57,682 nt of DNA from positions 1 to 57,682 of the forward strand of contig CAITWF010000011.1 of NCBI GenBank assembly GCA_903896015.1, read 5' to 3'. Every line of letters starts with the position of its first letter. Positions within the stretch are counted from its first letter, which is position 1. Below, piece by piece: positions 1 to 57,682 of the stretch. Source of the DNA: an uncultured Opitutia bacterium. GTDB taxonomy: Bacteria; Verrucomicrobiota; Verrucomicrobiia; Opitutales; Opitutaceae. The notes under the pieces are model-generated. The model saw nothing but the letters and a program-made list of their open reading frames with translations. It was not told where the DNA came from and ran no database searches. The position numbers were made by a program, and so were the translations under genes.

Positions 1-8
1 CCACCCAA

Positions 9-27
9 GCCGGCTCGGAGAGCCGGC
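9..27. repeat. short perfect palindrome downstream of lysC
   Basis: Two 8-base arms (9-16 and 20-27) pair perfectly around a 3-base loop. The element lies just past the lysC stop codon. On the minus strand it is followed by TTGGGTGG rather than a U-run, so it is not a standard intrinsic terminator. It resembles the other GC-rich palindromes near 9.5 kb and 30.6 kb and may be a dispersed REP-like unit. Confidence 0.5.
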
Positions 28-36
28 CCCACCCGC

Positions 37-1251
37 TTAGAGATTCTCCAATCCAAACGCCGCATGTGCGACGCGCGCGGCCTCGTCGGCCTTGTCCTTC
101 GCGATCACCACGGAGATTTTGATTTCGGAGGTGCTGATGAGTTCCAGATTGACGCTCGCTTTGGCGAGCGCGTCGAAGAGGGTCGCGGCAACGCCACTGT
201 GCGTGCGCATGCCGACGCCGACGACCGAGAGCTTCGCGATCTTTTCGTCGACCGTCACTTCACCGCCGACTTCCTTGAGGACGGCGGCAAGCGCTTTCTG
301 CGCCTTGGACGTCTCGGTCTGCGGGACGGTGAACGTGAGATTAGCCACGCCGCCGCGGCCGACATTCTGCACGATCATGTCGACGTTGATGTTCGCATCG
401 GCGAGCGCGCGGAAAACTTTCGCCGCAGTGCCGGGCTTGTCGGCAATGCTGCTCACGACGACTTTCGCTTGATCCTTGTCGACGGCGACGCCGCGGACGA
501 CGACCTTTTCCATGTAGGCGACTTCTGATTTCACGATGGTTCCTGGGTTGTTGTTGAAAGAGGAGCGGACTTCGAAAACGACGCCGTATTTCGCGGCAAA
601 CTCGACCGAGCGAGTCTGCATGACCTTTGAGCCGAGCGACGCGAGTTCGAGCATCTCGTCGTAGGAAATTTCTTGGAGCTTCTTCGCATCTTTCACGACG
701 CGCGGATCGGCAGTGTAAACGCCATCCACGTCGGTGTAGATCTCGCACTTATCGGCCTTGATGGCAGCCGCTAGCGCGATGGCCGTGAGATCAGAGCCGC
801 CGCGGCCGAGCGTCGTAATTTGGCCGGCCTCGTCGATGCCCTGAAAGCCCGCGACGATAATCACGTTGCCCGCCTTGAGATCCTTTTCGAGCGGCTTGGC
901 GTTGATAGTTTTGATCTTGGCCTTGGTGTGAACCTTATCGGTGAAGATGCCGGCTTGCGCGCCGGTGTAACTGACGGCGGGAACGCCCACGCCGTGAAGC
1001 GCCATCGCCGTCAGCGCGATCGTCTCCTGCTCGCCGATCGAGAGCAGCTGATCCATTTCGCGCTCGCTCGGATTCGGGTTCACCGCCTTGGCCCGCGCGA
1101 TGAGTTCATTCGTCACGCCAGCACGAGCCGAGACGACGACAACGAGTTCATTGCCGGCGTCGCGGAACGCCTTAATGCGGTTGGCGACGTTCTTGATGCG
1201 ATCGACGTCACCGACGGAGGTGCCGCCATATTTTTGGACGATTCTGGCCAT
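37..1251 (-). CDS. lysC: aspartate kinase
   Basis: Phosphorylates L-aspartate, the first step toward lysine, threonine and methionine. The 404-aa protein has the amino-acid kinase N-terminus (KYGGTSVG at residues 7-14), the substrate loop TTLGRGGSDLTA near 146-157, and two C-terminal ACT domains from about 260 that would bind effector amino acids. The length matches the short lysine-sensitive class. Met247 opens the ACT region, where some family members have an internal start that makes a separate regulatory subunit; whether that happens here is inference. It is the last gene of serA-plsY-hom-lysC, 17 bases after hom. Confidence 0.95.
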   Translation of the reverse strand: MARIVQKYGGTSVGDVDRIKNVANRIKAFRDAGNELVVVVSARAGVTNELIARAKAVNPNPSEREMDQLLSIGEQETIALTAMALHGVGVPAVSYTGAQAGIFTDKVHTKAKIKTINAKPLEKDLKAGNVIIVAGFQGIDEAGQITTLGRGGSDLTAIALAAAIKADKCEIYTDVDGVYTADPRVVKDAKKLQEISYDEMLELASLGSKVMQTRSVEFAAKYGVVFEVRSSFNNNPGTIVKSEVAYMEKVVVRGVAVDKDQAKVVVSSIADKPGTAAKVFRALADANINVDMIVQNVGRGGVANLTFTVPQTETSKAQKALAAVLKEVGGEVTVDEKIAKLSVVGVGMRTHSGVAATLFDALAKASVNLELISTSEIKISVVIAKDKADEAARVAHAAFGLENL

Positions 1252-1268
1252 GTCAGGGATTGGAAATA

Positions 1269-2591
1269 TCAGTCGTTGAAATCGCCGATGCGGAGCAGCA
1301 CCGGCTCGTCGAGGGTGCTCGCCAGCGCGGTGAGTTGCTTGAGCGTCGCGCCCATCTCGCGCTCGTTGCTTTCGTGGGTCGTGAGCACGAGCGACGCGGC
1401 GCCGGCGCGCTCGGCAGGATTTTGAATTACGCTCGCGATGCTCACGTGGTGCTTCGCCATGATCGACGCGACGCGCGCGAGCACGCCGGGCTGATCCTTG
1501 ACGGTGAGCCGGAGATAATAACGCGAGCGGATGCTCTCGGGCGGCGCGAGCCGGCAGCCCCTACACGCATCGGTGGTGACTTCGCTGTTGAGATGCGCGC
1601 CCTTACCAAACCGTAGCAACGCGGCCGCGTCCGCGAGGTCGCTGATGACAGCGCTCGCCGTGGCGTCCTGCCCGGCGCCGCGTCCGCTGTAAAACGTGGT
1701 GCCGACGACATCACCTTTGACGGAGATCGCGTTGAAGACGCCGCTCACATTCGCGACGACGTTGCCCGCAGGGAGCAGCGTCGGGTGCACGCGCACGGAA
1801 AGTTCGTTCTTCGCGAAGTCACGCGTGATGACCGCGAGCAACTTGATGCCAAAGCCGAGGACCGAAGCGTTCTTAAAATCGGCGGGCGTGATGCGCGAGA
1901 TGCCCTCGACGATCATCTGGTCGGTTTTCACCCAGACGCCGTGCGCGAGCCAAGCGAGAACGCTGGCCTTGTGCGCAGTGTCCCAGCCGTCGACGTCGAG
2001 CGATTCGTCGGCCTCGGCGTAACCGAGCCGCTTCGCTTCGGCCAGCACGGTGGCGTAGGGCGCGTCGTTTTCCTCCATCTGCGTGAGGATGTAATTGCAC
2101 GTGCCGTTCAGGATGCCGTAGATGCGCGGAAAGCGATTCGCGACGAGCCCCTCGCGCACCGCCTTGATGATCGGAATGCCACCGGCGACGGACGCCTCGA
2201 AGAAAAAGTGTCCGCCGTGCTTCTGCGCCGTGGCGAAGATTTCTGCGCCGTGCTCGCAGATGAGGGCCTTGTTCGCGGAGACGACGATCTTGCCGGCGCG
2301 CAGCGCGGCAAGCGTGACTTTGCGTGCGAGCGTCGTGCCGCCCATCAACTCGCACACGATGTGAATCGCAGGATCGGTCGCGATCGCGAGCGGATCGCTC
2401 GTGATCTTGCTCGCAGGAATTTTGACCGTGCGCGCCTTCTTGAGATCGCGGACGGCGGCGCGGGCGAGGTTGAGCTTCACGCCGAGGCGCGCCTCGAGTT
2501 CGGTGCGGTTCGCGAAAAGGTGTTTCCAGACGCCCTGGCCGACGGTGCCGAAGCCGCAGAGTCCGATGTTGATGGTCGTGGGAGCGCTCAT
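1269..2591 (-). CDS. hom: homoserine dehydrogenase
   Basis: Reduces aspartate semialdehyde to homoserine in threonine and methionine synthesis. The 440-aa protein has the nucleotide-binding loop GFGTVGQG at 13-20, a central catalytic domain containing NGTCNYILTQM, and a C-terminal ACT domain beginning LRLTVKDQPG. The start at 2591 overlaps the plsY stop by 4 bases, which suggests translational coupling; a longer upstream reading frame lies inside plsY and was not used. With lysC just downstream, two steps of the aspartate pathway are co-transcribed. Confidence 0.95.
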   Translation of the reverse strand: MSAPTTINIGLCGFGTVGQGVWKHLFANRTELEARLGVKLNLARAAVRDLKKARTVKIPASKITSDPLAIATDPAIHIVCELMGGTTLARKVTLAALRAGKIVVSANKALICEHGAEIFATAQKHGGHFFFEASVAGGIPIIKAVREGLVANRFPRIYGILNGTCNYILTQMEENDAPYATVLAEAKRLGYAEADESLDVDGWDTAHKASVLAWLAHGVWVKTDQMIVEGISRITPADFKNASVLGFGIKLLAVITRDFAKNELSVRVHPTLLPAGNVVANVSGVFNAISVKGDVVGTTFYSGRGAGQDATASAVISDLADAAALLRFGKGAHLNSEVTTDACRGCRLAPPESIRSRYYLRLTVKDQPGVLARVASIMAKHHVSIASVIQNPAERAGAASLVLTTHESNEREMGATLKQLTALASTLDEPVLLRIGDFND

Positions 2592-3250
2592 GATTTGGGG
2601 GCGGGCGGCTTCTGCCCGACCTTGCTTTCCGTGCCGGCGAGCAGGCGAGAAATGTTCGCGCGATGGCGAATGATCACAAATACTGCCACCGCGGCCGCGG
2701 CGATGGTGAGCACGGGTGAGTGCGTAAAGACAAACGCCGCGCACGCCAGTGCCACCGCTGCGAGCATTGAGGCGAGTGAAACGTAGCGCGTGATCGCGAG
2801 CGCCGTCGCGAAGACGACCAGCGCGATTCCCGCGCCGAGTGGAAACAGGACGGCAAATCCGCCCGCGCCCGTGGCCACGCCCTTCCCGCCGCGAAACTTT
2901 GTGAAGCACGAGAAACTGTGACCCAGCAGCGCGCCAATCAGGCCGGCGATCGCGAGATAGCCGTAGTCGGTGGCATTGAGCGCCGACACATCGGCGGTCG
3001 CCGCGCCATTCTTCGTCGCGAGCCGGTAGCCCCACGGGGCGAACACCGCCACCGCCCCTTTGGCGGCGTCGAGCAGCAGCACGAGATTACCGGGCCCATT
3101 GCCGAGCACGCGGCGGACATTGGTCGCGCCGGGATTCTTCGAACCGACCTCGAAAATGTTCACGCCCTTCGCGCGCGCGACGAGATAGCCGAAGGGCAGA
3201 GAGCCCAACAGATATCCGACTATTGCAGCGATGAAGAGCGGCGTGAACAC
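2588..3250 (-). CDS. plsY: glycerol-3-phosphate acyltransferase PlsY
   Basis: Inner-membrane enzyme that transfers an acyl group from acyl-phosphate to glycerol-3-phosphate, starting phospholipid synthesis. The 220-aa protein is hydrophobic with several membrane spans and carries the PlsY motifs LGSLPFGYLVARAKG, SKNPGATNVRR and KFRGGKGVATGAG. It lies 8 bases after serA and overlaps hom by 4. The placement of a lipid gene inside an amino-acid operon is visible in the spacing; any metabolic reason is inference. Confidence 0.94.
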   Translation of the reverse strand: MFTPLFIAAIVGYLLGSLPFGYLVARAKGVNIFEVGSKNPGATNVRRVLGNGPGNLVLLLDAAKGAVAVFAPWGYRLATKNGAATADVSALNATDYGYLAIAGLIGALLGHSFSCFTKFRGGKGVATGAGGFAVLFPLGAGIALVVFATALAITRYVSLASMLAAVALACAAFVFTHSPVLTIAAAAVAVFVIIRHRANISRLLAGTESKVGQKPPAPKS

Positions 3251-3258
3251 GAGGCGGG

Positions 3259-4848
3259 TTACAGTTGCACAAACTTCGCAAGTTTGATCGCGGCGTGCCC
3301 CTTGATGATTTTGCGCGCGGCATCGCTCGGCTCGGTATCGACGCGCACAACCATGTAGGCGGTGCCGCCGGGCGTGAGGCGCGACAGAGACATGTCGGCG
3401 ATATTTACCTTGTCCTGACCGAGGATGGTGCCGATCTGGCCGACCATACCAGGTTGATCGAGGTTCTCGAGGACGAGCAATTTACCATCGGCGACGACCT
3501 CGACCTCGCGGCCGTTGATCTCGACGATGCGCGCTTGGTTGCCCTTGCCGATCAGCGTGCCGGAAGCCGAGTAAACCGTGCCGTCCGCCGCCGTGGCGTC
3601 GACCTTGATCAGGTCGGTGTAGCCGGAATCGTCGGTCGATTTCACAACTTCGGCGCGGACGCCGAGGCGCTCAAGTAGCGACGGAGCATTCACGAAGTTG
3701 ACGGATTCGCCGCTAATACGGCGCAGGAATCCGCGCTGGATTGAGCGCGTGACAGAATTGACGTCGAGGTCGATGATCTTGCCCCAATAGGTGATGCGGA
3801 GCGACGCGACTTGCGCGGGCGCGATCTGCTGAACGAGTGTGCCGAGCTTCGCGCCGAGATCGAGGTAAGGGCCAACGACCTTGAGGGCGGCGGCGTCAAT
3901 CGAGGGGACGTTGACAGCGTTGCGGATTACGCCGCCGTTAAGCACATCGGCGATCTGCTCGGCGATTTCGATGCCGACGGATTCCTGTGCTTCGGCCGTC
4001 GAGGCGCCGAGGTGCGGCGTGAGGGTGACGTTCGGCAGCGCGCGGAGTTCGCTGTCCTTCGCGAGCGGCTCGTCCTCGTAGACGTCGAGGCCGGCGGCGG
4101 CGACCTTGCCGGACTTCAGCGCGGCGATGAGCGCGGCTTCCTTAATGATGCCGCCGCGAGCGCAGTTGAAAATGCGGAGGCCCTTCTTGCACTTTTCGAA
4201 CGCCGCCTCGTCGATCATGTATTTTGTGTCGTCGGTCAGCGGCATGTGAACCGTAATGTAGTCCGACTGTTTGAGGAGTTCGTCGAGCGTGACGCCCTCG
4301 ACCTGCATGGCTTTCGCGCGGCTCGGCGCGAGATACGGATCGTAGGCCAGCACACGCATGCCGAAAGCCTGGGCGCGCTTGGCAACTTCGCCGCCGATGC
4401 GGCCGAGGCCGACAATACCGAGCGTCTTCTTAAAGAGCTCGATGCCCGAAAAACTCTTCCGATCCCACTCGCCGCGCTTCATCGAGGCGGCGGCCTGCGG
4501 CACGGGACGCGCACCGCAGAGAATGTGAGTGAAGGTGAGCTCGGCCGTCGCGATCGTGTTGCCTGCGGGGGTGTTCATCACGACGACCCCGCGCTCGGTG
4601 GCGGCCTCGACATCGACGTTGTCCACACCGACGCCGGCACGGCCGACAACCTTGAGGAGCGGCGCCGCGGCGAAGACCGCCGCGGTGATCTTCGTCTCCG
4701 AACGCACAGCGATCGCGTGGACGTCCTTCACGAGTTCCAACACCTTTTCCGGAGAGGATCCGTAAGCCTCAACGACTTCAATGCCCGGCTGCGCGCGCAG
4801 GTAGGCGACTCCTTTGGGTGAGATCTTGTCGGCGACGAGGACTTTCAT
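3259..4848 (-). CDS. serA: D-3-phosphoglycerate dehydrogenase
   Basis: Oxidises 3-phosphoglycerate with NAD in the first step of serine synthesis. The 529-aa protein has the Rossmann motif GLGRIGG (148-153 region), catalytic Arg231 (NCARGG), Glu260 (DVYEDEP) and His279 (LTPHLGAST), then an intervening domain and a C-terminal ACT domain (LVLENLDQPGMVGQIG), so it is the long regulated form. The ATG at 4848 is preferred over a start 25 codons upstream because GGAGG sits 10 bases before it and the protein then begins MKVLVADKIS as in homologues. It is the first gene of the operon. Confidence 0.95.
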   Translation of the reverse strand: MKVLVADKISPKGVAYLRAQPGIEVVEAYGSSPEKVLELVKDVHAIAVRSETKITAAVFAAAPLLKVVGRAGVGVDNVDVEAATERGVVVMNTPAGNTIATAELTFTHILCGARPVPQAAASMKRGEWDRKSFSGIELFKKTLGIVGLGRIGGEVAKRAQAFGMRVLAYDPYLAPSRAKAMQVEGVTLDELLKQSDYITVHMPLTDDTKYMIDEAAFEKCKKGLRIFNCARGGIIKEAALIAALKSGKVAAAGLDVYEDEPLAKDSELRALPNVTLTPHLGASTAEAQESVGIEIAEQIADVLNGGVIRNAVNVPSIDAAALKVVGPYLDLGAKLGTLVQQIAPAQVASLRITYWGKIIDLDVNSVTRSIQRGFLRRISGESVNFVNAPSLLERLGVRAEVVKSTDDSGYTDLIKVDATAADGTVYSASGTLIGKGNQARIVEINGREVEVVADGKLLVLENLDQPGMVGQIGTILGQDKVNIADMSLSRLTPGGTAYMVVRVDTEPSDAARKIIKGHAAIKLAKFVQL

Positions 4849-4858
4849 GGAGAAAATT

Positions 4859-4863
4859 CCTCC
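4859..4863 (-). promoter_or_regulatory. ribosome binding site of serA
   Basis: Read on the minus strand, GGAGG is followed by a 10-base spacer and the ATG at 4848. It is one of the few clear Shine-Dalgarno sequences in the window and decides the serA start. Confidence 0.7.
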
Positions 4864-5065
4864 GAGGGAAATCCCCGCGCGCGCCGCTAGCAAGGAAAAG
4901 CTTTGCCTATGACTGCCCGCCAACCGCCCGAATCGTTCCCTCTTGATCCTCGGATGAAGTTGGCGACGCTATTCGCACTCCGCGCCGGGCATTCGTCGCA
5001 ACCTCCCCCACGCCAATCCGTCCTGCTCCCACCCGCGGCGAACACCGCCCACTCCCTTTCATTCC

Positions 5066-6295
5066 ATGTGCTTCGCTTCGTCCTCGTCCTTCCGCCTCAA
5101 CCGCTGGTTCGCTCCCGCCCTTGCGCTCGCCGTGCTCGCCGGGACGGCCGGTTGCGGTGACAAGAGCGCCGCTTCCGCCGGCGGACCTCCGGGAGGTGGC
5201 AAAGGCGGTCGCGGCGGCGGAGCCGCCCCAGTGGTGGTCGGAAAGGCCCACAAAAAGATCGTGCCCATTCTGATTGATGCCATCGGCGCCGTGGAGCCAA
5301 TCCGTTCCGCCACGATCCGCTCACAGATCACCGGCGTGCTGTTAAAGATCGACATCAAAGAGGGGCAAGACGTGAAGGAAGGCGACCTCCTCTTCGAAAT
5401 CGATCCGCGCCCGCTCCAAAACACCCTCGCATCCGCCCTAGCTGATCGCGAAAAAATTCGGGTGCAGCTGGAGAACGCGCGCAACCAAGTCACGCGCTAT
5501 CGCAACCTCAGCGCCGAGTCGATGGTTTCGAAGGAACAGTTTCAGCAGATTCAAGACAACGAGCGAGCTCTCTCCGCCCAGGCCGAATCAAGCGACGCCG
5601 CCGTCGCGAATGCGAAACTCCAGCTCGAATACTGCGGCATCCGCGCCCCGATCACCGGTCGCACCGGCAACCTCAACGTCCACGAAGGCGATCTCGTTCG
5701 GGCCAACGACGTCGGCGCGATGGTCACCATCAACCAACTCAGCCCGATCTATGTTACGTTCGGCGTGCCCCAACAGCATCTCGCCACGCTCACCCGTTAC
5801 CGCTCCGACGCCATGCTCACGGTCAAGGTCGTCCCGCCCGGCTTCGACGAGGCGCCGGAGAAAGGCGAGCTCACGTTCATGGATAACACGATCGATCCGA
5901 CCACCGGCACGCTGAAACTGAAAGCAACATTTGAAAACAAACAGCACCGCCTCTGGCCCGCGCAATTCGCCACCGTGAGCGTCACGCTCGCCGCGCCCGA
6001 GGTCCTCGTGGTCGCCAGCAGCGCCGTCCAGACCTCGCAGACCGGCCAGCACGTGTTCGTCGTGAAATCCGACAACATCGCCGAACGGCGTGAGGTCGTG
6101 ATCGAACGCACCCTCGACGCCGATTCCGTCGTCTCCAAGGGGCTCGCCGAGGGCGAAATCGTTGTTACTGACGGCCAACTCCGCGTTATCCCCGGCAAAT
6201 TGGTCGAGATCAAATCCTCCGAAACCCCGATCGCTACGGATGCGGAAAAGGGCACGGGCCAGGGTAAAGGCAAGGCCAAGAAACAAGACACATGA
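5066..6295 (+). CDS. RND efflux periplasmic adaptor lipoprotein
   Basis: Membrane-fusion protein (HlyD/AcrA-type) that links an inner-membrane RND pump to an outer-membrane channel. The 409-aa protein starts with a signal peptide and lipobox LAGTAGC, giving lipidated Cys30, then a Gly-rich linker, a biotinyl-lipoyl half (RSQITGVLLKIDIKEGQDVKEGD), a coiled-coil hairpin about 115-170, the second lipoyl half (GIRAPITGRTGNLNVHEGD), a beta-barrel region and a Lys-rich tail. Its stop overlaps the pump gene by 4 bases, so the two are co-translated. The substrate cannot be read from the sequence. Confidence 0.93.
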   Translation: MCFASSSSFRLNRWFAPALALAVLAGTAGCGDKSAASAGGPPGGGKGGRGGGAAPVVVGKAHKKIVPILIDAIGAVEPIRSATIRSQITGVLLKIDIKEGQDVKEGDLLFEIDPRPLQNTLASALADREKIRVQLENARNQVTRYRNLSAESMVSKEQFQQIQDNERALSAQAESSDAAVANAKLQLEYCGIRAPITGRTGNLNVHEGDLVRANDVGAMVTINQLSPIYVTFGVPQQHLATLTRYRSDAMLTVKVVPPGFDEAPEKGELTFMDNTIDPTTGTLKLKATFENKQHRLWPAQFATVSVTLAAPEVLVVASSAVQTSQTGQHVFVVKSDNIAERREVVIERTLDADSVVSKGLAEGEIVVTDGQLRVIPGKLVEIKSSETPIATDAEKGTGQGKGKAKKQDT

Positions 6296-9200
6296 ACATC
6301 CCCGAACTGTTCATCCGCCGCCCCGTGATGACCTCGCTCGTCACGGCTGCCATCACGATCTTCGGCATCATGGCCTACCGATCGCTCCCCGTAAGCGATT
6401 TGCCCAACGTCGACATCCCATCGATCTCCGTTTCCGCCAGCCTGCCCGGCGCGAGCCCTGAAACCATGGCCTCGTCCGTGGCCACGCCGCTCGAACAGCA
6501 GCTCTCCACGATTGCCGGCATCGACTCGATGGTGTCGACCAGCTCGCTAGGCAACACTCAGATCACCCTGCAGTTCAATCTCGATCGCAACCTCGACGGC
6601 GCCGCCCAAGACGTGCAGTCCGCCATCGCCGCCGTCGCCCGCCGCCTGCCGCAGGACATGCCCAGCCCGCCCTCCTTCCGAAAGAACAACCCTGCGGACG
6701 ACCCGATCATGCTGCTCGCGCTCAACTCGGCCACGCTGCCGATGTCCGAGGTCGACGAGTATGCCGAGACGCTCCTTGCCCAGCGCATCTCGACCGTCGA
6801 CGGCGTCGCTCAGGTGCAGGTGATGGGCGCGCAGAAATACGCCGTGCGCGTCCAAGTCAACCCACAGGCCCTCGCGGCGCGCGGCATCGGAATCGACGAC
6901 GTGCAGACCGCACTCAGTTCCAACAACGTCAATCTCCCCGCCGGCGTGCTTGACGGCGACTCCAAGTCCGTCACCCTGCGCGCCACCGGTCAGTTGAATG
7001 GCGCCACCGAGTTTCGCAACTTGATCGTCACCTATCGCAACGGCGCGCCTGTCCGCCTCGGCGACGTTTCCACCGTCATCGACAGCGTGCAAAACGACAA
7101 GACGGCGAGCTGGCTCGGCCACGACGGCCAGGTCACGCGCTCGATCACGCTCTTCATTCAACGGCAGCCGGGCACCAACACGATCAAGGTCGTCGACGGC
7201 ATCAAGGAACTGCTACCGACCTTCCGTGCCCAGATTCCCGCCGCGATCAACCTCGACATCCTGCTCGACCGCTCGCTCGCCATCCGCGAATCGGTAGCCG
7301 ACGTGAGATTCACGCTCATCCTCGCGATCATCCTGGTGGTGCTGGTCATCTTCCTCTTCCTGCGCTCACTCTCGGCCACCATCATTCCCAGCATCGCGAT
7401 GCCGATCGCCGTCATCGGCACGTTTGCGGTGATGTTCTTCTTCGGCTTCAGCATCGACAATCTCTCGCTGCTCGCGCTCACGCTCTCCGTCGGGTTCGTC
7501 GTCGACGACGCGATCGTGATGCTCGAAAATATCGTCCGGCACATCGAAAAAGGCGAGCCCGTCATGGCCGCCTCGCTCCGCGGCTCGCGCGAAATCGGCT
7601 TCACGATCATCTCGATGACCATCTCCCTCGTGGCGGTGTTTATTCCCGTGTTGTTCATGGGCGGCGTGCTGGGCCGGCTACTCCACGAGTTTGCCGTCAC
7701 CATCAGCGCGGCGATTCTCGTCTCGGGTTTTATCTCGCTGACGCTGACCCCGATGCTGTGCAGCCGCTTTCTCAAGCCCGTAAAACACGGCCACGACCAG
7801 GGCGGCTTCTACCGCGCAACGGAAAAAATATTTCAGTTCGGCCTTTCCGCCTACGAACGCACGCTGAAGCTCTCGCTTCATTTTCGGTTCACCACTCTCG
7901 TGACCGCCGTGCTCATGGTCGGGCTCACCGCCTGGCTGATTCTCATCGTACCGAAAGGGTTTATTCCGTCCGAGGACACGGGCCGCATCAGCGTCTCGAC
8001 CGAGATGGCGCAGGACGTGTCGTTCGACGCCAGCGCGCGCTACCAGCGCACGGTCGCGGAGATTCTCTCCAAGAATCCCTACATCGACGCCTTCTCCGCC
8101 TCGGCCGGCGGCGGCAACGGTGGCGGTGGTGCCAACAACACCTCCCGGATGTTTGTCAGCCTCGTCGATCGCAAACACCGGCCCAGCGCCGACGTCGTCG
8201 TGCAACAGGTTCGCCGTGACCTCAGCGGCATTCCCGGTGTGAAGGTCTTCCCGTCCGTGCCGCCCAGCATTCGCATCGGTGGCCGCGGCTCCTCCTCGGT
8301 CTACCAATACACGCTCTATGGCGCCGACCTGCTGGAACTTTACCGCGTCGCCCCTGTGTTCACGGAAAAGGTGAAGGACATTCCCGGCCTGATCGACATC
8401 TCCACCGATCTCCTGATCACCAGCCCCCAACTCATCATCGGCATCGATCGCGACAAGGCCTCCTCCCTCGGCATCAGCGCGCAGCAAATCGAAAACGTCC
8501 TCTACAGCGGCTTCGGCGCGCGCCAAGTCTCCACCATCTATACGCCGACCAACCAGTATTTCGTGATCCTCGAACTCGAGGACAAGTATCAACGCGACTC
8601 ACGTTCGCTCTCGCTGCTCTACCTCCGCAACAAGGACGACAAACTGATCCCGCTCGACGCGATCACGACCTCCAAGCCGACCGTCGGCCCGCTCACTGTC
8701 TCCCACCTCGGCCAGGTTCCTGCCGTCACCATCAGCTTCAATCTCGCGCCCGGCGTGTCGCTCAGCGACGTCACCACCGCGATCGACGAACTCTCGCGTC
8801 GCGAACTCCCCGCCACCGTCAGCGGCACCTTCCAGGGCACCGCCGCCGCCTTCACCAGTTCCCTGCAAGGCCTCGGCCTCATGCTCATCATCGCGGTGCT
8901 CACGATCTACCTCGTGCTCGGCGTGCTTTACGAAGACTTCCTCCACCCGCTCACCATTCTCTCCGGCCTCCCGGCGGCCACCTTCGGCGCGCTCGTGACC
9001 CTGCTCATCTTCGGCCAGGAGCTGAACATCTACGGCTACGTCGGCCTCATCATGCTCATCGGCATCGTGAAGAAAAACGCCATCATGATGATCGACTTCG
9101 CCCTTGATGCCCGCCGCACCCACCACAAGAGCGCCGAGGCCGCCATCTACGAGGCCTGCGTCGTGCGTTTCCGCCCGATCATGATGACCACCCTTGCCGC

Positions 9201-9432
9201 GCTCGCCGGCACGCTCCCGATCGCGCTCGGCTGGGGCGCCGGCGCCGAATCCCGCCGCACGCTCGGCCTCGCCGTCGTCGGCGGCCTGATCGTTTCGCAG
9301 GCGCTGACGCTCTACATCACGCCAGTCGTCTACCTCTACATGGAGCGCTTCACGAAATACCTCACCCCGAAGCCCGTCGCCGAGATCGAGGCCGAGGCCG
9401 AAGCCGCGGCCGCAGCGCAATCTGCGAAATAA
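6292..9432 (+). CDS. RND efflux pump, AcrB/MdtC-type inner-membrane subunit
   Basis: Proton-driven multidrug-type exporter. The 1046-aa length is typical of the family, with TM1 (about 12-30), a large periplasmic porter domain, TM2-6, a second porter domain and TM7-12. Proton-relay residues are present: Asp405-Asp406 in SVGFVVDDAIVM and Lys928 in IVKKNAIMM. The second porter domain has a Gly-rich stretch (SAGGGNGGGGANN). No TolC/OprM-type gene follows, so the outer-membrane channel must be supplied from elsewhere. Confidence 0.95.
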   Translation: MNIPELFIRRPVMTSLVTAAITIFGIMAYRSLPVSDLPNVDIPSISVSASLPGASPETMASSVATPLEQQLSTIAGIDSMVSTSSLGNTQITLQFNLDRNLDGAAQDVQSAIAAVARRLPQDMPSPPSFRKNNPADDPIMLLALNSATLPMSEVDEYAETLLAQRISTVDGVAQVQVMGAQKYAVRVQVNPQALAARGIGIDDVQTALSSNNVNLPAGVLDGDSKSVTLRATGQLNGATEFRNLIVTYRNGAPVRLGDVSTVIDSVQNDKTASWLGHDGQVTRSITLFIQRQPGTNTIKVVDGIKELLPTFRAQIPAAINLDILLDRSLAIRESVADVRFTLILAIILVVLVIFLFLRSLSATIIPSIAMPIAVIGTFAVMFFFGFSIDNLSLLALTLSVGFVVDDAIVMLENIVRHIEKGEPVMAASLRGSREIGFTIISMTISLVAVFIPVLFMGGVLGRLLHEFAVTISAAILVSGFISLTLTPMLCSRFLKPVKHGHDQGGFYRATEKIFQFGLSAYERTLKLSLHFRFTTLVTAVLMVGLTAWLILIVPKGFIPSEDTGRISVSTEMAQDVSFDASARYQRTVAEILSKNPYIDAFSASAGGGNGGGGANNTSRMFVSLVDRKHRPSADVVVQQVRRDLSGIPGVKVFPSVPPSIRIGGRGSSSVYQYTLYGADLLELYRVAPVFTEKVKDIPGLIDISTDLLITSPQLIIGIDRDKASSLGISAQQIENVLYSGFGARQVSTIYTPTNQYFVILELEDKYQRDSRSLSLLYLRNKDDKLIPLDAITTSKPTVGPLTVSHLGQVPAVTISFNLAPGVSLSDVTTAIDELSRRELPATVSGTFQGTAAAFTSSLQGLGLMLIIAVLTIYLVLGVLYEDFLHPLTILSGLPAATFGALVTLLIFGQELNIYGYVGLIMLIGIVKKNAIMMIDFALDARRTHHKSAEAAIYEACVVRFRPIMMTTLAALAGTLPIALGWGAGAESRRTLGLAVVGGLIVSQALTLYITPVVYLYMERFTKYLTPKPVAEIEAEAEAAAAAQSAK

Positions 9433-9507
9433 CCTTGGCCGGGCGCGACGATTTCACTGGTCGCCGCCCCAGCGCCAGCGCGGCGCGCACCGGGCGCATC
9501 TCAGTCT

Positions 9508-9596
9508 CTTGCCCGCATGGGAGGAGCGGCGGTTTCCAACCGCCGACAGGCCTGGCGGGCGCTTGGTAAAGCGCCCCTCCGTCGGAGCCAGGCAAG
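9508..9596. repeat. composite palindromic element with three hairpins
   Basis: Outer arms CTTGCC (9508-9513) and GGCAAG (9591-9596) enclose three stem-loops: 9527-9545 (8-bp stem, 3-base loop), 9557-9576 (8-bp stem, loop GGTA) and 9577-9587 (CTCC/GGAG). An alternative pairing is GCCTGG (9550-9555) with CCAGGC (9588-9593). It fills most of the gap between the RND pump and the SGNH hydrolase. It has no U-run, so I read it as a mobile or REP-like repeat rather than an intrinsic terminator. Confidence 0.6.
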
Positions 9597-9677
9597 AAAG
9601 TGAAATGCGCCCGATTCAAGTTCGCCGCGCGTTCGCGGATTGCCCCGGCAAAACTTCGACCCTTGAATTCTCCCACC

Positions 9678-10319
9678 GTGAAGAAACTCCTCCTCGCCCT
9701 CGCCCTGGCCGCCAGCGCCTTCGCCACCCCTGACAAATGGGCGAAGGACATCGACACCTTCACCACCGCCGACCTCGGCCGACCACCCCCGCAAAACGCC
9801 GTGCTCTTCCTCGGCAGCTCAACGATCGTGAAGTGGAAAACCCTCGCTCAGGATTTTCCCAGCGTACAGACGATCAATCGCGGTTTCGGCGGCTCCGAGC
9901 TCGCCGACAGCGTCTTCTACCTCGATCGCATCGCGATTCCCTACGGCCCGCGCATCATCGTCGTCTACGCCGGCGACAACGATCTGAGCGCCGGCAAGTC
10001 CCCCGAGACCGTCGCCGCCGACTTCGAGGCGTTCTGCACGAAAATTCACGCCGCTCTGCCGGCCACCAAGATCGTTTTCATCAGCATCAAGCCAAGCCCG
10101 TCGCGCTGGAAAATCCGCGACCGGATGCAGCAGACCAACGCGCTCATCGCCGCCTATTGTGCGAAGGACAAGCGCAGCGCCTTTCTTGATGTGTGGCGAA
10201 CCATGCTCGACGCTAAAGGCGAACCCCGCACCGAACTCTTCGTCACCGACATGCTGCACATGAATCCCGCCGGTTACGCGCTCTGGACCCCGCTGCTCCG
10301 CCCGTTGCTCAAGCCATGA
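9678..10319 (+). CDS. secreted SGNH/GDSL-family hydrolase
   Basis: Predicted periplasmic esterase or acyl hydrolase. From the GTG at 9678 the 213-aa protein begins with a normal signal peptide (VKKLLLALALAASAFA). SGNH blocks follow in order: LFLGSSTI with the nucleophile Ser, the Gly block NRGFGGSE, the Asn block YAGDND, and a C-terminal DMLH supplying the Asp-His pair. An in-frame ATG at 9600 would add 26 residues before the signal peptide and is less likely. The next gene overlaps by 4 bases. The substrate is unknown; nearness to the pectin genes makes a carbohydrate ester plausible. Confidence 0.82.
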   Translation: MKKLLLALALAASAFATPDKWAKDIDTFTTADLGRPPPQNAVLFLGSSTIVKWKTLAQDFPSVQTINRGFGGSELADSVFYLDRIAIPYGPRIIVVYAGDNDLSAGKSPETVAADFEAFCTKIHAALPATKIVFISIKPSPSRWKIRDRMQQTNALIAAYCAKDKRSAFLDVWRTMLDAKGEPRTELFVTDMLHMNPAGYALWTPLLRPLLKP

Positions 10320-10939
10320 ATCAGACTGCCAGCGTTGGCGCCGATCGTCTTCGCCGCCAGATCGCATTCATCGCCGAGTGTGACAAGCTGAAGGAAATCT
10401 TCCGCCAGACGATCAACTCGCATAGCCGCCGCGCCGAAAACGACGCTGAGCATTCGTGGGCGTTCTGCCTCTGCGTCCTGGTCCTCGCCGAGCACGCTAA
10501 CGCGCCGATCGATGTGCTGCGCGTCCTCAAGATGGCCATCATCCACGACCTCGTGGAAATCGACGCCGGCGACACCTTCGCCTACGACACCGCGGCCGTC
10601 GTCAACCAGCACGACCGCGAAGCGCGCGCCGCCGATCGGATCTTCGGTCTGCTGCCCGCCGATCAGGCGAAGGAGTTTCGCGCGCTCTGGGATGAGTTTG
10701 AGGCGCGCACCACGATCGAGGCGAAGTTCGCCCACGCCTGCGATCGTTTCCAGCCGATGCTGCTCAACGCTCGCACCGAGGGCGGCAGTTGGCGCGCGCA
10801 CGGCATCACCCGCGACAAGGCGCAAAAACGCGCCGCCCCCGTCGCCGACGGTTCGACGATCTTGTGGGAGGAAATCGAGCGCATGCTCCGCGAAGCCGTC
10901 GAGGCCGGGCACCTTGCGCCCACGCCACACGCCTCGTAG
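10316..10939 (+). CDS. HD-domain phosphohydrolase, YfbR/HDDC2-like
   Basis: Predicted metal-dependent nucleotide phosphatase (the family includes 5'-deoxynucleotidases). The 207-aa protein shows the HD signatures SRRAENDAEHSWAF (about 36-49) and IIHDLVEIDAGDTFAYD (His-Asp pair), with a later Asp-containing helix (KFAHACDRFQPML). It has no signal peptide, so it is cytoplasmic. Its ATG overlaps the stop of the SGNH hydrolase gene (ATGA), although the products act in different compartments. The exact substrate is not assigned. Confidence 0.82.
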   Translation: MNQTASVGADRLRRQIAFIAECDKLKEIFRQTINSHSRRAENDAEHSWAFCLCVLVLAEHANAPIDVLRVLKMAIIHDLVEIDAGDTFAYDTAAVVNQHDREARAADRIFGLLPADQAKEFRALWDEFEARTTIEAKFAHACDRFQPMLLNARTEGGSWRAHGITRDKAQKRAAPVADGSTILWEEIERMLREAVEAGHLAPTPHAS

Positions 10940-11011
10940 CGCTCGGACTGTCCGCCGCGCGCCGCGCATCCCCGTGGCCTCCGCGCCGTCTAGCGCGCAG
11001 TTCCCTCTTCA

Positions 11012-12400
11012 ATGCGCCACCCCACCCGCCTGCTTGCCCTGCTCACGCTTTTTTCGCTTCTGCCGATTCTCCGCGCCGCGAATGAGCCCCCCACCGAATG
11101 GATCGATCCAGACACCGGCCACCGCGTCGTCCGACTCTCCCGCGAACCCGGCACCGCGAGCCTCTACTTCAACCAAAACGCCTACACGCCCGACGGCAAA
11201 AAACTGATCGTCACGACGCCCGGCGGCATCTCCACGATCGATCTCGCCACGCGCGCGATCGAGCAAATCGTCGCGGGCGAAGTCCGCGTGATCATGGCCG
11301 GACACAAGACTGGCGACATCTACTACACGAAGCGCAACGGCGCCGACACCTTCGTTTACGCCACCACGATCGCGACGAAGGCCACGCGCGAAATCGCGAA
11401 GCTTCCCCGCGGCGGCGTCGCCTCGATCAACGCCGACGAGACGCTGATGCTCGGCAGCTACACCGAGGGCCAGACCGGCAACGGCTTCGGCGGACGCCGC
11501 GGCGGCAACCCCGCCGCCGACGCCCCACCGCCTGCGCCGGGCCAGCCCGCAATGAGCAACACCGCCGCGAGCCAGCCGAACACCGGCGGTGCCAACGCCA
11601 CGTTTCAGGCGAACTACCGCGCCACGTTTCCCGACGGCACGCCCATGACGTTTGCCGAAGCGAAGGATCTTTCGCTCCACAACCGCCTCATGGCGATCCG
11701 CCAGGGTCCGCCGCAGGTGATGTTCACCGTGAATATCCAGACCGGCGAAATCAAAGAGGTGCTCAAGGAGCACGAGTGGCTCGGCCACCTGCAATTCTCC
11801 CCGACCGATCCGAACCAGATCATGTTTTGCCACGAGGGCACGTGGCACGAGGTCGATCGTGTGTGGCTCGTGCGCACCGACGGCACCGGCCTCACAAAAG
11901 TCCACACGCGCACCATGAACATGGAAATCGCCGGCCACGAATTTTTCAACGCCGACGGCACGACCGCGTGGTATGACTTGCAGACGCCGCGCGGCGAGGA
12001 CTTCTGGCTCGGCGGCTACGAACTCGCCACTGGGCACCGCATGTGGTGGCATTTGCAGCGCGACGAATGGTCGGTGCACTTCAACGTCTCGCCCGACGGG
12101 AAATTTTTCTGTGGCGACGGAGGGGACGAGGAAATGGTTGCGCACGCGAAAAACGGAAAATGGATTTACCTCTTCCGCCCCGAGCGCATCCCGGACGTAG
12201 CCGGCGTGAAAAACCCAAACTCCGAATCACTCATCGGCACCGGCCGCTTTGACTCGGAGCGGCTCGTCAACCTGACGAAGCACAACTACACGCTCGAGCC
12301 GAATGTCTCCTTTACCCCCGACATGAAATGGATCGTATTTCGCTCGAACCTCAGCGGCGCCGTCCACACCTACGCCGTCGAGCTCGCGAAGGCGAAGTAG
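11012..12400 (+). CDS. ogl: oligogalacturonate lyase (PL22-like)
   Basis: Predicted to cleave short oligogalacturonides to unsaturated monomers at the end of pectin breakdown. The 462-aa protein has an N-terminal hydrophobic signal-like segment, then EWIDPDTGHRVVRLSREPG and NQNAYTPDGKKL, hallmark sequences of the family, and a seven-bladed-propeller pattern of PDG repeats. Candidate metal-ligand regions are FCHEGTWHEVDRVW and WSVHFNVSPDG. A Gly/Pro/Asn-rich insertion around residues 153-205 makes it longer than the roughly 390-aa enterobacterial enzyme as I recall it. The signal sequence implies a periplasmic rather than the classical cytoplasmic location. It opens the pectin locus. Confidence 0.88.
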   Translation: MRHPTRLLALLTLFSLLPILRAANEPPTEWIDPDTGHRVVRLSREPGTASLYFNQNAYTPDGKKLIVTTPGGISTIDLATRAIEQIVAGEVRVIMAGHKTGDIYYTKRNGADTFVYATTIATKATREIAKLPRGGVASINADETLMLGSYTEGQTGNGFGGRRGGNPAADAPPPAPGQPAMSNTAASQPNTGGANATFQANYRATFPDGTPMTFAEAKDLSLHNRLMAIRQGPPQVMFTVNIQTGEIKEVLKEHEWLGHLQFSPTDPNQIMFCHEGTWHEVDRVWLVRTDGTGLTKVHTRTMNMEIAGHEFFNADGTTAWYDLQTPRGEDFWLGGYELATGHRMWWHLQRDEWSVHFNVSPDGKFFCGDGGDEEMVAHAKNGKWIYLFRPERIPDVAGVKNPNSESLIGTGRFDSERLVNLTKHNYTLEPNVSFTPDMKWIVFRSNLSGAVHTYAVELAKAK

Positions 12401-12513
12401 CGCCGCGTTTTCTCGTTCGTGCCTGACCGTCCAACGGACGCCTTGTTGACAGGTCGCTGGCATGCCCGCCCGACTCTGCACGCCCCCGCATCGCCCCCAC
12501 GTTTCGTTCCCCG

Positions 12514-13488
12514 ATGAAATCCCTGTTATTCGTTCTACTTGCCGTGGCCGTGTCCGCCCGCGCCGAACTCCCCGCCGCCCAGCCCTCGCCCACCCGCCCC
12601 GTGAACGTCGATCCGAAAGGCCCGCCGATTCCTGCCGCGGCGCCGGTCGAATCCGCGCATCCCGCTTCGATTCCCCTCTGGGCGAAGGGCGCGCCCGGCT
12701 CGGAAGCGCGCAAGGACGAACCTGAATCGATCAGTTGGCGGCAGGAGCCGGACATTGTTTTTCCTGTCATTTCCAACATCCACAATCCCTCGCTCACGCC
12801 CTACCTGCCCGCGAAAGACAAAGCCACTGGCTGCGCCGTCATCATCGCGCCCGGCGGCGGCCACATGCAGCACACGATCGATCGCGAGGGCTACGATCTC
12901 GGAAAATGGTTCGCGGAACGCGGCATTGCGGCGTTTGTGCTGAAATACCGCCTCGCGCGCGATGGCTCCACACCGACCGGCGCGCCGCAACCCTACACCG
13001 TCGATCGCGACGCACTCGCCGATGGAAAACGCGCCGTCCGCCTCATCCGCGCCCATGCCGCCGAGTGGGGCGTGAATCCCGCCCGCGTCGGTATCATGGG
13101 CTTTTCCGCCGGTGGCGAAGTCGCGCTGCTCACCGCCGGCAAAGCCGACGCCGGTGACGCCGCCGCCGCCGACCCCGTCGAAAGGCTTTCCTCCCGCCCT
13201 GATTTCTTCGCGCCGATCTATTCCGGTGGCTTCAATCGCGCCGACCTCACGTGGACAAGGGACACGCCGCCCGCATTTCTCTCCTGCGCCTACGACGACC
13301 GCATGCCGGAGCAGATGGTGGCCTTCTTCGTCACCCTCCGCAAAGCCGGCGTCCCCGCGGAGCTCCACATCTACAATAGTGGCGGCCACGGCTACGGCGT
13401 CCGCACCGATCGGCCCAACCTGCCCGTCTCCACGTGGCACTATCGTTTCGCTGAGTGGCTCGGCGAGCGCGGCTTCCTCCGCAAGTGA
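12514..13488 (+). CDS. secreted alpha/beta-hydrolase, acetyl-esterase type (copy 1)
   Basis: Likely removes acetyl groups from plant polysaccharide. The 324-aa protein has a signal peptide (MKSLLFVLLAVAVSARA), oxyanion motif APGGGH, nucleophile Ser198 in GFSAGGE, Asp in SCAYDDRM and His in NSGGHGYG. It is clearly related to the esterase at 17881 (shared GAPGSEAR, ATGCAVI, GIAAFVLKYRL, AAEWGVNP). The following DUF1592 gene starts 2 bases after its stop, so the two are probably translated together. The acetyl-xylan or pectin-acetyl substrate is inferred from family and context. Confidence 0.85.
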   Translation: MKSLLFVLLAVAVSARAELPAAQPSPTRPVNVDPKGPPIPAAAPVESAHPASIPLWAKGAPGSEARKDEPESISWRQEPDIVFPVISNIHNPSLTPYLPAKDKATGCAVIIAPGGGHMQHTIDREGYDLGKWFAERGIAAFVLKYRLARDGSTPTGAPQPYTVDRDALADGKRAVRLIRAHAAEWGVNPARVGIMGFSAGGEVALLTAGKADAGDAAAADPVERLSSRPDFFAPIYSGGFNRADLTWTRDTPPAFLSCAYDDRMPEQMVAFFVTLRKAGVPAELHIYNSGGHGYGVRTDRPNLPVSTWHYRFAEWLGERGFLRK

Positions 13489-13490
13489 CG

Positions 13491-16424
13491 ATGCGCCCGG
13501 CCACGCTCATCGCCGCCGCGTTTGTTGCCACGCGACTCGTCGCGGCGGTCCCGCCCGCCGGTCCGACGAAACCGGTCTCGTTCGAAAAGGAAGTCACCCC
13601 GCTGCTCCAGAAATATTGCTACGACTGCCACGGCGACGGCGCGCACAAGGCGGGCCTCGCGCTCGACGACTACGAAACCGTGGCAGACGTTTACGCCGCA
13701 CGGCCGAAATGGGAAGCGGTCCTCCGCAACGTCAGCCGCCATGAGATGCCGCCCGACGACGGCGGCGTTCTGCCGAGCGACCCCGAACGCGAAACCATCA
13801 GCCGATTTGTCGAACAGGAACTCTTCAAGCTCGACCCCGCTCACCCCGATCCCGGCCGCGTCGTCCTCCGCCGGCTCAATCGCGCCGAATACAACGCCAC
13901 CATCCACGATCTCACGGGTATTGATTTTCGTCCGTCGAACGATTTTCCGCCCGACGATTCCGGCTACGGCTTCGACAACATCGGCGCTGTGCTCTCGCTC
14001 CCGCCCGTTCTGCTCGAAAAATATCTCGCGGCCGCCGACAAGATTTTCGACACCGCCATCGTCACCGACCCGATCAAGAGCGAGACGCGCCGCATCCCCG
14101 CGAGCCTCTCCGAGATCGGATTCAACGCCATCGGCGATCGCGGGGACGGCTGGGTGCATTTGATTTCCCTCGAGGAGGACGACACCGCGGTCGAACTCAA
14201 TCTCCCAGCCGGCGACTACAACTTCCGGGTGCTCGCCTACGCAACGCGCGACGGCGGCGCCCTGAAAGGCCAGGGCAGCGAAGCCCCGCTTGCGTTCAAC
14301 GAGGATCCCGGCCCGACCAAACTCGCGCTGATGCTCAACGACGCGTTCGTGCAGGATTTCACAATCGCGACCGATGAAGCGCACCCGCAGGTCTACGAGG
14401 CCCGGCTCGGCGTGCCGGCCGGGCGCCAGCGTTTTCGCGCAAGCGTAGCCCGCAAGCGGGGCGGCAGCGAAAACGAAACATTCATGCTCAACGGCCGCCT
14501 CGGCAAACAGCAGCCCGGGATCGTCTTCGTGAAGTGGCTTGAGATCGAGGGACCGCTCCCCGCCGCCACCCGCCGCTACCGCGCCGATCAACTTGCCGTG
14601 ACCGGCGAAGGCAGCTTCACCCCGACGGGCGAGCGCCTGCTCCGCGGCAATGGCACCGTCACACTGCCCTTCACCACGGCGAAGCAAACCGAAGTGATCC
14701 TGCGTGCCCAAGGCTACGCCAACCAGGCCGGCGACGAACCCGCCCGGATGGAATTCCGCGTCGATGGCGTGCCGTTGAAAACGTTCGACGTGCTCGCACC
14801 CGCCACGATGCAGCCGATTCCGAAGCAGCGCGTCTTCTCGCTCTCATTGCTCGTCCCGCGTCCTTACGTCTACGAAGTTCGCACCCAGCTCGCGCCCGGC
14901 GCGCACCAGTTTTCCGCCGGATTCGTGAACAACTTTTCCGATCCAAAGGCAGAAAACCCCAACCTCCGCGATCGTAACCTGATCATCCAGAGCCTCGAAG
15001 TTTCCGACCTCTCCGCACCCGTCGTCACACCGGAGAAGCCCGCGCCCATTGCCGAACTTTTCGCGCATGCGGCGTCCGCCAAAGGCGAGGCGGCCAAGGC
15101 CCGTGCCGTCGTCACGCGATTCACCCGCCGCGCGTGGCGCCGCCCCGTCGAGCCTGTTGAAATCGAACGACTGATGAAGCTTTACACAGTCGCGCGCGCC
15201 GACGGCGAGAGTTTCGACGCCGGCGTGAAGCTCGCCCTCAAAGCCGCGATTGTCTCGCCACACTTTCTCTTCCTCGGCGAGGAATCTCGCGCGGGAGCGT
15301 CGCTGGCCGACGCCCCCAGCGTGCGCCGACCAGCGGCCCAAAAAAATGATCCCACTCCGCCCAAAGTTGTCCTTCTCGACGAATTTGCCCTCGCCTCGCG
15401 CCTCTCTTATTTTCTCTGGAGCTCGATGCCTGACGACGAACTCCTTGATCTCGCAGGCCGCGGTCAGTTGCGCGCCAATTACCCGGCGCAAGTCCGCCGC
15501 CTTCTCGCCTCGCCGAAATCCCGCGCGCTGGTCGATAACTTCGCCGGCCAGTGGTTGCAAATCCGCAGTCTCGAAACCTTCGCGCCCGACAAGAAGCTCT
15601 TCCCTGAATTCGATCCCATCTTGCGCAGCGCGATGCAGCGGGAGACTGAATTATTTTTTGAAAACGTGCTCCACGAAGATCGCAGCGTCTTCGATTTTCT
15701 CACGGGCGACTACACGTTCGTGAATGCCCGGCTCGCCAAGCTCTACGGGCTGCAGTTCCCTGCAAGCGCGCCCGCGGATGAGTTCACGAAAATCTCCCTC
15801 GCCGACACGCCGCGTCGCGGCGTCCTCACGCAAGCGAGCGTGCTCACGCTCACCTCCAACCCGACGCGCACCTCGCCCGTCAAGCGCGGCAAGTGGGTTC
15901 TCGAAAACATTCTCGGCACGCCGCCTCCGCCACCGCCGCCCAACGTGCCGGAACTCGACGACAAATCCCGCCACCTCACCGGATCGCTCCGCCAGCAACT
16001 TGAGCAACATCGGGCGAATCCCACCTGCGCCTCGTGCCACGCCCGCATGGATCCGATTGGTTTCGGCTTGGAGAATTTCAGCGCCATCGGCGTCTGGCGC
16101 GACAAGGATGGCGATGCCCCCGTCGATCCGGCCGGCCAGCTCGCCAGCGGCGATAAATTCGGCGGCGCCGCCGAACTCGCCAATCTCCTCGCGCAGAAGC
16201 GTCGTTGGGAATTCCTACATTGCATCGCCGACCGGACGCTCACCTACGCCCTCGGTCGCGGCACGGAATATTACGATCGGCCCGCGCTCGATCAAATCGT
16301 CGAGCGCCTGGAGAAAAATGACGACACGTTCTCGTCCCTCGTGCTCGCCGTCGCGGAAAGTTTTCCGTTCCAAAATCGCCGCCTGGCCACGCCGAGCGTC
16401 GCCGTCACAGTCGAAACGCGCTGA
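13491..16424 (+). CDS. DUF1592-type planctomycete-cytochrome protein (copy 1)
   Basis: Large exported protein of unknown reaction. From the ATG at 13491 it is 977 aa with a signal peptide. An N-terminal c-type haem motif (Cys43-x-x-Cys46-His47, YCYDCHGDG) belongs to the planctomycete cytochrome family. Then come DUF1587 (RLNRAEYNATIHDLTG), a middle beta-rich region that may bind carbohydrate, DUF1595 (FTRRAWRRP), DUF1592 (LASRLSYFLWSSMPDDELL), DUF1588 with a second CxxCH (Cys846, Cys849, His850, CASCHARMDPIGFG) and DUF1585 at the C-terminus. Two haem sites suggest periplasmic electron transfer. It is paired with the DUF1552 gene 58 bases downstream. Confidence 0.88.
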   Translation: MRPATLIAAAFVATRLVAAVPPAGPTKPVSFEKEVTPLLQKYCYDCHGDGAHKAGLALDDYETVADVYAARPKWEAVLRNVSRHEMPPDDGGVLPSDPERETISRFVEQELFKLDPAHPDPGRVVLRRLNRAEYNATIHDLTGIDFRPSNDFPPDDSGYGFDNIGAVLSLPPVLLEKYLAAADKIFDTAIVTDPIKSETRRIPASLSEIGFNAIGDRGDGWVHLISLEEDDTAVELNLPAGDYNFRVLAYATRDGGALKGQGSEAPLAFNEDPGPTKLALMLNDAFVQDFTIATDEAHPQVYEARLGVPAGRQRFRASVARKRGGSENETFMLNGRLGKQQPGIVFVKWLEIEGPLPAATRRYRADQLAVTGEGSFTPTGERLLRGNGTVTLPFTTAKQTEVILRAQGYANQAGDEPARMEFRVDGVPLKTFDVLAPATMQPIPKQRVFSLSLLVPRPYVYEVRTQLAPGAHQFSAGFVNNFSDPKAENPNLRDRNLIIQSLEVSDLSAPVVTPEKPAPIAELFAHAASAKGEAAKARAVVTRFTRRAWRRPVEPVEIERLMKLYTVARADGESFDAGVKLALKAAIVSPHFLFLGEESRAGASLADAPSVRRPAAQKNDPTPPKVVLLDEFALASRLSYFLWSSMPDDELLDLAGRGQLRANYPAQVRRLLASPKSRALVDNFAGQWLQIRSLETFAPDKKLFPEFDPILRSAMQRETELFFENVLHEDRSVFDFLTGDYTFVNARLAKLYGLQFPASAPADEFTKISLADTPRRGVLTQASVLTLTSNPTRTSPVKRGKWVLENILGTPPPPPPPNVPELDDKSRHLTGSLRQQLEQHRANPTCASCHARMDPIGFGLENFSAIGVWRDKDGDAPVDPAGQLASGDKFGGAAELANLLAQKRRWEFLHCIADRTLTYALGRGTEYYDRPALDQIVERLEKNDDTFSSLVLAVAESFPFQNRRLATPSVAVTVETR

Positions 16425-16482
16425 CTGTCCTGCGCCTCCCCGCGTTGTCACTCCGCCCCCGCCCCTAGCTAGCCCCAACCCC

Positions 16483-17838
16483 ATGAACTCCCACTTCACC
16501 CTCCCGCGCCGCACGTTTCTCCGCGGCCTCGGCACGATCGTCGCGCTGCCGGTGCTCGACTCCGTCCTGCCGGTGCGGGCGTTGGGCGCATCTGGCGCGG
16601 CGGTAAAATTTCCGAAGCGCGTCGCGTGGATCTACGTCCCCAATGGTGCGAACATGGCCGACTGGACACCTGCGGCCACCGGCAGCGACTTCGCATTGCC
16701 GATGATTCTTGAGCCGTTGGCGGCACACAAAGCCAGCTTCAGCGTTGTCTCTGGTCTTGCGAACCATCAGGGCGACGAACTCGGGGATGGCGGCGGCGCG
16801 CACGCCCGCGGGATGGCGAGTTTCCTGACCGGCGTCCACCCGCGTAAAACCGCCGGCGCCGACATCAAGGGCGGCGTCTCCTGCGATCAAATCGCGGCCG
16901 GACAGATTGGCGATCAGACGCGGCTGGCTTCGCTGGAGTTGAGTTGCGACGGAGGTCAGCGCGCCGGCTCGTGCGACTCGGGCTACAGTTGCATTTACCA
17001 ATTCAATCTCTCGTGGAAATCCGAGACGCAGCCGATGATTCCCGAGGTAAATCCGCGCGCTGCGTTCGAGCGTCTCTTCGGCAACGGTGATCCCGCCGCC
17101 ACTCTCGAAGCCAGTGCGCGCCGCGCGCTCCACCGCAAGAGCATCCTCGACTACGTGCTCGACGACGCGCATCGCCTCGAAGGCCGCCTCGGCACCGACG
17201 ACCGCCGCAAACTCGATGAGTATCTCACCGCGGTCCGCGATCTTGAGCGTCGCATCGAACGCGCCGCAAAGTTTCCCACGCCCGCAGCGCCCGGCGGCGC
17301 GCACGCGCCGGAGATGTTCGAGACCTACGAACAGCACATGCAGCTCATGTATGACGTGATGACGCTCGCGTTTCAGACGGACTCAACGCGCATCGGCACC
17401 TTCATCGTCGCGCACGACGGCAGCAACCGCCCCTATCCCACCATCGGCATCCGCGACGGTCACCACGACCTCTCGCACCACCGCGACGACGAGGAAAAGA
17501 AAAAGAAACTCGCGCAAATCAACCGCTACCACGTCACGCAGTTCGCGCGCTTCCTCGATCGTCTGAAATCGATTAAGGAGGGCGACGGCACTTTGCTCGA
17601 CAACTGCACGATCCAATACGGCAGTGCCCTCAGCAACGGCAACGCCCACAGCCCCGAAAACCTCCCCATCCTCGTCGCGGGCGGCGGAGGCGGCACCCTC
17701 GCCACCGGCCGGCACTTGCGTGTCGACGAAAAGACGCCCATGACGAATCTCTACCGCTCGATGCTCGATAACGTCGGCGTGCGCACCGAGAAGATCGGCG
17801 ACAGCACCGGCAAACTTGACAAACTATTCGCCGGGTGA
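16483..17838 (+). CDS. DUF1552 protein with Tat signal (copy 1)
   Basis: The 451-aa protein has an N-terminal twin-arginine motif (PRRTFLRGLG at 8-17) followed by a hydrophobic segment, so it is probably exported folded. Conserved features shared with the paralogue at 22023 are WIYVPNGANMADWTP, three cysteines (155, 164, 170) in SCDGGQRAGSCDSGYSC, and a His-rich DGHHDLSHHRDD motif that could bind metal. The start at 16483 places the Arg pair near the N-terminus; the reading frame is open well upstream but that part overlaps the DUF1592 gene. The reaction is unknown; the constant pairing with DUF1592 suggests a shared complex. Confidence 0.86.
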   Translation: MNSHFTLPRRTFLRGLGTIVALPVLDSVLPVRALGASGAAVKFPKRVAWIYVPNGANMADWTPAATGSDFALPMILEPLAAHKASFSVVSGLANHQGDELGDGGGAHARGMASFLTGVHPRKTAGADIKGGVSCDQIAAGQIGDQTRLASLELSCDGGQRAGSCDSGYSCIYQFNLSWKSETQPMIPEVNPRAAFERLFGNGDPAATLEASARRALHRKSILDYVLDDAHRLEGRLGTDDRRKLDEYLTAVRDLERRIERAAKFPTPAAPGGAHAPEMFETYEQHMQLMYDVMTLAFQTDSTRIGTFIVAHDGSNRPYPTIGIRDGHHDLSHHRDDEEKKKKLAQINRYHVTQFARFLDRLKSIKEGDGTLLDNCTIQYGSALSNGNAHSPENLPILVAGGGGGTLATGRHLRVDEKTPMTNLYRSMLDNVGVRTEKIGDSTGKLDKLFAG

Positions 17839-17880
17839 GTCGGGTCGCTCCGACACCGTCCACTCTCTTCCCACTCCAAA

Positions 17881-18756
17881 ATGAAATTACCCCGCCTCTT
17901 CTTCGCCCTCGCTGCCTCCACAGCGCTTCGGCTCGCCGCCGCCGATTCCCATCCCATCGTTCCGCTCTGGTCCAACGGTGCGCCCGGCTCGGAGGCGCGC
18001 ATGAACGAACCCGAAAAGATCGTCGGCAACAGCGTCTCCAACATCCACCACCCGTCGCTGATGGTGTTTCTCCCCGAGAAGGACCAAGCGACCGGCTGCG
18101 CCGTGATCGTTTCGCCGGGCGGTGGGCACAAAAATCTCTCCTACAAAAATGAGGGCCTCGACATCGCGAAGTGGCTCGCCGACCACGGCATCGCGGCGTT
18201 CATCTTAAAATACCGCCTCGGTCTCGATGACGCCAATCCGCCCGGCCAGCCGCAGCCTTACAAGTTTGATGTCGAGGGCACGGCCGATGGCCAGCGCGCC
18301 GTTCGCCTCGTCCGCAGCCGCGCTGCGGAATGGGGCGTGAATCCGAACGCGATCGGCATGATCGGGTTTTCCGCCGGCGGTGAAATTGTCGGCCAAGTGA
18401 TGATGCATCCCGACCTCGGCAAACCCGACGCCGCTGATCCGCTTGATCGCATGAGTGCAAAGCTGAATTTCCAAGGCCTGATTTATCCGGGTAAATCCGC
18501 CTTGATCAAACCCGTGAAGGATTCGCCGCCCGCGTTTCTCGCGTGCGGCTTCAAGGATCGGCAGGATATTTCCGAAGGCCTCGCGCAGGTTTACCTGCTC
18601 TTCAAGCAGGCCGGCGTGCCGACAGATTTTCACGTTTACGCCGGCGCAGGCCACGGTTTCGGCGCACGCGAGATCGGCAAGTCGCCGCCGGGCGCGTGGG
18701 TCGATAGCTTCCGCGCATTCCTCGTCGACCAGAAGTTTATTCCGGCCGGCCGCTGA
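17881..18756 (+). CDS. secreted alpha/beta-hydrolase, acetyl-esterase type (copy 2)
   Basis: A 291-aa paralogue of the esterase at 12514 with signal peptide, SPGGGH oxyanion motif, nucleophile Ser164 in GFSAGGE, an Asp-containing CGFKDRQD and His in GAGHGFG. It lacks the roughly 30-residue Pro-rich spacer after the signal peptide and the extra segment around the nucleophile region seen in copy 1. It begins 42 bases after the first DUF1552 gene. A polysaccharide acetylesterase role is inferred from family and from the neighbouring rhamnogalacturonan genes. Confidence 0.85.
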   Translation: MKLPRLFFALAASTALRLAAADSHPIVPLWSNGAPGSEARMNEPEKIVGNSVSNIHHPSLMVFLPEKDQATGCAVIVSPGGGHKNLSYKNEGLDIAKWLADHGIAAFILKYRLGLDDANPPGQPQPYKFDVEGTADGQRAVRLVRSRAAEWGVNPNAIGMIGFSAGGEIVGQVMMHPDLGKPDAADPLDRMSAKLNFQGLIYPGKSALIKPVKDSPPAFLACGFKDRQDISEGLAQVYLLFKQAGVPTDFHVYAGAGHGFGAREIGKSPPGAWVDSFRAFLVDQKFIPAGR

Positions 18757-18940
18757 ATCCCGTGTTGGGGAAACGTTGCCTCGCGGTTGCGTCGGCATTC
18801 GACTACGCCGCAGGGCGATAGTGCGAATCGCACGTCTGCGCTGGCGGCGGACATGGCTTCGTGCGTCTCCCCTGATCGGCCGCAGCTCTCTGTCTTGCAT
18901 TGGCGTGACCGATGTGCCGGTTGGGCCGGTGAGATTGCGA

Positions 18941-18958
18941 TGTTGAAAATATAAATAT
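18941..18958 (+). promoter_or_regulatory. AT-rich patch, candidate promoter of second DUF1592 gene
   Basis: In a 245-base gap before 19002 an AT-only patch contains TATAAA (18950-18955), close to a -10 consensus and unusual in this GC-rich DNA. TTGGGC at 18921 and TTGCGA at 18935 are both at poor spacing for a -35, so the assignment is tentative. The rest of the gap shows no gene or strong hairpin. Confidence 0.3.
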
Positions 18959-19001
18959 CGCGCAGAAATCTTCTGCACCCCGCCAGCGTCTACCTCGGCT
19001 C

Positions 19002-21923
19002 ATGCGACTGCGTTTCCCCCACTTCGCCCTGTTCGGCACGCTCGTCGCCGTGTCCTCGGCGTTCGGCGGTGCATTTGGCGCGAAGCCCAAATCGCTTACG
19101 CTGGAGAAGGATGTCCGGCCGCTCCTTAAGAAGTTTTGCTACGACTGCCACGGCGAAGGCGAACACCGGGCCGATCTTGCGCTCGACGATTACAAGACTC
19201 CCGCCGATATCGTCCATGCGAAAGCCGAGTGGGAACTCATCCTCCATCACGTCCACTCACACACCATGCCGCCGGCCGAGGAGCCGCAGCCCTCCCAGTC
19301 CCAGCGCGATCTCATCGCAACCTGGATCGAGCAGGAGCTTTATCATTACGATCCGCGTTTCCCCGATCCCGGCCGCGTGACAATTCGGCGGCTCAACCGC
19401 GCCGAATACAACAATACCGTCCGCGATCTCGTCGGCGTGGATTTCCAGCCGGCGGATGATTTTCCGGCGGACGACTCCGGCTACGGCTTCGACAACATTG
19501 CCGATGTGCTCTCGCTGCCGCCGATGCTGTTCGAGAAATATCTCACGGCCGCCGACAAGTTGCTGAACCAGGCCATTGTCACCGAGCCGGTCCAGAGCCG
19601 CGTGCAGCGCGTCGCGGCAAACCTCGCACAGATCGGCTTCAACGCCGCCGGCGATCGCGGCGACGGCTGGGTGCAGCTCATCAGCCTCGAGGAGGACGAC
19701 GTCGCTCTCGAGCAATCGATCCTCGCGGCGGGCGACTACGTTTTCCGCGTGCAGGCGTTTGCGCAGCCGACGGGCGGGGTTTTGCGGCGCGCCGGCGACA
19801 GCGAAGGAGCGCGGCCCGAGCCGCTGATTCTCGGCTTCGCGCTCGATGACGTGTTCGTGAAGCGCGTCGCCGTCACCGCCGATGAAGCACATCCGGGCAC
19901 CTACGAAGTGCGCCTCGGCGTGCCCACGGGGCACCATCGCTTTCGCGTCGTCGTGCCGCGGCTGCACGGCGGCGACAACGAGCTCGTCATGCTCAACGGC
20001 CGCATAGGCCGCCAGCAGTCGGGCATCCTTTTCGTTAGATGGCTCGAACTCGAAGGCCCGCTGCGCGCCGCCACGATCCGCCGGGACGCCGCGTCGCTCG
20101 CCGTGACCGGGGAAGGCCGCAATTCACCCGACGGCGCGCGTCTGCTCGCGCACAACGGCGAAGTCTCCACCGAACTCAAAGCGGCGCGCGACGGCGAGTT
20201 CATCCTGCGCGCGCAGGCGTTTGCCCAGCAGGCGGGCAACGAGCCTGCGCGCATGGAATTCCGAGTCGATGGCAAGCCGGTGAAAACCTTCGACGTGCTC
20301 GCGCCTGCCGCAATGCAGCCGCTTAAGGGGCAGAACGTTTTCTCGACCGCCCTTCTCGTCGCGCAACCCGAAGTCTACGAGTATCGCGTAAGGCTCGCCG
20401 CCGGCCCGCACCACTTCGCGGCCGCCTTCGTCAACGACTTCGCCGATCCAAAAAGCAGCAACCCCAACCTGCGCGACCGGAACCTCATCGTGCAAAATCT
20501 CGAAACGGCCGAGCTCGGCGCGACGGTGCCGTTGCCGCCCCTGCCAGCGCCGCTCCGCCGGATTTTTTCCGGCGAACCGACGGCCACGACGAAGCTCGCG
20601 GTCGCACGCACGTGGCTGGGCGAATTCGCCCGCCGCGCGTGGCGCCGGCCGGTGGCCGCCGACGAACTCGACCGGCTCGTCGCGCTCTTCGCGCTCGCCG
20701 ATCAACGCGGTGAGAAGTTCGAAGTCGCGCTCAAGATCGCGCTCAAGGCCACACTGGTTTCGCCGCAGTTTCTGTTTCGCGGCGAAATCCAGCCCGAGCC
20801 GGACAACCCCCAGTCGGTTCACCCGGTCAACGAATTTGCGCTCGCCTCGCGCCTCTCCTACTTCCTCTGGAGCTCGATGCCAGACGAGGAACTGTTCGAT
20901 CTCGCGGCGCGCGGCATGTTGCGGAAAAACCTCACTGCGCAGGTCCGCCGGATGCTCGCCTCACCCAAGTCCCGCGCCCTCGTCGAAAATTTTGCGAGCC
21001 AGTGGCTCCAGTTCCGCAGCGTGAAGTCGCTCACGCCCGACAAGGAGCGTTTCCCGGATTTCGATGAGCGACTGCGCTCCGCCATCATCAAGGAAACCGA
21101 AACGTTCTTCGATCACGTGATGCGCGACGATCTCAGCGTGCTTGATTTCCTCAACGCCGACTACACCTACGTAAACGAGCGCCTCGCGAAGCACTACGGC
21201 ATCGCGGGCGTGACCGGCGAACAGTTCCGGCGCGTCTCGCTCGCGGGCACGCCCCGCCGCGGCGTCGTCACGCAAGCCAGCGTGCTTCTGCTCACCTCGA
21301 ATCCCAACCGCACCTCGCCCGTGAAGCGCGGCAAATGGGTCCTCGAAAATCTCCTTGGCACGCCGCCGCCCCCGCCGCCGCCGGACGTTCCCGATCTGAA
21401 AGTTGCCGACAACGGACAGGCGCTTGAGGGCACGCTGCGTCACCAAATGGAGATGCATCGTGAAAAGCCTGCCTGCGCCGCCTGCCACGCCCGCATGGAC
21501 CCGATCGGATTTGGGCTGGAAAATTTCGACGGCATCGGCGCGTGGCGCACGAAGGACGGCGCGCTCCCGATCGAGGCCGCCGGCAAACTCAACAGCGGCG
21601 AGGAATTCAAAACCGCGATCGATCTCACGAACATCCTCGCGAAGAACAAGCGCGACGACTTTATCCGCTGCCTCTCCGAGAAGATGCTGACCTACGCCCT
21701 CGGGCGCGGTCTCGAATACTACGATCGCACCGCCACAGACAAAATCTCCGCACAGCTCGTGCAGTCGCGGTTCAAGTTTTCCAGTCTCATCCTCGCCGTC
21801 GTCGACAGCCTGCCCTTCCAAAACCGCCGCGGCGAAGGCGATCGTAGCGTTACGCCGGCGGCAGCACCTGCGGCCGCGGCCCTGTCCGTGCCGCCGGGCA
21901 AGCTGTCTGCCGCGAACCCGTGA
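19002..21923 (+). CDS. DUF1592-type planctomycete-cytochrome protein (copy 2)
   Basis: A 973-aa paralogue of the protein at 13491, colinear over its whole length. It has a signal peptide, haem motif Cys46-x-x-Cys49-His50 (FCYDCHGEG), DUF1587 (RLNRAEYNNTVRDLVG), the beta-rich middle region, DUF1595 (FARRAWRRP), DUF1592 (LASRLSYFLWSSMPDEELF), DUF1588 with Cys825, Cys828, His829 (CAACHARMDPIGFG) and DUF1585. The tail after QNRRG is Ala/Pro-rich and differs from copy 1. Unlike copy 1 it is separated from the preceding esterase by 245 bases and may have its own promoter. Function unknown. Confidence 0.88.
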   Translation: MRLRFPHFALFGTLVAVSSAFGGAFGAKPKSLTLEKDVRPLLKKFCYDCHGEGEHRADLALDDYKTPADIVHAKAEWELILHHVHSHTMPPAEEPQPSQSQRDLIATWIEQELYHYDPRFPDPGRVTIRRLNRAEYNNTVRDLVGVDFQPADDFPADDSGYGFDNIADVLSLPPMLFEKYLTAADKLLNQAIVTEPVQSRVQRVAANLAQIGFNAAGDRGDGWVQLISLEEDDVALEQSILAAGDYVFRVQAFAQPTGGVLRRAGDSEGARPEPLILGFALDDVFVKRVAVTADEAHPGTYEVRLGVPTGHHRFRVVVPRLHGGDNELVMLNGRIGRQQSGILFVRWLELEGPLRAATIRRDAASLAVTGEGRNSPDGARLLAHNGEVSTELKAARDGEFILRAQAFAQQAGNEPARMEFRVDGKPVKTFDVLAPAAMQPLKGQNVFSTALLVAQPEVYEYRVRLAAGPHHFAAAFVNDFADPKSSNPNLRDRNLIVQNLETAELGATVPLPPLPAPLRRIFSGEPTATTKLAVARTWLGEFARRAWRRPVAADELDRLVALFALADQRGEKFEVALKIALKATLVSPQFLFRGEIQPEPDNPQSVHPVNEFALASRLSYFLWSSMPDEELFDLAARGMLRKNLTAQVRRMLASPKSRALVENFASQWLQFRSVKSLTPDKERFPDFDERLRSAIIKETETFFDHVMRDDLSVLDFLNADYTYVNERLAKHYGIAGVTGEQFRRVSLAGTPRRGVVTQASVLLLTSNPNRTSPVKRGKWVLENLLGTPPPPPPPDVPDLKVADNGQALEGTLRHQMEMHREKPACAACHARMDPIGFGLENFDGIGAWRTKDGALPIEAAGKLNSGEEFKTAIDLTNILAKNKRDDFIRCLSEKMLTYALGRGLEYYDRTATDKISAQLVQSRFKFSSLILAVVDSLPFQNRRGEGDRSVTPAAAPAAAALSVPPGKLSAANP

Positions 21924-22022
21924 ATCCTCGCTCGCCCGCGCGCGTCTAGCCGCATAGCCTCTGCTCAGACGCCACTCGTTCCTCCCTGCTCAGCGCCGAC
22001 CTTCCTCCGTCCTCCCCGTCCC

Positions 22023-23393
22023 ATGAAAAACTGGCAAATCCCCCGCCGCACCTTTCTCCGCGGGCTCGGCACGATGATCGCGTTGCCCATGCTCGAGTCG
22101 ATGGTGCCGGCCGTGGGCGCGCTGGCGGCCACCACCGGCGGCGCCCCGACGACGCCCAAGGGTTTTCCGAAACGCATAGCCTTCGTCTACACACCCAACG
22201 GCCAGAACATGGCCGACTGGACGCCTGCCACGCTCGGCGCCGACTACGAGCTGCCGCTGATTCTTGAGCCGCTAAAACCATTCCGCAGCGACATGATGGT
22301 GCTCAGCGGGCTCGCGCAAACGCGCGCCAACGCCAACGGCGACGGCGGCGGCGACCACGCGCGCGCGTCGGCGACCTTTCTCACCGGCTGCCAGGCGCGC
22401 AAAACCGCCGGCGCCGACATCAAGATCGGCGTTTCCGTCGACCAGATCGCCGCGGCTAAGGTCGGCGAGCAGACACGTTTTCCTTCGCTCGAATTGAGCT
22501 GCGACAAAGGTCAGCGCGCCGGCTCATGCGACTCCGGCTACAGCTGCGCCTATCAGTTCAACCTCTCGTGGAAATCGGAGTCGATGCCCGTCAACCCCGA
22601 GGTCGATCCCCGCGCCGCCTTCGACCGCCTCTTCGGCAGCGCAAACGTCAACGAGACGAAGGAAGCCCGCACCAAACGCGACTTCTACAACCGCAGCATT
22701 CTCGACTTCGTCCTCGATGATGCGAAACGACTCCAGTCGAACCTCGGCGCGACCGACCGACGCAAGGTCGACGAATACCTCACTGCCGTCCGCGAGCTTG
22801 AGCGCCGCATCGAGCAAAGTGCGAAATTCGATCTCAACCTCCCGCCCGGTGGTCGCAAGGAGCGCGACATGACCGGCGATTACAGCTTTGAGCAGCATAT
22901 CCGCCTGATGTTCGACTTGCAGGTGCTCGCGTTTCAGACGGACAGCACGCGCGTCTCGACCTTCATTCTTGCGCACGACGGCAGCAACCGCCCGTTCCCT
23001 TTCCTCGGCATCTCCGACGGCCACCACGATCTCTCGCACCACCGCAACGACGAGGCAAAGAAGGCAAAGATCGCCCAGATCAATAAATTCTACACCACGC
23101 AGTTTGCCTACTTCCTCGAGAAGATGAAATCGATCAAGGAAGGCGAAGGCACGCTCCTCGATCACTCGATGATCGTTTACGGGAGTGGCATCAGCGACGG
23201 CAACCAACACCTTCACACAAACCTGCCGGTGATTCTCGCCGGCCGCGGCGGTGGCACAGTCAGCTCCGGACGGCACGTGCGCGTTCCTGAAAAAACGCCG
23301 ATGACCAATCTCTACCTCTCGATGCTCGACCGCGTCGGCGTGCATGCCGAGCGCATCGGCGACAGCTCGGGCAAGCTCGAGAGCATCGGGTGA
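22023..23393 (+). CDS. DUF1552 protein with Tat signal (copy 2)
   Basis: A 456-aa paralogue of the protein at 16483. It has the twin-arginine segment PRRTFLRGLG (8-17), FVYTPNGQNMADWTP, conserved Cys160, Cys169 and Cys175 in SCDKGQRAGSCDSGYSC, and the His-rich DGHHDLSHHRND. An additional Cys123 is absent from copy 1, which instead has Cys134. It lies 99 bases after the second DUF1592 gene. An exported partner of that cytochrome-like protein is a reasonable inference. Confidence 0.86.
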   Translation: MKNWQIPRRTFLRGLGTMIALPMLESMVPAVGALAATTGGAPTTPKGFPKRIAFVYTPNGQNMADWTPATLGADYELPLILEPLKPFRSDMMVLSGLAQTRANANGDGGGDHARASATFLTGCQARKTAGADIKIGVSVDQIAAAKVGEQTRFPSLELSCDKGQRAGSCDSGYSCAYQFNLSWKSESMPVNPEVDPRAAFDRLFGSANVNETKEARTKRDFYNRSILDFVLDDAKRLQSNLGATDRRKVDEYLTAVRELERRIEQSAKFDLNLPPGGRKERDMTGDYSFEQHIRLMFDLQVLAFQTDSTRVSTFILAHDGSNRPFPFLGISDGHHDLSHHRNDEAKKAKIAQINKFYTTQFAYFLEKMKSIKEGEGTLLDHSMIVYGSGISDGNQHLHTNLPVILAGRGGGTVSSGRHVRVPEKTPMTNLYLSMLDRVGVHAERIGDSSGKLESIG

Positions 23394-23510
23394 CGCCCGA
23401 GTTTACCGCGCGCCTGCTAGCCTCGCCGCACATCGCTCGATCGATTTGACCGTCCGCCATCCGGCGGGCTGCGTTGGCCGGTCGCTCGTATTGCATCGCA
23501 GCCGTTCCCC

Positions 23511-24830
23511 ATGAAAATCACCCCGCTGTTTTTTCGCCCCGCAGCACTGCTCGCCCTGCTCACCGCACCGCTCGTGCTCGCGGCGCCACTAAAATTCTCG
23601 TTTGGCACCGGCGCGGTTGCGTCCGGCGCCACGCTGGTCGCGCCGGATACGACTTACTCCGCGGCGCGTAGCTTTGGTTTCGAGCCGGGCGCTGCCATCA
23701 CGGCGACCGCCGACGGCGTCGCAAGCGAGCGGCCGTTTTACTTTTCGGCAAAACTTCCCGCCGAGGGAAACTACCGCGTCACGCTTACGTTTCCCGGTGG
23801 TGCCGACGTTACCGTGAAGGCTGAACTGCGCCGATTGATGATCGAACGCTTCCAGGTGCCCGCCGGCCAGAGCGCGACGCGCACGTTCATCGTCAATACC
23901 CGCACGCCACAAATCGCCGCGACCGGCGACATCAAGGAAGGCGTCGTAAAACTCAAAGCGCCTCGCGAAAGCGTGCAGGAAGCCTGGGCCTGGGACGACG
24001 CGCTCACGCTGGAATTCAACGGCGCCCATCCCGCCGTCCGCTCCATCACCATCGAACCCGTGACCGTGCCGACCGTGTATCTAATCGGCGACTCCACCGT
24101 CTGCGATCAATCGAAGGAGCCGTTCAACAGTTGGGGCCAGATGCTCCCGCGCTGGTTCAAACCGGAGATCGCGATCGCGAATCACGCCGAGTCGGGCGAG
24201 ACCTACCGCGATTCAATCGGCCGCCGCCGCCTCGACAAGATGCTGAGCGTGATGAAGCCGGGCGACTGGATGATCATGCAGTTCGGGCACAACGACCAGA
24301 AGCAGATCGCTGCGGGCAACGGGGGGCCGTTCACCACCTACAAAGCCGAAATCAAAAAACACGTCGACACCATCCGTGCCCACAACGGCACCCCGATCAT
24401 CGTCTCGCCGATGGAGCGGCGGAATTTCGACGAGCATGCGAAGATCAAGCCCTCGCTCGCCGATTACGCCGAGGCCTCCCGCCAGGCCGCGAAAGAGCTC
24501 GGCGTCGCGTTCATCGATCTGAACGCCCTGAGCATTCCCTTCTACGAGGCACTAGAGGCGCACGGGGCGGAATATTCGCGCCACGCCTTCGCCGGCCAAG
24601 ACAACACCCACCACCAAAACTATGGAAGCTACGAGCTTTCCAAGGCGATCGTCCAATCGATCCGCGACCAGAAGCTGCCGCTCGCGAAATTCATCATCGA
24701 CGACTTCCCCGGCTTCGATCCCGCCCATCCAGACGAGGTGGAAAAATTCTCAGTGCCGCCGAGCCCGAACTTTACCAATCAACGGCCGCTCGGCGACGAG
24801 ACGGCCCCCGTCCCGACCCCAGCCAAATGA
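23511..24830 (+). CDS. rhamnogalacturonan acetylesterase (CE12-like SGNH hydrolase)
   Basis: Removes acetyl groups from the rhamnogalacturonan backbone of pectin. The 439-aa protein has a signal peptide, an N-terminal beta-sandwich-like domain of about 180 aa (LKFSFGTG, RVTLTFPGGADVTVKAE), then the SGNH domain: YLIGDSTVCDQ with Ser195, NHAESGETYRD, FGHNDQK, and Asp364-x-x-His367 in GQDNTHHQNYG. This two-domain layout is known for CE12 enzymes. Its stop overlaps the next gene by 4 bases. Confidence 0.9.
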   Translation: MKITPLFFRPAALLALLTAPLVLAAPLKFSFGTGAVASGATLVAPDTTYSAARSFGFEPGAAITATADGVASERPFYFSAKLPAEGNYRVTLTFPGGADVTVKAELRRLMIERFQVPAGQSATRTFIVNTRTPQIAATGDIKEGVVKLKAPRESVQEAWAWDDALTLEFNGAHPAVRSITIEPVTVPTVYLIGDSTVCDQSKEPFNSWGQMLPRWFKPEIAIANHAESGETYRDSIGRRRLDKMLSVMKPGDWMIMQFGHNDQKQIAAGNGGPFTTYKAEIKKHVDTIRAHNGTPIIVSPMERRNFDEHAKIKPSLADYAEASRQAAKELGVAFIDLNALSIPFYEALEAHGAEYSRHAFAGQDNTHHQNYGSYELSKAIVQSIRDQKLPLAKFIIDDFPGFDPAHPDEVEKFSVPPSPNFTNQRPLGDETAPVPTPAK

Positions 24831-25783
24831 GAACACTCCGCTGGCTTCTTTCGTTCCTCGCACTCGCGATCGCTGCCCACGCCGCTGATACCGCCTACCT
24901 TTTCACCTACTTCACGAAGAACGGTGAGGACGGCCTGCACCTCGCGTGGAGCGCTGACGGCTATCGTTGGGAAAAGCTCAATGGCGGCCAGAGCTGCCTC
25001 GCGCCTACCGTGGGCCGCTCAAAACTCTTGCGCGATCCGTGTGTCGTGCGCGGCCCTGACGGCACGTTTCACCTCGTGTGGACCGCCGGCTGGACCGAAA
25101 ACGATATCGGCTACTCCTCGACCAAGGACTTCATCACGTGGTCGCCGGAAAAGGAAATTCCCGTGATGGCCCATGAGCCGACCGTGCGAAACACGTGGGC
25201 GCCCGAGGTCCACTACGACGAACGGCGCAGCGAGTTTGTCATTTTCTGGGCCTCGACCATCCCGGAGAAATTCCGCGAAACGGCGGGCGCCTCCGAGGAC
25301 AACTACAACCACCGGATCTACTCGACGACCACGAAGGACTTCAACGCGTTCACGCCCACGCAACTTTTCTACGAACCGGGCTTCAGCGTGATCGACGCCA
25401 CGTTCCTCCACGCCGACGGCAAGCACTGGCTGATCGTTAAGGACGAGACGCGCAACCCGCCGAAGAAATTTCTCCGTCTCGCCGCCGCCGCTGATCTACA
25501 CGGGCCGTTCGGTGAACTCTCCGCGCCCTTCACGCCGCCCGGCCTCTGGTCCGAGGGCCCGACCGCAATCAAGATCGGAGACGACTACCTCGTCTATTTC
25601 GAGGCCTACCGGGACAAGCACTACTGCGCGATGCGTTCGCGCGACCTCAAGACATGGGAGGATGTGACCGCCAAAATGTCATTCGTTGACGAAGGCACTC
25701 CCACGCGCATGAAGCACGGCACCATCATCGCCGTGCCCATGGAAATCGTCGCTCGACTCCGCGCTGCTTCGCCTTCGCGATAA
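24827..25783 (+). CDS. secreted GH43-like glycoside hydrolase
   Basis: Predicted five-bladed beta-propeller glycosidase for plant side chains such as arabinose or galactose. The 318-aa protein has a signal peptide (MRTLRWLLSFLALAIAAHA), a blade motif HLAWSADGYRWEKL, Asp70 in LLRDPCVV, Glu127 in TWAPEVHYD and Glu243 in LWSEGPTAIKI, placed like the carboxylates of GH43 enzymes; Glu instead of Asp at the WAP-x-V position is a variation. The ATG at 24827 overlaps the acetylesterase stop (ATGA). The precise linkage cut is not readable. A GH117/GH32-like relative in the same clan is the alternative. Confidence 0.82.
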   Translation: MRTLRWLLSFLALAIAAHAADTAYLFTYFTKNGEDGLHLAWSADGYRWEKLNGGQSCLAPTVGRSKLLRDPCVVRGPDGTFHLVWTAGWTENDIGYSSTKDFITWSPEKEIPVMAHEPTVRNTWAPEVHYDERRSEFVIFWASTIPEKFRETAGASEDNYNHRIYSTTTKDFNAFTPTQLFYEPGFSVIDATFLHADGKHWLIVKDETRNPPKKFLRLAAAADLHGPFGELSAPFTPPGLWSEGPTAIKIGDDYLVYFEAYRDKHYCAMRSRDLKTWEDVTAKMSFVDEGTPTRMKHGTIIAVPMEIVARLRAASPSR

Positions 25784-25790
25784 GCGCAAA

Positions 25791-28184
25791 ATGACCGAAC
25801 CTGTCGACGCCGAATCGCCCTCGCAGCGTTTATTGCCGCTTCTGATCGTCCTGTTTTTCGGCAGCGGCTGCGCCGCCCTCATCTACGAAATCGTTTGGCT
25901 GCAACAGCTCCAACTCGTTGTCGGATCGTCCGCCGTTTCCCTCGCCGTGCTGCTCGGCACGTTCATGGGCGGAATGTGCCTCGGCAGTCTCGCGCTTCCG
26001 CGCTTCATTTCGGCAGCCCGTCACCCGCTGCGCGTCTACGCCGCGCTTGAACTCGGAATCGCCGTCTTCGGCGTCGCCGTATTTTTCGCGATGCCGGGCA
26101 TCGCGCGACTCTACCTCACCGTCGTCGGCCACGGGCTACCGGGAATCTCCCTGCGCGGCGCGGCGGCCGCCATCTGCCTGCTGCCGCCCACGCTGCTGAT
26201 GGGGGCGACCCTCCCCGCGATCGCACGCTGGGTCGCGGCGACGCCGCGGGGCATCGCATGGCTCGGCTTCTTCTACGGCGGCAACACCGCCGGTGCCGTC
26301 GCCGGCTGCCTGCTTGCCGGGTTTTATCTGCTGCGCGTGCATGATCTGGCTTTCGCCACCTGGTGCGCCGTCGGGCTCAACGTCGCCGTCGCGCTCGGCG
26401 CACTCGCGCTCTCGCTGTTCTCGCACTCCGGTCGCCGCCCGAATTACGAGGACATTTCCACCCGCCCGACCGCCCCGCTCTCGCGCGCCGTGCTCGTCAC
26501 GATCGCACTCTCGGGTTTTTGCGCGCTGAGCGCCGAGGTAATCTGGACGCGCCAGCTCTCGCTGATGCTCGGCGCCACGGTTTACACCTTTTCGATCATT
26601 CTCGCGGTTTTCCTCACCGGCCTTGGCTTCGGCAGCAGCTTCGGATCGATGCTCGCGCGCGACACCCGCCGCCCACGGTTCGCGCTGGGGTGCGTGCAAC
26701 TTTTCCAAATCGCCGCGATCACCTGGGCCGCCCATCTGATGTCGCGGGCGCTGCCGTTCTGGCCGATCGCGTCTAACGCGGACACCAGCCACTGGATCAA
26801 ATTTCAAATCGATCTCGTGCGCTGCGGCTGCGCGATTTTGCCGTCGGCGTTTTTCTGGGGCGCAAGTTTTCCGCTGGCGCTGGCTGCCGCGGCCGATCCG
26901 CTCGCTGGCCCCGCGCGCATTGCGAGCCGCGTCTACGCCGCGAACACCCTTGGCGCCATCGTCGGCGCGTGCGCCACGAGCCTCCTGCTGTTTCCGCACC
27001 TCGGCACCAAGGCCACCGAGCAAATGCTCGTCGCGCTCGCCGCCGCCGCTGGAATCTTCGCGCTCGGGCCGAACCGAGCGCTCGGCTGGGCCGGCGCCGC
27101 CCTCGCCGCTCTGCTCGCCGCCTCGGTGCCACCCGTGCCATGGCAACTCGTCGCCTATGGCCGCCAGCTCGCGACCGGCGACAAGGAAGCGAAAACGCTT
27201 TTCCTCGGTGAAGGCATCAACGCCACCGTCGCCGTCACACAGTCGAAGGACGGCGCTCGCTATTTCCACGTAAGCGGCAAGACTGAGGCGTCGAGTCTCT
27301 TCAAGGACATGCGACTCCAGCGCATGCTCGGCCACATCCCCGCGCTCCTGCATCCCGAACCGCGCTCCGTGCTGATCGTAGGCTGCGGCGCCGGCGTGAC
27401 CGCTGGGTCGTTCACTCGGCATCCCTCGATCAAGCGGATCGTTATCTGCGAAATCGAGCCGCTGATTCCGAGTGTCGTCGCAACGCATTTCGCGAAGGAG
27501 AACTACAACGTCGTCCACGATCGCCGCGTGGAGATCGTCTACGACGATGCGCGGCATTTCCTCGCCACCACGCACGAGAAATTCGACATCATCACCTCCG
27601 ATCCGATCCACCCGTGGGTGAAAGGCTCGGCGGTGCTCTACACGCAGGAATATTTCGAGCTGTGCCGCCAGCATCTCAACGCCGGCGGCTTCGTTACGCA
27701 GTGGGTGCCGTTCTACGAGAGCAGCCGCGCGGTCGTGCAGAGCGAGCTCGCCACGTTCTTCGTGGTGTTTCCCCACGGCACGGTCTGGGGTAACGACGAC
27801 GAGGGCTACGGTTACGATACTGTCGTGCTCGGCCAGACCGCACCGCTGAAGATCGATATGACCGCGCTCGCCGCGCGCCTCGAGGCACCCGAGTTTGCCG
27901 CCGTCAAAATCTCCCTCGCCGACTTCGGCCTCGGCACGATGACCAGCCTGCTCTCGACCTACGCCGGCCGCGCCGAGGATCTCGCCCCCTGGCTCGCGCC
28001 CGCCGAGATCAACCGCGATCGCAATCTCCGCCTCCAATACCTCGCCGGCCTGCAACTCGACTCCCAACGCGGCGCCAACGCCTACGGCGAGATGCTCGGC
28101 AAGCGTCACCTCCCCGAGGAACTTTTCGTCGGCACGATCGCCGATCGCGAGGCGCTGAAGCTCGCGCTCATGCCGCCACGCTGA
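25791..28184 (+). CDS. membrane-fused spermidine synthase-like protein
   Basis: A 797-aa two-part protein. Residues about 15-440 form many membrane spans (first FFGSGCAALIYEIVW), as in fused MFS/spermidine-synthase families. Residues about 470-720 carry a Rossmann aminopropyltransferase-type domain with VLIVGCGAGVTAG, VICEIEPLI, YDDARHFL and DPIHPWVKGSAVLYTQEYF. An S-adenosylmethionine-decarboxylase gene is not nearby. Genuine polyamine synthesis or another alkyl transfer at the membrane are both possible. It starts 7 bases after the GH43 gene, so it may be co-transcribed with the pectin locus. Confidence 0.85.
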   Translation: MTEPVDAESPSQRLLPLLIVLFFGSGCAALIYEIVWLQQLQLVVGSSAVSLAVLLGTFMGGMCLGSLALPRFISAARHPLRVYAALELGIAVFGVAVFFAMPGIARLYLTVVGHGLPGISLRGAAAAICLLPPTLLMGATLPAIARWVAATPRGIAWLGFFYGGNTAGAVAGCLLAGFYLLRVHDLAFATWCAVGLNVAVALGALALSLFSHSGRRPNYEDISTRPTAPLSRAVLVTIALSGFCALSAEVIWTRQLSLMLGATVYTFSIILAVFLTGLGFGSSFGSMLARDTRRPRFALGCVQLFQIAAITWAAHLMSRALPFWPIASNADTSHWIKFQIDLVRCGCAILPSAFFWGASFPLALAAAADPLAGPARIASRVYAANTLGAIVGACATSLLLFPHLGTKATEQMLVALAAAAGIFALGPNRALGWAGAALAALLAASVPPVPWQLVAYGRQLATGDKEAKTLFLGEGINATVAVTQSKDGARYFHVSGKTEASSLFKDMRLQRMLGHIPALLHPEPRSVLIVGCGAGVTAGSFTRHPSIKRIVICEIEPLIPSVVATHFAKENYNVVHDRRVEIVYDDARHFLATTHEKFDIITSDPIHPWVKGSAVLYTQEYFELCRQHLNAGGFVTQWVPFYESSRAVVQSELATFFVVFPHGTVWGNDDEGYGYDTVVLGQTAPLKIDMTALAARLEAPEFAAVKISLADFGLGTMTSLLSTYAGRAEDLAPWLAPAEINRDRNLRLQYLAGLQLDSQRGANAYGEMLGKRHLPEELFVGTIADREALKLALMPPR

Positions 28185-28197
28185 AGCTCGCCGCCGC

Positions 28198-28743
28198 TCA
28201 GGGCAACTCCGCCAGAAAGCGGATCAGGCTGGCGACGTGGTCGTCGACCGTCACGCCGAGGTGCTCGCAACCGACGTAGATCGTGTTGCGGTCCACCTTC
28301 GCGGCAAACGCCGTGTCCTTGATCTTCTTCCTGATCGAACTGGCCTTCATCTCGCCGTAGCGGACTGGGTTCATCTTTCGATAAGCGTAAAAAATCCCGC
28401 ACAGCTCGTCCGTCGCCAGTAACGCCGCGGCAAGCTTCGTCTGCGGGAGCGTAGCGAAGCCATTATAGCCGTAAGCGTGCGCCTCCACGGCATGGACCAA
28501 ATCCTCGGGGTAGCCCCACTCGCGAAACCACTTCAGTGACTCGGCCGGATGCTGCGCCGGGAATTGCTCAAAATCCAAATCGTGCAGCAACCCGGTGACA
28601 TACCACAGATCCCGATCCGCTCCGAAGTGAAGCGCATAGCCGTCCAGCGCGGTCGCGACCATCCGTGCGTGCAGCCGCTGATACTCATCGCCCACGTATT
28701 TTTCGAGCAAAGCTTGCGCTTCGGGCTTCGTCGGCAGGCTCAT
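28198..28743 (-). CDS. HD-domain hydrolase
   Basis: A 181-aa cytoplasmic protein of the HD superfamily, with His25, the His54-Asp55 pair in GLLHDLDFEQFP, and AHAYGY as a further metal-site region. The substrate is unknown; it resembles small predicted hydrolases often labelled HDIG-domain proteins. It converges with the spermidine-synthase-like gene (13-base gap) and lies 10 bases downstream of the dNTPase gene on the same strand, so the two HD proteins are probably co-transcribed. Confidence 0.8.
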   Translation of the reverse strand: MSLPTKPEAQALLEKYVGDEYQRLHARMVATALDGYALHFGADRDLWYVTGLLHDLDFEQFPAQHPAESLKWFREWGYPEDLVHAVEAHAYGYNGFATLPQTKLAAALLATDELCGIFYAYRKMNPVRYGEMKASSIRKKIKDTAFAAKVDRNTIYVGCEHLGVTVDDHVASLIRFLAELP

Positions 28744-28753
28744 AAAGTCTTGC

Positions 28754-30022
28754 TCAGCTCAGGTCGCGAATACTCCCAAACTCCGGATCGAAGAGCCGGC
28801 GATAGGTCCTCACGATCATCCCGTCGGTTAACCCCGCAAGCCAGTCGCAGATTTGGCGCGCCTTGCCCGCTTCGGATTTCTCCGCGTCGATCAGCCGGCC
28901 GACACGAGGCGGGAGGATGTTGATCACGCGGTTGCCTTTCGCGACGTAGTTCGTCCAACAAGAGTCCCAAAGCGCAAACATCACCTTGCGCGCCTTGTGC
29001 TCCATCTGCTGGAGCTGCGGGCTTTCGAAGATCACGTCGTTGGCCATTTTCTTGAAAAACAACACCGCCCGTTCCGCCGACGACGAGACGACCAGCTCGT
29101 AGCGATAACGGTTCGTCTTCGCGGCCATGAAATTCTCCCGCTCGCGCAGCCGGCAGCCCTTGATGCACGCTCCGATTCGCTGGGAGAAAACCTTCTCGAG
29201 GTTGTCGCCGCGGATGGCGTCGAATAACTCGTCAAGCAACTGCTGCCGCGGCGAATCAATCGCCTCGCCCGCCGCCCACGCCTCGATCCGCTCGATCGTG
29301 AGGAAGCCCGCCTTCACGCCGTCGACGATGTCGTTGAGCGAATAGGCCGAGTCATCCGCCCAGTCCATGATCTGGCACTCGACGCTTTTGAACGCATTCA
29401 GTTTTTCACCCGCGTGAAGCTCATCAGCGATCTTCCCGCCGCCGAAGACGAACGCACGAACCACCTCCTGCGGATCATAGAGAAAATGGTTGGCCGGCGG
29501 CGCGGGAAATTCGTGAAAAAGTTTTTTGTATTTCAGCACGCCGTCGAGCAACGCGCGCGTCGGCGCCATCCCGCGCACGCCGGCCTCGTTTTGATACATC
29601 GTCTCCGTGAGCAGGTGCAGTGTCTGGGCGTTACCCTCGAAGCCGCCCCACGGCAGCATCAACTCCTGCAGCGTGCGCTCACCCGAATGGCCGAACGGCG
29701 GATGTCCGAGATCGTGCGCGAGGCACACCGCCTCCACGAGATCGCTGTCGATGAAAAAGTCGTCGCGCAGCGGTCCGCCTTCGGTGTGCAGGAAGTGGCA
29801 GATCGACCGACCGATTTGCGCGACCTCCATCGAGTGCGTGAGCCGCGTGCGGTAGAAGTCGTATTCCCCCGAGAGGAAAACCTGCGTCTTCGACTGCAGC
29901 TTCCGAAACGCATGCGCATGAATAATCCGATCGCGATCGATCTGAAACGCATTGCGGTAATCGGTCTTGCGGGCGAGGCCGAGCGTCTCGCTGTCAAACG
30001 CAGTATAGAAACGGTTGGTCAT
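28754..30022 (-). CDS. dgt: dGTPase-type deoxynucleoside triphosphate triphosphohydrolase
   Basis: Hydrolyses dNTPs to deoxynucleosides and tripolyphosphate, controlling dNTP pools. From the ATG at 30022 the protein is 422 aa and begins MTNRFYTAFDSETLG as in relatives. HD signatures are RLTHSMEVAQIG and AVCLAHDLGHPPFGHSGE; downstream are MDWADDSAYSLNDIVDG and a C-terminal helical region. A longer frame to 30193 is open but contains nothing family-like. It is divergent from the MGMT-family gene. Confidence 0.9.
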   Translation of the reverse strand: MTNRFYTAFDSETLGLARKTDYRNAFQIDRDRIIHAHAFRKLQSKTQVFLSGEYDFYRTRLTHSMEVAQIGRSICHFLHTEGGPLRDDFFIDSDLVEAVCLAHDLGHPPFGHSGERTLQELMLPWGGFEGNAQTLHLLTETMYQNEAGVRGMAPTRALLDGVLKYKKLFHEFPAPPANHFLYDPQEVVRAFVFGGGKIADELHAGEKLNAFKSVECQIMDWADDSAYSLNDIVDGVKAGFLTIERIEAWAAGEAIDSPRQQLLDELFDAIRGDNLEKVFSQRIGACIKGCRLRERENFMAAKTNRYRYELVVSSSAERAVLFFKKMANDVIFESPQLQQMEHKARKVMFALWDSCWTNYVAKGNRVINILPPRVGRLIDAEKSEAGKARQICDWLAGLTDGMIVRTYRRLFDPEFGSIRDLS

Positions 30023-30074
30023 TCCGGAAATCATTTCGACACGAACCGCTCCACACGCACGATGCAATCCCGCA

Positions 30075-30122
30075 ATGCCGTGCACGATGCGTCCCATCCC
30101 GCTTGGCGAGTGCACGATCGCG
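30075..30122 (+). pseudogene. N-terminal remnant of the MGMT-family gene, before an in-frame amber codon
   Basis: In the same frame as the downstream MGMT protein, an ATG at 30075 (or 30087) opens MRPIPLGECTIA, then TAG at 30123-30125, then CGTWLTGFWLPEA leading into the annotated protein. Family members I recall have a segment like PLG-x-C-x-IAW followed about 10 residues later by LPEA, with Trp where this TAG lies and no length difference. The alignment is from memory. It may be a TGG-to-TAG mutation, a sequencing error or chance similarity. Confidence 0.5.
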
Positions 30123-30152
30123 TAGTGCGGCACCTGGCTGACTGGATTCTGG

Positions 30153-30566
30153 TTGCCGGAAGCGAAGGCTGGTGCGGCACAGGACGAAACCACTGCCCCA
30201 CCACCGTCATGGATCGCCGAGATTGTTGCGCGCGTGCAGCGCCACCTCGCTGGAGAGCCGCAGGACTTTGCGGACGTGCCCTACGATTTTTCCGCTGTGC
30301 CGGGATTCAACCAACGCGTCCTGCGTGCCACGCTGGCCGTGAAGGCGGGTCGCACTACGACCTACGGAAAAATTGCGGCGGCGATGGGCGAAGCGCCGGA
30401 CGCGAGTCGCGCCGTTGGTGCGGCACTCGGCGCAAACCGCTGGCCGCTGCTGATTCCCTGCCATCGCGTGACAGGAGCCGACGGCAAGATGACCGGTATC
30501 TCCGGCCGGGGTGGCGTCACAAAGAAAGTGAAACTGCTGACTCCCGAAGGCGCATGCCTGTTGTAG
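30153..30566 (+). CDS. MGMT-family O6-alkylguanine-DNA alkyltransferase, possibly N-terminally truncated
   Basis: Repairs O6-alkylguanine by suicidal transfer to a cysteine, or is an alkyltransferase-like protein. The 137-aa product from a TTG at 30153 retains the winged-helix part (VPGFNQRVLRA, GRTTTYGKIAAAMG, RAVGAALGANRWP) and the active-site motif IPCHRV with its cysteine, followed by GRGGVTKKVKLL. Most of the N-terminal domain is missing because of an in-frame TAG at 30123. TTG is the only usual start codon after that stop. The gene diverges from dgt. Confidence 0.72.
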   Translation: MPEAKAGAAQDETTAPPPSWIAEIVARVQRHLAGEPQDFADVPYDFSAVPGFNQRVLRATLAVKAGRTTTYGKIAAAMGEAPDASRAVGAALGANRWPLLIPCHRVTGADGKMTGISGRGGVTKKVKLLTPEGACLL

Positions 30567-30633
30567 GGGCGCGGCTCGTCCGCGCCTTTCTGCGTGGCAT
30601 CTAGGCGCGGGCGCGGACGAGCGACGCCCCTAC
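30563..30633. repeat. long imperfect inverted repeat
   Basis: Two 24-base arms (30563-30586 and 30610-30633) are complementary at 22 of 24 positions around a 23-base spacer. The left arm begins inside the stop codon of the MGMT gene. It has no T-run. The outer GTAGGGGCG/CGCCCCTAC ends make it look like a mobile palindromic repeat unit; it could also protect or end the transcript. Confidence 0.65.
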
Positions 30634-30651
30634 GGGTGACGCGCCCGCCAC

Positions 30652-30679
30652 TCGACACACGCGCACCGTGCGCTAGGTT
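30652..30679 (+). promoter_or_regulatory. candidate promoter of the tdh operon
   Basis: TCGACA (30652-30657, one mismatch to TTGACA), a 16-base spacer and TAGGTT (30674-30679, matching TAnnnT) lie 16 bases before the tdh ATG and just after the inverted repeat. The match is by eye only. Confidence 0.35.
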
Positions 30680-30695
30680 TCGCCCTGTGAAAAAA

Positions 30696-31730
30696 ATGCG
30701 CGCCATCGCCAAGCTGCGGGCCGGCCCCGGGCTCGATCTCGTCGAAGTCCCGGTGCCCACGCCCGGCATCAACGACGTCCTGATTAAAATTAAGCAGACC
30801 TCGATCTGCGGCACAGACGTTCATATATACAACTGGGACGCGTGGGCCGAGAAAACCATCAAGCCGCCCATGGTGATCGGCCATGAATTCGTCGGCGTGA
30901 TTGAACAAGTCGGAGCGAACGTCGTCGGCTTCAAGCCCGGCGATCTCGTCGATGGCGAGGGCCACATCGTCTGCGGCGTGTGCCGCAACTGCCTCGCCGG
31001 CCGCCGGCACCTGTGTAAGGACACAAAGGGAGTTGGTGTGAATCGCGACGGTGCGTTTGCCGAATATCTGTGCATCCCGGCAACCAACGCCGTGCACGTC
31101 GATCCCACGATACCCCTCGATGTGCTCTCGTGCTTCGATCCCCTCGGCAACGCCGTCCACACCGCACTCCAATTTGATCTGATTGGTGAAGACGTGCTGA
31201 TCACCGGCGCCGGCCCGATCGGTTGCATGGCGGCGGCGATCGCTAAACAGGTCGGCGCGCGCCACGTGGTCGTGACCGACGTCAATCCCGCCCGGCTTGC
31301 GCTTGCCAAGCGGATGGGCGCGACGCGCACGGTCGATGTTTCCAAAGAGAAGCTGCCCGACGTGCAGCACGACATCGGCATGAAGGAGGGTTTCGACGTC
31401 GGCCTCGAAATGTCCGGCAACCCGCGCGCGCTTGCCGACATAATCGACAACATGAGTCACGGCGGCCGCATAGCGATCCTCGGCATCATGCCGGAGAAGG
31501 CCGCGATCGATTGGAACAAGGTCGTCTTCAACATGCTCACAATCCGCGGCATCTACGGGCGCGAGATGTATGAGACGTGGTATAAAATGACCGCGCTCAT
31601 CCAGAGCGGACTCGATATATCGCCCGTGATCACGCACCGCTTAGCCGCGGCGGAATTCCAACAGGGCTTCGATCTCATGCGCTCCGGCAAGAGCGGCAAA
31701 ATCGTGCTCAACTGGGAGGCGAACCCGTGA
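30696..31730 (+). CDS. tdh: L-threonine 3-dehydrogenase
   Basis: Oxidises L-threonine to 2-amino-3-ketobutyrate with NAD. The 344-aa zinc-dependent medium-chain dehydrogenase has the catalytic-zinc ligand Cys38 (SICGTDVH) and His63-Glu64 (GHEF), structural-zinc cysteines 93, 96, 99 and 107, and the NAD-binding GAGPIG. The ATG at 30696 was chosen because it gives the family N-terminus MRAIAKL; a GTG 9 bases earlier is possible. Its stop overlaps the start of kbl by 4 bases, so product and consumer are translated together. Confidence 0.95.
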
Positions 31731-32917
31731 ACCCCGCCTACCGCGCGCACCTCACCAACGCTCTCGGCGAGATCGAAGCGGCCGGGCTCTCTAAGCGTGA
31801 ACGTGTGCTCGCCACGCCGCAGCGCGTTCACATCGGTGTCGCGGGCGGACGCGACGTGCTGAATTTCTGCGCCAACAACTACCTCGGCCTCTCCGATCAT
31901 CCCGCGTTAGTTGCCGCCGCACACGCCGCGCTCGATCGCTGGGGTTACGGGCTTTCGTCGGTGCGCTTCATCTGCGGCACGCAGGAAATACACACGGAGC
32001 TTGAGCAAAAACTCAGCACGTTTCTTGGCACGGACGACACAATCCTTTATTCGTCGTGCTTCGACGCGAACGGCGGCGTGTTTGAAACGTTGCTCGGGCC
32101 CGAAGACGCTGTGATCAGCGATGAACTCAACCACGCCTCGATCATCGATGGCATCCGGCTCTGCAAAGCACAGCGCTACCGCTACAAAAATTCCGACCTA
32201 AACGACCTTGAAGCCAAATTGAGCGAGGCCGACGCCACGAAGGCGCGCTTCAAGCTCATCGTGACCGACGGCGTGTTTTCGATGGATGGTTTCATCGCGC
32301 CGCTCCGCGCAATCTGCGATCTCGCCGAGAAGTATGGTGCGCTCGTAATGGTCGACGACAGTCACGCGGTCGGCTTCATGGGCAAGACCGGCCGCGGCAC
32401 GCACGAGCATTGTGGCGTGATGGGTCGCGTCGATCTCCTCACCGGCACGCTTGGCAAGGCGCTCGGCGGCGCCAGCGGCGGTTATGTTTCCGGCCACAAG
32501 GAAATCATCGCACTCCTCCGGCAACGTTCGCGCCCCTATCTTTTTTCCAATTCGCTGGCGCCCGTGATTACGGCCGCTTCGCTCGCCGCGCTCGATCTGC
32601 TGTCCCGCTCGACCGCGCTGCGCGATCGACTGGAGGCAAATACGAAAATTTTTCGCGCCAGCCTCGGCGCCGCAGGCCTTACGATCCGGCCCGGCACGCA
32701 TCCAATCGTGCCTGTGATGCTCGGCGACGCGGCGCTCGCGCAGAGATTCGCCGCACGGATGCTGGAAAAAGGCGTTTACGTCATCGGGTTCTTCTATCCC
32801 GTCGTGCCGCAGGGCGCCGCGCGCATCCGCACGCAGGTCAGCGCTGCACACTCGCCGGAGGATTTGCAGTTTGCCATCCGCGCGTTTGCCACGGTGAAAT
32901 CCGAACTAGGTCTTTGA
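31727..32917 (+). CDS. kbl: glycine C-acetyltransferase (2-amino-3-ketobutyrate CoA ligase)
   Basis: A PLP enzyme that splits 2-amino-3-ketobutyrate with CoA to glycine and acetyl-CoA, completing threonine breakdown started by tdh. The 396-aa protein has [25 protein letters not shown] and the PLP lysine Lys244 in [13 protein letters not shown]. It starts with GTG overlapping the tdh stop. The length equals that of the enterobacterial enzyme. Confidence 0.95.
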
Positions 32918-32919
32918 TC

Positions 32920-33336
32920 ATGCCCCCAAAAATCACGCCCGCCGTCCGTCGTCGGCTAGAGAAGGCCGCGCGCGCGGCCGCCAAGTCGTCCTACTCGCCC
33001 TACAGTAAATTTCGCGTCGGGGCCGCCGTGCTTTGTGGCTCGGGGAAAATTTACACCGGCGCCAATGTGGAGAACGCCTCCTACGGCCTCGCGAATTGCG
33101 CCGAACGCACCGCAATCTTTCAAGCGGCGGCAAGCGGCGAGCGGAGCATTCGCTGCGTTGTCATTTTTACTCCGACGACTGCTCCCACCATGCCGTGCGG
33201 CGCATGCCGCCAGGTGATCAATGAGTTCGGCCCGCAGGCCGCGATCGTCAGCGTGTGCGACTCCGCGGAACGGATTGAGACAACGCTCGATCAGTTGCTA
33301 CCGGCGGCGTTCGGCCCGCAAAATTTGCAAAGATGA
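32920..33336 (+). CDS. cdd: cytidine deaminase
   Basis: Zinc enzyme converting cytidine or deoxycytidine to uridine forms for pyrimidine salvage. The 138-aa length is typical of the small tetrameric class. Zn ligands and the catalytic acid are visible: Cys60 and Glu62 in NCAERTAIF, Cys93 and Cys96 in MPCGACRQ. The ATG at 32920 follows the kbl stop by 2 bases; the frame is open upstream but that part lies inside kbl. The peptidase gene overlaps its end by 4 bases. Confidence 0.94.
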   Translation: MPPKITPAVRRRLEKAARAAAKSSYSPYSKFRVGAAVLCGSGKIYTGANVENASYGLANCAERTAIFQAAASGERSIRCVVIFTPTTAPTMPCGACRQVINEFGPQAAIVSVCDSAERIETTLDQLLPAAFGPQNLQR

Positions 33337-35339
33337 AAATCGCGATTCTTGCCGCCTGCCTCGTTTTCGCCACGGTCGAGCGCGCCGCTGAGCCCGTGCA
33401 TCCGATCACGGCGGTCGATCGGAGTTACGTGAACCTCGCCGCGGCACCCGCGAAGGATTTTTATGCCTACGCCTGTGGGGGCTTCGACGCCGTGCCGATC
33501 CCCGGCGAGTACTCCGCCTGGGGGGTCAATCAGGAGATCGACGAGCGCAACTTCGCGATCCTGAAAGACATTCTTGAAACCTACGCCGAAACCGGCGGCC
33601 CGAGGGGCTCGGTCGCGCAACGGGTCGGCGATTTTTATGCGTCGGGCATGGACGAGGCCGCGATCGAAGCGGCCGGCCTCGCACCGCTCGAATCCTGGCT
33701 CAACGAGATCGCCGCGCTGAAGACGCCCGCTGATCTCATCAAAACGATCGGCCGGTTGCAGGCTGCCGGGCTCGACGCGGCCTTCAACTTCAGCGTGCAG
33801 ATCGACGACAAGAATACCGCTGCGATGATCGCCAGCTTCGCGCAGGGCGGGCTCGGCCTGCCGGAGCGTGACTACTACACACGCGACGACGCGGCCTCCG
33901 TCGACGTGCGCAACGCCTACGTCGCTCATGTCGCCCGACTGCTCGAACTTGCCGGCGACACGCCCGCCGCGGCGAAGGCCTCCGCTGACACAATCCTCGC
34001 ACTCGAAAAGAAACTCGCGAATGCCTCCCGCACGCTCGTCGAGCGACGCGATCCCGAGAAAAACTACAACAAGCTCGAGCGCGCAGCGCTCGCGAAAGTC
34101 TCGGGCGAATTCGACTGGAACGCGTTTCTCTCCGAGCAGAGTTTCCCGTCCGCGGAGAAGACCGTGCTTGTAGGCCAGCCGGAATTTTTCACCGCACTCG
34201 GCGCCCTGCTGCACTCCGAGCCGATCGCAGCGTGGCGTGTTTACCTGCGCTGGCACCTGCTCCACGAGGCGGCGCCCTACCTCACGCGCGCGTTCGTCGA
34301 AGCGAACTTTGAGTTCTACAGCAAAAAACTTTCCGGCACCACCGAACTTCGCCCACGCTGGAAGCGCGTGATGGCCACGGTCGACCGGCTAATCGGCGAG
34401 GATCTCGCGCAGCTTTACGTGCAGCGCGCATTCAGTCCGACGGCAAAGGCACGGGCGCTCGAAATGGTGAAGCTTCATCTGCAGGCGATGCACAACCGCA
34501 TCGCCGCCGCCCCGTGGATGAGCGAGCAAACCAAGCGGATTGCCTTCAAGAAAATTGACACGATGCGCACTAAGGTCGGCTACCCCGACACCTGGCGCGA
34601 CTATCGCGCGCTCGAAATTTCGCGGGCGTCCTACTTGGCCAACGTTTTCGCCGCCGAGCGCTTCGAGGCGCGCCGCCAACTCGCGAAACTCGGCAAGCCG
34701 GTCGATCGCAACGAGTGGCTGATGACGCCGCCGACCAACAACGCCTACTACGAACCGACACTGAACGAAATGTGTTTCCCTGCCGGCATTCTCCAGCCGC
34801 CCTTCTTCGACGAGAAAGCGGACGACGCGGCTAACTATGGCGCGCTCGCCTCGACGATTGGCCACGAACTTACGCACGGCTTCGATGATCAGGGCCGGCA
34901 ATACGATTGGGAAGGCAACCTCAAGCCGTGGTGGAACGAAGAAGATGTGAAGCGCTTCACCGAGCGCGCCGAACTCGTGGCAAGGCAATACGACGCTTAT
35001 GAGCCGCTGCCCGGTCTTCACATCAACGGTCACCAGACACTCGGCGAAAACATCGCGGACGTCGGCGGCTTGCGCGTGAGCTATGAGGCGTTCAAGCTCG
35101 CGACCGCGGGCAAAAAGCTTCGCTCGACCGACGGCTTCACCCCCGACCAGCGCTTCTTCATCGCGTTCGCGCAAGGCTGGCGCACCAACGAGCGTCCGGA
35201 AAAAATCCGCCTACAGATCCAGAGCGACGTGCACAGCCCGGTTCGCTGGCGCGTGATCGGGCCGGTGCAGAATTTTCCTGAATTTCGAGCGGCCTTTGGC
35301 GCACCGCCGCTCGTGGAAAGTGAGCCGCAAGTTTGGTAA
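33333..35339 (+). CDS. M13-family (neprilysin/PepO-like) zinc metallopeptidase
   Basis: Predicted exported oligopeptidase. The 668-aa protein begins with a signal-like segment (MKIAILAACLVFATVERAA), followed by the M13 N-terminal helical domain (AKDFYAYACGGF) and the catalytic domain with His511-Glu512-x-x-His515 in GHELTHGFDDQG, Glu572 and Asp576 in GENIADVGG, and a C-terminal VRWRVIGPVQN-F that is typical of the family. It is the last gene of tdh-kbl-cdd-M13, with a 4-base overlap on cdd, and converges with hisS. No functional link to threonine breakdown is evident beyond peptide-derived nutrition. Confidence 0.92.
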   Translation: MKIAILAACLVFATVERAAEPVHPITAVDRSYVNLAAAPAKDFYAYACGGFDAVPIPGEYSAWGVNQEIDERNFAILKDILETYAETGGPRGSVAQRVGDFYASGMDEAAIEAAGLAPLESWLNEIAALKTPADLIKTIGRLQAAGLDAAFNFSVQIDDKNTAAMIASFAQGGLGLPERDYYTRDDAASVDVRNAYVAHVARLLELAGDTPAAAKASADTILALEKKLANASRTLVERRDPEKNYNKLERAALAKVSGEFDWNAFLSEQSFPSAEKTVLVGQPEFFTALGALLHSEPIAAWRVYLRWHLLHEAAPYLTRAFVEANFEFYSKKLSGTTELRPRWKRVMATVDRLIGEDLAQLYVQRAFSPTAKARALEMVKLHLQAMHNRIAAAPWMSEQTKRIAFKKIDTMRTKVGYPDTWRDYRALEISRASYLANVFAAERFEARRQLAKLGKPVDRNEWLMTPPTNNAYYEPTLNEMCFPAGILQPPFFDEKADDAANYGALASTIGHELTHGFDDQGRQYDWEGNLKPWWNEEDVKRFTERAELVARQYDAYEPLPGLHINGHQTLGENIADVGGLRVSYEAFKLATAGKKLRSTDGFTPDQRFFIAFAQGWRTNERPEKIRLQIQSDVHSPVRWRVIGPVQNFPEFRAAFGAPPLVESEPQVW

Positions 35340-35351
35340 CCCGCCCGCGCC

Positions 35352-36665
35352 TCAGCTGCCGGAGAAAAAATCGCGGACCGTCGCTACCGCATCCGCCCGC
35401 GCCACTTCACGCTCCGTGCGCTCCGTGAGATCGCGGACTTTGACGACGCCTTTCGCAACTTCGTCCGCCCCGTAAATCAGCGCCAGCTTCGCACCCGATT
35501 CGGCGGCGGCCTTGAATTGCTTCCCAAACGCGACCTCCTTCAGCGGGTAGTCGACGCGAAATCCCGCAGCGCGAATCGCGTGAATGTCGCCGAACGCCGC
35601 CGCGCGCTCCTTTTCACCTCCGATCACGCAGTAAACATCCGGGGCTTGCACGAAGTTGGGCATGAGCCCGCGCTGTTCGAGCAGCAATCCGGTCGTAACG
35701 TCGCCGATCGCGAACCCGACCGCCGGCAAATCAGGATAGCCGAGCTTCTTGATCAAATCGTTGTAGCGGCCGCCGCCGGCGAGCGCACGCAAGTCGCCCT
35801 TGCGATCGAAGGCCTCGAACACGAAGCCGGTGTAGTAGGCCAGTCCGCGCACGACGCTGAGGTCGACTTGGATAAAGTCACCTAGGCCCATCGCGGCCAA
35901 GCCATCGAGAACCTTGCACCAGTCGGCGAGACGGGCCGAAAGCTTTTCGCCGGCGAACGGCGCTATCGCCGCCGATAACGCGTCGAGACTGCGAATTTTC
36001 ATGAACGCGAGCACCGCGTCTTTCTTGTCCGAGGTGAGCCCACCGAATTTCTCGACGTAGCCCTTGAAGGCATCGTCGCCCATCTTCTCAAACCGATCGA
36101 TCGCGCCGAGGAGTTCGCGCGCCTGGGCGTCGTCAAAGCCGAGCGCCTCCAGATAGAAAAACCACAGATCGCGATCGCTGAGGCGGACGTAGAAATCCTC
36201 CGCGGTGAGGCCGAATCCTGCGAGGCATTGCACGAGCAACGCTATGAGTTCGATCTCCGCTTCGGGGCCGGGCTCGCCGAAGATGTCGGCGTTGAACTGG
36301 TAGAAAGCACGAAGCCTGCCCTTCTGCGCGCGCTCATAGCGGTAGAATTCCGCGATGCTGAACCACTTGATCGGGCGCTTCAGCGCATTCGCCTTGGCGC
36401 CGACCAAACGGCACACTGTGGGCGTCATCTCAGGGCGCAGCGAAACCTCACGGTCACCCTTGTCCTTGAAACTGAAAAGCTGCGCCTCGATTTCGTCGCC
36501 GGATTTGGTCTTGTAGAGTTCGAGCGGCTCGAGCACGGGCGCGTCGTATTCCGCAAACCCAAAGGTGCCGGCGGTCTGGCGCCAGCGGCGGAAGATGTGG
36601 TTCCGGCGGGCGAGATCCTCGGGATAGAATTCGCGGAATCCGGGCAGCGATTGAAACGTGGCCAT
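35352..36665 (-). CDS. hisS: histidyl-tRNA synthetase
   Basis: Class II aminoacyl-tRNA synthetase charging tRNA-His. The 437-aa protein begins MATFQSLPGFREFYPED, has class II motif 2 around FYRYERAQKGRLRAFYQFNADIFG, the histidine-binding RGLAYYTGFVFEAF and a C-terminal anticodon-binding domain. The ATG at 36665 is preferred over an upstream start 18 codons earlier because it gives the family N-terminus. The possibility that it is the HisZ paralogue is low, since motif 2 and the histidine loop are intact. Confidence 0.93.
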   Translation of the reverse strand: MATFQSLPGFREFYPEDLARRNHIFRRWRQTAGTFGFAEYDAPVLEPLELYKTKSGDEIEAQLFSFKDKGDREVSLRPEMTPTVCRLVGAKANALKRPIKWFSIAEFYRYERAQKGRLRAFYQFNADIFGEPGPEAEIELIALLVQCLAGFGLTAEDFYVRLSDRDLWFFYLEALGFDDAQARELLGAIDRFEKMGDDAFKGYVEKFGGLTSDKKDAVLAFMKIRSLDALSAAIAPFAGEKLSARLADWCKVLDGLAAMGLGDFIQVDLSVVRGLAYYTGFVFEAFDRKGDLRALAGGGRYNDLIKKLGYPDLPAVGFAIGDVTTGLLLEQRGLMPNFVQAPDVYCVIGGEKERAAAFGDIHAIRAAGFRVDYPLKEVAFGKQFKAAAESGAKLALIYGADEVAKGVVKVRDLTERTEREVARADAVATVRDFFSGS

Positions 36666-36707
36666 GGAAGGCGAGACGTTGCAAAGCGCCCGCGAGCAGG
36701 GCGAATC

Positions 36708-36740
36708 AAAAAACCGCACTCGCGAAGGAAGCGCGGTTTT
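36708..36740 (-). terminator. intrinsic terminator after the IHF/HU gene
   Basis: Arms AAAACCGC (36710-36717) and GCGGTTTT (36733-36740) form a stem. Read on the minus strand, the hairpin runs into six U residues (36708-36713) followed by GATT, directly downstream of the IHF/HU stop. The symmetric A/T flanks mean it could also work toward the plus strand. Confidence 0.7.
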
Positions 36741-36773
36741 GCACAGGGCGTCGATCTCGACTGCCCGCGCGAC

Positions 36774-37094
36774 TCAGGCCGTCGGCGGCTGCAGCTTCGC
36801 CAGATCGATCTTCTTGAGCTGCTGCTTCAAGATTTTGCCGGACTTGAACTTCACCACGGCGCGCTGCGGGATAATCACCTCGGCTTCGGGCTTGTTTGGG
36901 TTGCGGCCGATGCGCTGCTTGCGCACTTGCACCTCAAGCACGCCGAAGTTGCGCAGTTCCACGTTGCGGCCGTTGGCCAGCGCACGCTGGATGATGTCCA
37001 ACGTCTGCTGCACCGTATCAACGATCTGTTTTTGCGGGAAACCAGTCTTGCGATAGATTTCCAGCACGATTTCGCGTTTGGTCAGGTTGGACAT
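36774..37094 (-). CDS. HU/IHF-family nucleoid DNA-binding protein
   Basis: A 106-aa basic DNA-bending protein with the family pattern MSNLTKREIVLEI, RNFGVLEVQVRKQRIGRNP (the beta-arm with the Asn-Pro intercalating tip) and Lys-rich flanks. A clear ribosome site AAAGGA (37101-37106) precedes the ATG by 6 bases. IHF-type bending often assists sigma-54 promoters; rpoN lies about 2.3 kb away, but a specific link is inference. An IHF-alpha-like versus HU assignment is uncertain. Confidence 0.9.
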   Translation of the reverse strand: MSNLTKREIVLEIYRKTGFPQKQIVDTVQQTLDIIQRALANGRNVELRNFGVLEVQVRKQRIGRNPNKPEAEVIIPQRAVVKFKSGKILKQQLKKIDLAKLQPPTA

Positions 37095-37214
37095 AAGGAA
37101 TCCTTTCTCTGAATCGGTCGGAAGCAGTGAAACTAAAGCGCCGCCAAGTATTTACATGCGTGGGGTTGCGTCAACCATTATGCGCGACCAGCTTAACTAC
37201 CTCCTTCCCTCCTC

Positions 37215-37916
37215 ATGCCCGATCCCATCGCCGTCAACTCCATGTTTGGGCGTATCGCCCGCCGTTACGACGTGGCGAACCGGCTGCTAAGCGGCGGGCT
37301 CGACGTATGGTGGCGTCACCGGCTTGTCGCGGCCGTGCGCCGCAGCAGCCCGCGCGACGTGCTCGACCTGGCGACGGGGAGCGGCGATGTGGCCTTCGCC
37401 CTGAGCCACGGCCTCACTGCCGGGGCGCGGATCACCGGCATGGATTTTTGCCAGCCGATGCTCGACGAGGCGGAGATCAAGAAAGGCGCGGGGGGCAACA
37501 GGCGCTTTGCCAACATCACCTTTCGGCAGGGCGACGGTCTGGCGCTGCCGCTCGCCGACGAAAGTGTCGACGCCATCACCATCTCGTTTGGTCTGCGCAA
37601 CCTCGCCGACCGCGCGCGCGGGCTGAAGGAGATGCGCCGGGTACTGCGTCCCGGCGGAAGACTCTTCGTGTTGGAGTTTTCGCAGCCGACCGCATGGTTC
37701 CGCCCGCTCTACTTTTTCTACCTGAAGAATATCCTGCCGCGGTTCGCGGGCATGGTTACCGGCGATCGCGCCGCCTACGACTATCTCAACAACACGATCA
37801 CCGAATTCCCCGATCGCGAAGCGCTCGCCTTGGAAATTCGCACAGCCGGCTTTACGAGAGTTGAGGCGAGCGGAATGACATTCGGCACTGTCGCTTTGCA
37901 CGAAGCGGCGAAATAA
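37215..37916 (+). CDS. ubiE/menG: demethylmenaquinone / ubiquinone-type C-methyltransferase
   Basis: SAM-dependent methylation of the quinone ring, the last step of menaquinone synthesis. The 233-aa protein starts MPDPIAVNSMFGRIARRYDVANRLLSGG-type UbiE sequence, then the SAM motif VLDLATGSGDVA, MDFCQPMLDEA, FGLRNLADR and MRRVLRPGGRL, with the YDYLNNTITEFPD region near the C-terminus. Given the likely phylum, menaquinone is the probable substrate. It diverges from the IHF/HU gene. Confidence 0.92.
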   Translation: MPDPIAVNSMFGRIARRYDVANRLLSGGLDVWWRHRLVAAVRRSSPRDVLDLATGSGDVAFALSHGLTAGARITGMDFCQPMLDEAEIKKGAGGNRRFANITFRQGDGLALPLADESVDAITISFGLRNLADRARGLKEMRRVLRPGGRLFVLEFSQPTAWFRPLYFFYLKNILPRFAGMVTGDRAAYDYLNNTITEFPDREALALEIRTAGFTRVEASGMTFGTVALHEAAK

Positions 37917-37938
37917 GCCGCGCCGCGGCCCGCCTCGG

Positions 37939-38280
37939 TCAGCTAAAACTCTTCCCACAGCCGCACGTGCTCTGCGCGTTGGGATTCTTAATCTCGAAGC
38001 CCTTGCCGTGCAGACCGTCGTCAAAATCGATCGCCGACCCATCCAGGTAGGCGAGGCTGGTCGGATCGACGAGCAGGGGCACGCCTTCGCTAACGAGTTC
38101 CGAGTCGCCGTCTTTTTTTTCGTCGAACGACATCCCATATTGAAAGCCCGAGCAGCCGCCCGACTCGACGAAGACGCGCAGGCGTTTTTCCGGAGCATTG
38201 AGGCCGGCGTGCATCGTGCGCACTTGCTGGGCGGCGCGGGAGGTCAGCGTAATCACAATGCGACGGTAGGACCGCCGCAT
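37939..38280 (-). CDS. A-type iron-sulfur carrier (IscA/ErpA/HesB family)
   Basis: Carries Fe-S clusters to target enzymes. The 113-aa protein has the three conserved cysteines: one in SGGCSGFQYG and two in the C-terminal STCGCGKSF. The core fold motif VESGGCSG...FDEKKDGDSELV and VDPTSLAYLDGSAIDF match the family. An in-frame GTG nine codons downstream of the ATG would also serve as a start. It converges with menG/ubiE (22-base gap). Confidence 0.9.
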   Translation of the reverse strand: MRRSYRRIVITLTSRAAQQVRTMHAGLNAPEKRLRVFVESGGCSGFQYGMSFDEKKDGDSELVSEGVPLLVDPTSLAYLDGSAIDFDDGLHGKGFEIKNPNAQSTCGCGKSFS

Positions 38281-38370
38281 ACGCTGTCAAATGACACGTA
38301 AGCAAATTCCGCGCCGAATTTCGTTTTGCGCACTTGCCAGCGGCACATGCCCGCCCTTTTCTGAGCTTCC

Positions 38371-39345
38371 GTGGCATCCATAAAGCACATCTTCAACGAG
38401 CTGCACTACGAAATGGTGCGCAAGCTGGCCGAGGGCGGCATGGGCCTCGTCTACGAAGCGGTGCAGCTCGGCGCCGGCAATTTTCGCAAGGTCGTCGCCG
38501 TGAAACTCATTCGCGAGGAGTATTCAGCGATCGAGGAATTTCAGAACAACTTCATCGGCGAAGCGCGCCTCGTGGCTGACCTCATCCATACCAATATCGT
38601 CCAGACCTACCACCTAGGCCAGGTCGGCGGGCAGTATTTCATGGTGATGGAATATGTGCGCGGCGTTAACCTCGAGCAATTCATCGAGCAGCACCGCAAA
38701 CTCGGGAAACAAATTCCGATCGACCTAGCGGCCTTCGTCGTCTCGCGTGTCGCACGCGGGCTGACCTACGCGCACATGAAATGCGACCGCGAAGGCCGCC
38801 ACCTCAACATCGTCCACCGTGACATCGGCCCGAAAAACGTCCTCGTCGCGCTCGAAGGCGACGTGAAGCTCACTGACTTCGGGATAGCGAAGGCCCTCGA
38901 CCTGATGTATAACGAGGAAGGCAAGGTCATCGCGGGCAAGGACGAGTATCTCTCGCCCGAACAAGCCAGCTACGCGATCACCGACGCCCGCGCCGATCTT
39001 TTCCCGCTCGGCATCGTGCTCACCGAGGTGTTGCTCGGAAAAAACATTTTTCGCTCGTCCGACCGCGCGCAATCCCGCCGCAACATTCTCACGATGCAGA
39101 TCCCGCAGTTCTCCACCCTGCGGGCTGACATCGACCCGAAACTCGAAGCGATCATCCAGCGCGCCCTTCAGCGCGACCGCGAAAAGCGCTACCAGTCCGC
39201 CTACGACATGCTCACGGACTTGGAGATGTATCTCTACAGCGACGGCTACGGTCCCACCAACGAAAAGCTCGGCGTCTACATCAAGGAGCTTTTCGGGGTC
39301 AAAGATCCCGTGATCCCTTCGCTTTCTTCGCGCCCCCCCGTCTGA
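38371..39345 (+). CDS. serine/threonine protein kinase
   Basis: Hanks-type kinase. The 324-aa protein starts at GTG and has the Gly-rich loop [11 protein letters not shown] (20-30), Lys45 in VAVKLI, Glu65, the catalytic HRDIGPKN (149-156, with Gly-Pro in place of the more usual Lys-Pro-Glu), and DFG at 169-171. The activation segment ends in LSPEQA. It ends soon after the kinase domain (C-terminal helix plus about 25 aa), with no transmembrane or sensor region, so it is cytoplasmic. rpoN follows after 29 bases, suggesting joint transcription. Confidence 0.9.
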
Positions 39346-39374
39346 GATGAACCCCACCAACCTTCATCCAGCTT

Positions 39375-40901
39375 ATGAGCGGGCCCGGATTTAGCCAAGA
39401 CCTCCGCCAGCGCCAGACGCAGTCCCTCGTCCTCGCGCCGCAACTCCGGCACTCGCTGAAAATCCTTCAGGTCGCTGCACTCGACCTGCGTTCAGTGATC
39501 CAGGAGGAGTTGCAGAGCAACCCCACGCTCGAGGAGCTCCCCATGGAGGGCGAGTCGCTCGACAAGCCCGCCGAAAACGATCCCACCGATCGCGACTCCG
39601 ACAACAGCGGCGATAAGTCCGAGGTCGACACCTCCGACGCCACCGCGCCCACCGACACCTCCGATGTCAGGAAAAGCGATGAGATGGATTTCTCCAAATC
39701 CAAGGAGTTCGAAATCCTCGGCAAGCTCGACGAAGACTGGCGAGATCACATGGCCAACGCCGGCGGCGCGCAGCCCTACACCTCCGAGGACGCCGAGCGT
39801 CGCCAACATTTTTTCGACTCGCTCGTCAGCATCACCTCGCTGCAAGAGCACCTGATGCAGCAGGCCGAGATGACCGAGTTGTCGGAGCCCGCGCTCGCGG
39901 CGATGCGCCATCTCGTCGGAGGTCTCGACGATCGCGGCTTTCTCACGCAGACGCCCGCCGACGTCGCCCTACAAACTTCCCTCCCGCTCGACGCCGTGCA
40001 GGAAGCGCTGAAAGTCCTCAAAACCTTCGAGCCCCCCGGCATCGGCGCCAAGGATCTCGCCGAGTGCCTGCTGCTCCAACTCGCCGCCAAAGGCCATGGC
40101 CACTCGCTCGCCACGCGGATGATCCGCGATCACTTCGAGTTGCTCACACGCCGCCGCATCCCTGAGCTTTCCCGGAAACTGGGCGCCGACGCCGACGATG
40201 TGCAGTCCGCCATCGAGGAAATCGGCAAACTCGATCCCGCGCCCGGTCGCCGTTTCGCCGAAGACAACAACCGCGTCGTCATCGCCGACGTCACCGTCGA
40301 GAAAGACGGAGAAGAGTGGAAAATCCACCTCAACAGCGACTACATCCCTCGCCTCCGCATCTCCTCCACCTACCGCGATCTCATCGCCAAGGGCACCCTC
40401 TCGAAGGACGAACGCGACTACCTCCGCGAGCGGATGCGTTCCGGCAAATTCCTCATCGATTCGATCGAGCAACGCCAGCGGACCATCGAGCGGATCACCC
40501 GCGAAATCATCAACGCGCAGAAGGAATTTTTCGAGACCGGCGTCTCGGCGCTCAAGCCGCTCACGATGACGCAAATCGCCGACGTCGTCGGCGTGCACGA
40601 GACAACCGTCAGCCGCGCCATCGCCAACAAATACATCAAGACCCCGCACGGCGTCTTCGACTTCAAATATTTCTTCACCCCCGGCTACCAAGCCGACAGC
40701 GGCGCCGCCGTCTCCAACACCAGCGTTAAGGAAATGATCGCCGACCTCGTGTCCGTCGAGGACAAGGCCGCCCCGCTCAGCGATCAGGAACTCGTCGCGA
40801 AGCTCCAGGACAAAGGCATCAAGATCGCCCGCCGCACCGTCGCCAAATACCGCGAGGAACTCGGCATTTTGCCGAGCAATTTGCGGCGAGATTACAAATA
40901 A
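39375..40901 (+). CDS. rpoN: RNA polymerase sigma-54 factor
   Basis: Directs polymerase to -24/-12 promoters with an ATPase activator. The 508-aa protein has region I (LRQRQTQSLVLAPQLRHSLKILQ), an unusually long acidic Asp/Ser-rich region II about residues 55-115, the core-binding domain, the helix-turn-helix (MTQIADVVGVHETTVSRAI) and the RpoN box ARRTVAKYRE (485-494). No activator gene is in the window. It converges with tsaD with only 3 bases between the stops. Confidence 0.95.
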   Translation: MSGPGFSQDLRQRQTQSLVLAPQLRHSLKILQVAALDLRSVIQEELQSNPTLEELPMEGESLDKPAENDPTDRDSDNSGDKSEVDTSDATAPTDTSDVRKSDEMDFSKSKEFEILGKLDEDWRDHMANAGGAQPYTSEDAERRQHFFDSLVSITSLQEHLMQQAEMTELSEPALAAMRHLVGGLDDRGFLTQTPADVALQTSLPLDAVQEALKVLKTFEPPGIGAKDLAECLLLQLAAKGHGHSLATRMIRDHFELLTRRRIPELSRKLGADADDVQSAIEEIGKLDPAPGRRFAEDNNRVVIADVTVEKDGEEWKIHLNSDYIPRLRISSTYRDLIAKGTLSKDERDYLRERMRSGKFLIDSIEQRQRTIERITREIINAQKEFFETGVSALKPLTMTQIADVVGVHETTVSRAIANKYIKTPHGVFDFKYFFTPGYQADSGAAVSNTSVKEMIADLVSVEDKAAPLSDQELVAKLQDKGIKIARRTVAKYREELGILPSNLRRDYK

Positions 40902-40904
40902 GAA

Positions 40905-41936
40905 TCAGGCTAGCGCGATGCTCGGTTCGACGGTCAGCGCCATCTCCAGATTGCGGTCAACTCCGGTCGTGTCAGCCCACGCCGCGAAGGCGATCATCCC
41001 GGCGTTATCGCCCGTGTGCTGAGGCTGCGCGGCGAAAAACGGGATGTGCGGGCGCTTCGCTTCGGCTTCGAGAGCGGCGCGGAGCGTGCGGTTGTTCGCC
41101 ACGCCACCGGAAAGGCCGAGGCTCTTGAAATTTTCCCGTTCTAGCGCGAAGTGCGTTTTGCGCGCAAGCGCGTCAATCACAGCCTGCTGGTAGCTAGCAC
41201 AAAGGTCGGGTATTTTTGAGCGGACTTCCTCCGCCGCCATTTTCTCGATCAGGTAACGCAGGCTCGTCTTCAGCCCGGAGAAGGAAAAATCAAGCTCGCT
41301 GCGCGGGCCGAGACCGCGGGGAAAATCGAACGCATCGTTCTGTCCGCCCGCCGCGAGTTTCTCGATGAGCGGTCCGCCGGGATAGCCGAGACCGAGGAGC
41401 TTTGCGCCTTTGTCGAGCGCCTCGCCGGCGGCGTCATCACGCGTCGACGAGAGCACGGTGATTTTCCGGGCGGCATCGATCGTGAAGAGCAGTGTGTTGC
41501 CACCGGAGACGATGAGGCCGAGATGCGGCAGAAGCTTACCCAGCCGCGCGTCGAAGTCTTCCGGCGCCTCCGAGTGCAGCGCGATGAATGGCGACCACGC
41601 GTGGCCCCGCAGGTGGTTCACGCCCACGAGCGGCACGCGCAAAGCGAGCGCGAGCGACTTCGCCGCCGCCACGCCGATCGCGAGGCACGCCGCGAGCCCG
41701 GGTCCGTTGGTCACCGCGATCTTCGTGACATTTTCAAAACCGATTTCGCTCTTCGCTCGCTCGAGCAGCGGACCAAAATTCCGCAGGTGCTCGCGGGTTG
41801 CGAGGTCAGGCACGACGCCCCCGTGCTTCTCGTGCAGCGCGATCTGGCTGTGAATCCACTCGCCGACGAGTCCGCGCGCCGGGTCGAAGACGGCGACGGC
41901 GGTTTCATCGCACGAGCTTTCGAGGGCGAGAATCAT
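40905..41936 (-). CDS. tsaD: tRNA N6-adenosine threonylcarbamoyltransferase
   Basis: Transfers threonylcarbamoyl to A37 of ANN-decoding tRNAs, with TsaB and TsaE. The 343-aa protein starts MILALESSCDETAVAVFD, has the metal-binding HLRGHAWS (His-x3-His), the ATP-site GLGYPGGP and the C-terminal LSGGVANNRTLR. Its start overlaps the stop of the CtpA-type gene by 4 bases, so the two are translationally coupled. Confidence 0.95.
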   Translation of the reverse strand: MILALESSCDETAVAVFDPARGLVGEWIHSQIALHEKHGGVVPDLATREHLRNFGPLLERAKSEIGFENVTKIAVTNGPGLAACLAIGVAAAKSLALALRVPLVGVNHLRGHAWSPFIALHSEAPEDFDARLGKLLPHLGLIVSGGNTLLFTIDAARKITVLSSTRDDAAGEALDKGAKLLGLGYPGGPLIEKLAAGGQNDAFDFPRGLGPRSELDFSFSGLKTSLRYLIEKMAAEEVRSKIPDLCASYQQAVIDALARKTHFALERENFKSLGLSGGVANNRTLRAALEAEAKRPHIPFFAAQPQHTGDNAGMIAFAAWADTTGVDRNLEMALTVEPSIALA

Positions 41937-43240
41937 TTCGCCGAAACGCGGACGGCGGAGCGCTCGCCGAGCAGCCGCACGCCCTTCAGCACGTCGAGTG
42001 CAGCCTGCAGTTGCCGATCCTCGATCGGCTCGAAGCCAAACCGCTCCTTAAATTCCTTGGGATCGGCGAGGTCGGGGCGTGCGTGCTGGCGGCTGAGTTT
42101 GTCATCCTCGTCGGGCGTCATGATGACCTCGACCTGCGGCGTGATGCCTTTTTCGTGGATGCTCACACCGCTCGGCGTGTAGTAACGTGCGGTCGTGAGC
42201 CGCAGGCCCTCGCCGTTTTTCAGCGGGAAAACCGACTGCACCGAGCCCTTGCCGAACGATCGCTCACCGACAATGACGGCGCGGCCCGTGTCCTTTAGCG
42301 CGCCCGTAACGATCTCCGCGGCGCTCGCGCTGCCCGCGTTGATGAGCACGGCGACCGGCATCGCAAGCGGATCACCGTCGCGCTCGGCGCGCATTTCCTC
42401 GCGATCGGCGGGCTTGCGGCCCTGCGTATAGACGATGAGTTCGCCCTTCTTGAAAAACGGCTCGGCGACATCGACCGCCGCGTCGAGCAAGCCGCCGGGA
42501 TTGTTGCGCAGATCGAGCACGAGACTCGTGACGCCCTGATCGAGGAGCTTGTCGAGCGCCGCGCCGAACTGCTCGCCGGTGTGCTCGGAAAACTCCGTCA
42601 GCTGCACGTAACCCACCCCGCCCTCGAGCACGCGCACCTCGCGCACGCTCTCGATTTTGATCACCTCACGGATGAGCGAGAGGTTGAAATTTTTCTGCGT
42701 GGCTGGCCGGAAAAGACCGACGACGACCTTGGTCTTCGGCTTGCCGCGCAACTGGCTCACGACGCTGTCGCCCGCAGAGTTGCTGTCGACCGGCTTGCCA
42801 TCGATCGTGGTAATCATGTCACCACGCTGGATGCCCGCGCGCGCGCCAGGCGTGTCGGCGATCGACGCGATCACGATGGCCCGCCCGTCGCGCGATTCGA
42901 CCTCGATGCCGATGCCGCCAAACTCACCGGTCAGATCCTCCTCGAACTCCTTGTTGTCCTTCGCCTCAAGAAATTCCGAGTGAGGATCGAGCGATTCGAC
43001 CATGCCATGGATCGCGTTTTTTGCGAGCTGATCGTAGGAGGACGACTTTTCGTCGACGTAATTCTCGTTCACGAGCTGCATGATCTCGCGGACGTAGCCG
43101 GACGACTTCGCGAGGTCGCGCGGAGGAAACAGATTCCATGCCGTCGCCACACGCCGGCCCGCGACCACGAGCGCGATGCCCAGGGCCATTCCGGTGGCGA
43201 GAGTGAGAATCCGTTTGAACATCCGCGCCACTGTGTGCAT
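41933..43240 (-). CDS. ctpA: S41-family carboxyl-terminal processing peptidase
   Basis: Periplasmic serine protease that trims or degrades proteins. The 435-aa protein has a hydrophobic N-terminal anchor (MFKRILTLATGMALGIALVVAG), an N-terminal helical part, a PDZ domain (EFGGIGIEVESRDGRAIV), and the S41 core with Ser in NAGSASAAEI and Lys in FGKGSVQ. The start could be 43240 or the Met at 43222, which gives a cleaner signal segment. It diverges from the MidA-family gene with a very short gap (16 or 34 bases), so the two promoters must overlap. Confidence 0.92.
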   Translation of the reverse strand: MHTVARMFKRILTLATGMALGIALVVAGRRVATAWNLFPPRDLAKSSGYVREIMQLVNENYVDEKSSSYDQLAKNAIHGMVESLDPHSEFLEAKDNKEFEEDLTGEFGGIGIEVESRDGRAIVIASIADTPGARAGIQRGDMITTIDGKPVDSNSAGDSVVSQLRGKPKTKVVVGLFRPATQKNFNLSLIREVIKIESVREVRVLEGGVGYVQLTEFSEHTGEQFGAALDKLLDQGVTSLVLDLRNNPGGLLDAAVDVAEPFFKKGELIVYTQGRKPADREEMRAERDGDPLAMPVAVLINAGSASAAEIVTGALKDTGRAVIVGERSFGKGSVQSVFPLKNGEGLRLTTARYYTPSGVSIHEKGITPQVEVIMTPDEDDKLSRQHARPDLADPKEFKERFGFEPIEDRQLQAALDVLKGVRLLGERSAVRVSAK

Positions 43241-43256
43241 CCGCGTGAGTTTGTAA

Positions 43257-44249
43257 ATGGGTTCGTCAGATCAAATCCCGCCGCCGATCTCGCCGGAGTT
43301 TCGCGCTGTTTTCCTGCGTCACGCCGACGCCGCGGGAACGCTGACGTTTGCCCGATTCATGGAGCTCGCGCTCTACGATCCGGCGATCGGCTACTACCGG
43401 CGCAATCGGCCGCGCGTCGGCTACGGGCCGGGGACGGATTTTTTCACCGCCAGCACGAGCGGCCCGATTTTCGGCGAACTCGTTATCGCGGCGTGCGCGT
43501 CAATGCTCGGCGCACGTGAACCATGCGACTACACCTTTGTGGAGCTTGGCGCGGAGACCGAGGTCGGCGTGCTCGGAGGCCTCGCCCATCCGTTCGGCGC
43601 AACGCGCACCATCCGGCTCGGCGAGCCGATCGTGATCGACGGAAAGTGCATCGTCTTTTCGAACGAACTGTTCGACGCGCAGCCATGCGTGCGGACGGTT
43701 TTCCGCGGCGGTCACTGGATCGAACTCGGCGTGCGCCTTGAGGGCGACCGACTGGTCGAGACGGAGCTCGACGAGAATTTAGTCACCCCTTCGAACGGGC
43801 CTAGCACAGAAGGTTATCACTTCGATCAGCCGGTCGCTGCCGCGGCGCTTGCGGAAACAATCGCGCAGCAGCCGTGGACTGGGCTCTTCGTGGCGTTTGA
43901 CTATGGGAAGAGTTTGGCGGAATTGACGCAGCACGCGCCGGCCGGGACCGTTCGCGCTTATTACCGGCACACGCAGTCCAACGATCTGCTCGCTCGCCCC
44001 GGCGAACAGGATCTGACGTGTCACGTTTGCTGGGATTGGATTGCGTCAGCTCTACGACGAAAAGGATTCCATCAGCCGATCGTCGAGTCCCAGGAGGCGT
44101 TTTTCATCCGGCATGCCGCCGCCTTCATCGCCGCGACGAGCACAGCGGAAGCGGCACGTTTCAGTAAGCGAAAGCTGGCCCTGATGCAACTCCTCCACCC
44201 AGCCCACCTCGGACAGAAATTCCAGGTGTTGCACGCGTTGCGCGACTGA
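43257..44249 (+). CDS. SAM-dependent methyltransferase, MidA/NDUFAF7 family (DUF185)
   Basis: The 330-aa protein has the DUF185 signature FMELALYDPAIGYYRR, the region GTDFFTASTSGPIFGE, a SAM-binding-type FVELGAETEVG and VFSNELFDAQPCVR, and FVAFDYGK. In mitochondria the relative methylates an arginine of a complex I subunit; the bacterial target is not established, so that role is inference. It is not linked to nuo genes here. SAM motif I reads VELGAETEVG rather than the common VELGPGRG, so catalytic competence should be viewed with some caution. Confidence 0.85.
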   Translation: MGSSDQIPPPISPEFRAVFLRHADAAGTLTFARFMELALYDPAIGYYRRNRPRVGYGPGTDFFTASTSGPIFGELVIAACASMLGAREPCDYTFVELGAETEVGVLGGLAHPFGATRTIRLGEPIVIDGKCIVFSNELFDAQPCVRTVFRGGHWIELGVRLEGDRLVETELDENLVTPSNGPSTEGYHFDQPVAAAALAETIAQQPWTGLFVAFDYGKSLAELTQHAPAGTVRAYYRHTQSNDLLARPGEQDLTCHVCWDWIASALRRKGFHQPIVESQEAFFIRHAAAFIAATSTAEAARFSKRKLALMQLLHPAHLGQKFQVLHALRD

Positions 44250-44271
44250 GCCGCCGGGATAAAAATTCCCC

Positions 44272-44300
44272 TTGCCTCGCCCGCCGCCCGACTTTTATCT
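44272..44300 (+). promoter_or_regulatory. candidate rpmB promoter
   Basis: TTGCCT (44272-44277), 17 bases, then TTATCT (44295-44300), placed 28 bases before the rpmB ATG. The -10 match is weak. No Shine-Dalgarno is visible before rpmB. Confidence 0.3.
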
Positions 44301-44328
44301 CTGACCCTTTAACCAACTCGAAACCACC

Positions 44329-44559
44329 ATGGCCAGAATCTGTGCAATCACCGGTCGCCGTCCCGTCAAGGGCTCGATCATCAACCGCAAGGGTCAGTCC
44401 AAGAAGAGCGGCGGCATCGGCACGCACGTGACCAGCATCACGAAGCGCAAATTCCGCCCGAATCTCCAGCGCATCCGCGTCAAGCTGCCCAACGGCGGCA
44501 CGAAGCGCCTGTGGGTTTCGGTCAAGGCTATCAAGGCCGGCCTCGTCCAGAAGGCCTGA
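44329..44559 (+). CDS. rpmB: 50S ribosomal protein L28
   Basis: A 76-aa basic ribosomal protein with the L28 pattern MARICAITGRRPVKG, then a Lys/Arg-rich middle and KLPNGGTKRLWVSVKAIKAG. The length is normal. It is the only gene between its own short upstream gap and a strong terminator, so it appears to be a single-gene transcript; L33, often adjacent in other bacteria, is absent here. Confidence 0.96.
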   Translation: MARICAITGRRPVKGSIINRKGQSKKSGGIGTHVTSITKRKFRPNLQRIRVKLPNGGTKRLWVSVKAIKAGLVQKA

Positions 44560-44584
44560 ACTGCGCCAACCTAAATCACTTTCG

Positions 44585-44613
44585 ACCCGCGACCTCACCG
44601 TCGCGGGTTTTTT
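44585..44613 (+). terminator. intrinsic terminator of rpmB
   Basis: Perfect 9-bp stem (44585-44593 with 44600-44608), loop CTCACC, immediately followed by a T-run to 44613. It lies 26 bases after the rpmB stop. It is one of the clearest terminators in the window. Confidence 0.9.
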
Positions 44614-44691
44614 CGTGTCCGCATCCACCCAACCCGGCGCAAGCGTTTAGACTTTTGCCCCACGCACCCATCACTCAACGTCTCCAGCGGC

Positions 44692-46536
44692 ATGGCTTCC
44701 GTCCCCCCATCCACCGGCGAAGTCGCACCCGGTCCCGACATCGACCAAAAGGTCGAAGCCGAGATGACGCGGCTGCTCTATCGCGCGTCAGGCTTCGGAC
44801 TGTTTTCCAACGTCGCACTCGCACTCATACTCGTGGCTGGATCACTCAACAGCCAACTGTGGAGCGTCCATGCAAAATGGCTTGGAGCGATCGTGCTCGT
44901 GACGATGGCACGTGTCGCGCTCGGGGTGACGTTTGCCCGAATCGAGCCGGCCGCCGATGCGCTGCCGAAATGGCGCCGCGCGTTCTTCGTCAGTGCGATT
45001 GTCGCCGGCTTCATCTGGGGCAGCGCTGGTTGGATCTATTTTCAAACTACGCAGTTTCTGCCGCGCCTGCTGCTCGTGTTCATCCTCGCCGGCCTCAACG
45101 CCGGCGCCGCGCGCTCTCTCGCGTCCGTGCCGCTCGCCTATATCCTCTACGCGGTCGCGACGCTTTCCCCGCTGCTCCTCCGCTTCCTCATCCTGGACGA
45201 TGCGGAAAAGTGGACACTCGCCCTCATCACCGTCACCTACGCCCTCTTTCTCCTTAACACCGCCCGCCTCCACCATGGCGATCTCCGCCGCCTCTGGCGC
45301 CTCATTTTTGAAAACGAGGAGTTGCTCGTGGCCACGGGCGAAGCCCGGGAGCGCGCCGAAGCCGCGAGCAATGCCAAAAGCGAATTCCTCGCGACCATGA
45401 GCCACGAGATCCGCACGCCAATGAACGGCATCATGGGTATGCTGCAAGTGCTCCAACATTCCCCGCTCAATCTCGATCAGCGCACGCAGGTCGAAATCGC
45501 CGCCGGCTCGGCCGACACCCTCATGCGGCTTTTAAACGACATCCTTGATTTCTCCAAGATCGAGAGCGGCAAACTGGACTTTGAATCGATCCCGTTCTCA
45601 TTGTCTCCGACCATCACCGAAGTCGCTGCGCTGCTCCGCGCGCGCGCTGCGGAAAAACGTCTCGAACTCTCGCTCAGCCTGCCGCCAGATCTGCCCGACC
45701 ACGTCGTCGGCGACGCCGTTCGACTCAAGCAAGTCCTCCTCAATCTCACCGGCAACGCGATCAAGTTCACCGAGACGGGTCGCATCGAAATCTCCGTGGC
45801 GCTCATGCGCCGCGACGCTCAGGTCGCCACGCTGCGCTTCGCCGTGCGCGACACCGGCATTGGCATGAACACGGCGACGCAGGCAAAACTCTTTCAGGTT
45901 TTCTCCCAGGGCGACAGCACGATGACCCGCCGCTTCGGCGGCTCCGGCCTCGGCCTCGCGATCTCGCAGCGCCTCGTCAACCGCATGGGCGGCCACATCA
46001 CCGTGCAAAGCCACCCCGGCGAAGGCTCGATCTTCGCGTTTGAGCTTACAATGCCGCTTGGCGAGGCACCGCTGCGCCCGTCCCAAAACCCCGTCCACTT
46101 CCGCCCGCTCCGCGGCCGCCTGCTCGTCGTCGAAGACGATCGCGTCAACCAGCGCGTAATCGAATTGCTACTCGAAAAAATCGGACTCGATTCCGTGATT
46201 GTCGGCGACGGCAACTCTGCGGTCGAGGTCGCCACGCTCGAACCGTGGGACGCCGTCTTAATGGATTGCCAGATGCCCGGCATGGATGGCTTCGCAGCTA
46301 CGCGGCTCATTCGCGAAAAACTCGCTGGCAGGCCGCTCCCGATCATCGCACTCACCGCCAACGCCATGGCCGGCGATCGCGAGGCGTGCCTCGCCGCCGG
46401 CATGGACGATTTCGTCGCGAAACCCGTCCACAAAGACGAACTCCGCGCATGCCTCTCCAAATGGCTGAAGCGCAAGCCCAGCGACTCGCGACCGCCGTTC
46501 GGTTCGTCGGTGCCGTTTACACCGACGGCGGTGTGA
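44692..46536 (+). CDS. membrane hybrid sensor histidine kinase / response regulator
   Basis: The 614-aa protein has about six membrane spans (residues 38-190) with no large periplasmic loop, so it probably senses something in or near the membrane. A short coiled linker follows (200-232), then HisKA with His238 in [10 protein letters not shown], HATPase_c with Asn354, DTGIGM (387-392) and GSGLGLAI (417-424), and a C-terminal receiver with phospho-acceptor Asp525 in [11 protein letters not shown] and Lys in AKPVHKDE. No partner regulator or phosphotransfer protein is adjacent. The signal and output are unknown. Confidence 0.93.
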
Positions 46537-46608
46537 AATTTCTTCGCCACCTGCACACCGGCGGACGTCTCGGTGAAATCGTCGCTGCGATCCGAGCGAC
46601 ACGTTCGA

Positions 46609-47859
46609 CTATACCGCCCGAAACACGACGGCGGCGTTCTGTCCGCCGAAACCGAGGTTGTTACTCAGCACCGTGCGCACCTTCGCCTCGCGGGCCACAT
46701 TCGGCACATAGTCGAGATCGCAGTCCGGATCAGTATCCTCGAGATTGATCGTCGGCGCGATGCGACCGGTCTGGATCGTTTTGGCGCAGATGACGGACTC
46801 GATGCCGCCGGCGGCGCCGAGCAAATGGCCCGTCATCGATTTTGTCGAACTAACGGCGAGTTTCCGCGCGTGCTCGCCAAAGACCTTCTTGATCGCCAGC
46901 GTCTCAAATTTGTCGTTGTAGGGCGTGCTTGTGCCGTGGGCATTGATGTAATCGATCGCGTCGGGCGCGAGGCCGGCACTCTTCATCGCGCGCGTCATCG
47001 CCATCGATAGACCGCGACCTTCCGGATCGGGCTGCGTGATATGAAACGCGTCGCTCGTGGCGGCGTAGCCGGCGAGCTCGCAGTAGATTTTTGCGCCGCG
47101 CGCCTGCGCGTGCTCGAGCGACTCGATCACGAGCACGCCCGCTCCCTCGCCCATGATAAAACCGTCGCGGCCCTTGTCGAAGGGCCGGCAGGCTTTTTCG
47201 GGCGCGTCGTTGCGAGTGCTCATCGCTTTCATCGAGCAGAAACTTGCGTACGCAAACGGCGTGATCGCCGCCTCACTCCCGCCAGCAACCATCACGTCCG
47301 CATCGCCACGCCTGATCATGTGCGCAGCCTCGCCGAGCGCATGCGTACCGGTCGCGCACGCAGAGACGACGCCGAAATTCGGCCCACGCGCCCCGATCTC
47401 GATCGCGAATAGCCCCGAACACATGTTGCCGATCAGCGAGGGAATCGTGAAGGGCGAAACTTTCCGCGGGCCGCGTTCGGCGAGCACCTTGAGTTGCGAC
47501 TCATAGGTCCACATGCCGCCGATGCCCGAGCCAATGACCACACCCACGCGATCGGCGTCTTCCTTGGCCATGTCGAGGCCGGCGTCCTTGACCGCCTGCT
47601 TGGCCGCGACGAAGCCAAAATGCGTGTAGCGATCGTTGCGCCGCGCCTCCTTCGGATCCATGTGATCCGCGGCGTTCCAATCGCGCACCTCGGCGCCGAT
47701 CTGACAGGCCAGTTCACTCGGGTCGAAGAGCGTGACCCGATGGATGCCTCCGCGGCCCGCGAGCAGACTAGCCCAAAAGCTATCCACGTCGTGACCGATC
47801 GAGGTGACGACACCGAGGCCGGTGATCACGACGCGGCGTGAAGGCGAGGAAGAGTCCAT
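46609..47859 (-). CDS. fabF: 3-oxoacyl-ACP synthase II
   Basis: Condensing enzyme of fatty-acid elongation. The 416-aa protein has the active-site triad Cys168 (SACATGTH), His308 ([11 protein letters not shown]) and His345 (GHLLGAAG), and the family start [13 protein letters not shown]. It lies downstream of acpP on the same strand but an intrinsic terminator stands between them, so fabF is either expressed by read-through or from its own promoter in the roughly 30 bases after it. Confidence 0.95.
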
Positions 47860-47890
47860 GGTCAGAGAGAAAGGGAACCGCGATCTCAGA

Positions 47891-47943
47891 AAACAAAAAG
47901 GCGTCCTGCCAGATATTTCCGCGAAGGAAACGGGCAGGACGCC
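47891..47943 (-). terminator. intrinsic terminator between acpP and fabF
   Basis: Arms 47900-47910 and 47933-47943 pair perfectly over 11 bases, with an inner 5-bp stem TTTCC/GGAAA. On the minus strand the hairpin is followed by TTTTTGTTT (47899-47891). It is 22 bases past the acpP stop and ends about 31 bases before fabF. It would give acpP a higher transcript level than fabF. Confidence 0.85.
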
Positions 47944-47965
47944 AAAGATTTTGCCGGACCGCGAA

Positions 47966-48229
47966 TCAGGAAGCGCCAGCCTTGGCCTTGATGTAGTCGA
48001 TCACCTGGCCGACGGTCTGGAGCTTCTCCGCGTCGGACTCGGGGATCTCGCCCTTGATTTCGTCTTTGAATTCTTCTTCGAACGCCATGATGAGCTCGAC
48101 GGTATCAAGCGAATCGGCGCCGAGATCGTCGAGGAATGAGGCGGTCGGCGTAATCTGCTCTTCGTTTACGTTGAGCTGATTGACGATGATCTCCTTGACG
48201 CGTTGTTCGATGGTTTTTTGGTCAGCCAT
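47966..48229 (-). CDS. acpP: acyl carrier protein
   Basis: Small acidic protein carrying acyl chains on phosphopantetheine. From the ATG at 48229 it is 87 aa and begins [11 protein letters not shown], with the attachment serine Ser40 in [11 protein letters not shown] and the usual four-helix acidic pattern. An upstream in-frame start would add 15 atypical residues. It lies 41 bases after fabG and is followed by a strong terminator, matching its need for high expression. Confidence 0.96.
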
Positions 48230-48270
48230 TGTGCAAATTTTTTCAGTCGGGAAGCGTGCAAGCGGAGGCT

Positions 48271-49020
48271 TCACATCGCCATGCCGCCGTCAACGGTAAA
48301 AACTTGCCCCGTGATATAACCCGCCTCTTCCGAACAGAGATACGCAGTCATGTTGGCGATGTCGGCGGCTTCGCCGAAACGCTTGAGCGGGACTGCCTCA
48401 AGAATCTTCGCCGAGGCCTCCGGGTTGTTCACGAATTCTGTCGTCATGTCGGTCTTGATGAAGCCCGGTGCGACGGCGTTGACGGTCACGCTGCGTCCCG
48501 CGAATTCGCGCGCGAGCGTCTTGGTCAAACCGATCATGCCGGCCTTCGCGGCGGAGTAGTTGGCCTGGCCAGCGTTGCCCATGATGCCGCTCACGGAGGC
48601 GATGTTGACGATGCGGCCGTAGCGGGCACGCGTCATCGGCCGGCCAACGAGTTTGCAGAAATGGAAGCAACTCGTGAGGTTGGTGGAAATGACGTCGTTC
48701 CAGTCGGCGTCGCTCATCCGGAACAAGAGGCCGTCACGCGTGATGCCGGCGTTGTTCACGAGGATGTCGATGGCGGGAAATTCCTTTTGGAGCTCTTCAA
48801 CGGCCTTGGCGATCGCGGCACCATCAGCGACATCGACGGCGAGAGCCTTGGCCTTGCCGCCGGAGGCGTTAATCGCGGCGGCAACGGCGCCGCACGAATC
48901 AGCGGATTTCGAGACGCAGATGACGGCGACGCCGTGCCGGGCGAGCGCTTCCGCGATAGCCTTGCCGATGCCGCGGCCGGCGCCGGTCACGAGGGCGGTG
49001 CGATGGGTGAACGTGAGCAT
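48271..49020 (-). CDS. fabG: 3-oxoacyl-ACP reductase
   Basis: NADPH-dependent reduction step of fatty-acid elongation. The 249-aa short-chain dehydrogenase has the cofactor loop TGAGRGIG (12-19), NNAG (89-92), catalytic Ser142, Tyr155 and Lys159 in the SVSG...YSAAK region, and the FabG-typical [11 protein letters not shown] and [14 protein letters not shown]. It precedes acpP (41-base gap), forming a fabG-acpP-fabF cluster; fabD and fabH are not in the window. Confidence 0.94.
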
Positions 49021-49059
49021 GAGAGGTTTGAGCGAGGCTTGGGCATTTCGATTTTCGCT

Positions 49060-49073
49060 CGATTGCGCAATCG
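49060..49073. repeat. 14-base perfect palindrome upstream of fabG
   Basis: CGATTGCGCAATCG is self-complementary and is flanked by GATTTTCG (49050-49057) and CGAAAATC (49072-49079) half-sites, then further AAAATCGAAAAATC copies. It lies about 40 bases before the fabG start in the gap after the CysJ-like gene. It could be an operator or part of a terminator; there is no extended U-run on either strand. Confidence 0.5.
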
Positions 49074-49099
49074 AAAATCAAGAATCCAAAATCGAAAAA

Positions 49100-50269
49100 T
49101 CAATAAACGTCGCGCTGGTAGCGGCCGTCCTTCTTGAGCAGTTTCACATAGTCCGTTGCCTGCGCCGGCGTGAAATTCCCCTGTTCCGCGACGATCGCGT
49201 GCAGCGCCACGTCGACGTCCTTCGCCATGCGCTTCGCGTCGCCGCACACATAAAAATGCGCGCCGCCTTGGAGCCACGCCCAGAGTTCCTGAGCGTTTTC
49301 ACGCATCCGATCCTGCACGTAGACTTTCAGCAACTGATCCCGCGAGAACGCCGTGTCGAGGCGCGTGAGCTGGCCGCGTTCGAGATATTGTTTCCACTCC
49401 TCTTCGTAGAGAAAGTCCGTGCCGCGCCGCTGGTCGCCGAAGAAAAGCCAGTTGCGCCCCGTCGCGCCGGTCGCCACGCGCTCCTGCACAAACGCCCGGA
49501 ACGGCGCGATGCCCGTGCCCGGCCCGATCATGATGCAGTCCTTCGCGCCATCGACCGGCGGCCCAAAATGCGAGTCCGATACAAACACCGGCACCGCCGA
49601 GGCCCCGATCGGGGCGCGGTCAGCGAGAAAGGTCGAGCACACGCCGACGCGATCGCGGCCGTTGGTCTTGTATCGCACGACGGCGAGTGTGAGGTGCACC
49701 TCGCTCGGAAACACTTTGGCCGACGACGCGACCGAATAGAGCCGCGGCATGAGCTTGCGGAGTTGATCGACGAAGTCCTGCGGCGTCGGCCGCGCGCCCG
49801 GAAATTCGGCGAGCAAGTCCACGAACTCGCGGTGTTCCAGAAAATCGGTCAACACGTCCTTCGACTCAGGTGCGAGGAGGCCGTCGAGCCTCGCGCGCTC
49901 CACGGGATCGGTCGCCTTCGCGGCGAGCACTTCGAGCGCACGACGACTGGGCTTCGCAAGCGCCAGTCGGGACGTCAGCGCCTCGCGCAAGGCGATCGGC
50001 GCGGTCAGTTTCAACATTGCCGGCGACACTGCTTCGTCGCCCGTCGCGCCGAGCCGTTGCAGGATTTCCGCCACCTCACTCGCGCGATTGGTCGGAAAAA
50101 CCCCAAGCGAATCGCCCGCCTTGTAGGTCAGCCCACTGCCCTCGATCGCGATGACGACATGGCGCGTCTCCTTCGCGGAACCGGGCTTGTTGAGCAGGCG
50201 ATTCTCGACGATCTTTGCGAGAAACGGCTTATCCTTGGAATAGGCGGTAGCGACAGCGGGGTTGGCCAT
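49100..50269 (-). CDS. CysJ-like FAD/NADPH diflavin-reductase domain protein (no flavodoxin domain)
   Basis: Likely NADPH-dependent electron-transfer reductase, annotated in relatives as sulfite reductase alpha subunit. The 389-aa protein has the FAD-binding RLYS (176-179) and GVCSTFL (209-215), NADPH-binding GPGTGIAPFRAF (249-260), FFGDQRR and YVCGDAKRMAKDVD, and ends in RYQRDVY like CysJ. The N-terminal flavodoxin (FMN) domain of the roughly 600-aa CysJ is absent, so an external flavodoxin, ferredoxin or hemoprotein must accept the electrons. No cysI is adjacent. The start at 50269 follows a diverged region. Confidence 0.85.
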   Translation of the reverse strand: MANPAVATAYSKDKPFLAKIVENRLLNKPGSAKETRHVVIAIEGSGLTYKAGDSLGVFPTNRASEVAEILQRLGATGDEAVSPAMLKLTAPIALREALTSRLALAKPSRRALEVLAAKATDPVERARLDGLLAPESKDVLTDFLEHREFVDLLAEFPGARPTPQDFVDQLRKLMPRLYSVASSAKVFPSEVHLTLAVVRYKTNGRDRVGVCSTFLADRAPIGASAVPVFVSDSHFGPPVDGAKDCIMIGPGTGIAPFRAFVQERVATGATGRNWLFFGDQRRGTDFLYEEEWKQYLERGQLTRLDTAFSRDQLLKVYVQDRMRENAQELWAWLQGGAHFYVCGDAKRMAKDVDVALHAIVAEQGNFTPAQATDYVKLLKKDGRYQRDVY

Positions 50270-50368
50270 GCGCTGCGGATCAAGGTTTCCCGCGCGATCG
50301 CTGGCAAGCCGCTTTCGCGGCACGCAGGCTTGCAGCCTCCGGCGATTTGCCGCCCAATCCCCCCGCTC

Positions 50369-51175
50369 ATGTCTGCCGAACCCATCCGCCTGCAAAAATT
50401 CCTCGCCGACGCCGGCCTCTGCTCCCGCCGCGCTGCCGAGGCGCTGATCGCGCGCGGCGAAGTCTGGGTCAACGGCTCTCCCGCCACCCTCGGCCAGAAA
50501 GTCACGCCCGGCATCGATCGCGTGACGACCGGCGGCAAGGCCGTGCGCACCACGGCGCAACCGCGCATCACGCTCGCGATGCACAAGCCGCGCGGCCTCG
50601 TCTGCTCCAACGACGACCCGCACAATCCCGAGACGGTCTTTTCCGTTTTACCACGCGACTTCGCGAAATTCCGATTCTTCTGCGCCGGCCGCCTCGACAA
50701 GGACAGCGACGGCCTCGTCATCCTCACGACCGATGGCGATCTCGCGCAGCGGCTCACGCATCCTTCAAACCTCGTCACCAAGCGCTACCACGTTGTCCTC
50801 GAGAAACAGTTTCCCGCCTCACGTCTCCGCCAACTCGTGAAGGGCGTCGTCGCCGAGGGCGAGCGCCTCAAGGTCGAGCGCGCCGCGCTCATCAATCCCA
50901 ACGCTGCGCACGCCTCCGCGAGCCTCGACGTGCACATGCACCACGGCAAGAAGCGCGAAATCCGCCAGCTCTTCACCACGCTCGGCTTCGACGTGAAGCG
51001 CCTCACGCGCTACCAGATCGGCGCGTTCCGCCTGAAGGGAATCCCGTTGCGCGCGATGAAACAACTTTCTACGAAAGAGATCGAATCGCTCTTCCAATCG
51101 CCGCGCACGCCGCGCGCCGAGTTGCAGGCCACCGCCGACGAATCTCGCTCCAAAAACTTTCTCGATGAAAACTAA
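50369..51175 (+). CDS. RsuA/RluB-family pseudouridine synthase
   Basis: Modifies a uridine in rRNA. The 268-aa protein has an N-terminal S4 RNA-binding domain (RLQKFLADAGLCSRRAAEALI, split over the domain), MHKPRGLVCSNDDP, the catalytic aspartate in GRLDKDSDGLVILTTDG, and HHGKKREIRQLF near the end. The 23S (RluB/RluF) versus 16S (RsuA) target cannot be settled by eye. The ATG at 50369 was chosen; the frame is open far upstream but is antisense to the fabG and CysJ-like genes. The next gene overlaps its end by 11 bases. Confidence 0.9.
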   Translation: MSAEPIRLQKFLADAGLCSRRAAEALIARGEVWVNGSPATLGQKVTPGIDRVTTGGKAVRTTAQPRITLAMHKPRGLVCSNDDPHNPETVFSVLPRDFAKFRFFCAGRLDKDSDGLVILTTDGDLAQRLTHPSNLVTKRYHVVLEKQFPASRLRQLVKGVVAEGERLKVERAALINPNAAHASASLDVHMHHGKKREIRQLFTTLGFDVKRLTRYQIGAFRLKGIPLRAMKQLSTKEIESLFQSPRTPRAELQATADESRSKNFLDEN

Positions 51176-51989
51176 CCTCCCGTTCTTCGCCGCACTGCTC
51201 TCCGTCGCCACCACGCTGACGGCCGCGCCCGTGCAATCGACGACCGCCGTCCACACGAAGCCCGACGAAGCCTCGCCCTCAATCACGTTCATCAAGGCCG
51301 GCACCGATCCGATTCCCGCGGCCGAGTCGCTCGCGAGCACGCCCGCCGGCTGGATGGCGATCGAGTTGAATGGACCATTCGATGCCTACGTACAGGACAG
51401 GGATCTCACCAAGGGCCTCGACATGAAGCCCGGCATATCGGTCTACCTCGGGCCTAAAATCGATTCCGGCGTGCTCACGACCGCGCTCAAGGAAGATAAG
51501 ACCAACATCACCGGCCAGCGCGGCCGCTGGCTGCAAATCCGCCTCGAGCGAAAACTGATCGGCTACATCCACGTCGGCGGCACCCCTGGGTATCTGCCGC
51601 CGATCGCCACTGCGACTGCAGGGTCCGGCGCGGCACCCGCTCCCGCTCCGCTGGCGCCCGCTCCCTTCGCACCCGCCGCCTATGGCCCCGCCGAGGCCGG
51701 CCACGCCGCGCCGGTCGTCAGTGCCGCCGATTCGACCTCGTCGCTGCCGCGCCAGTTCATCGGCAAACTTGTCACGACCAAACGCCCACTCCGCCCGCGC
51801 CGCCCCTACGACTGGGCGCTCAACGACGACGCCGACAAACGCTACGCCTACGTCGACACGAGCAAACTCATCCTCGCCCAGCCGATCGATATCCTCGCCG
51901 ATCACGCCGTCGTCATTTTTGGTTCCACTCACGCCAGCGCCGACGGCAAGGATCTTGTGATCGAGGCCGAGTCGCTGCAGTTGAAGTAA
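51165..51989 (+). CDS. secreted SH3-like domain protein of unknown function
   Basis: The 274-aa protein has a signal peptide ([21 protein letters not shown]), then an SH3-like stretch ([36 protein letters not shown]) and a second one ([19 protein letters not shown]), a Pro/Ala-rich linker about 145-185, and a C-terminal beta-rich segment ([20 protein letters not shown]). It overlaps the pseudouridine synthase by 11 bases, so it is probably co-translated, though the products act in different places. A cell-wall or envelope-binding role is inference. Confidence 0.72.
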
Positions 51990-52018
51990 AAAATCCGCGC
52001 ACGCCTCCCGCGAAAAAA

Positions 52019-52051
52019 CGCGAATCGCTTTTGCTTTCGCGTCGATTCGCG
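52019..52051. repeat. inverted repeat upstream of folD
   Basis: Perfect 9-base arms CGCGAATCG (52019-52027) and CGATTCGCG (52043-52051) around a 15-base loop, 20 bases before the folD start. The arms recall the fabG-upstream palindrome (both contain CGATT/AATCG). There is no long T-run; it could be a weak terminator for the preceding gene or a leader structure. Confidence 0.5.
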
Positions 52052-52071
52052 TCATTCGCGAGCTCCTTACC

Positions 52072-52947
52072 ATGGAATTGATCGACGGAAACCACATCGC
52101 CGCCGCGCTCGTCGCCGAGTTGAAGGCGGAAGTCGCCACTTTCCCCGGCCGCAAGCCCTGCCTCGCCCTCGTGCGCGTCGGCGAGGATCCCGCATCGGTT
52201 TCCTACGTGCGAAAAAAGGAAAAGACCGCCGCCGAAATCGGCGTGACGAGCCGGATCATCCTTCCCCCGATCACAATCACGCAGGCCGAGTTGTTCGCGT
52301 TGATCGATTCGCTTAATGCGGACGACGACGTCGACGGGATTTTGGTGCAGTCGCCGCTGCCGAAGCACATCGAGGAGGTCGCGACCTTCCGCCGCGTTGC
52401 GCCGGAGAAGGACGTCGACGGCTTCAACACGCTCAATCTTGGCAAGGTCGCGCAGGAAGATCCGACCGGCTTCGTCGCCTGCACGCCGGCCGGCATCATG
52501 GAATTGCTCGCGCGCAGCGGCGTGGACTTGAAGGGCCAACACGTCGTCGTCCTCGGCCGCTCGCTGATCGTCGGCAAACCGATCGCACTGCTCGCCCTCC
52601 AGAAAAAGGCTGGCGCCAACGCCACCGTCACCGTTTGCCACTCGGGCACCGTTAATCTTCCCGCGCTGACGCGCCAGGCCGACGTGCTCATCGCCGCGAT
52701 CGGCCGCGCGGAGTTTGTCACCGCCGACATGGTGAAGCCCGGCGCCGTCGTAATTGACGTCGGCATCAACCGCGTGCCCGACGACACAAAGAAAACCGGC
52801 TACCGCCTCACCGGCGATGTGCATTTCCCGACCGTGTCGCCGCTCTGTGCAAAAATTACTCCCGTGCCCGGCGGCGTCGGTCCGATGACGGTGGCGATGT
52901 TGATGAAAAACACCGTCAAGGCGTTTCGCCAGCGCGCCACGCGCTAG
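52072..52947 (+). CDS. folD: methylenetetrahydrofolate dehydrogenase / cyclohydrolase
   Basis: Bifunctional one-carbon enzyme interconverting methylene- and formyl-tetrahydrofolate. The 291-aa protein has [17 protein letters not shown] with the catalytic lysine, [22 protein letters not shown], and the NADP-binding [12 protein letters not shown], ending in [11 protein letters not shown]. The length is normal. It is followed after 36 bases by the receiver-kinase gene. Confidence 0.95.
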
Positions 52948-52983
52948 CTTGCGCCCGCCGTCGCGTTTCTCTTCCCTCGGCCA

Positions 52984-54114
52984 ATGCCCGCCCCGTCCAT
53001 CCTGGTCGTTGATGACCAGCCCATCAACGTCCAGCTGCTGAAACGCAAACTGGAGCGCGAGGGCATCCGGATTACAACCGCCTACAACGGCCTCGAAGCG
53101 CTCGCCTCCGTCAAGCAGTCCCCGCCTGATCTCATTCTGCTCGATGTGATGATGCCCGACATGGACGGCATCGAGGTCTGCCAGCGGCTTCAGGCCGAGG
53201 AGGCGACACGCAGCATCCCGGTCATCTTCATCACGGCCCGCACGACGAAGGAAAGCAAACTTGAGGGACTCGGCGTCGGCGCGGTCGACTACATCACCAA
53301 GCCGATCGACCTCGATGAGACGCTCGCGCGAGTCCAGACGCAGCTCCGGTTCGTCACGATCAACCGCCAGCTCCACGACCTCACCCGCCGCCTGGAGGAA
53401 TCCCGCCGCGCTGCGACCATCGGCGCCGTCACGCAGGGCATCGCGCACAATCTCAACAACCTCCTCGGAGTCGTCATTGGCTACCTCGATCTCGTCAAAG
53501 CCTACCACGACAAACCCGAGCAGGTGAAAAAAAACGCCCAGCACGTCGAAGACGCCGTGCAGCGCATTGTCGCGATCATCAAACAGCTCAGCACACTCGT
53601 CGTGAAGTCTCGCCCGCCGCTCATCAAAGCCAGCGTGCAGCTTCTCCTCGAGGGCGGAATCTCCCGCTTCCATGACGACTATCGCCTCACCGCCCCCGTC
53701 ACGATCGACAACCCGCTCGAAGATCTGATGATCGACACCAACTATGAGATCGTGGAGGAGGTGCTCGCGAAGGTACTGATCAACGCGTGGGAATCCTACG
53801 ACAACAAGCCAACTGACCCACGGCCAATTTCGCTGCACACGAAAATCGTCGAAAAGCCCGACGAGGGAAAATTCGTTGAAATCCGCGTCGTCGACCACGG
53901 GCGCGGCATCGATCCGGAGATTCGCGACAAGATGTTCGAGCCGTTCGTCAGCACGAAAAACACCGTCGGCGTCGGCATGGGCATGACCGTCGCCCGCCAC
54001 GCCCTGCGTAACCTAGGCGGCGAAGTCACGATGACCGATACCGAAGGCGGCGGCGCGACCGCGATCCTCATGCATCCGGCCGCGAAACGTCTGAGACAAT
54101 CCAGCGATGCCTAA
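52984..54114 (+). CDS. soluble receiver-histidine kinase (REC-HisKA-like-HATPase)
   Basis: A 376-aa cytoplasmic signalling protein with the domain order reversed from a normal hybrid kinase. An N-terminal receiver carries Asp54 in LLDVMMPDMDG and Lys106 in YITKPID. A short helix follows, then a histidine-kinase part with candidate phosphorylated His155 in GIAHNLNNLLG and an HATPase domain with Asn267 (VLINAWE), DHGRGID (304-310) and GMGMTVA. No membrane or DNA-binding region is present. An upstream kinase probably phosphorylates the receiver to gate the kinase. It overlaps proC by 8 bases. Confidence 0.9.
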   Translation: MPAPSILVVDDQPINVQLLKRKLEREGIRITTAYNGLEALASVKQSPPDLILLDVMMPDMDGIEVCQRLQAEEATRSIPVIFITARTTKESKLEGLGVGAVDYITKPIDLDETLARVQTQLRFVTINRQLHDLTRRLEESRRAATIGAVTQGIAHNLNNLLGVVIGYLDLVKAYHDKPEQVKKNAQHVEDAVQRIVAIIKQLSTLVVKSRPPLIKASVQLLLEGGISRFHDDYRLTAPVTIDNPLEDLMIDTNYEIVEEVLAKVLINAWESYDNKPTDPRPISLHTKIVEKPDEGKFVEIRVVDHGRGIDPEIRDKMFEPFVSTKNTVGVGMGMTVARHALRNLGGEVTMTDTEGGGATAILMHPAAKRLRQSSDA

Positions 54115-54910
54115 GATCGCCTTTCTTGGTGCCGGCAACATGGCCGCCGCGATGATCGACGGACTGCTGGCCAAAAAAACGCCTGCAGCCGATCTCGCCT
54201 GCTTTACCGCTTCCGGCAAAACCGCCGCCCCCCTCGCCGCGCGCACCGGCATCGCTCACGCCCACTCGGTCGACGAACTGCTCGCGGGGGCCGATACGCT
54301 CGTCGTCGCCTTCAAACCTCAGCACCTCGCCTCCGCTGATCCAAAGCTCGCCACACTCACCGCCGGAAAACTTGTGCTTTCGGTGCTCGCCGGAAAAAAA
54401 CTCGCGACACTCGCAAAATCGTTTCCTCACGCCCGTGCCGTCGTTCGCACGATGCCCAATACTCCCGGCTCAATCGGAGCCGGCATGACCGGCTGGTGCG
54501 TCGCGGCGCCACTCAACGCGAGCGATCGCGTGCTGGTGGGAAATCTGCTCGGAGCGCTCGGCCGCGCCGTCGAGATCCCCGAGTCGCAGATGGACGCACT
54601 CACCGCGGTCAGCGGCAGCGGCCCGGCCTACTTGTTTGAATTTGCCGCCGCACTCCGCGACGCTGGGACGGCCGCCGGTCTCGCGCCCGACACCGCAAAC
54701 ACCCTTGCGATCGAAACGCTCCTGGGGGCCGCGAGCTTGCTCGCGGCGAGACAAATTGAGCCGGAAAAATTGCGCGACGCCGTCACCTCGCCGAACGGCG
54801 TGACGTTCGCCGGTCTCCAGCGGATGGCCGCGCGCGATTTCCGCGGACTCGTCCGCGAAACTGTGCTCGCCGCCAAGGCGCGGTCGGAAGAGTTGTCGCA
54901 CGACTCATGA
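54107..54910 (+). CDS. proC: pyrroline-5-carboxylate reductase
   Basis: NAD(P)H-dependent last step of proline synthesis. The 267-aa protein has the N-terminal FLGAGNMAAAMIDGL, VVRTMPNTPGSIGAG-type signature and the C-terminal SGSGPAYLFEF with AVTSPNGVTF-GL, all typical. It overlaps the receiver-kinase gene (8 bases) and the hldD gene (4 bases), so the three are in one transcript although their functions differ. Confidence 0.94.
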   Translation: MPKIAFLGAGNMAAAMIDGLLAKKTPAADLACFTASGKTAAPLAARTGIAHAHSVDELLAGADTLVVAFKPQHLASADPKLATLTAGKLVLSVLAGKKLATLAKSFPHARAVVRTMPNTPGSIGAGMTGWCVAAPLNASDRVLVGNLLGALGRAVEIPESQMDALTAVSGSGPAYLFEFAAALRDAGTAAGLAPDTANTLAIETLLGAASLLAARQIEPEKLRDAVTSPNGVTFAGLQRMAARDFRGLVRETVLAAKARSEELSHDS

Positions 54911-55953
54911 GTTTCCTCCAAGGACGCATCCTCGTCACCGGCGGCGCCGGCTTCATCGGCAGCGCGCTGGTTTGGGCGCTCAACCGCCGCGGTCACACCA
55001 ACATCGTCGTTGCCGACTTTCTGAATCCAGCCTCGCGCTGGCGCGGCGAAGTGCCGCTCACGCTCAACGCGCCCGAGAAGGAAAAAAATCTGCGCGCGCT
55101 CACGTTCGCTTCCTTTGTCGAAGCCGACGTGTTGCGCACCCGCCTCCTCGCCGAACCGAACGCCTTCGGCCAGTTCTCCGCCATTTTCCATCTCGGAGCG
55201 AACTCCTCCACGACGGAGAAAAACGCCGCCTACCTCCGGGACATCAACTTCGACTATACCCGCGAACTTGCCACGTGGTCGCTCGCGCAGGGCGCGCGCT
55301 TTATCTACGCCTCGTCGGCCGCGACCTACGGCGACGGATCTGCCGGCATGGACGACCGCGACGCGAATCTCGCGCGGCTCCATCCACTCAATCTTTACGG
55401 CCAGTCGAAGCAGGACTTCGACGTCTTCGCGCAGCGCGAGGGCATCCTCGACCACATCGTCGGCGTGAAATATTTCAACGTCTTCGGTCCGAACGAGGAT
55501 CACAAGGGCGACATGCGCTCGCTCGTGAACAAGGCTTACCAGCAGATCCTCGCGACCGGTCGCGTGCAGCTCTTCAAAAGTCACAAGCCCGAGTTCAAGG
55601 ACGGCGAGCAGATGCGCGACTTTCTCTATGTCAAAGACGCGATCGAGATGACGCTGCACTTTGCCGAACATCCGCGCGGAAAAACCGCCGGTGGCCTATA
55701 CAATCTCGGCAGCGGCGAGGCCAATACCTGGCTCACGCTCACCCGCGCGATTTTCGCCGCGCTCGGCCGCGAGCCCGCGATCGAGTTCATCGAAATGCCC
55801 GAGGTGCTCCGCGGGAAATATCAATATTACACCCGCGCTGACATTTCGAAAATTCGCGAAACTGGCTATGATCGACTCATGACGCCGCTCGCCGAGGCCG
55901 TCCGCGACTACGTGCAAAATTACCTCGTGCCCGGCACTAAGCTCGGAGCGTAG
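54907..55953 (+). CDS. hldD: ADP-L-glycero-D-manno-heptose 6-epimerase
   Basis: Makes the heptose precursor of the lipopolysaccharide core. The 348-aa extended short-chain dehydrogenase has VTGGAGFIGSAL near the N-terminus, HLGANSSTTEK, the catalytic ASSAATYG and Tyr-x3-Lys in NLYGQSKQ, and the RfaD-typical YFNVFGPNEDHKGDM. Its presence supports a Gram-negative outer membrane with heptose. It ends the receiver-kinase-proC-hldD unit with 4-base coupling to proC. Confidence 0.94.
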   Translation: MSFLQGRILVTGGAGFIGSALVWALNRRGHTNIVVADFLNPASRWRGEVPLTLNAPEKEKNLRALTFASFVEADVLRTRLLAEPNAFGQFSAIFHLGANSSTTEKNAAYLRDINFDYTRELATWSLAQGARFIYASSAATYGDGSAGMDDRDANLARLHPLNLYGQSKQDFDVFAQREGILDHIVGVKYFNVFGPNEDHKGDMRSLVNKAYQQILATGRVQLFKSHKPEFKDGEQMRDFLYVKDAIEMTLHFAEHPRGKTAGGLYNLGSGEANTWLTLTRAIFAALGREPAIEFIEMPEVLRGKYQYYTRADISKIRETGYDRLMTPLAEAVRDYVQNYLVPGTKLGA

Positions 55954-56057
55954 GTTCAGCGTGGCAACGGATGCGGCAGACCGGCCAACCCGTGCGCAGA
56001 GGTCCGCCCCGCCCCATGTTACATTATTCGCGCCGCCCACCGCGGCCCGCCGTCCAT

Positions 56058-56152
56058 CGGCGTCTGATCGTTTTTGGCAGCGTCAGCGTGACGCGGGATG
56101 ATAGCCCCGCTGAGGTCTCGATCCCTCGGCTGCCACCAACGATCAAGCGCCG
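56058..56152 (+). other. four-way-junction fold, candidate structured RNA leader
   Basis: An outer helix is built from CGGCG (56058-56062) with CGCCG (56148-56152), TGATCGTT (56065-56072) with AACGATCA (56138-56145) and GGCAGC (56076-56081) with GCTGCC (56129-56134), broken only by small internal loops. It encloses three hairpins: 56082-56092 (GTCA/TGAC, 3-base loop), 56093-56110 (GCGGG/CCCGC, 8-base loop) and 56112-56127 (GAGG/CCTC, 8-base loop), with almost no unpaired junction bases. It ends 31 bases before the SemiSWEET-like start. It may be a riboswitch-like leader, a small RNA or a mobile palindrome; I recognise no known class. Confidence 0.5.
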
Positions 56153-56183
56153 TTGCGTCCGCGGCCCGGGCCGGCTTCCTCGC

Positions 56184-56483
56184 ATGAGCTTTACCCAACT
56201 CGCCGGTTTTCTTCCCGCCCTCGTATTTCCCGCCGCTACGATCGTCCAACTCGCGCGGATGGTGCGCGCCCGCTCCGCCGCCGGCGTGAGTGTCGCCACG
56301 TGGCTTCTCTTCGGCTTCGCCAACCTCGGCGTCTACGTCTACGCAGAGCGCTACCACGAGTGGCAGGCGATCGTGGGCATGCTGTTCACGGCCGTGCTCG
56401 ACTTCGTGATCGTCGCGCTCGCGCTCCTCCACTACCGCCCACGCGGGCTGCCGCCTGTGCCTCGGGTGCGCCTCACTACTTGA
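56184..56483 (+). CDS. SemiSWEET-like small membrane transporter (PQ-loop family)
   Basis: The 99-aa protein has three predicted membrane spans (about 5-24, 35-53 and 62-83), the size and topology of bacterial SemiSWEET proteins that dimerise to move sugars. A Pro in span 1 (GFLPALVFPAATIVQLA) and the loop RARSAAGVSVATWLLFGFANL match the MtN3/PQ-loop pattern. The basic C-terminal tail is cytoplasmic. The sugar assignment is from family only. It follows the structured element and precedes a lipoprotein gene. Confidence 0.75.
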   Translation: MSFTQLAGFLPALVFPAATIVQLARMVRARSAAGVSVATWLLFGFANLGVYVYAERYHEWQAIVGMLFTAVLDFVIVALALLHYRPRGLPPVPRVRLTT

Positions 56484-56551
56484 TTCGTCCAGTGCGTCAG
56501 CCAGAACGAACGCGGCTTGCGGCAGCGCGCCCGCGGTGTCATCCCGTTGCC

Positions 56552-57547
56552 ATGTGGCCAAGCACTACCCCTTTCGGCTCCTTGTCGTTCCACACTGCTT
56601 GTTTGGCGCTGCTTCTGTTAGCCACGGCTGGCTGCACGCGGACCCCAATCGAGGACACCAAGATCGCAGCCAGCGACACGACGGAGTTTTTCCGCTGGAA
56701 GCGCGACGCGACGAGCGCGCTTTCCCCCGAGCGGCAAAAGCAGTTCGAATCTACGCTCGAGGAACTGCGCACGGACATCATGTTCAAACGCGAGGCGAGC
56801 GGGCACGACGCGATCGAGGCCGCCGTGTGTCAGCGGCTGAACAACCTCACCGTGAAACAAGCCCTGCTGCGCGGCGCGCAAACCAGATGGCAGCGCCTCG
56901 CCGCTGAGCGCGATGATCTCCAGCGCGTGATCAACGCCAACGCCCACCTGATCACGAAGCCGGGCGACGAAACCGCCGCCCTGGATCTCGGTGAATTTCG
57001 CGCGAAGCAGCAACAACGCCTCGACGCTGACAGTCGAGAGTTGCCCGCGCTCGAAAAGGAAATCGCCGAACTCGGCGGCCCCGCACCTGTCTTTCACTCC
57101 ACCGCACCCGCCACAAAACCGATGGCGGTCTCGCGTGCCGAAGCGCAGCAACAAATCTCCGATCTGCTCGAGGGCCGCCGCAACTCGGGCACCTCCCGCT
57201 TCGGCCTGTGGCCCGTGAAGGTCGACTGGGAAGGCGCGAAGTTGGAGGGCGGTCTCCGCGCAGAGTTTGTGGCAAAGAAAACCGCCGGTGTGACCAATGG
57301 CCACGTCGTGATCCCTGTTCGGATCAAGGGCCGCTGGCTGCTCTTCGCCGCCCCCGACCAGGCGCCCGTGCTGCCGGACGATGTGCGCTCGCAACTTAGC
57401 GCCGACGAAGTGATCAACTTCAAACGCGACTGGCTCGAAGTCGAAGCGGAACTCTGGGCCCGTGAAGTCGCCAAAGATTTTCCGACCGCGCCTCCCGCCA
57501 CGAAGGAAACGGATCAATTCAGGTCCCCTGCACTGCCGCAGCGCTAG
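56552..57547 (+). CDS. lipoprotein of unknown function with a coiled-coil region
   Basis: The 331-aa protein starts with a signal peptide and lipobox LLATAGC (lipidated Cys28). Residues about 45-180 are helical and charged, probably coiled coil. A Pro/Ala linker follows, and the C-terminal part (about 200-300) is mixed beta with LWPVKVDWEGAKLEGG and GHVVIPVRIKGRWLLFA. I recognise no family. The ATG at 56552 was chosen because it places the lipobox at a normal distance; the frame is open upstream through the SemiSWEET gene. An envelope location is inferred from the lipobox. Confidence 0.75.
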   Translation: MWPSTTPFGSLSFHTACLALLLLATAGCTRTPIEDTKIAASDTTEFFRWKRDATSALSPERQKQFESTLEELRTDIMFKREASGHDAIEAAVCQRLNNLTVKQALLRGAQTRWQRLAAERDDLQRVINANAHLITKPGDETAALDLGEFRAKQQQRLDADSRELPALEKEIAELGGPAPVFHSTAPATKPMAVSRAEAQQQISDLLEGRRNSGTSRFGLWPVKVDWEGAKLEGGLRAEFVAKKTAGVTNGHVVIPVRIKGRWLLFAAPDQAPVLPDDVRSQLSADEVINFKRDWLEVEAELWAREVAKDFPTAPPATKETDQFRSPALPQR

Positions 57548-57564
57548 GGTGGCCAAAACTCAGG

Positions 57565-57586
57565 GCCGCGCAACAGAGTGCGCGGC
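57565..57586. repeat. hairpin after the last gene
   Basis: Perfect 8-bp stem (57565-57572 with 57579-57586), loop ACAGAG, 17 bases after the lipoprotein stop. It is not followed by a T-run, so an intrinsic terminator is uncertain. The remaining bases to the window end hold no recognisable gene. Confidence 0.45.
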
Positions 57587-57682
57587 AACCGTTCGTAAAA
57601 CCATAGGCTTTTATTGCACGTGCCCGTTTGGGAGCAGAGGCAACGAAAGCCTAACGACACCGTCCGAACAGCGGAAACGGCG

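What the first reader, a model, noticed from the sequence alone, without database searches (positions are those of the whole stretch)
12514..23393. Tandemly duplicated esterase-DUF1592-DUF1552 cassette inside a pectin locus
Seen: esterase 12514, DUF1592 13491, DUF1552 16483, then esterase 17881, DUF1592 19002, DUF1552 22023, same order and strand, each member plainly paralogous to its counterpart along its length. Established: DUF1592 proteins carry planctomycete-cytochrome domains and DUF1552 genes usually accompany them. Inference: the trio is one functional unit, an exported redox module dedicated to acetylated pectin oligomers, duplicated to handle two substrates. In the first copy the esterase and cytochrome genes are 2 bases apart, which ties deacetylation and redox genes together. 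I know of no described reaction for this set.
Basis: partly seen in the sequence, partly recalled or inferred. Interest (0 to 1): 0.72.

Follow-up and report, generated by a model that had tools for sequence, protein, structure and literature searches.

The report
Esterase–cytochrome–DUF1552 pectin module, not block-duplicated
A pectin-degradation gene cluster of a bacterium related to Opitutus holds two look-alike sets of an esterase, a sugar-binding cytochrome and a Tat-exported protein; the first set recurs in the same order in relatives, but the two sets are old, separately assembled lineages, and what the cytochrome pair does is still unknown.

Summary
The six genes are real, in the stated order and strand. 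The first set (esterase–DUF1592–DUF1552) is a conserved module: of 18 family genomes with a close esterase A match, 10 hold the trio in order and 14 have DUF1592 directly behind the esterase. 'Tandem duplication of a unit' is rejected: in all three gene trees copies A and B are not sisters (AU p 4e-6, 3e-5, 1e-83). Esterase B is an old paralogue that in relatives sits upstream of esterase A, also where the cytochrome pair is absent; 245 bases separate it from the second pair. Pair B is a lone lineage, with no DUF1592 match above 62% identity in 252 family genomes. DUF1592 here carries two c-type heme motifs and a CBM35/36-like sandwich. DUF1552 is not visibly redox: its model has the alkaline phosphatase/sulfatase fold, with conserved histidines where the usual motifs are missing. 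A same-genus genome has a matching pectin locus without the pair and another genome carries truncated remnants, so the pair is an optional add-on. Best reading: an envelope accessory module for acetylated pectic oligomers; the chemistry is unproven. The pairing of such cytochromes with an unknown gene family is already in print.

The parts
11012..12400 (+). PL22 oligogalacturonate lyase-like protein, upstream neighbour
   Evidence: PF14583 78.7 bits; PL22 relatives lie in the held stretch of 8 of 10 trio loci, window included
12514..13488 (+). Esterase A (324 aa), signal-peptide-like start, Ser198 in GFSAG, His292 in GHG
   Evidence: BD-FAE 49.3 bits; best NCBIfam model PaeX pectin acetylesterase 151.8 bits, cut-off 550; nearest solved sequences 6a6o and 7dwc; motifs
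13491..16424 (+). DUF1592 protein A (977 aa): CxxCH heme motifs at residues 43 and 846; CBM35/36-like sandwich at 359-509
16483..17838 (+). DUF1552/HXXSHH protein A (451 aa), twin-arginine motif RRTFL at residue 9, alkaline-phosphatase-superfamily fold in the model
   Evidence: PF07586 355.9 bits; RR motif; model and fold match
17881..18756 (+). Esterase B (291 aa), old paralogue whose relatives sit upstream of esterase A in other genomes; 42 bases after DUF1552 A
18757..19001 (.). 245-base gap that separates esterase B from the second pair
   Evidence: no sigma-70-type promoter match
19002..21923 (+). DUF1592 protein B (973 aa): CxxCH at 46 and 825; CBM60 match at 405-501 below its cut-off (24.8 against 28.2 bits)
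   Evidence: lone lineage in the tree
22023..23393 (+). DUF1552 protein B (456 aa), RR motif at residue 8, the same His motifs as copy A
   Evidence: lone lineage
23511..24830 (+). GDSL esterase, CE12-like by its PaeY match, downstream neighbour
   Evidence: PF13472 64.0 bits; PaeY model 43.5 bits, cut-off 1000; the CE12 label itself is recalled, no CAZy search was run
24842..25783 (+). GH43 protein, tested from 24842; the in-frame ATG that overlaps the stop of the GDSL gene (about 24827) is the likelier start
   Evidence: PF04616 41.5 bits; sequence

Best explanation
Shown: the locus is a pectin-oligomer cluster (PL22, two PaeX-like esterases, GDSL esterase, GH43) that holds two DUF1592–DUF1552 pairs. 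Pair A together with esterase A is an inherited module of this family; pair B is a second, deeply diverged pair placed behind esterase B, so the two 'cassettes' arose by gene assembly and shuffling and not by one recent tandem duplication. Inferred mechanism: lyases release unsaturated, acetylated pectic oligomers; the esterases strip acetyl groups in the cell envelope; the DUF1592 protein holds the sugar through its CBM35/36-like sandwich and passes electrons through its two c-type hemes; the Tat-exported DUF1552 protein, an alkaline-phosphatase-fold protein with a His-rich site, acts on the bound sugar or on a group attached to it, with the cytochrome as its electron partner. That the pair does redox chemistry on the sugar is inference; that esterase, cytochrome and DUF1552 protein belong to one pathway rests on conserved neighbourhood and correlated divergence alone.
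For: Trio in order in 10 genomes (window, L008, L009, L010, L011, L012, L043, L045, L046, L048), i.e. 10 of the 18 genomes with an esterase A match at E<=1e-104 among 252; DUF1592 directly behind it in 14 of 18. PL22 in 8 of the 10 stretches. Correlated divergence of DUF1592 and DUF1552 over 20 pairs (r 0.90, p 0.0001), and of esterase A with each (r 0.67 and 0.74, 11 loci); shared descent of the hosts could give part of this. Two CxxCH in 43 of 45 sampled DUF1592 proteins, three in 2. Sandwich 359-509: Z 14.7, rmsd 1.9 over 115 residues to xylanase XynJ, Z 14.6 to a CBM36, Z 13.1 to a CBM35 with bound delta-4,5-anhydrogalacturonic acid. DUF1552 fold: Z 18.4, rmsd 3.3 over 249 residues to a snake-venom phosphodiesterase; 50 of 50 listed entries in that superfamily as I read their titles. 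TonB-receptor plug genes beside 5 of 40 sampled pairs.
Against: G025, same genus, has PL22–three esterases–two GDSL esterases–GH43 with no DUF1592 or DUF1552 in the 19.9 kb read (its one DUF1552 lies elsewhere), so such a locus runs without the pair. G455 (L101) keeps only truncated remnants of the pair. Among 40 sampled pairs an ester hydrolase of a known family is a close co-directional neighbour of 4 (L119, L120, L132, L139). DUF1552 stands without DUF1592 in the held flanks of 14 Verrucomicrobiota loci and one acidobacterial locus. In the sandwich search, sandwich domains of Cry toxins also reach Z 11-12, so the CBM family is not fixed. Both models are moderate (pLDDT 73.9 and 70.1); Foldseek gave DUF1552 no match at E<=0.001 (best 1.7e-3). 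No expression, activity or heme data.
Confidence: 0.4

Rival explanations
1. Tandem duplication of a whole three-gene cassette in this lineage, followed by specialisation for two substrates.
For: Same order and strand, full-length paralogy.
Against: Held-together A+B trees are rejected for DUF1592 (p 4e-6), DUF1552 (p 3e-5) and esterases (p 1e-83). Copy A is nested among single A-type copies of other genomes. Esterases A and B are adjacent in other genomes that have one such pair or none. An old block duplication with later loss of pair B elsewhere is not formally excluded for the pair, but it does not explain the esterase order.
Confidence: 0.05
2. DUF1552 is a hydrolase (sulfatase/phosphodiesterase-like) and the trio removes several substituents from pectic oligomers; the cytochrome has a separate role.
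For: Alkaline-phosphatase-superfamily fold; esterase neighbours; conserved histidines that could hold a metal.
Against: The position equivalent by spacing to the sulfatase Cys/Ser is a His in 45 of 46 sequences, and the place where I expect the first metal Asp is Asn in 37 of 46 (both equivalences by eye, no residue superposition); adjacency to a DUF1592 cytochrome gene in 40 of 40 sampled loci.
Confidence: 0.25
3. The pair is a general carbohydrate-linked electron-transfer unit that moves between loci; its place beside esterase A is linkage kept by shared regulation.
For: The close co-directional neighbour varies between the 40 sampled loci: ankyrin-repeat (5), TonB-receptor plug (5), PF00756 esterase (3), WD40 (2), others; absence in G025 and decay in G455; nearly identical C84-type cluster in G000 and G023 (hydrolase 97.6%).
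Against: Esterase A–DUF1592 adjacency in 14 of 18 genomes; a hydrolase of another kind sits between DUF1592 and DUF1552 in 6 genomes.
Confidence: 0.25
4. The cytochrome feeds electrons to a lytic polysaccharide monooxygenase, as suggested for Cellvibrio Cbp2D.
For: Heme motifs plus a carbohydrate-binding-like domain in one protein with a signal-like start, like Cbp2D (passages of PMC12542752 and PMC10916295).
Against: No LPMO_10 (PF03067) match in the own genome, 97.9% complete; other LPMO families were not searched.
Confidence: 0.04

Closest known systems
'Planctomycete-specific' cytochrome genes (PSCyt/PSD domains) next to families of unknown genes, in freshwater Verrucomicrobia (He et al. 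2017, PMC5615132; passages seen)
   Same: Same domain set; PSCyt3-encoding genes 'usually next to' an unknown family; carbohydrate-binding modules in some; a role on mono- or oligomers taken into the cell already proposed there.
   Different: The esterase-linked trio in PL22 loci, its orthology across relatives, the alkaline-phosphatase fold of DUF1552 and the absence/decay cases did not appear in the passages I saw (12 of 13 places; supplement with Fig. S7 and Text S1 not read).
Pectin acetylesterase PaeX (NCBIfam NF041902)
   Same: Best curated model for both esterases (151.8 and 97.5 bits).
   Different: Cut-off is 550 bits, so not members of the equivalog; substrate untested.
Cbp2D/Cbp2E and Teredinibacter redox proteins (PMC12542752, PMC10916295; passages seen)
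   Same: Exported multidomain proteins that join c-type heme domains and carbohydrate-binding modules.
   Different: Those domains are named X158, X183, X132 and the substrate is cellulose; no sequence link to DUF1592 was tested here.
Alkaline phosphatase superfamily (ENPP phosphodiesterases, sulfatases)
   Same: Fold of the DUF1552 model (Z up to 18.4).
   Different: No detectable profile similarity to 7 sulfatases of the own genome (hhalign E 0.12); usual nucleophile and metal motifs not seen by eye.

Membership tests
PSCyt1/PSCyt3–PSD (DUF1592) cytochromes | PSCyt1, PSD3, PSD5, PSD4, PSCyt3, PSD2 domains above Pfam cut-offs | tested here: met
   Both copies, all six domains above cut-off
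PSCyt1/PSCyt3–PSD (DUF1592) cytochromes | Two CxxCH heme motifs | tested here: met
   Residues 43/846 and 46/825
PSCyt1/PSCyt3–PSD (DUF1592) cytochromes | Covalent heme and redox activity | not testable with these tools
   Needs protein
DUF1552 / HXXSHH (PF07586) | Match over the curated cut-off and HxxSHH motif | tested here: met
   355.9 and 360.8 bits against 30; GHHDLSHH in both
Alkaline phosphatase superfamily | Fold | tested here: met
   Z 18.4, rmsd 3.3 over 249 residues; model pLDDT 73.9; Foldseek best E only 1.7e-3
Alkaline phosphatase superfamily | Catalytic nucleophile (Ser/Thr/Cys-formylglycine) and two-metal Asp/His set (recalled definition) | tested here: inconclusive
   By motif spacing a His lies where sulfatases have Cys/Ser; no residue-level superposition was possible
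PaeX pectin acetylesterase equivalog | Score over the curated cut-off of 550 bits | tested here: not met
   151.8 and 97.5 bits
PaeX pectin acetylesterase equivalog | Deacetylation of pectic oligomers | not testable with these tools
   Needs assay
Tandem cassette duplication | Copies A and B are each other's closest relatives in each gene tree | tested here: not met
   AU p 4.07e-6, 2.58e-5, 1.28e-83

The most novel reading that the evidence does not exclude
DUF1552 is a sulfatase-fold protein whose hydrolytic centre was rebuilt into a histidine-rich metal site, and with a sugar-binding diheme cytochrome it forms a previously undescribed envelope oxidoreductase that oxidises deacetylated pectic (and, in other loci, other) oligosaccharides and sends the electrons straight into respiration.
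Probability: 0.12. Interest if true: 0.85.

Novelty: new variant of a known kind. Interest (0 to 1): 0.45.

Why it matters
Planctomycete-type cytochromes and their DUF1552 partners are numerous in Verrucomicrobiota, and I found no reaction described for them. A small, conserved trio with a known polymer context (pectin), close relatives that lack or are losing the pair, and a first structural handle on DUF1552 give a concrete system in which their function could be tested.

Tried and rejected
Profile-profile comparison of DUF1552 with own-genome sulfatases gave nothing (E 0.12 over 46 columns; 7 of the 12 fetched sulfatase loci had the motif I searched and were used), so the superfamily link rests on the predicted fold. 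Sequence search of PDB with the DUF1552 profile gave only chance-like hits (7 up to E 10, best 0.27); with the DUF1592 profile two hits, a SUMO-2 chain at 0.009, taken as chance, and a cytochrome c-552 at 0.12. Foldseek with the whole DUF1592 model listed many beta-sandwich proteins (best 9.5e-10); regions outside 282-509 are barely tested. Promoter scan: no sigma-70 match in 10200-26000 (0 found, 1.6 expected). LPMO_10 search of the own genome: none.

First tree runs: the DUF1552 tree placed B as sister of the whole A clade (96/93); with more C84-type rows B lies in an unresolved fork with the A, C84-type and G001-type groups. I rely on the second. The first DUF1592 tree was a quick one; one search replaces it. 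A first distance correlation (r 0.75 over 21 pairs) contained a wrong pairing in L087 and was repeated without that row (r 0.90 over 20).

Rows and limits: L040, L042, L044 are the same contigs as L009, L013, L010; L069 and L090-L092 repeat L034, L012, L011, L008. Of the 18 genomes with esterase A at E<=1e-104: 10 have the trio; G050 has DUF1552–esterase–DUF1592; G024 has no DUF1552 in the 15 kb read of a 16.6 kb contig; G447 and G544 have DUF1592 cut by the contig end (these 14 are '14 of 18'); G543 has only the first 63 residues of DUF1592, then unrelated sequence; G025 and G514 show no pair; G086 is broken across contigs. Of 30 further genomes with weaker esterases (to 1e-75) I read 6 (L099-L103, L105). 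The search scored at most three candidates per genome; one weak match (G078, 48%) and partial ones were not placed in the tree. G455's remnants could in part be assembly error. The 40 loci were chosen by me from the listed matches, leaving out A-type and already fetched ones, not at random; the C84-type loci, where a gene lies between DUF1592 and DUF1552, were thus outside that sample. Of 35 neighbours (same strand, within 350 bases) 34 were scanned; L121:2833-4185 matched no family. One search's '3 reversed' pairs include one artefact of a double pair (L123); by locus 39 of 40 have DUF1592 first, L157 the reverse. Papers that only appeared in listings (PMC11495043, PMC13274419, PMC8981238 and others) were not opened.
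Full report
WHAT IS THERE. Copies A and B are 46.6%, 57.6% and 62.9% identical (esterase, DUF1592, DUF1552). Gaps are 2, 58, 42, 245 and 99 bases: read by spacing, the first four genes (esterase A, DUF1592 A, DUF1552 A, esterase B) form one tight run and the second pair stands apart behind 245 bases. The neighbours are PL22 upstream and a GDSL esterase plus GH43 downstream, so the pectin context is right. The host genome (123 contigs, 97.9% complete) has seven DUF1592 and seven DUF1552 matches, on the same six contigs. That its family is Opitutaceae is inferred from the titles of matching named records (L009, L013).

IS IT A TANDEM DUPLICATION? No. Copy A has orthologues in relatives at 59-79% (esterase), 63-79% (DUF1592) and 70-86% (DUF1552), closer than copy B for each gene. 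Trees held to A+B as sisters are rejected: DUF1592 p 4.07e-6 (23 rows), DUF1552 p 2.58e-5 (40 rows) and esterases p 1.28e-83 (25 rows). The esterase paralogues are old: in L009, L010, L011, L012, L045, L096 and L097 an esterase B relative stands directly upstream of esterase A, and G025, of the same genus, has three such esterases in tandem with no cytochrome pair in the 19.9 kb read. In the window esterase B is instead downstream of DUF1552 A. Pair B forms its own branch beside the A, C84-type and G001-type groups; the best matches of DUF1592 B in 252 family genomes are at most 62% identical, and those at the top are members of the A group. It is therefore a deep paralogue or an acquisition from an unsampled lineage; I cannot tell which.

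IS THERE A CASSETTE? For copy A, yes. Of 18 family genomes with an esterase A match at E<=1e-104, 14 have DUF1592 right behind it and 10 the whole trio in order; two of the other four are cut by the contig end, G024 lacks DUF1552 in the stretch read, G050 is permuted. G543 has only the first 63 residues of DUF1592, G025 and G514 show no pair, G086 is broken across contigs. PL22 relatives are in 8 of the 10 trio stretches; L011 (short contig) and L043 show none. The pair is dispensable: absent in G025 (lost or never gained), and in G455 only remnants lie between an esterase and a GDSL gene: DUF1592 residues 175-427 with three stops in one frame, and DUF1552 residues 231-437 (assembly error not excluded).

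THE CORE UNIT IS THE PAIR. In 40 of 40 further DUF1552 loci chosen from the family search, DUF1592 is adjacent and on the same strand, DUF1592 first in 39; 36 of 100 sampled family genomes have DUF1552 at all. Divergence of the two proteins is correlated (r 0.90 over 20 pairs, p 0.0001), which shared host history could partly give. The close third gene varies: PF00756 esterase (L119, L120, L139, and own-genome C25, L051), GDSL (L132), TonB-receptor plug (5), ankyrin repeats (5), WD40 (2), others. In a C84-type group a 673-aa hydrolase, weakly like PHB depolymerases (35.3 bits against a cut-off of 150; no Pfam match), sits between DUF1592 and DUF1552 in six genomes at 65-98% identity. So ester hydrolases recur but are not a constant part. 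DUF1552 can also stand alone: 14 Verrucomicrobiota loci and one acidobacterial locus (L035) show no DUF1592 in the held flanks, which reach from 0.9 to 9 kb upstream (L022 has a marginal 20-bit match; L028 and L038 are too short to tell). And G024 has DUF1592 A without DUF1552 nearby.

ANATOMY OF THE PROTEINS. DUF1592 A has CxxCH at 43 and 846, a signal-like N-terminus, and a beta-sandwich at 359-509 that matches CBM36/35/6 domains best (Z 14.7, rmsd 1.9 over 115 residues; a CBM35 with bound delta-4,5-anhydrogalacturonic acid at Z 13.1), while sandwich domains of Cry toxins reach Z 11-12. The model is moderate (pLDDT 70.1, pTM 0.58). DUF1552 has a twin-arginine motif in all 44 sampled sequences and, in the model, an alkaline-phosphatase-superfamily fold. 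His328, His332 and His389 are invariant in 46 of 46 aligned sequences, His107 in 45, His327 and His333 in 43. By spacing, His107...Leu115-Thr-Gly falls on the signature Cys-x-Pro-Ser-Arg-x-x-x-Leu-Thr-Gly seen in own-genome sulfatases, with His at the nucleophile position; 30 of 44 sampled sequences keep that exact His-to-LTG spacing. This equivalence is by eye and unproven; the superfamily's metal-site definition is recalled.

HOW IT MAY WORK. Inference: acetylated, unsaturated pectic oligomers are deacetylated by the esterases in the cell envelope, held by the cytochrome's sandwich domain, and altered by the DUF1552–DUF1592 pair with electrons flowing through the hemes. The direction of electron flow, the reaction and the substrate are unknown. 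A purely hydrolytic DUF1552 and a linkage-only reading remain live rivals.

WHAT IS IN PRINT. He et al. 2017 (PMC5615132, passages seen) already report that PSCyt3-encoding genes usually neighbour a family of unknown genes, that some carry carbohydrate-binding modules, and propose action on mono- or oligomers taken into the cell. Searches for DUF1592 with DUF1552, DUF1552/DUF1588/PSCyt1/HXXSHH/'planctomycete cytochrome', 'Planctomycete-specific cytochrome'/PSCyt/DUF1592, DUF1501/DUF1549/DUF1553, pectin with Verrucomicrobi and cytochrome c terms and 'alkaline phosphatase superfamily' with Planctomycet, cytochrome c and domain of unknown function showed no paper naming the esterase trio or the DUF1552 fold in titles, abstracts' starts or the passages I read; the library is open-access only and supplements were not read. 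PMC2754498 (passages) lists a DUF1552 gene of Rhodopirellula baltica in an expression table; PMC6004670 (passage) lists a CBM2 protein annotated DUF1592 from Cellvibrio in a lignocellulose community.

VERDICT. Real, partly misread. Interest is moderate: a good model locus for an open question, not a new kind of system on present evidence.

Noticed in passing
L049 (own genome contig C84) and L087 (G023 contig C19): The DUF1592–hydrolase–DUF1552 cluster is nearly identical in the two genomes (hydrolase 97.6%; DUF1592 branches 0.017 and 0.023) although their A-type DUF1592 genes are only 68% identical, which suggests recent transfer.
   Followed up: partly
L101:7481-8869 (G455): Truncated remnants of a DUF1592–DUF1552 pair between an esterase and a GDSL gene: a possible loss in progress.
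   Followed up: yes
L096:2785-4957 (G543): DUF1592 starts right behind esterase A but breaks off after about 63 residues into unrelated sequence; truncation or a chimeric contig.
   Followed up: partly
L014-L024, L026, L035, L039, L054: DUF1552 genes with no DUF1592 gene in the held flanks; the partner-free form may help to find the activity of DUF1552 itself.
   Followed up: partly
L149, L151, L152, L154, L156: DUF1592–DUF1552 pairs followed on the same strand by an ankyrin-repeat protein of about 480-510 aa.
   Followed up: no
L118, L122, L145, L147, L157: Genes with a TonB-receptor plug domain (about 1140-1310 aa) directly beside DUF1592–DUF1552 pairs.
   Followed up: no
L049:15706-17502: A 598-aa protein with only PSD3 and a sub-threshold PSCyt1 match, i.e. 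the N-terminal part of a DUF1592-type protein, next to a WD40-repeat gene.
   Followed up: no
own genome, contigs C114, C47, C62, C104: 28 sulfatase-family matches, many close together on these contigs.
   Followed up: no
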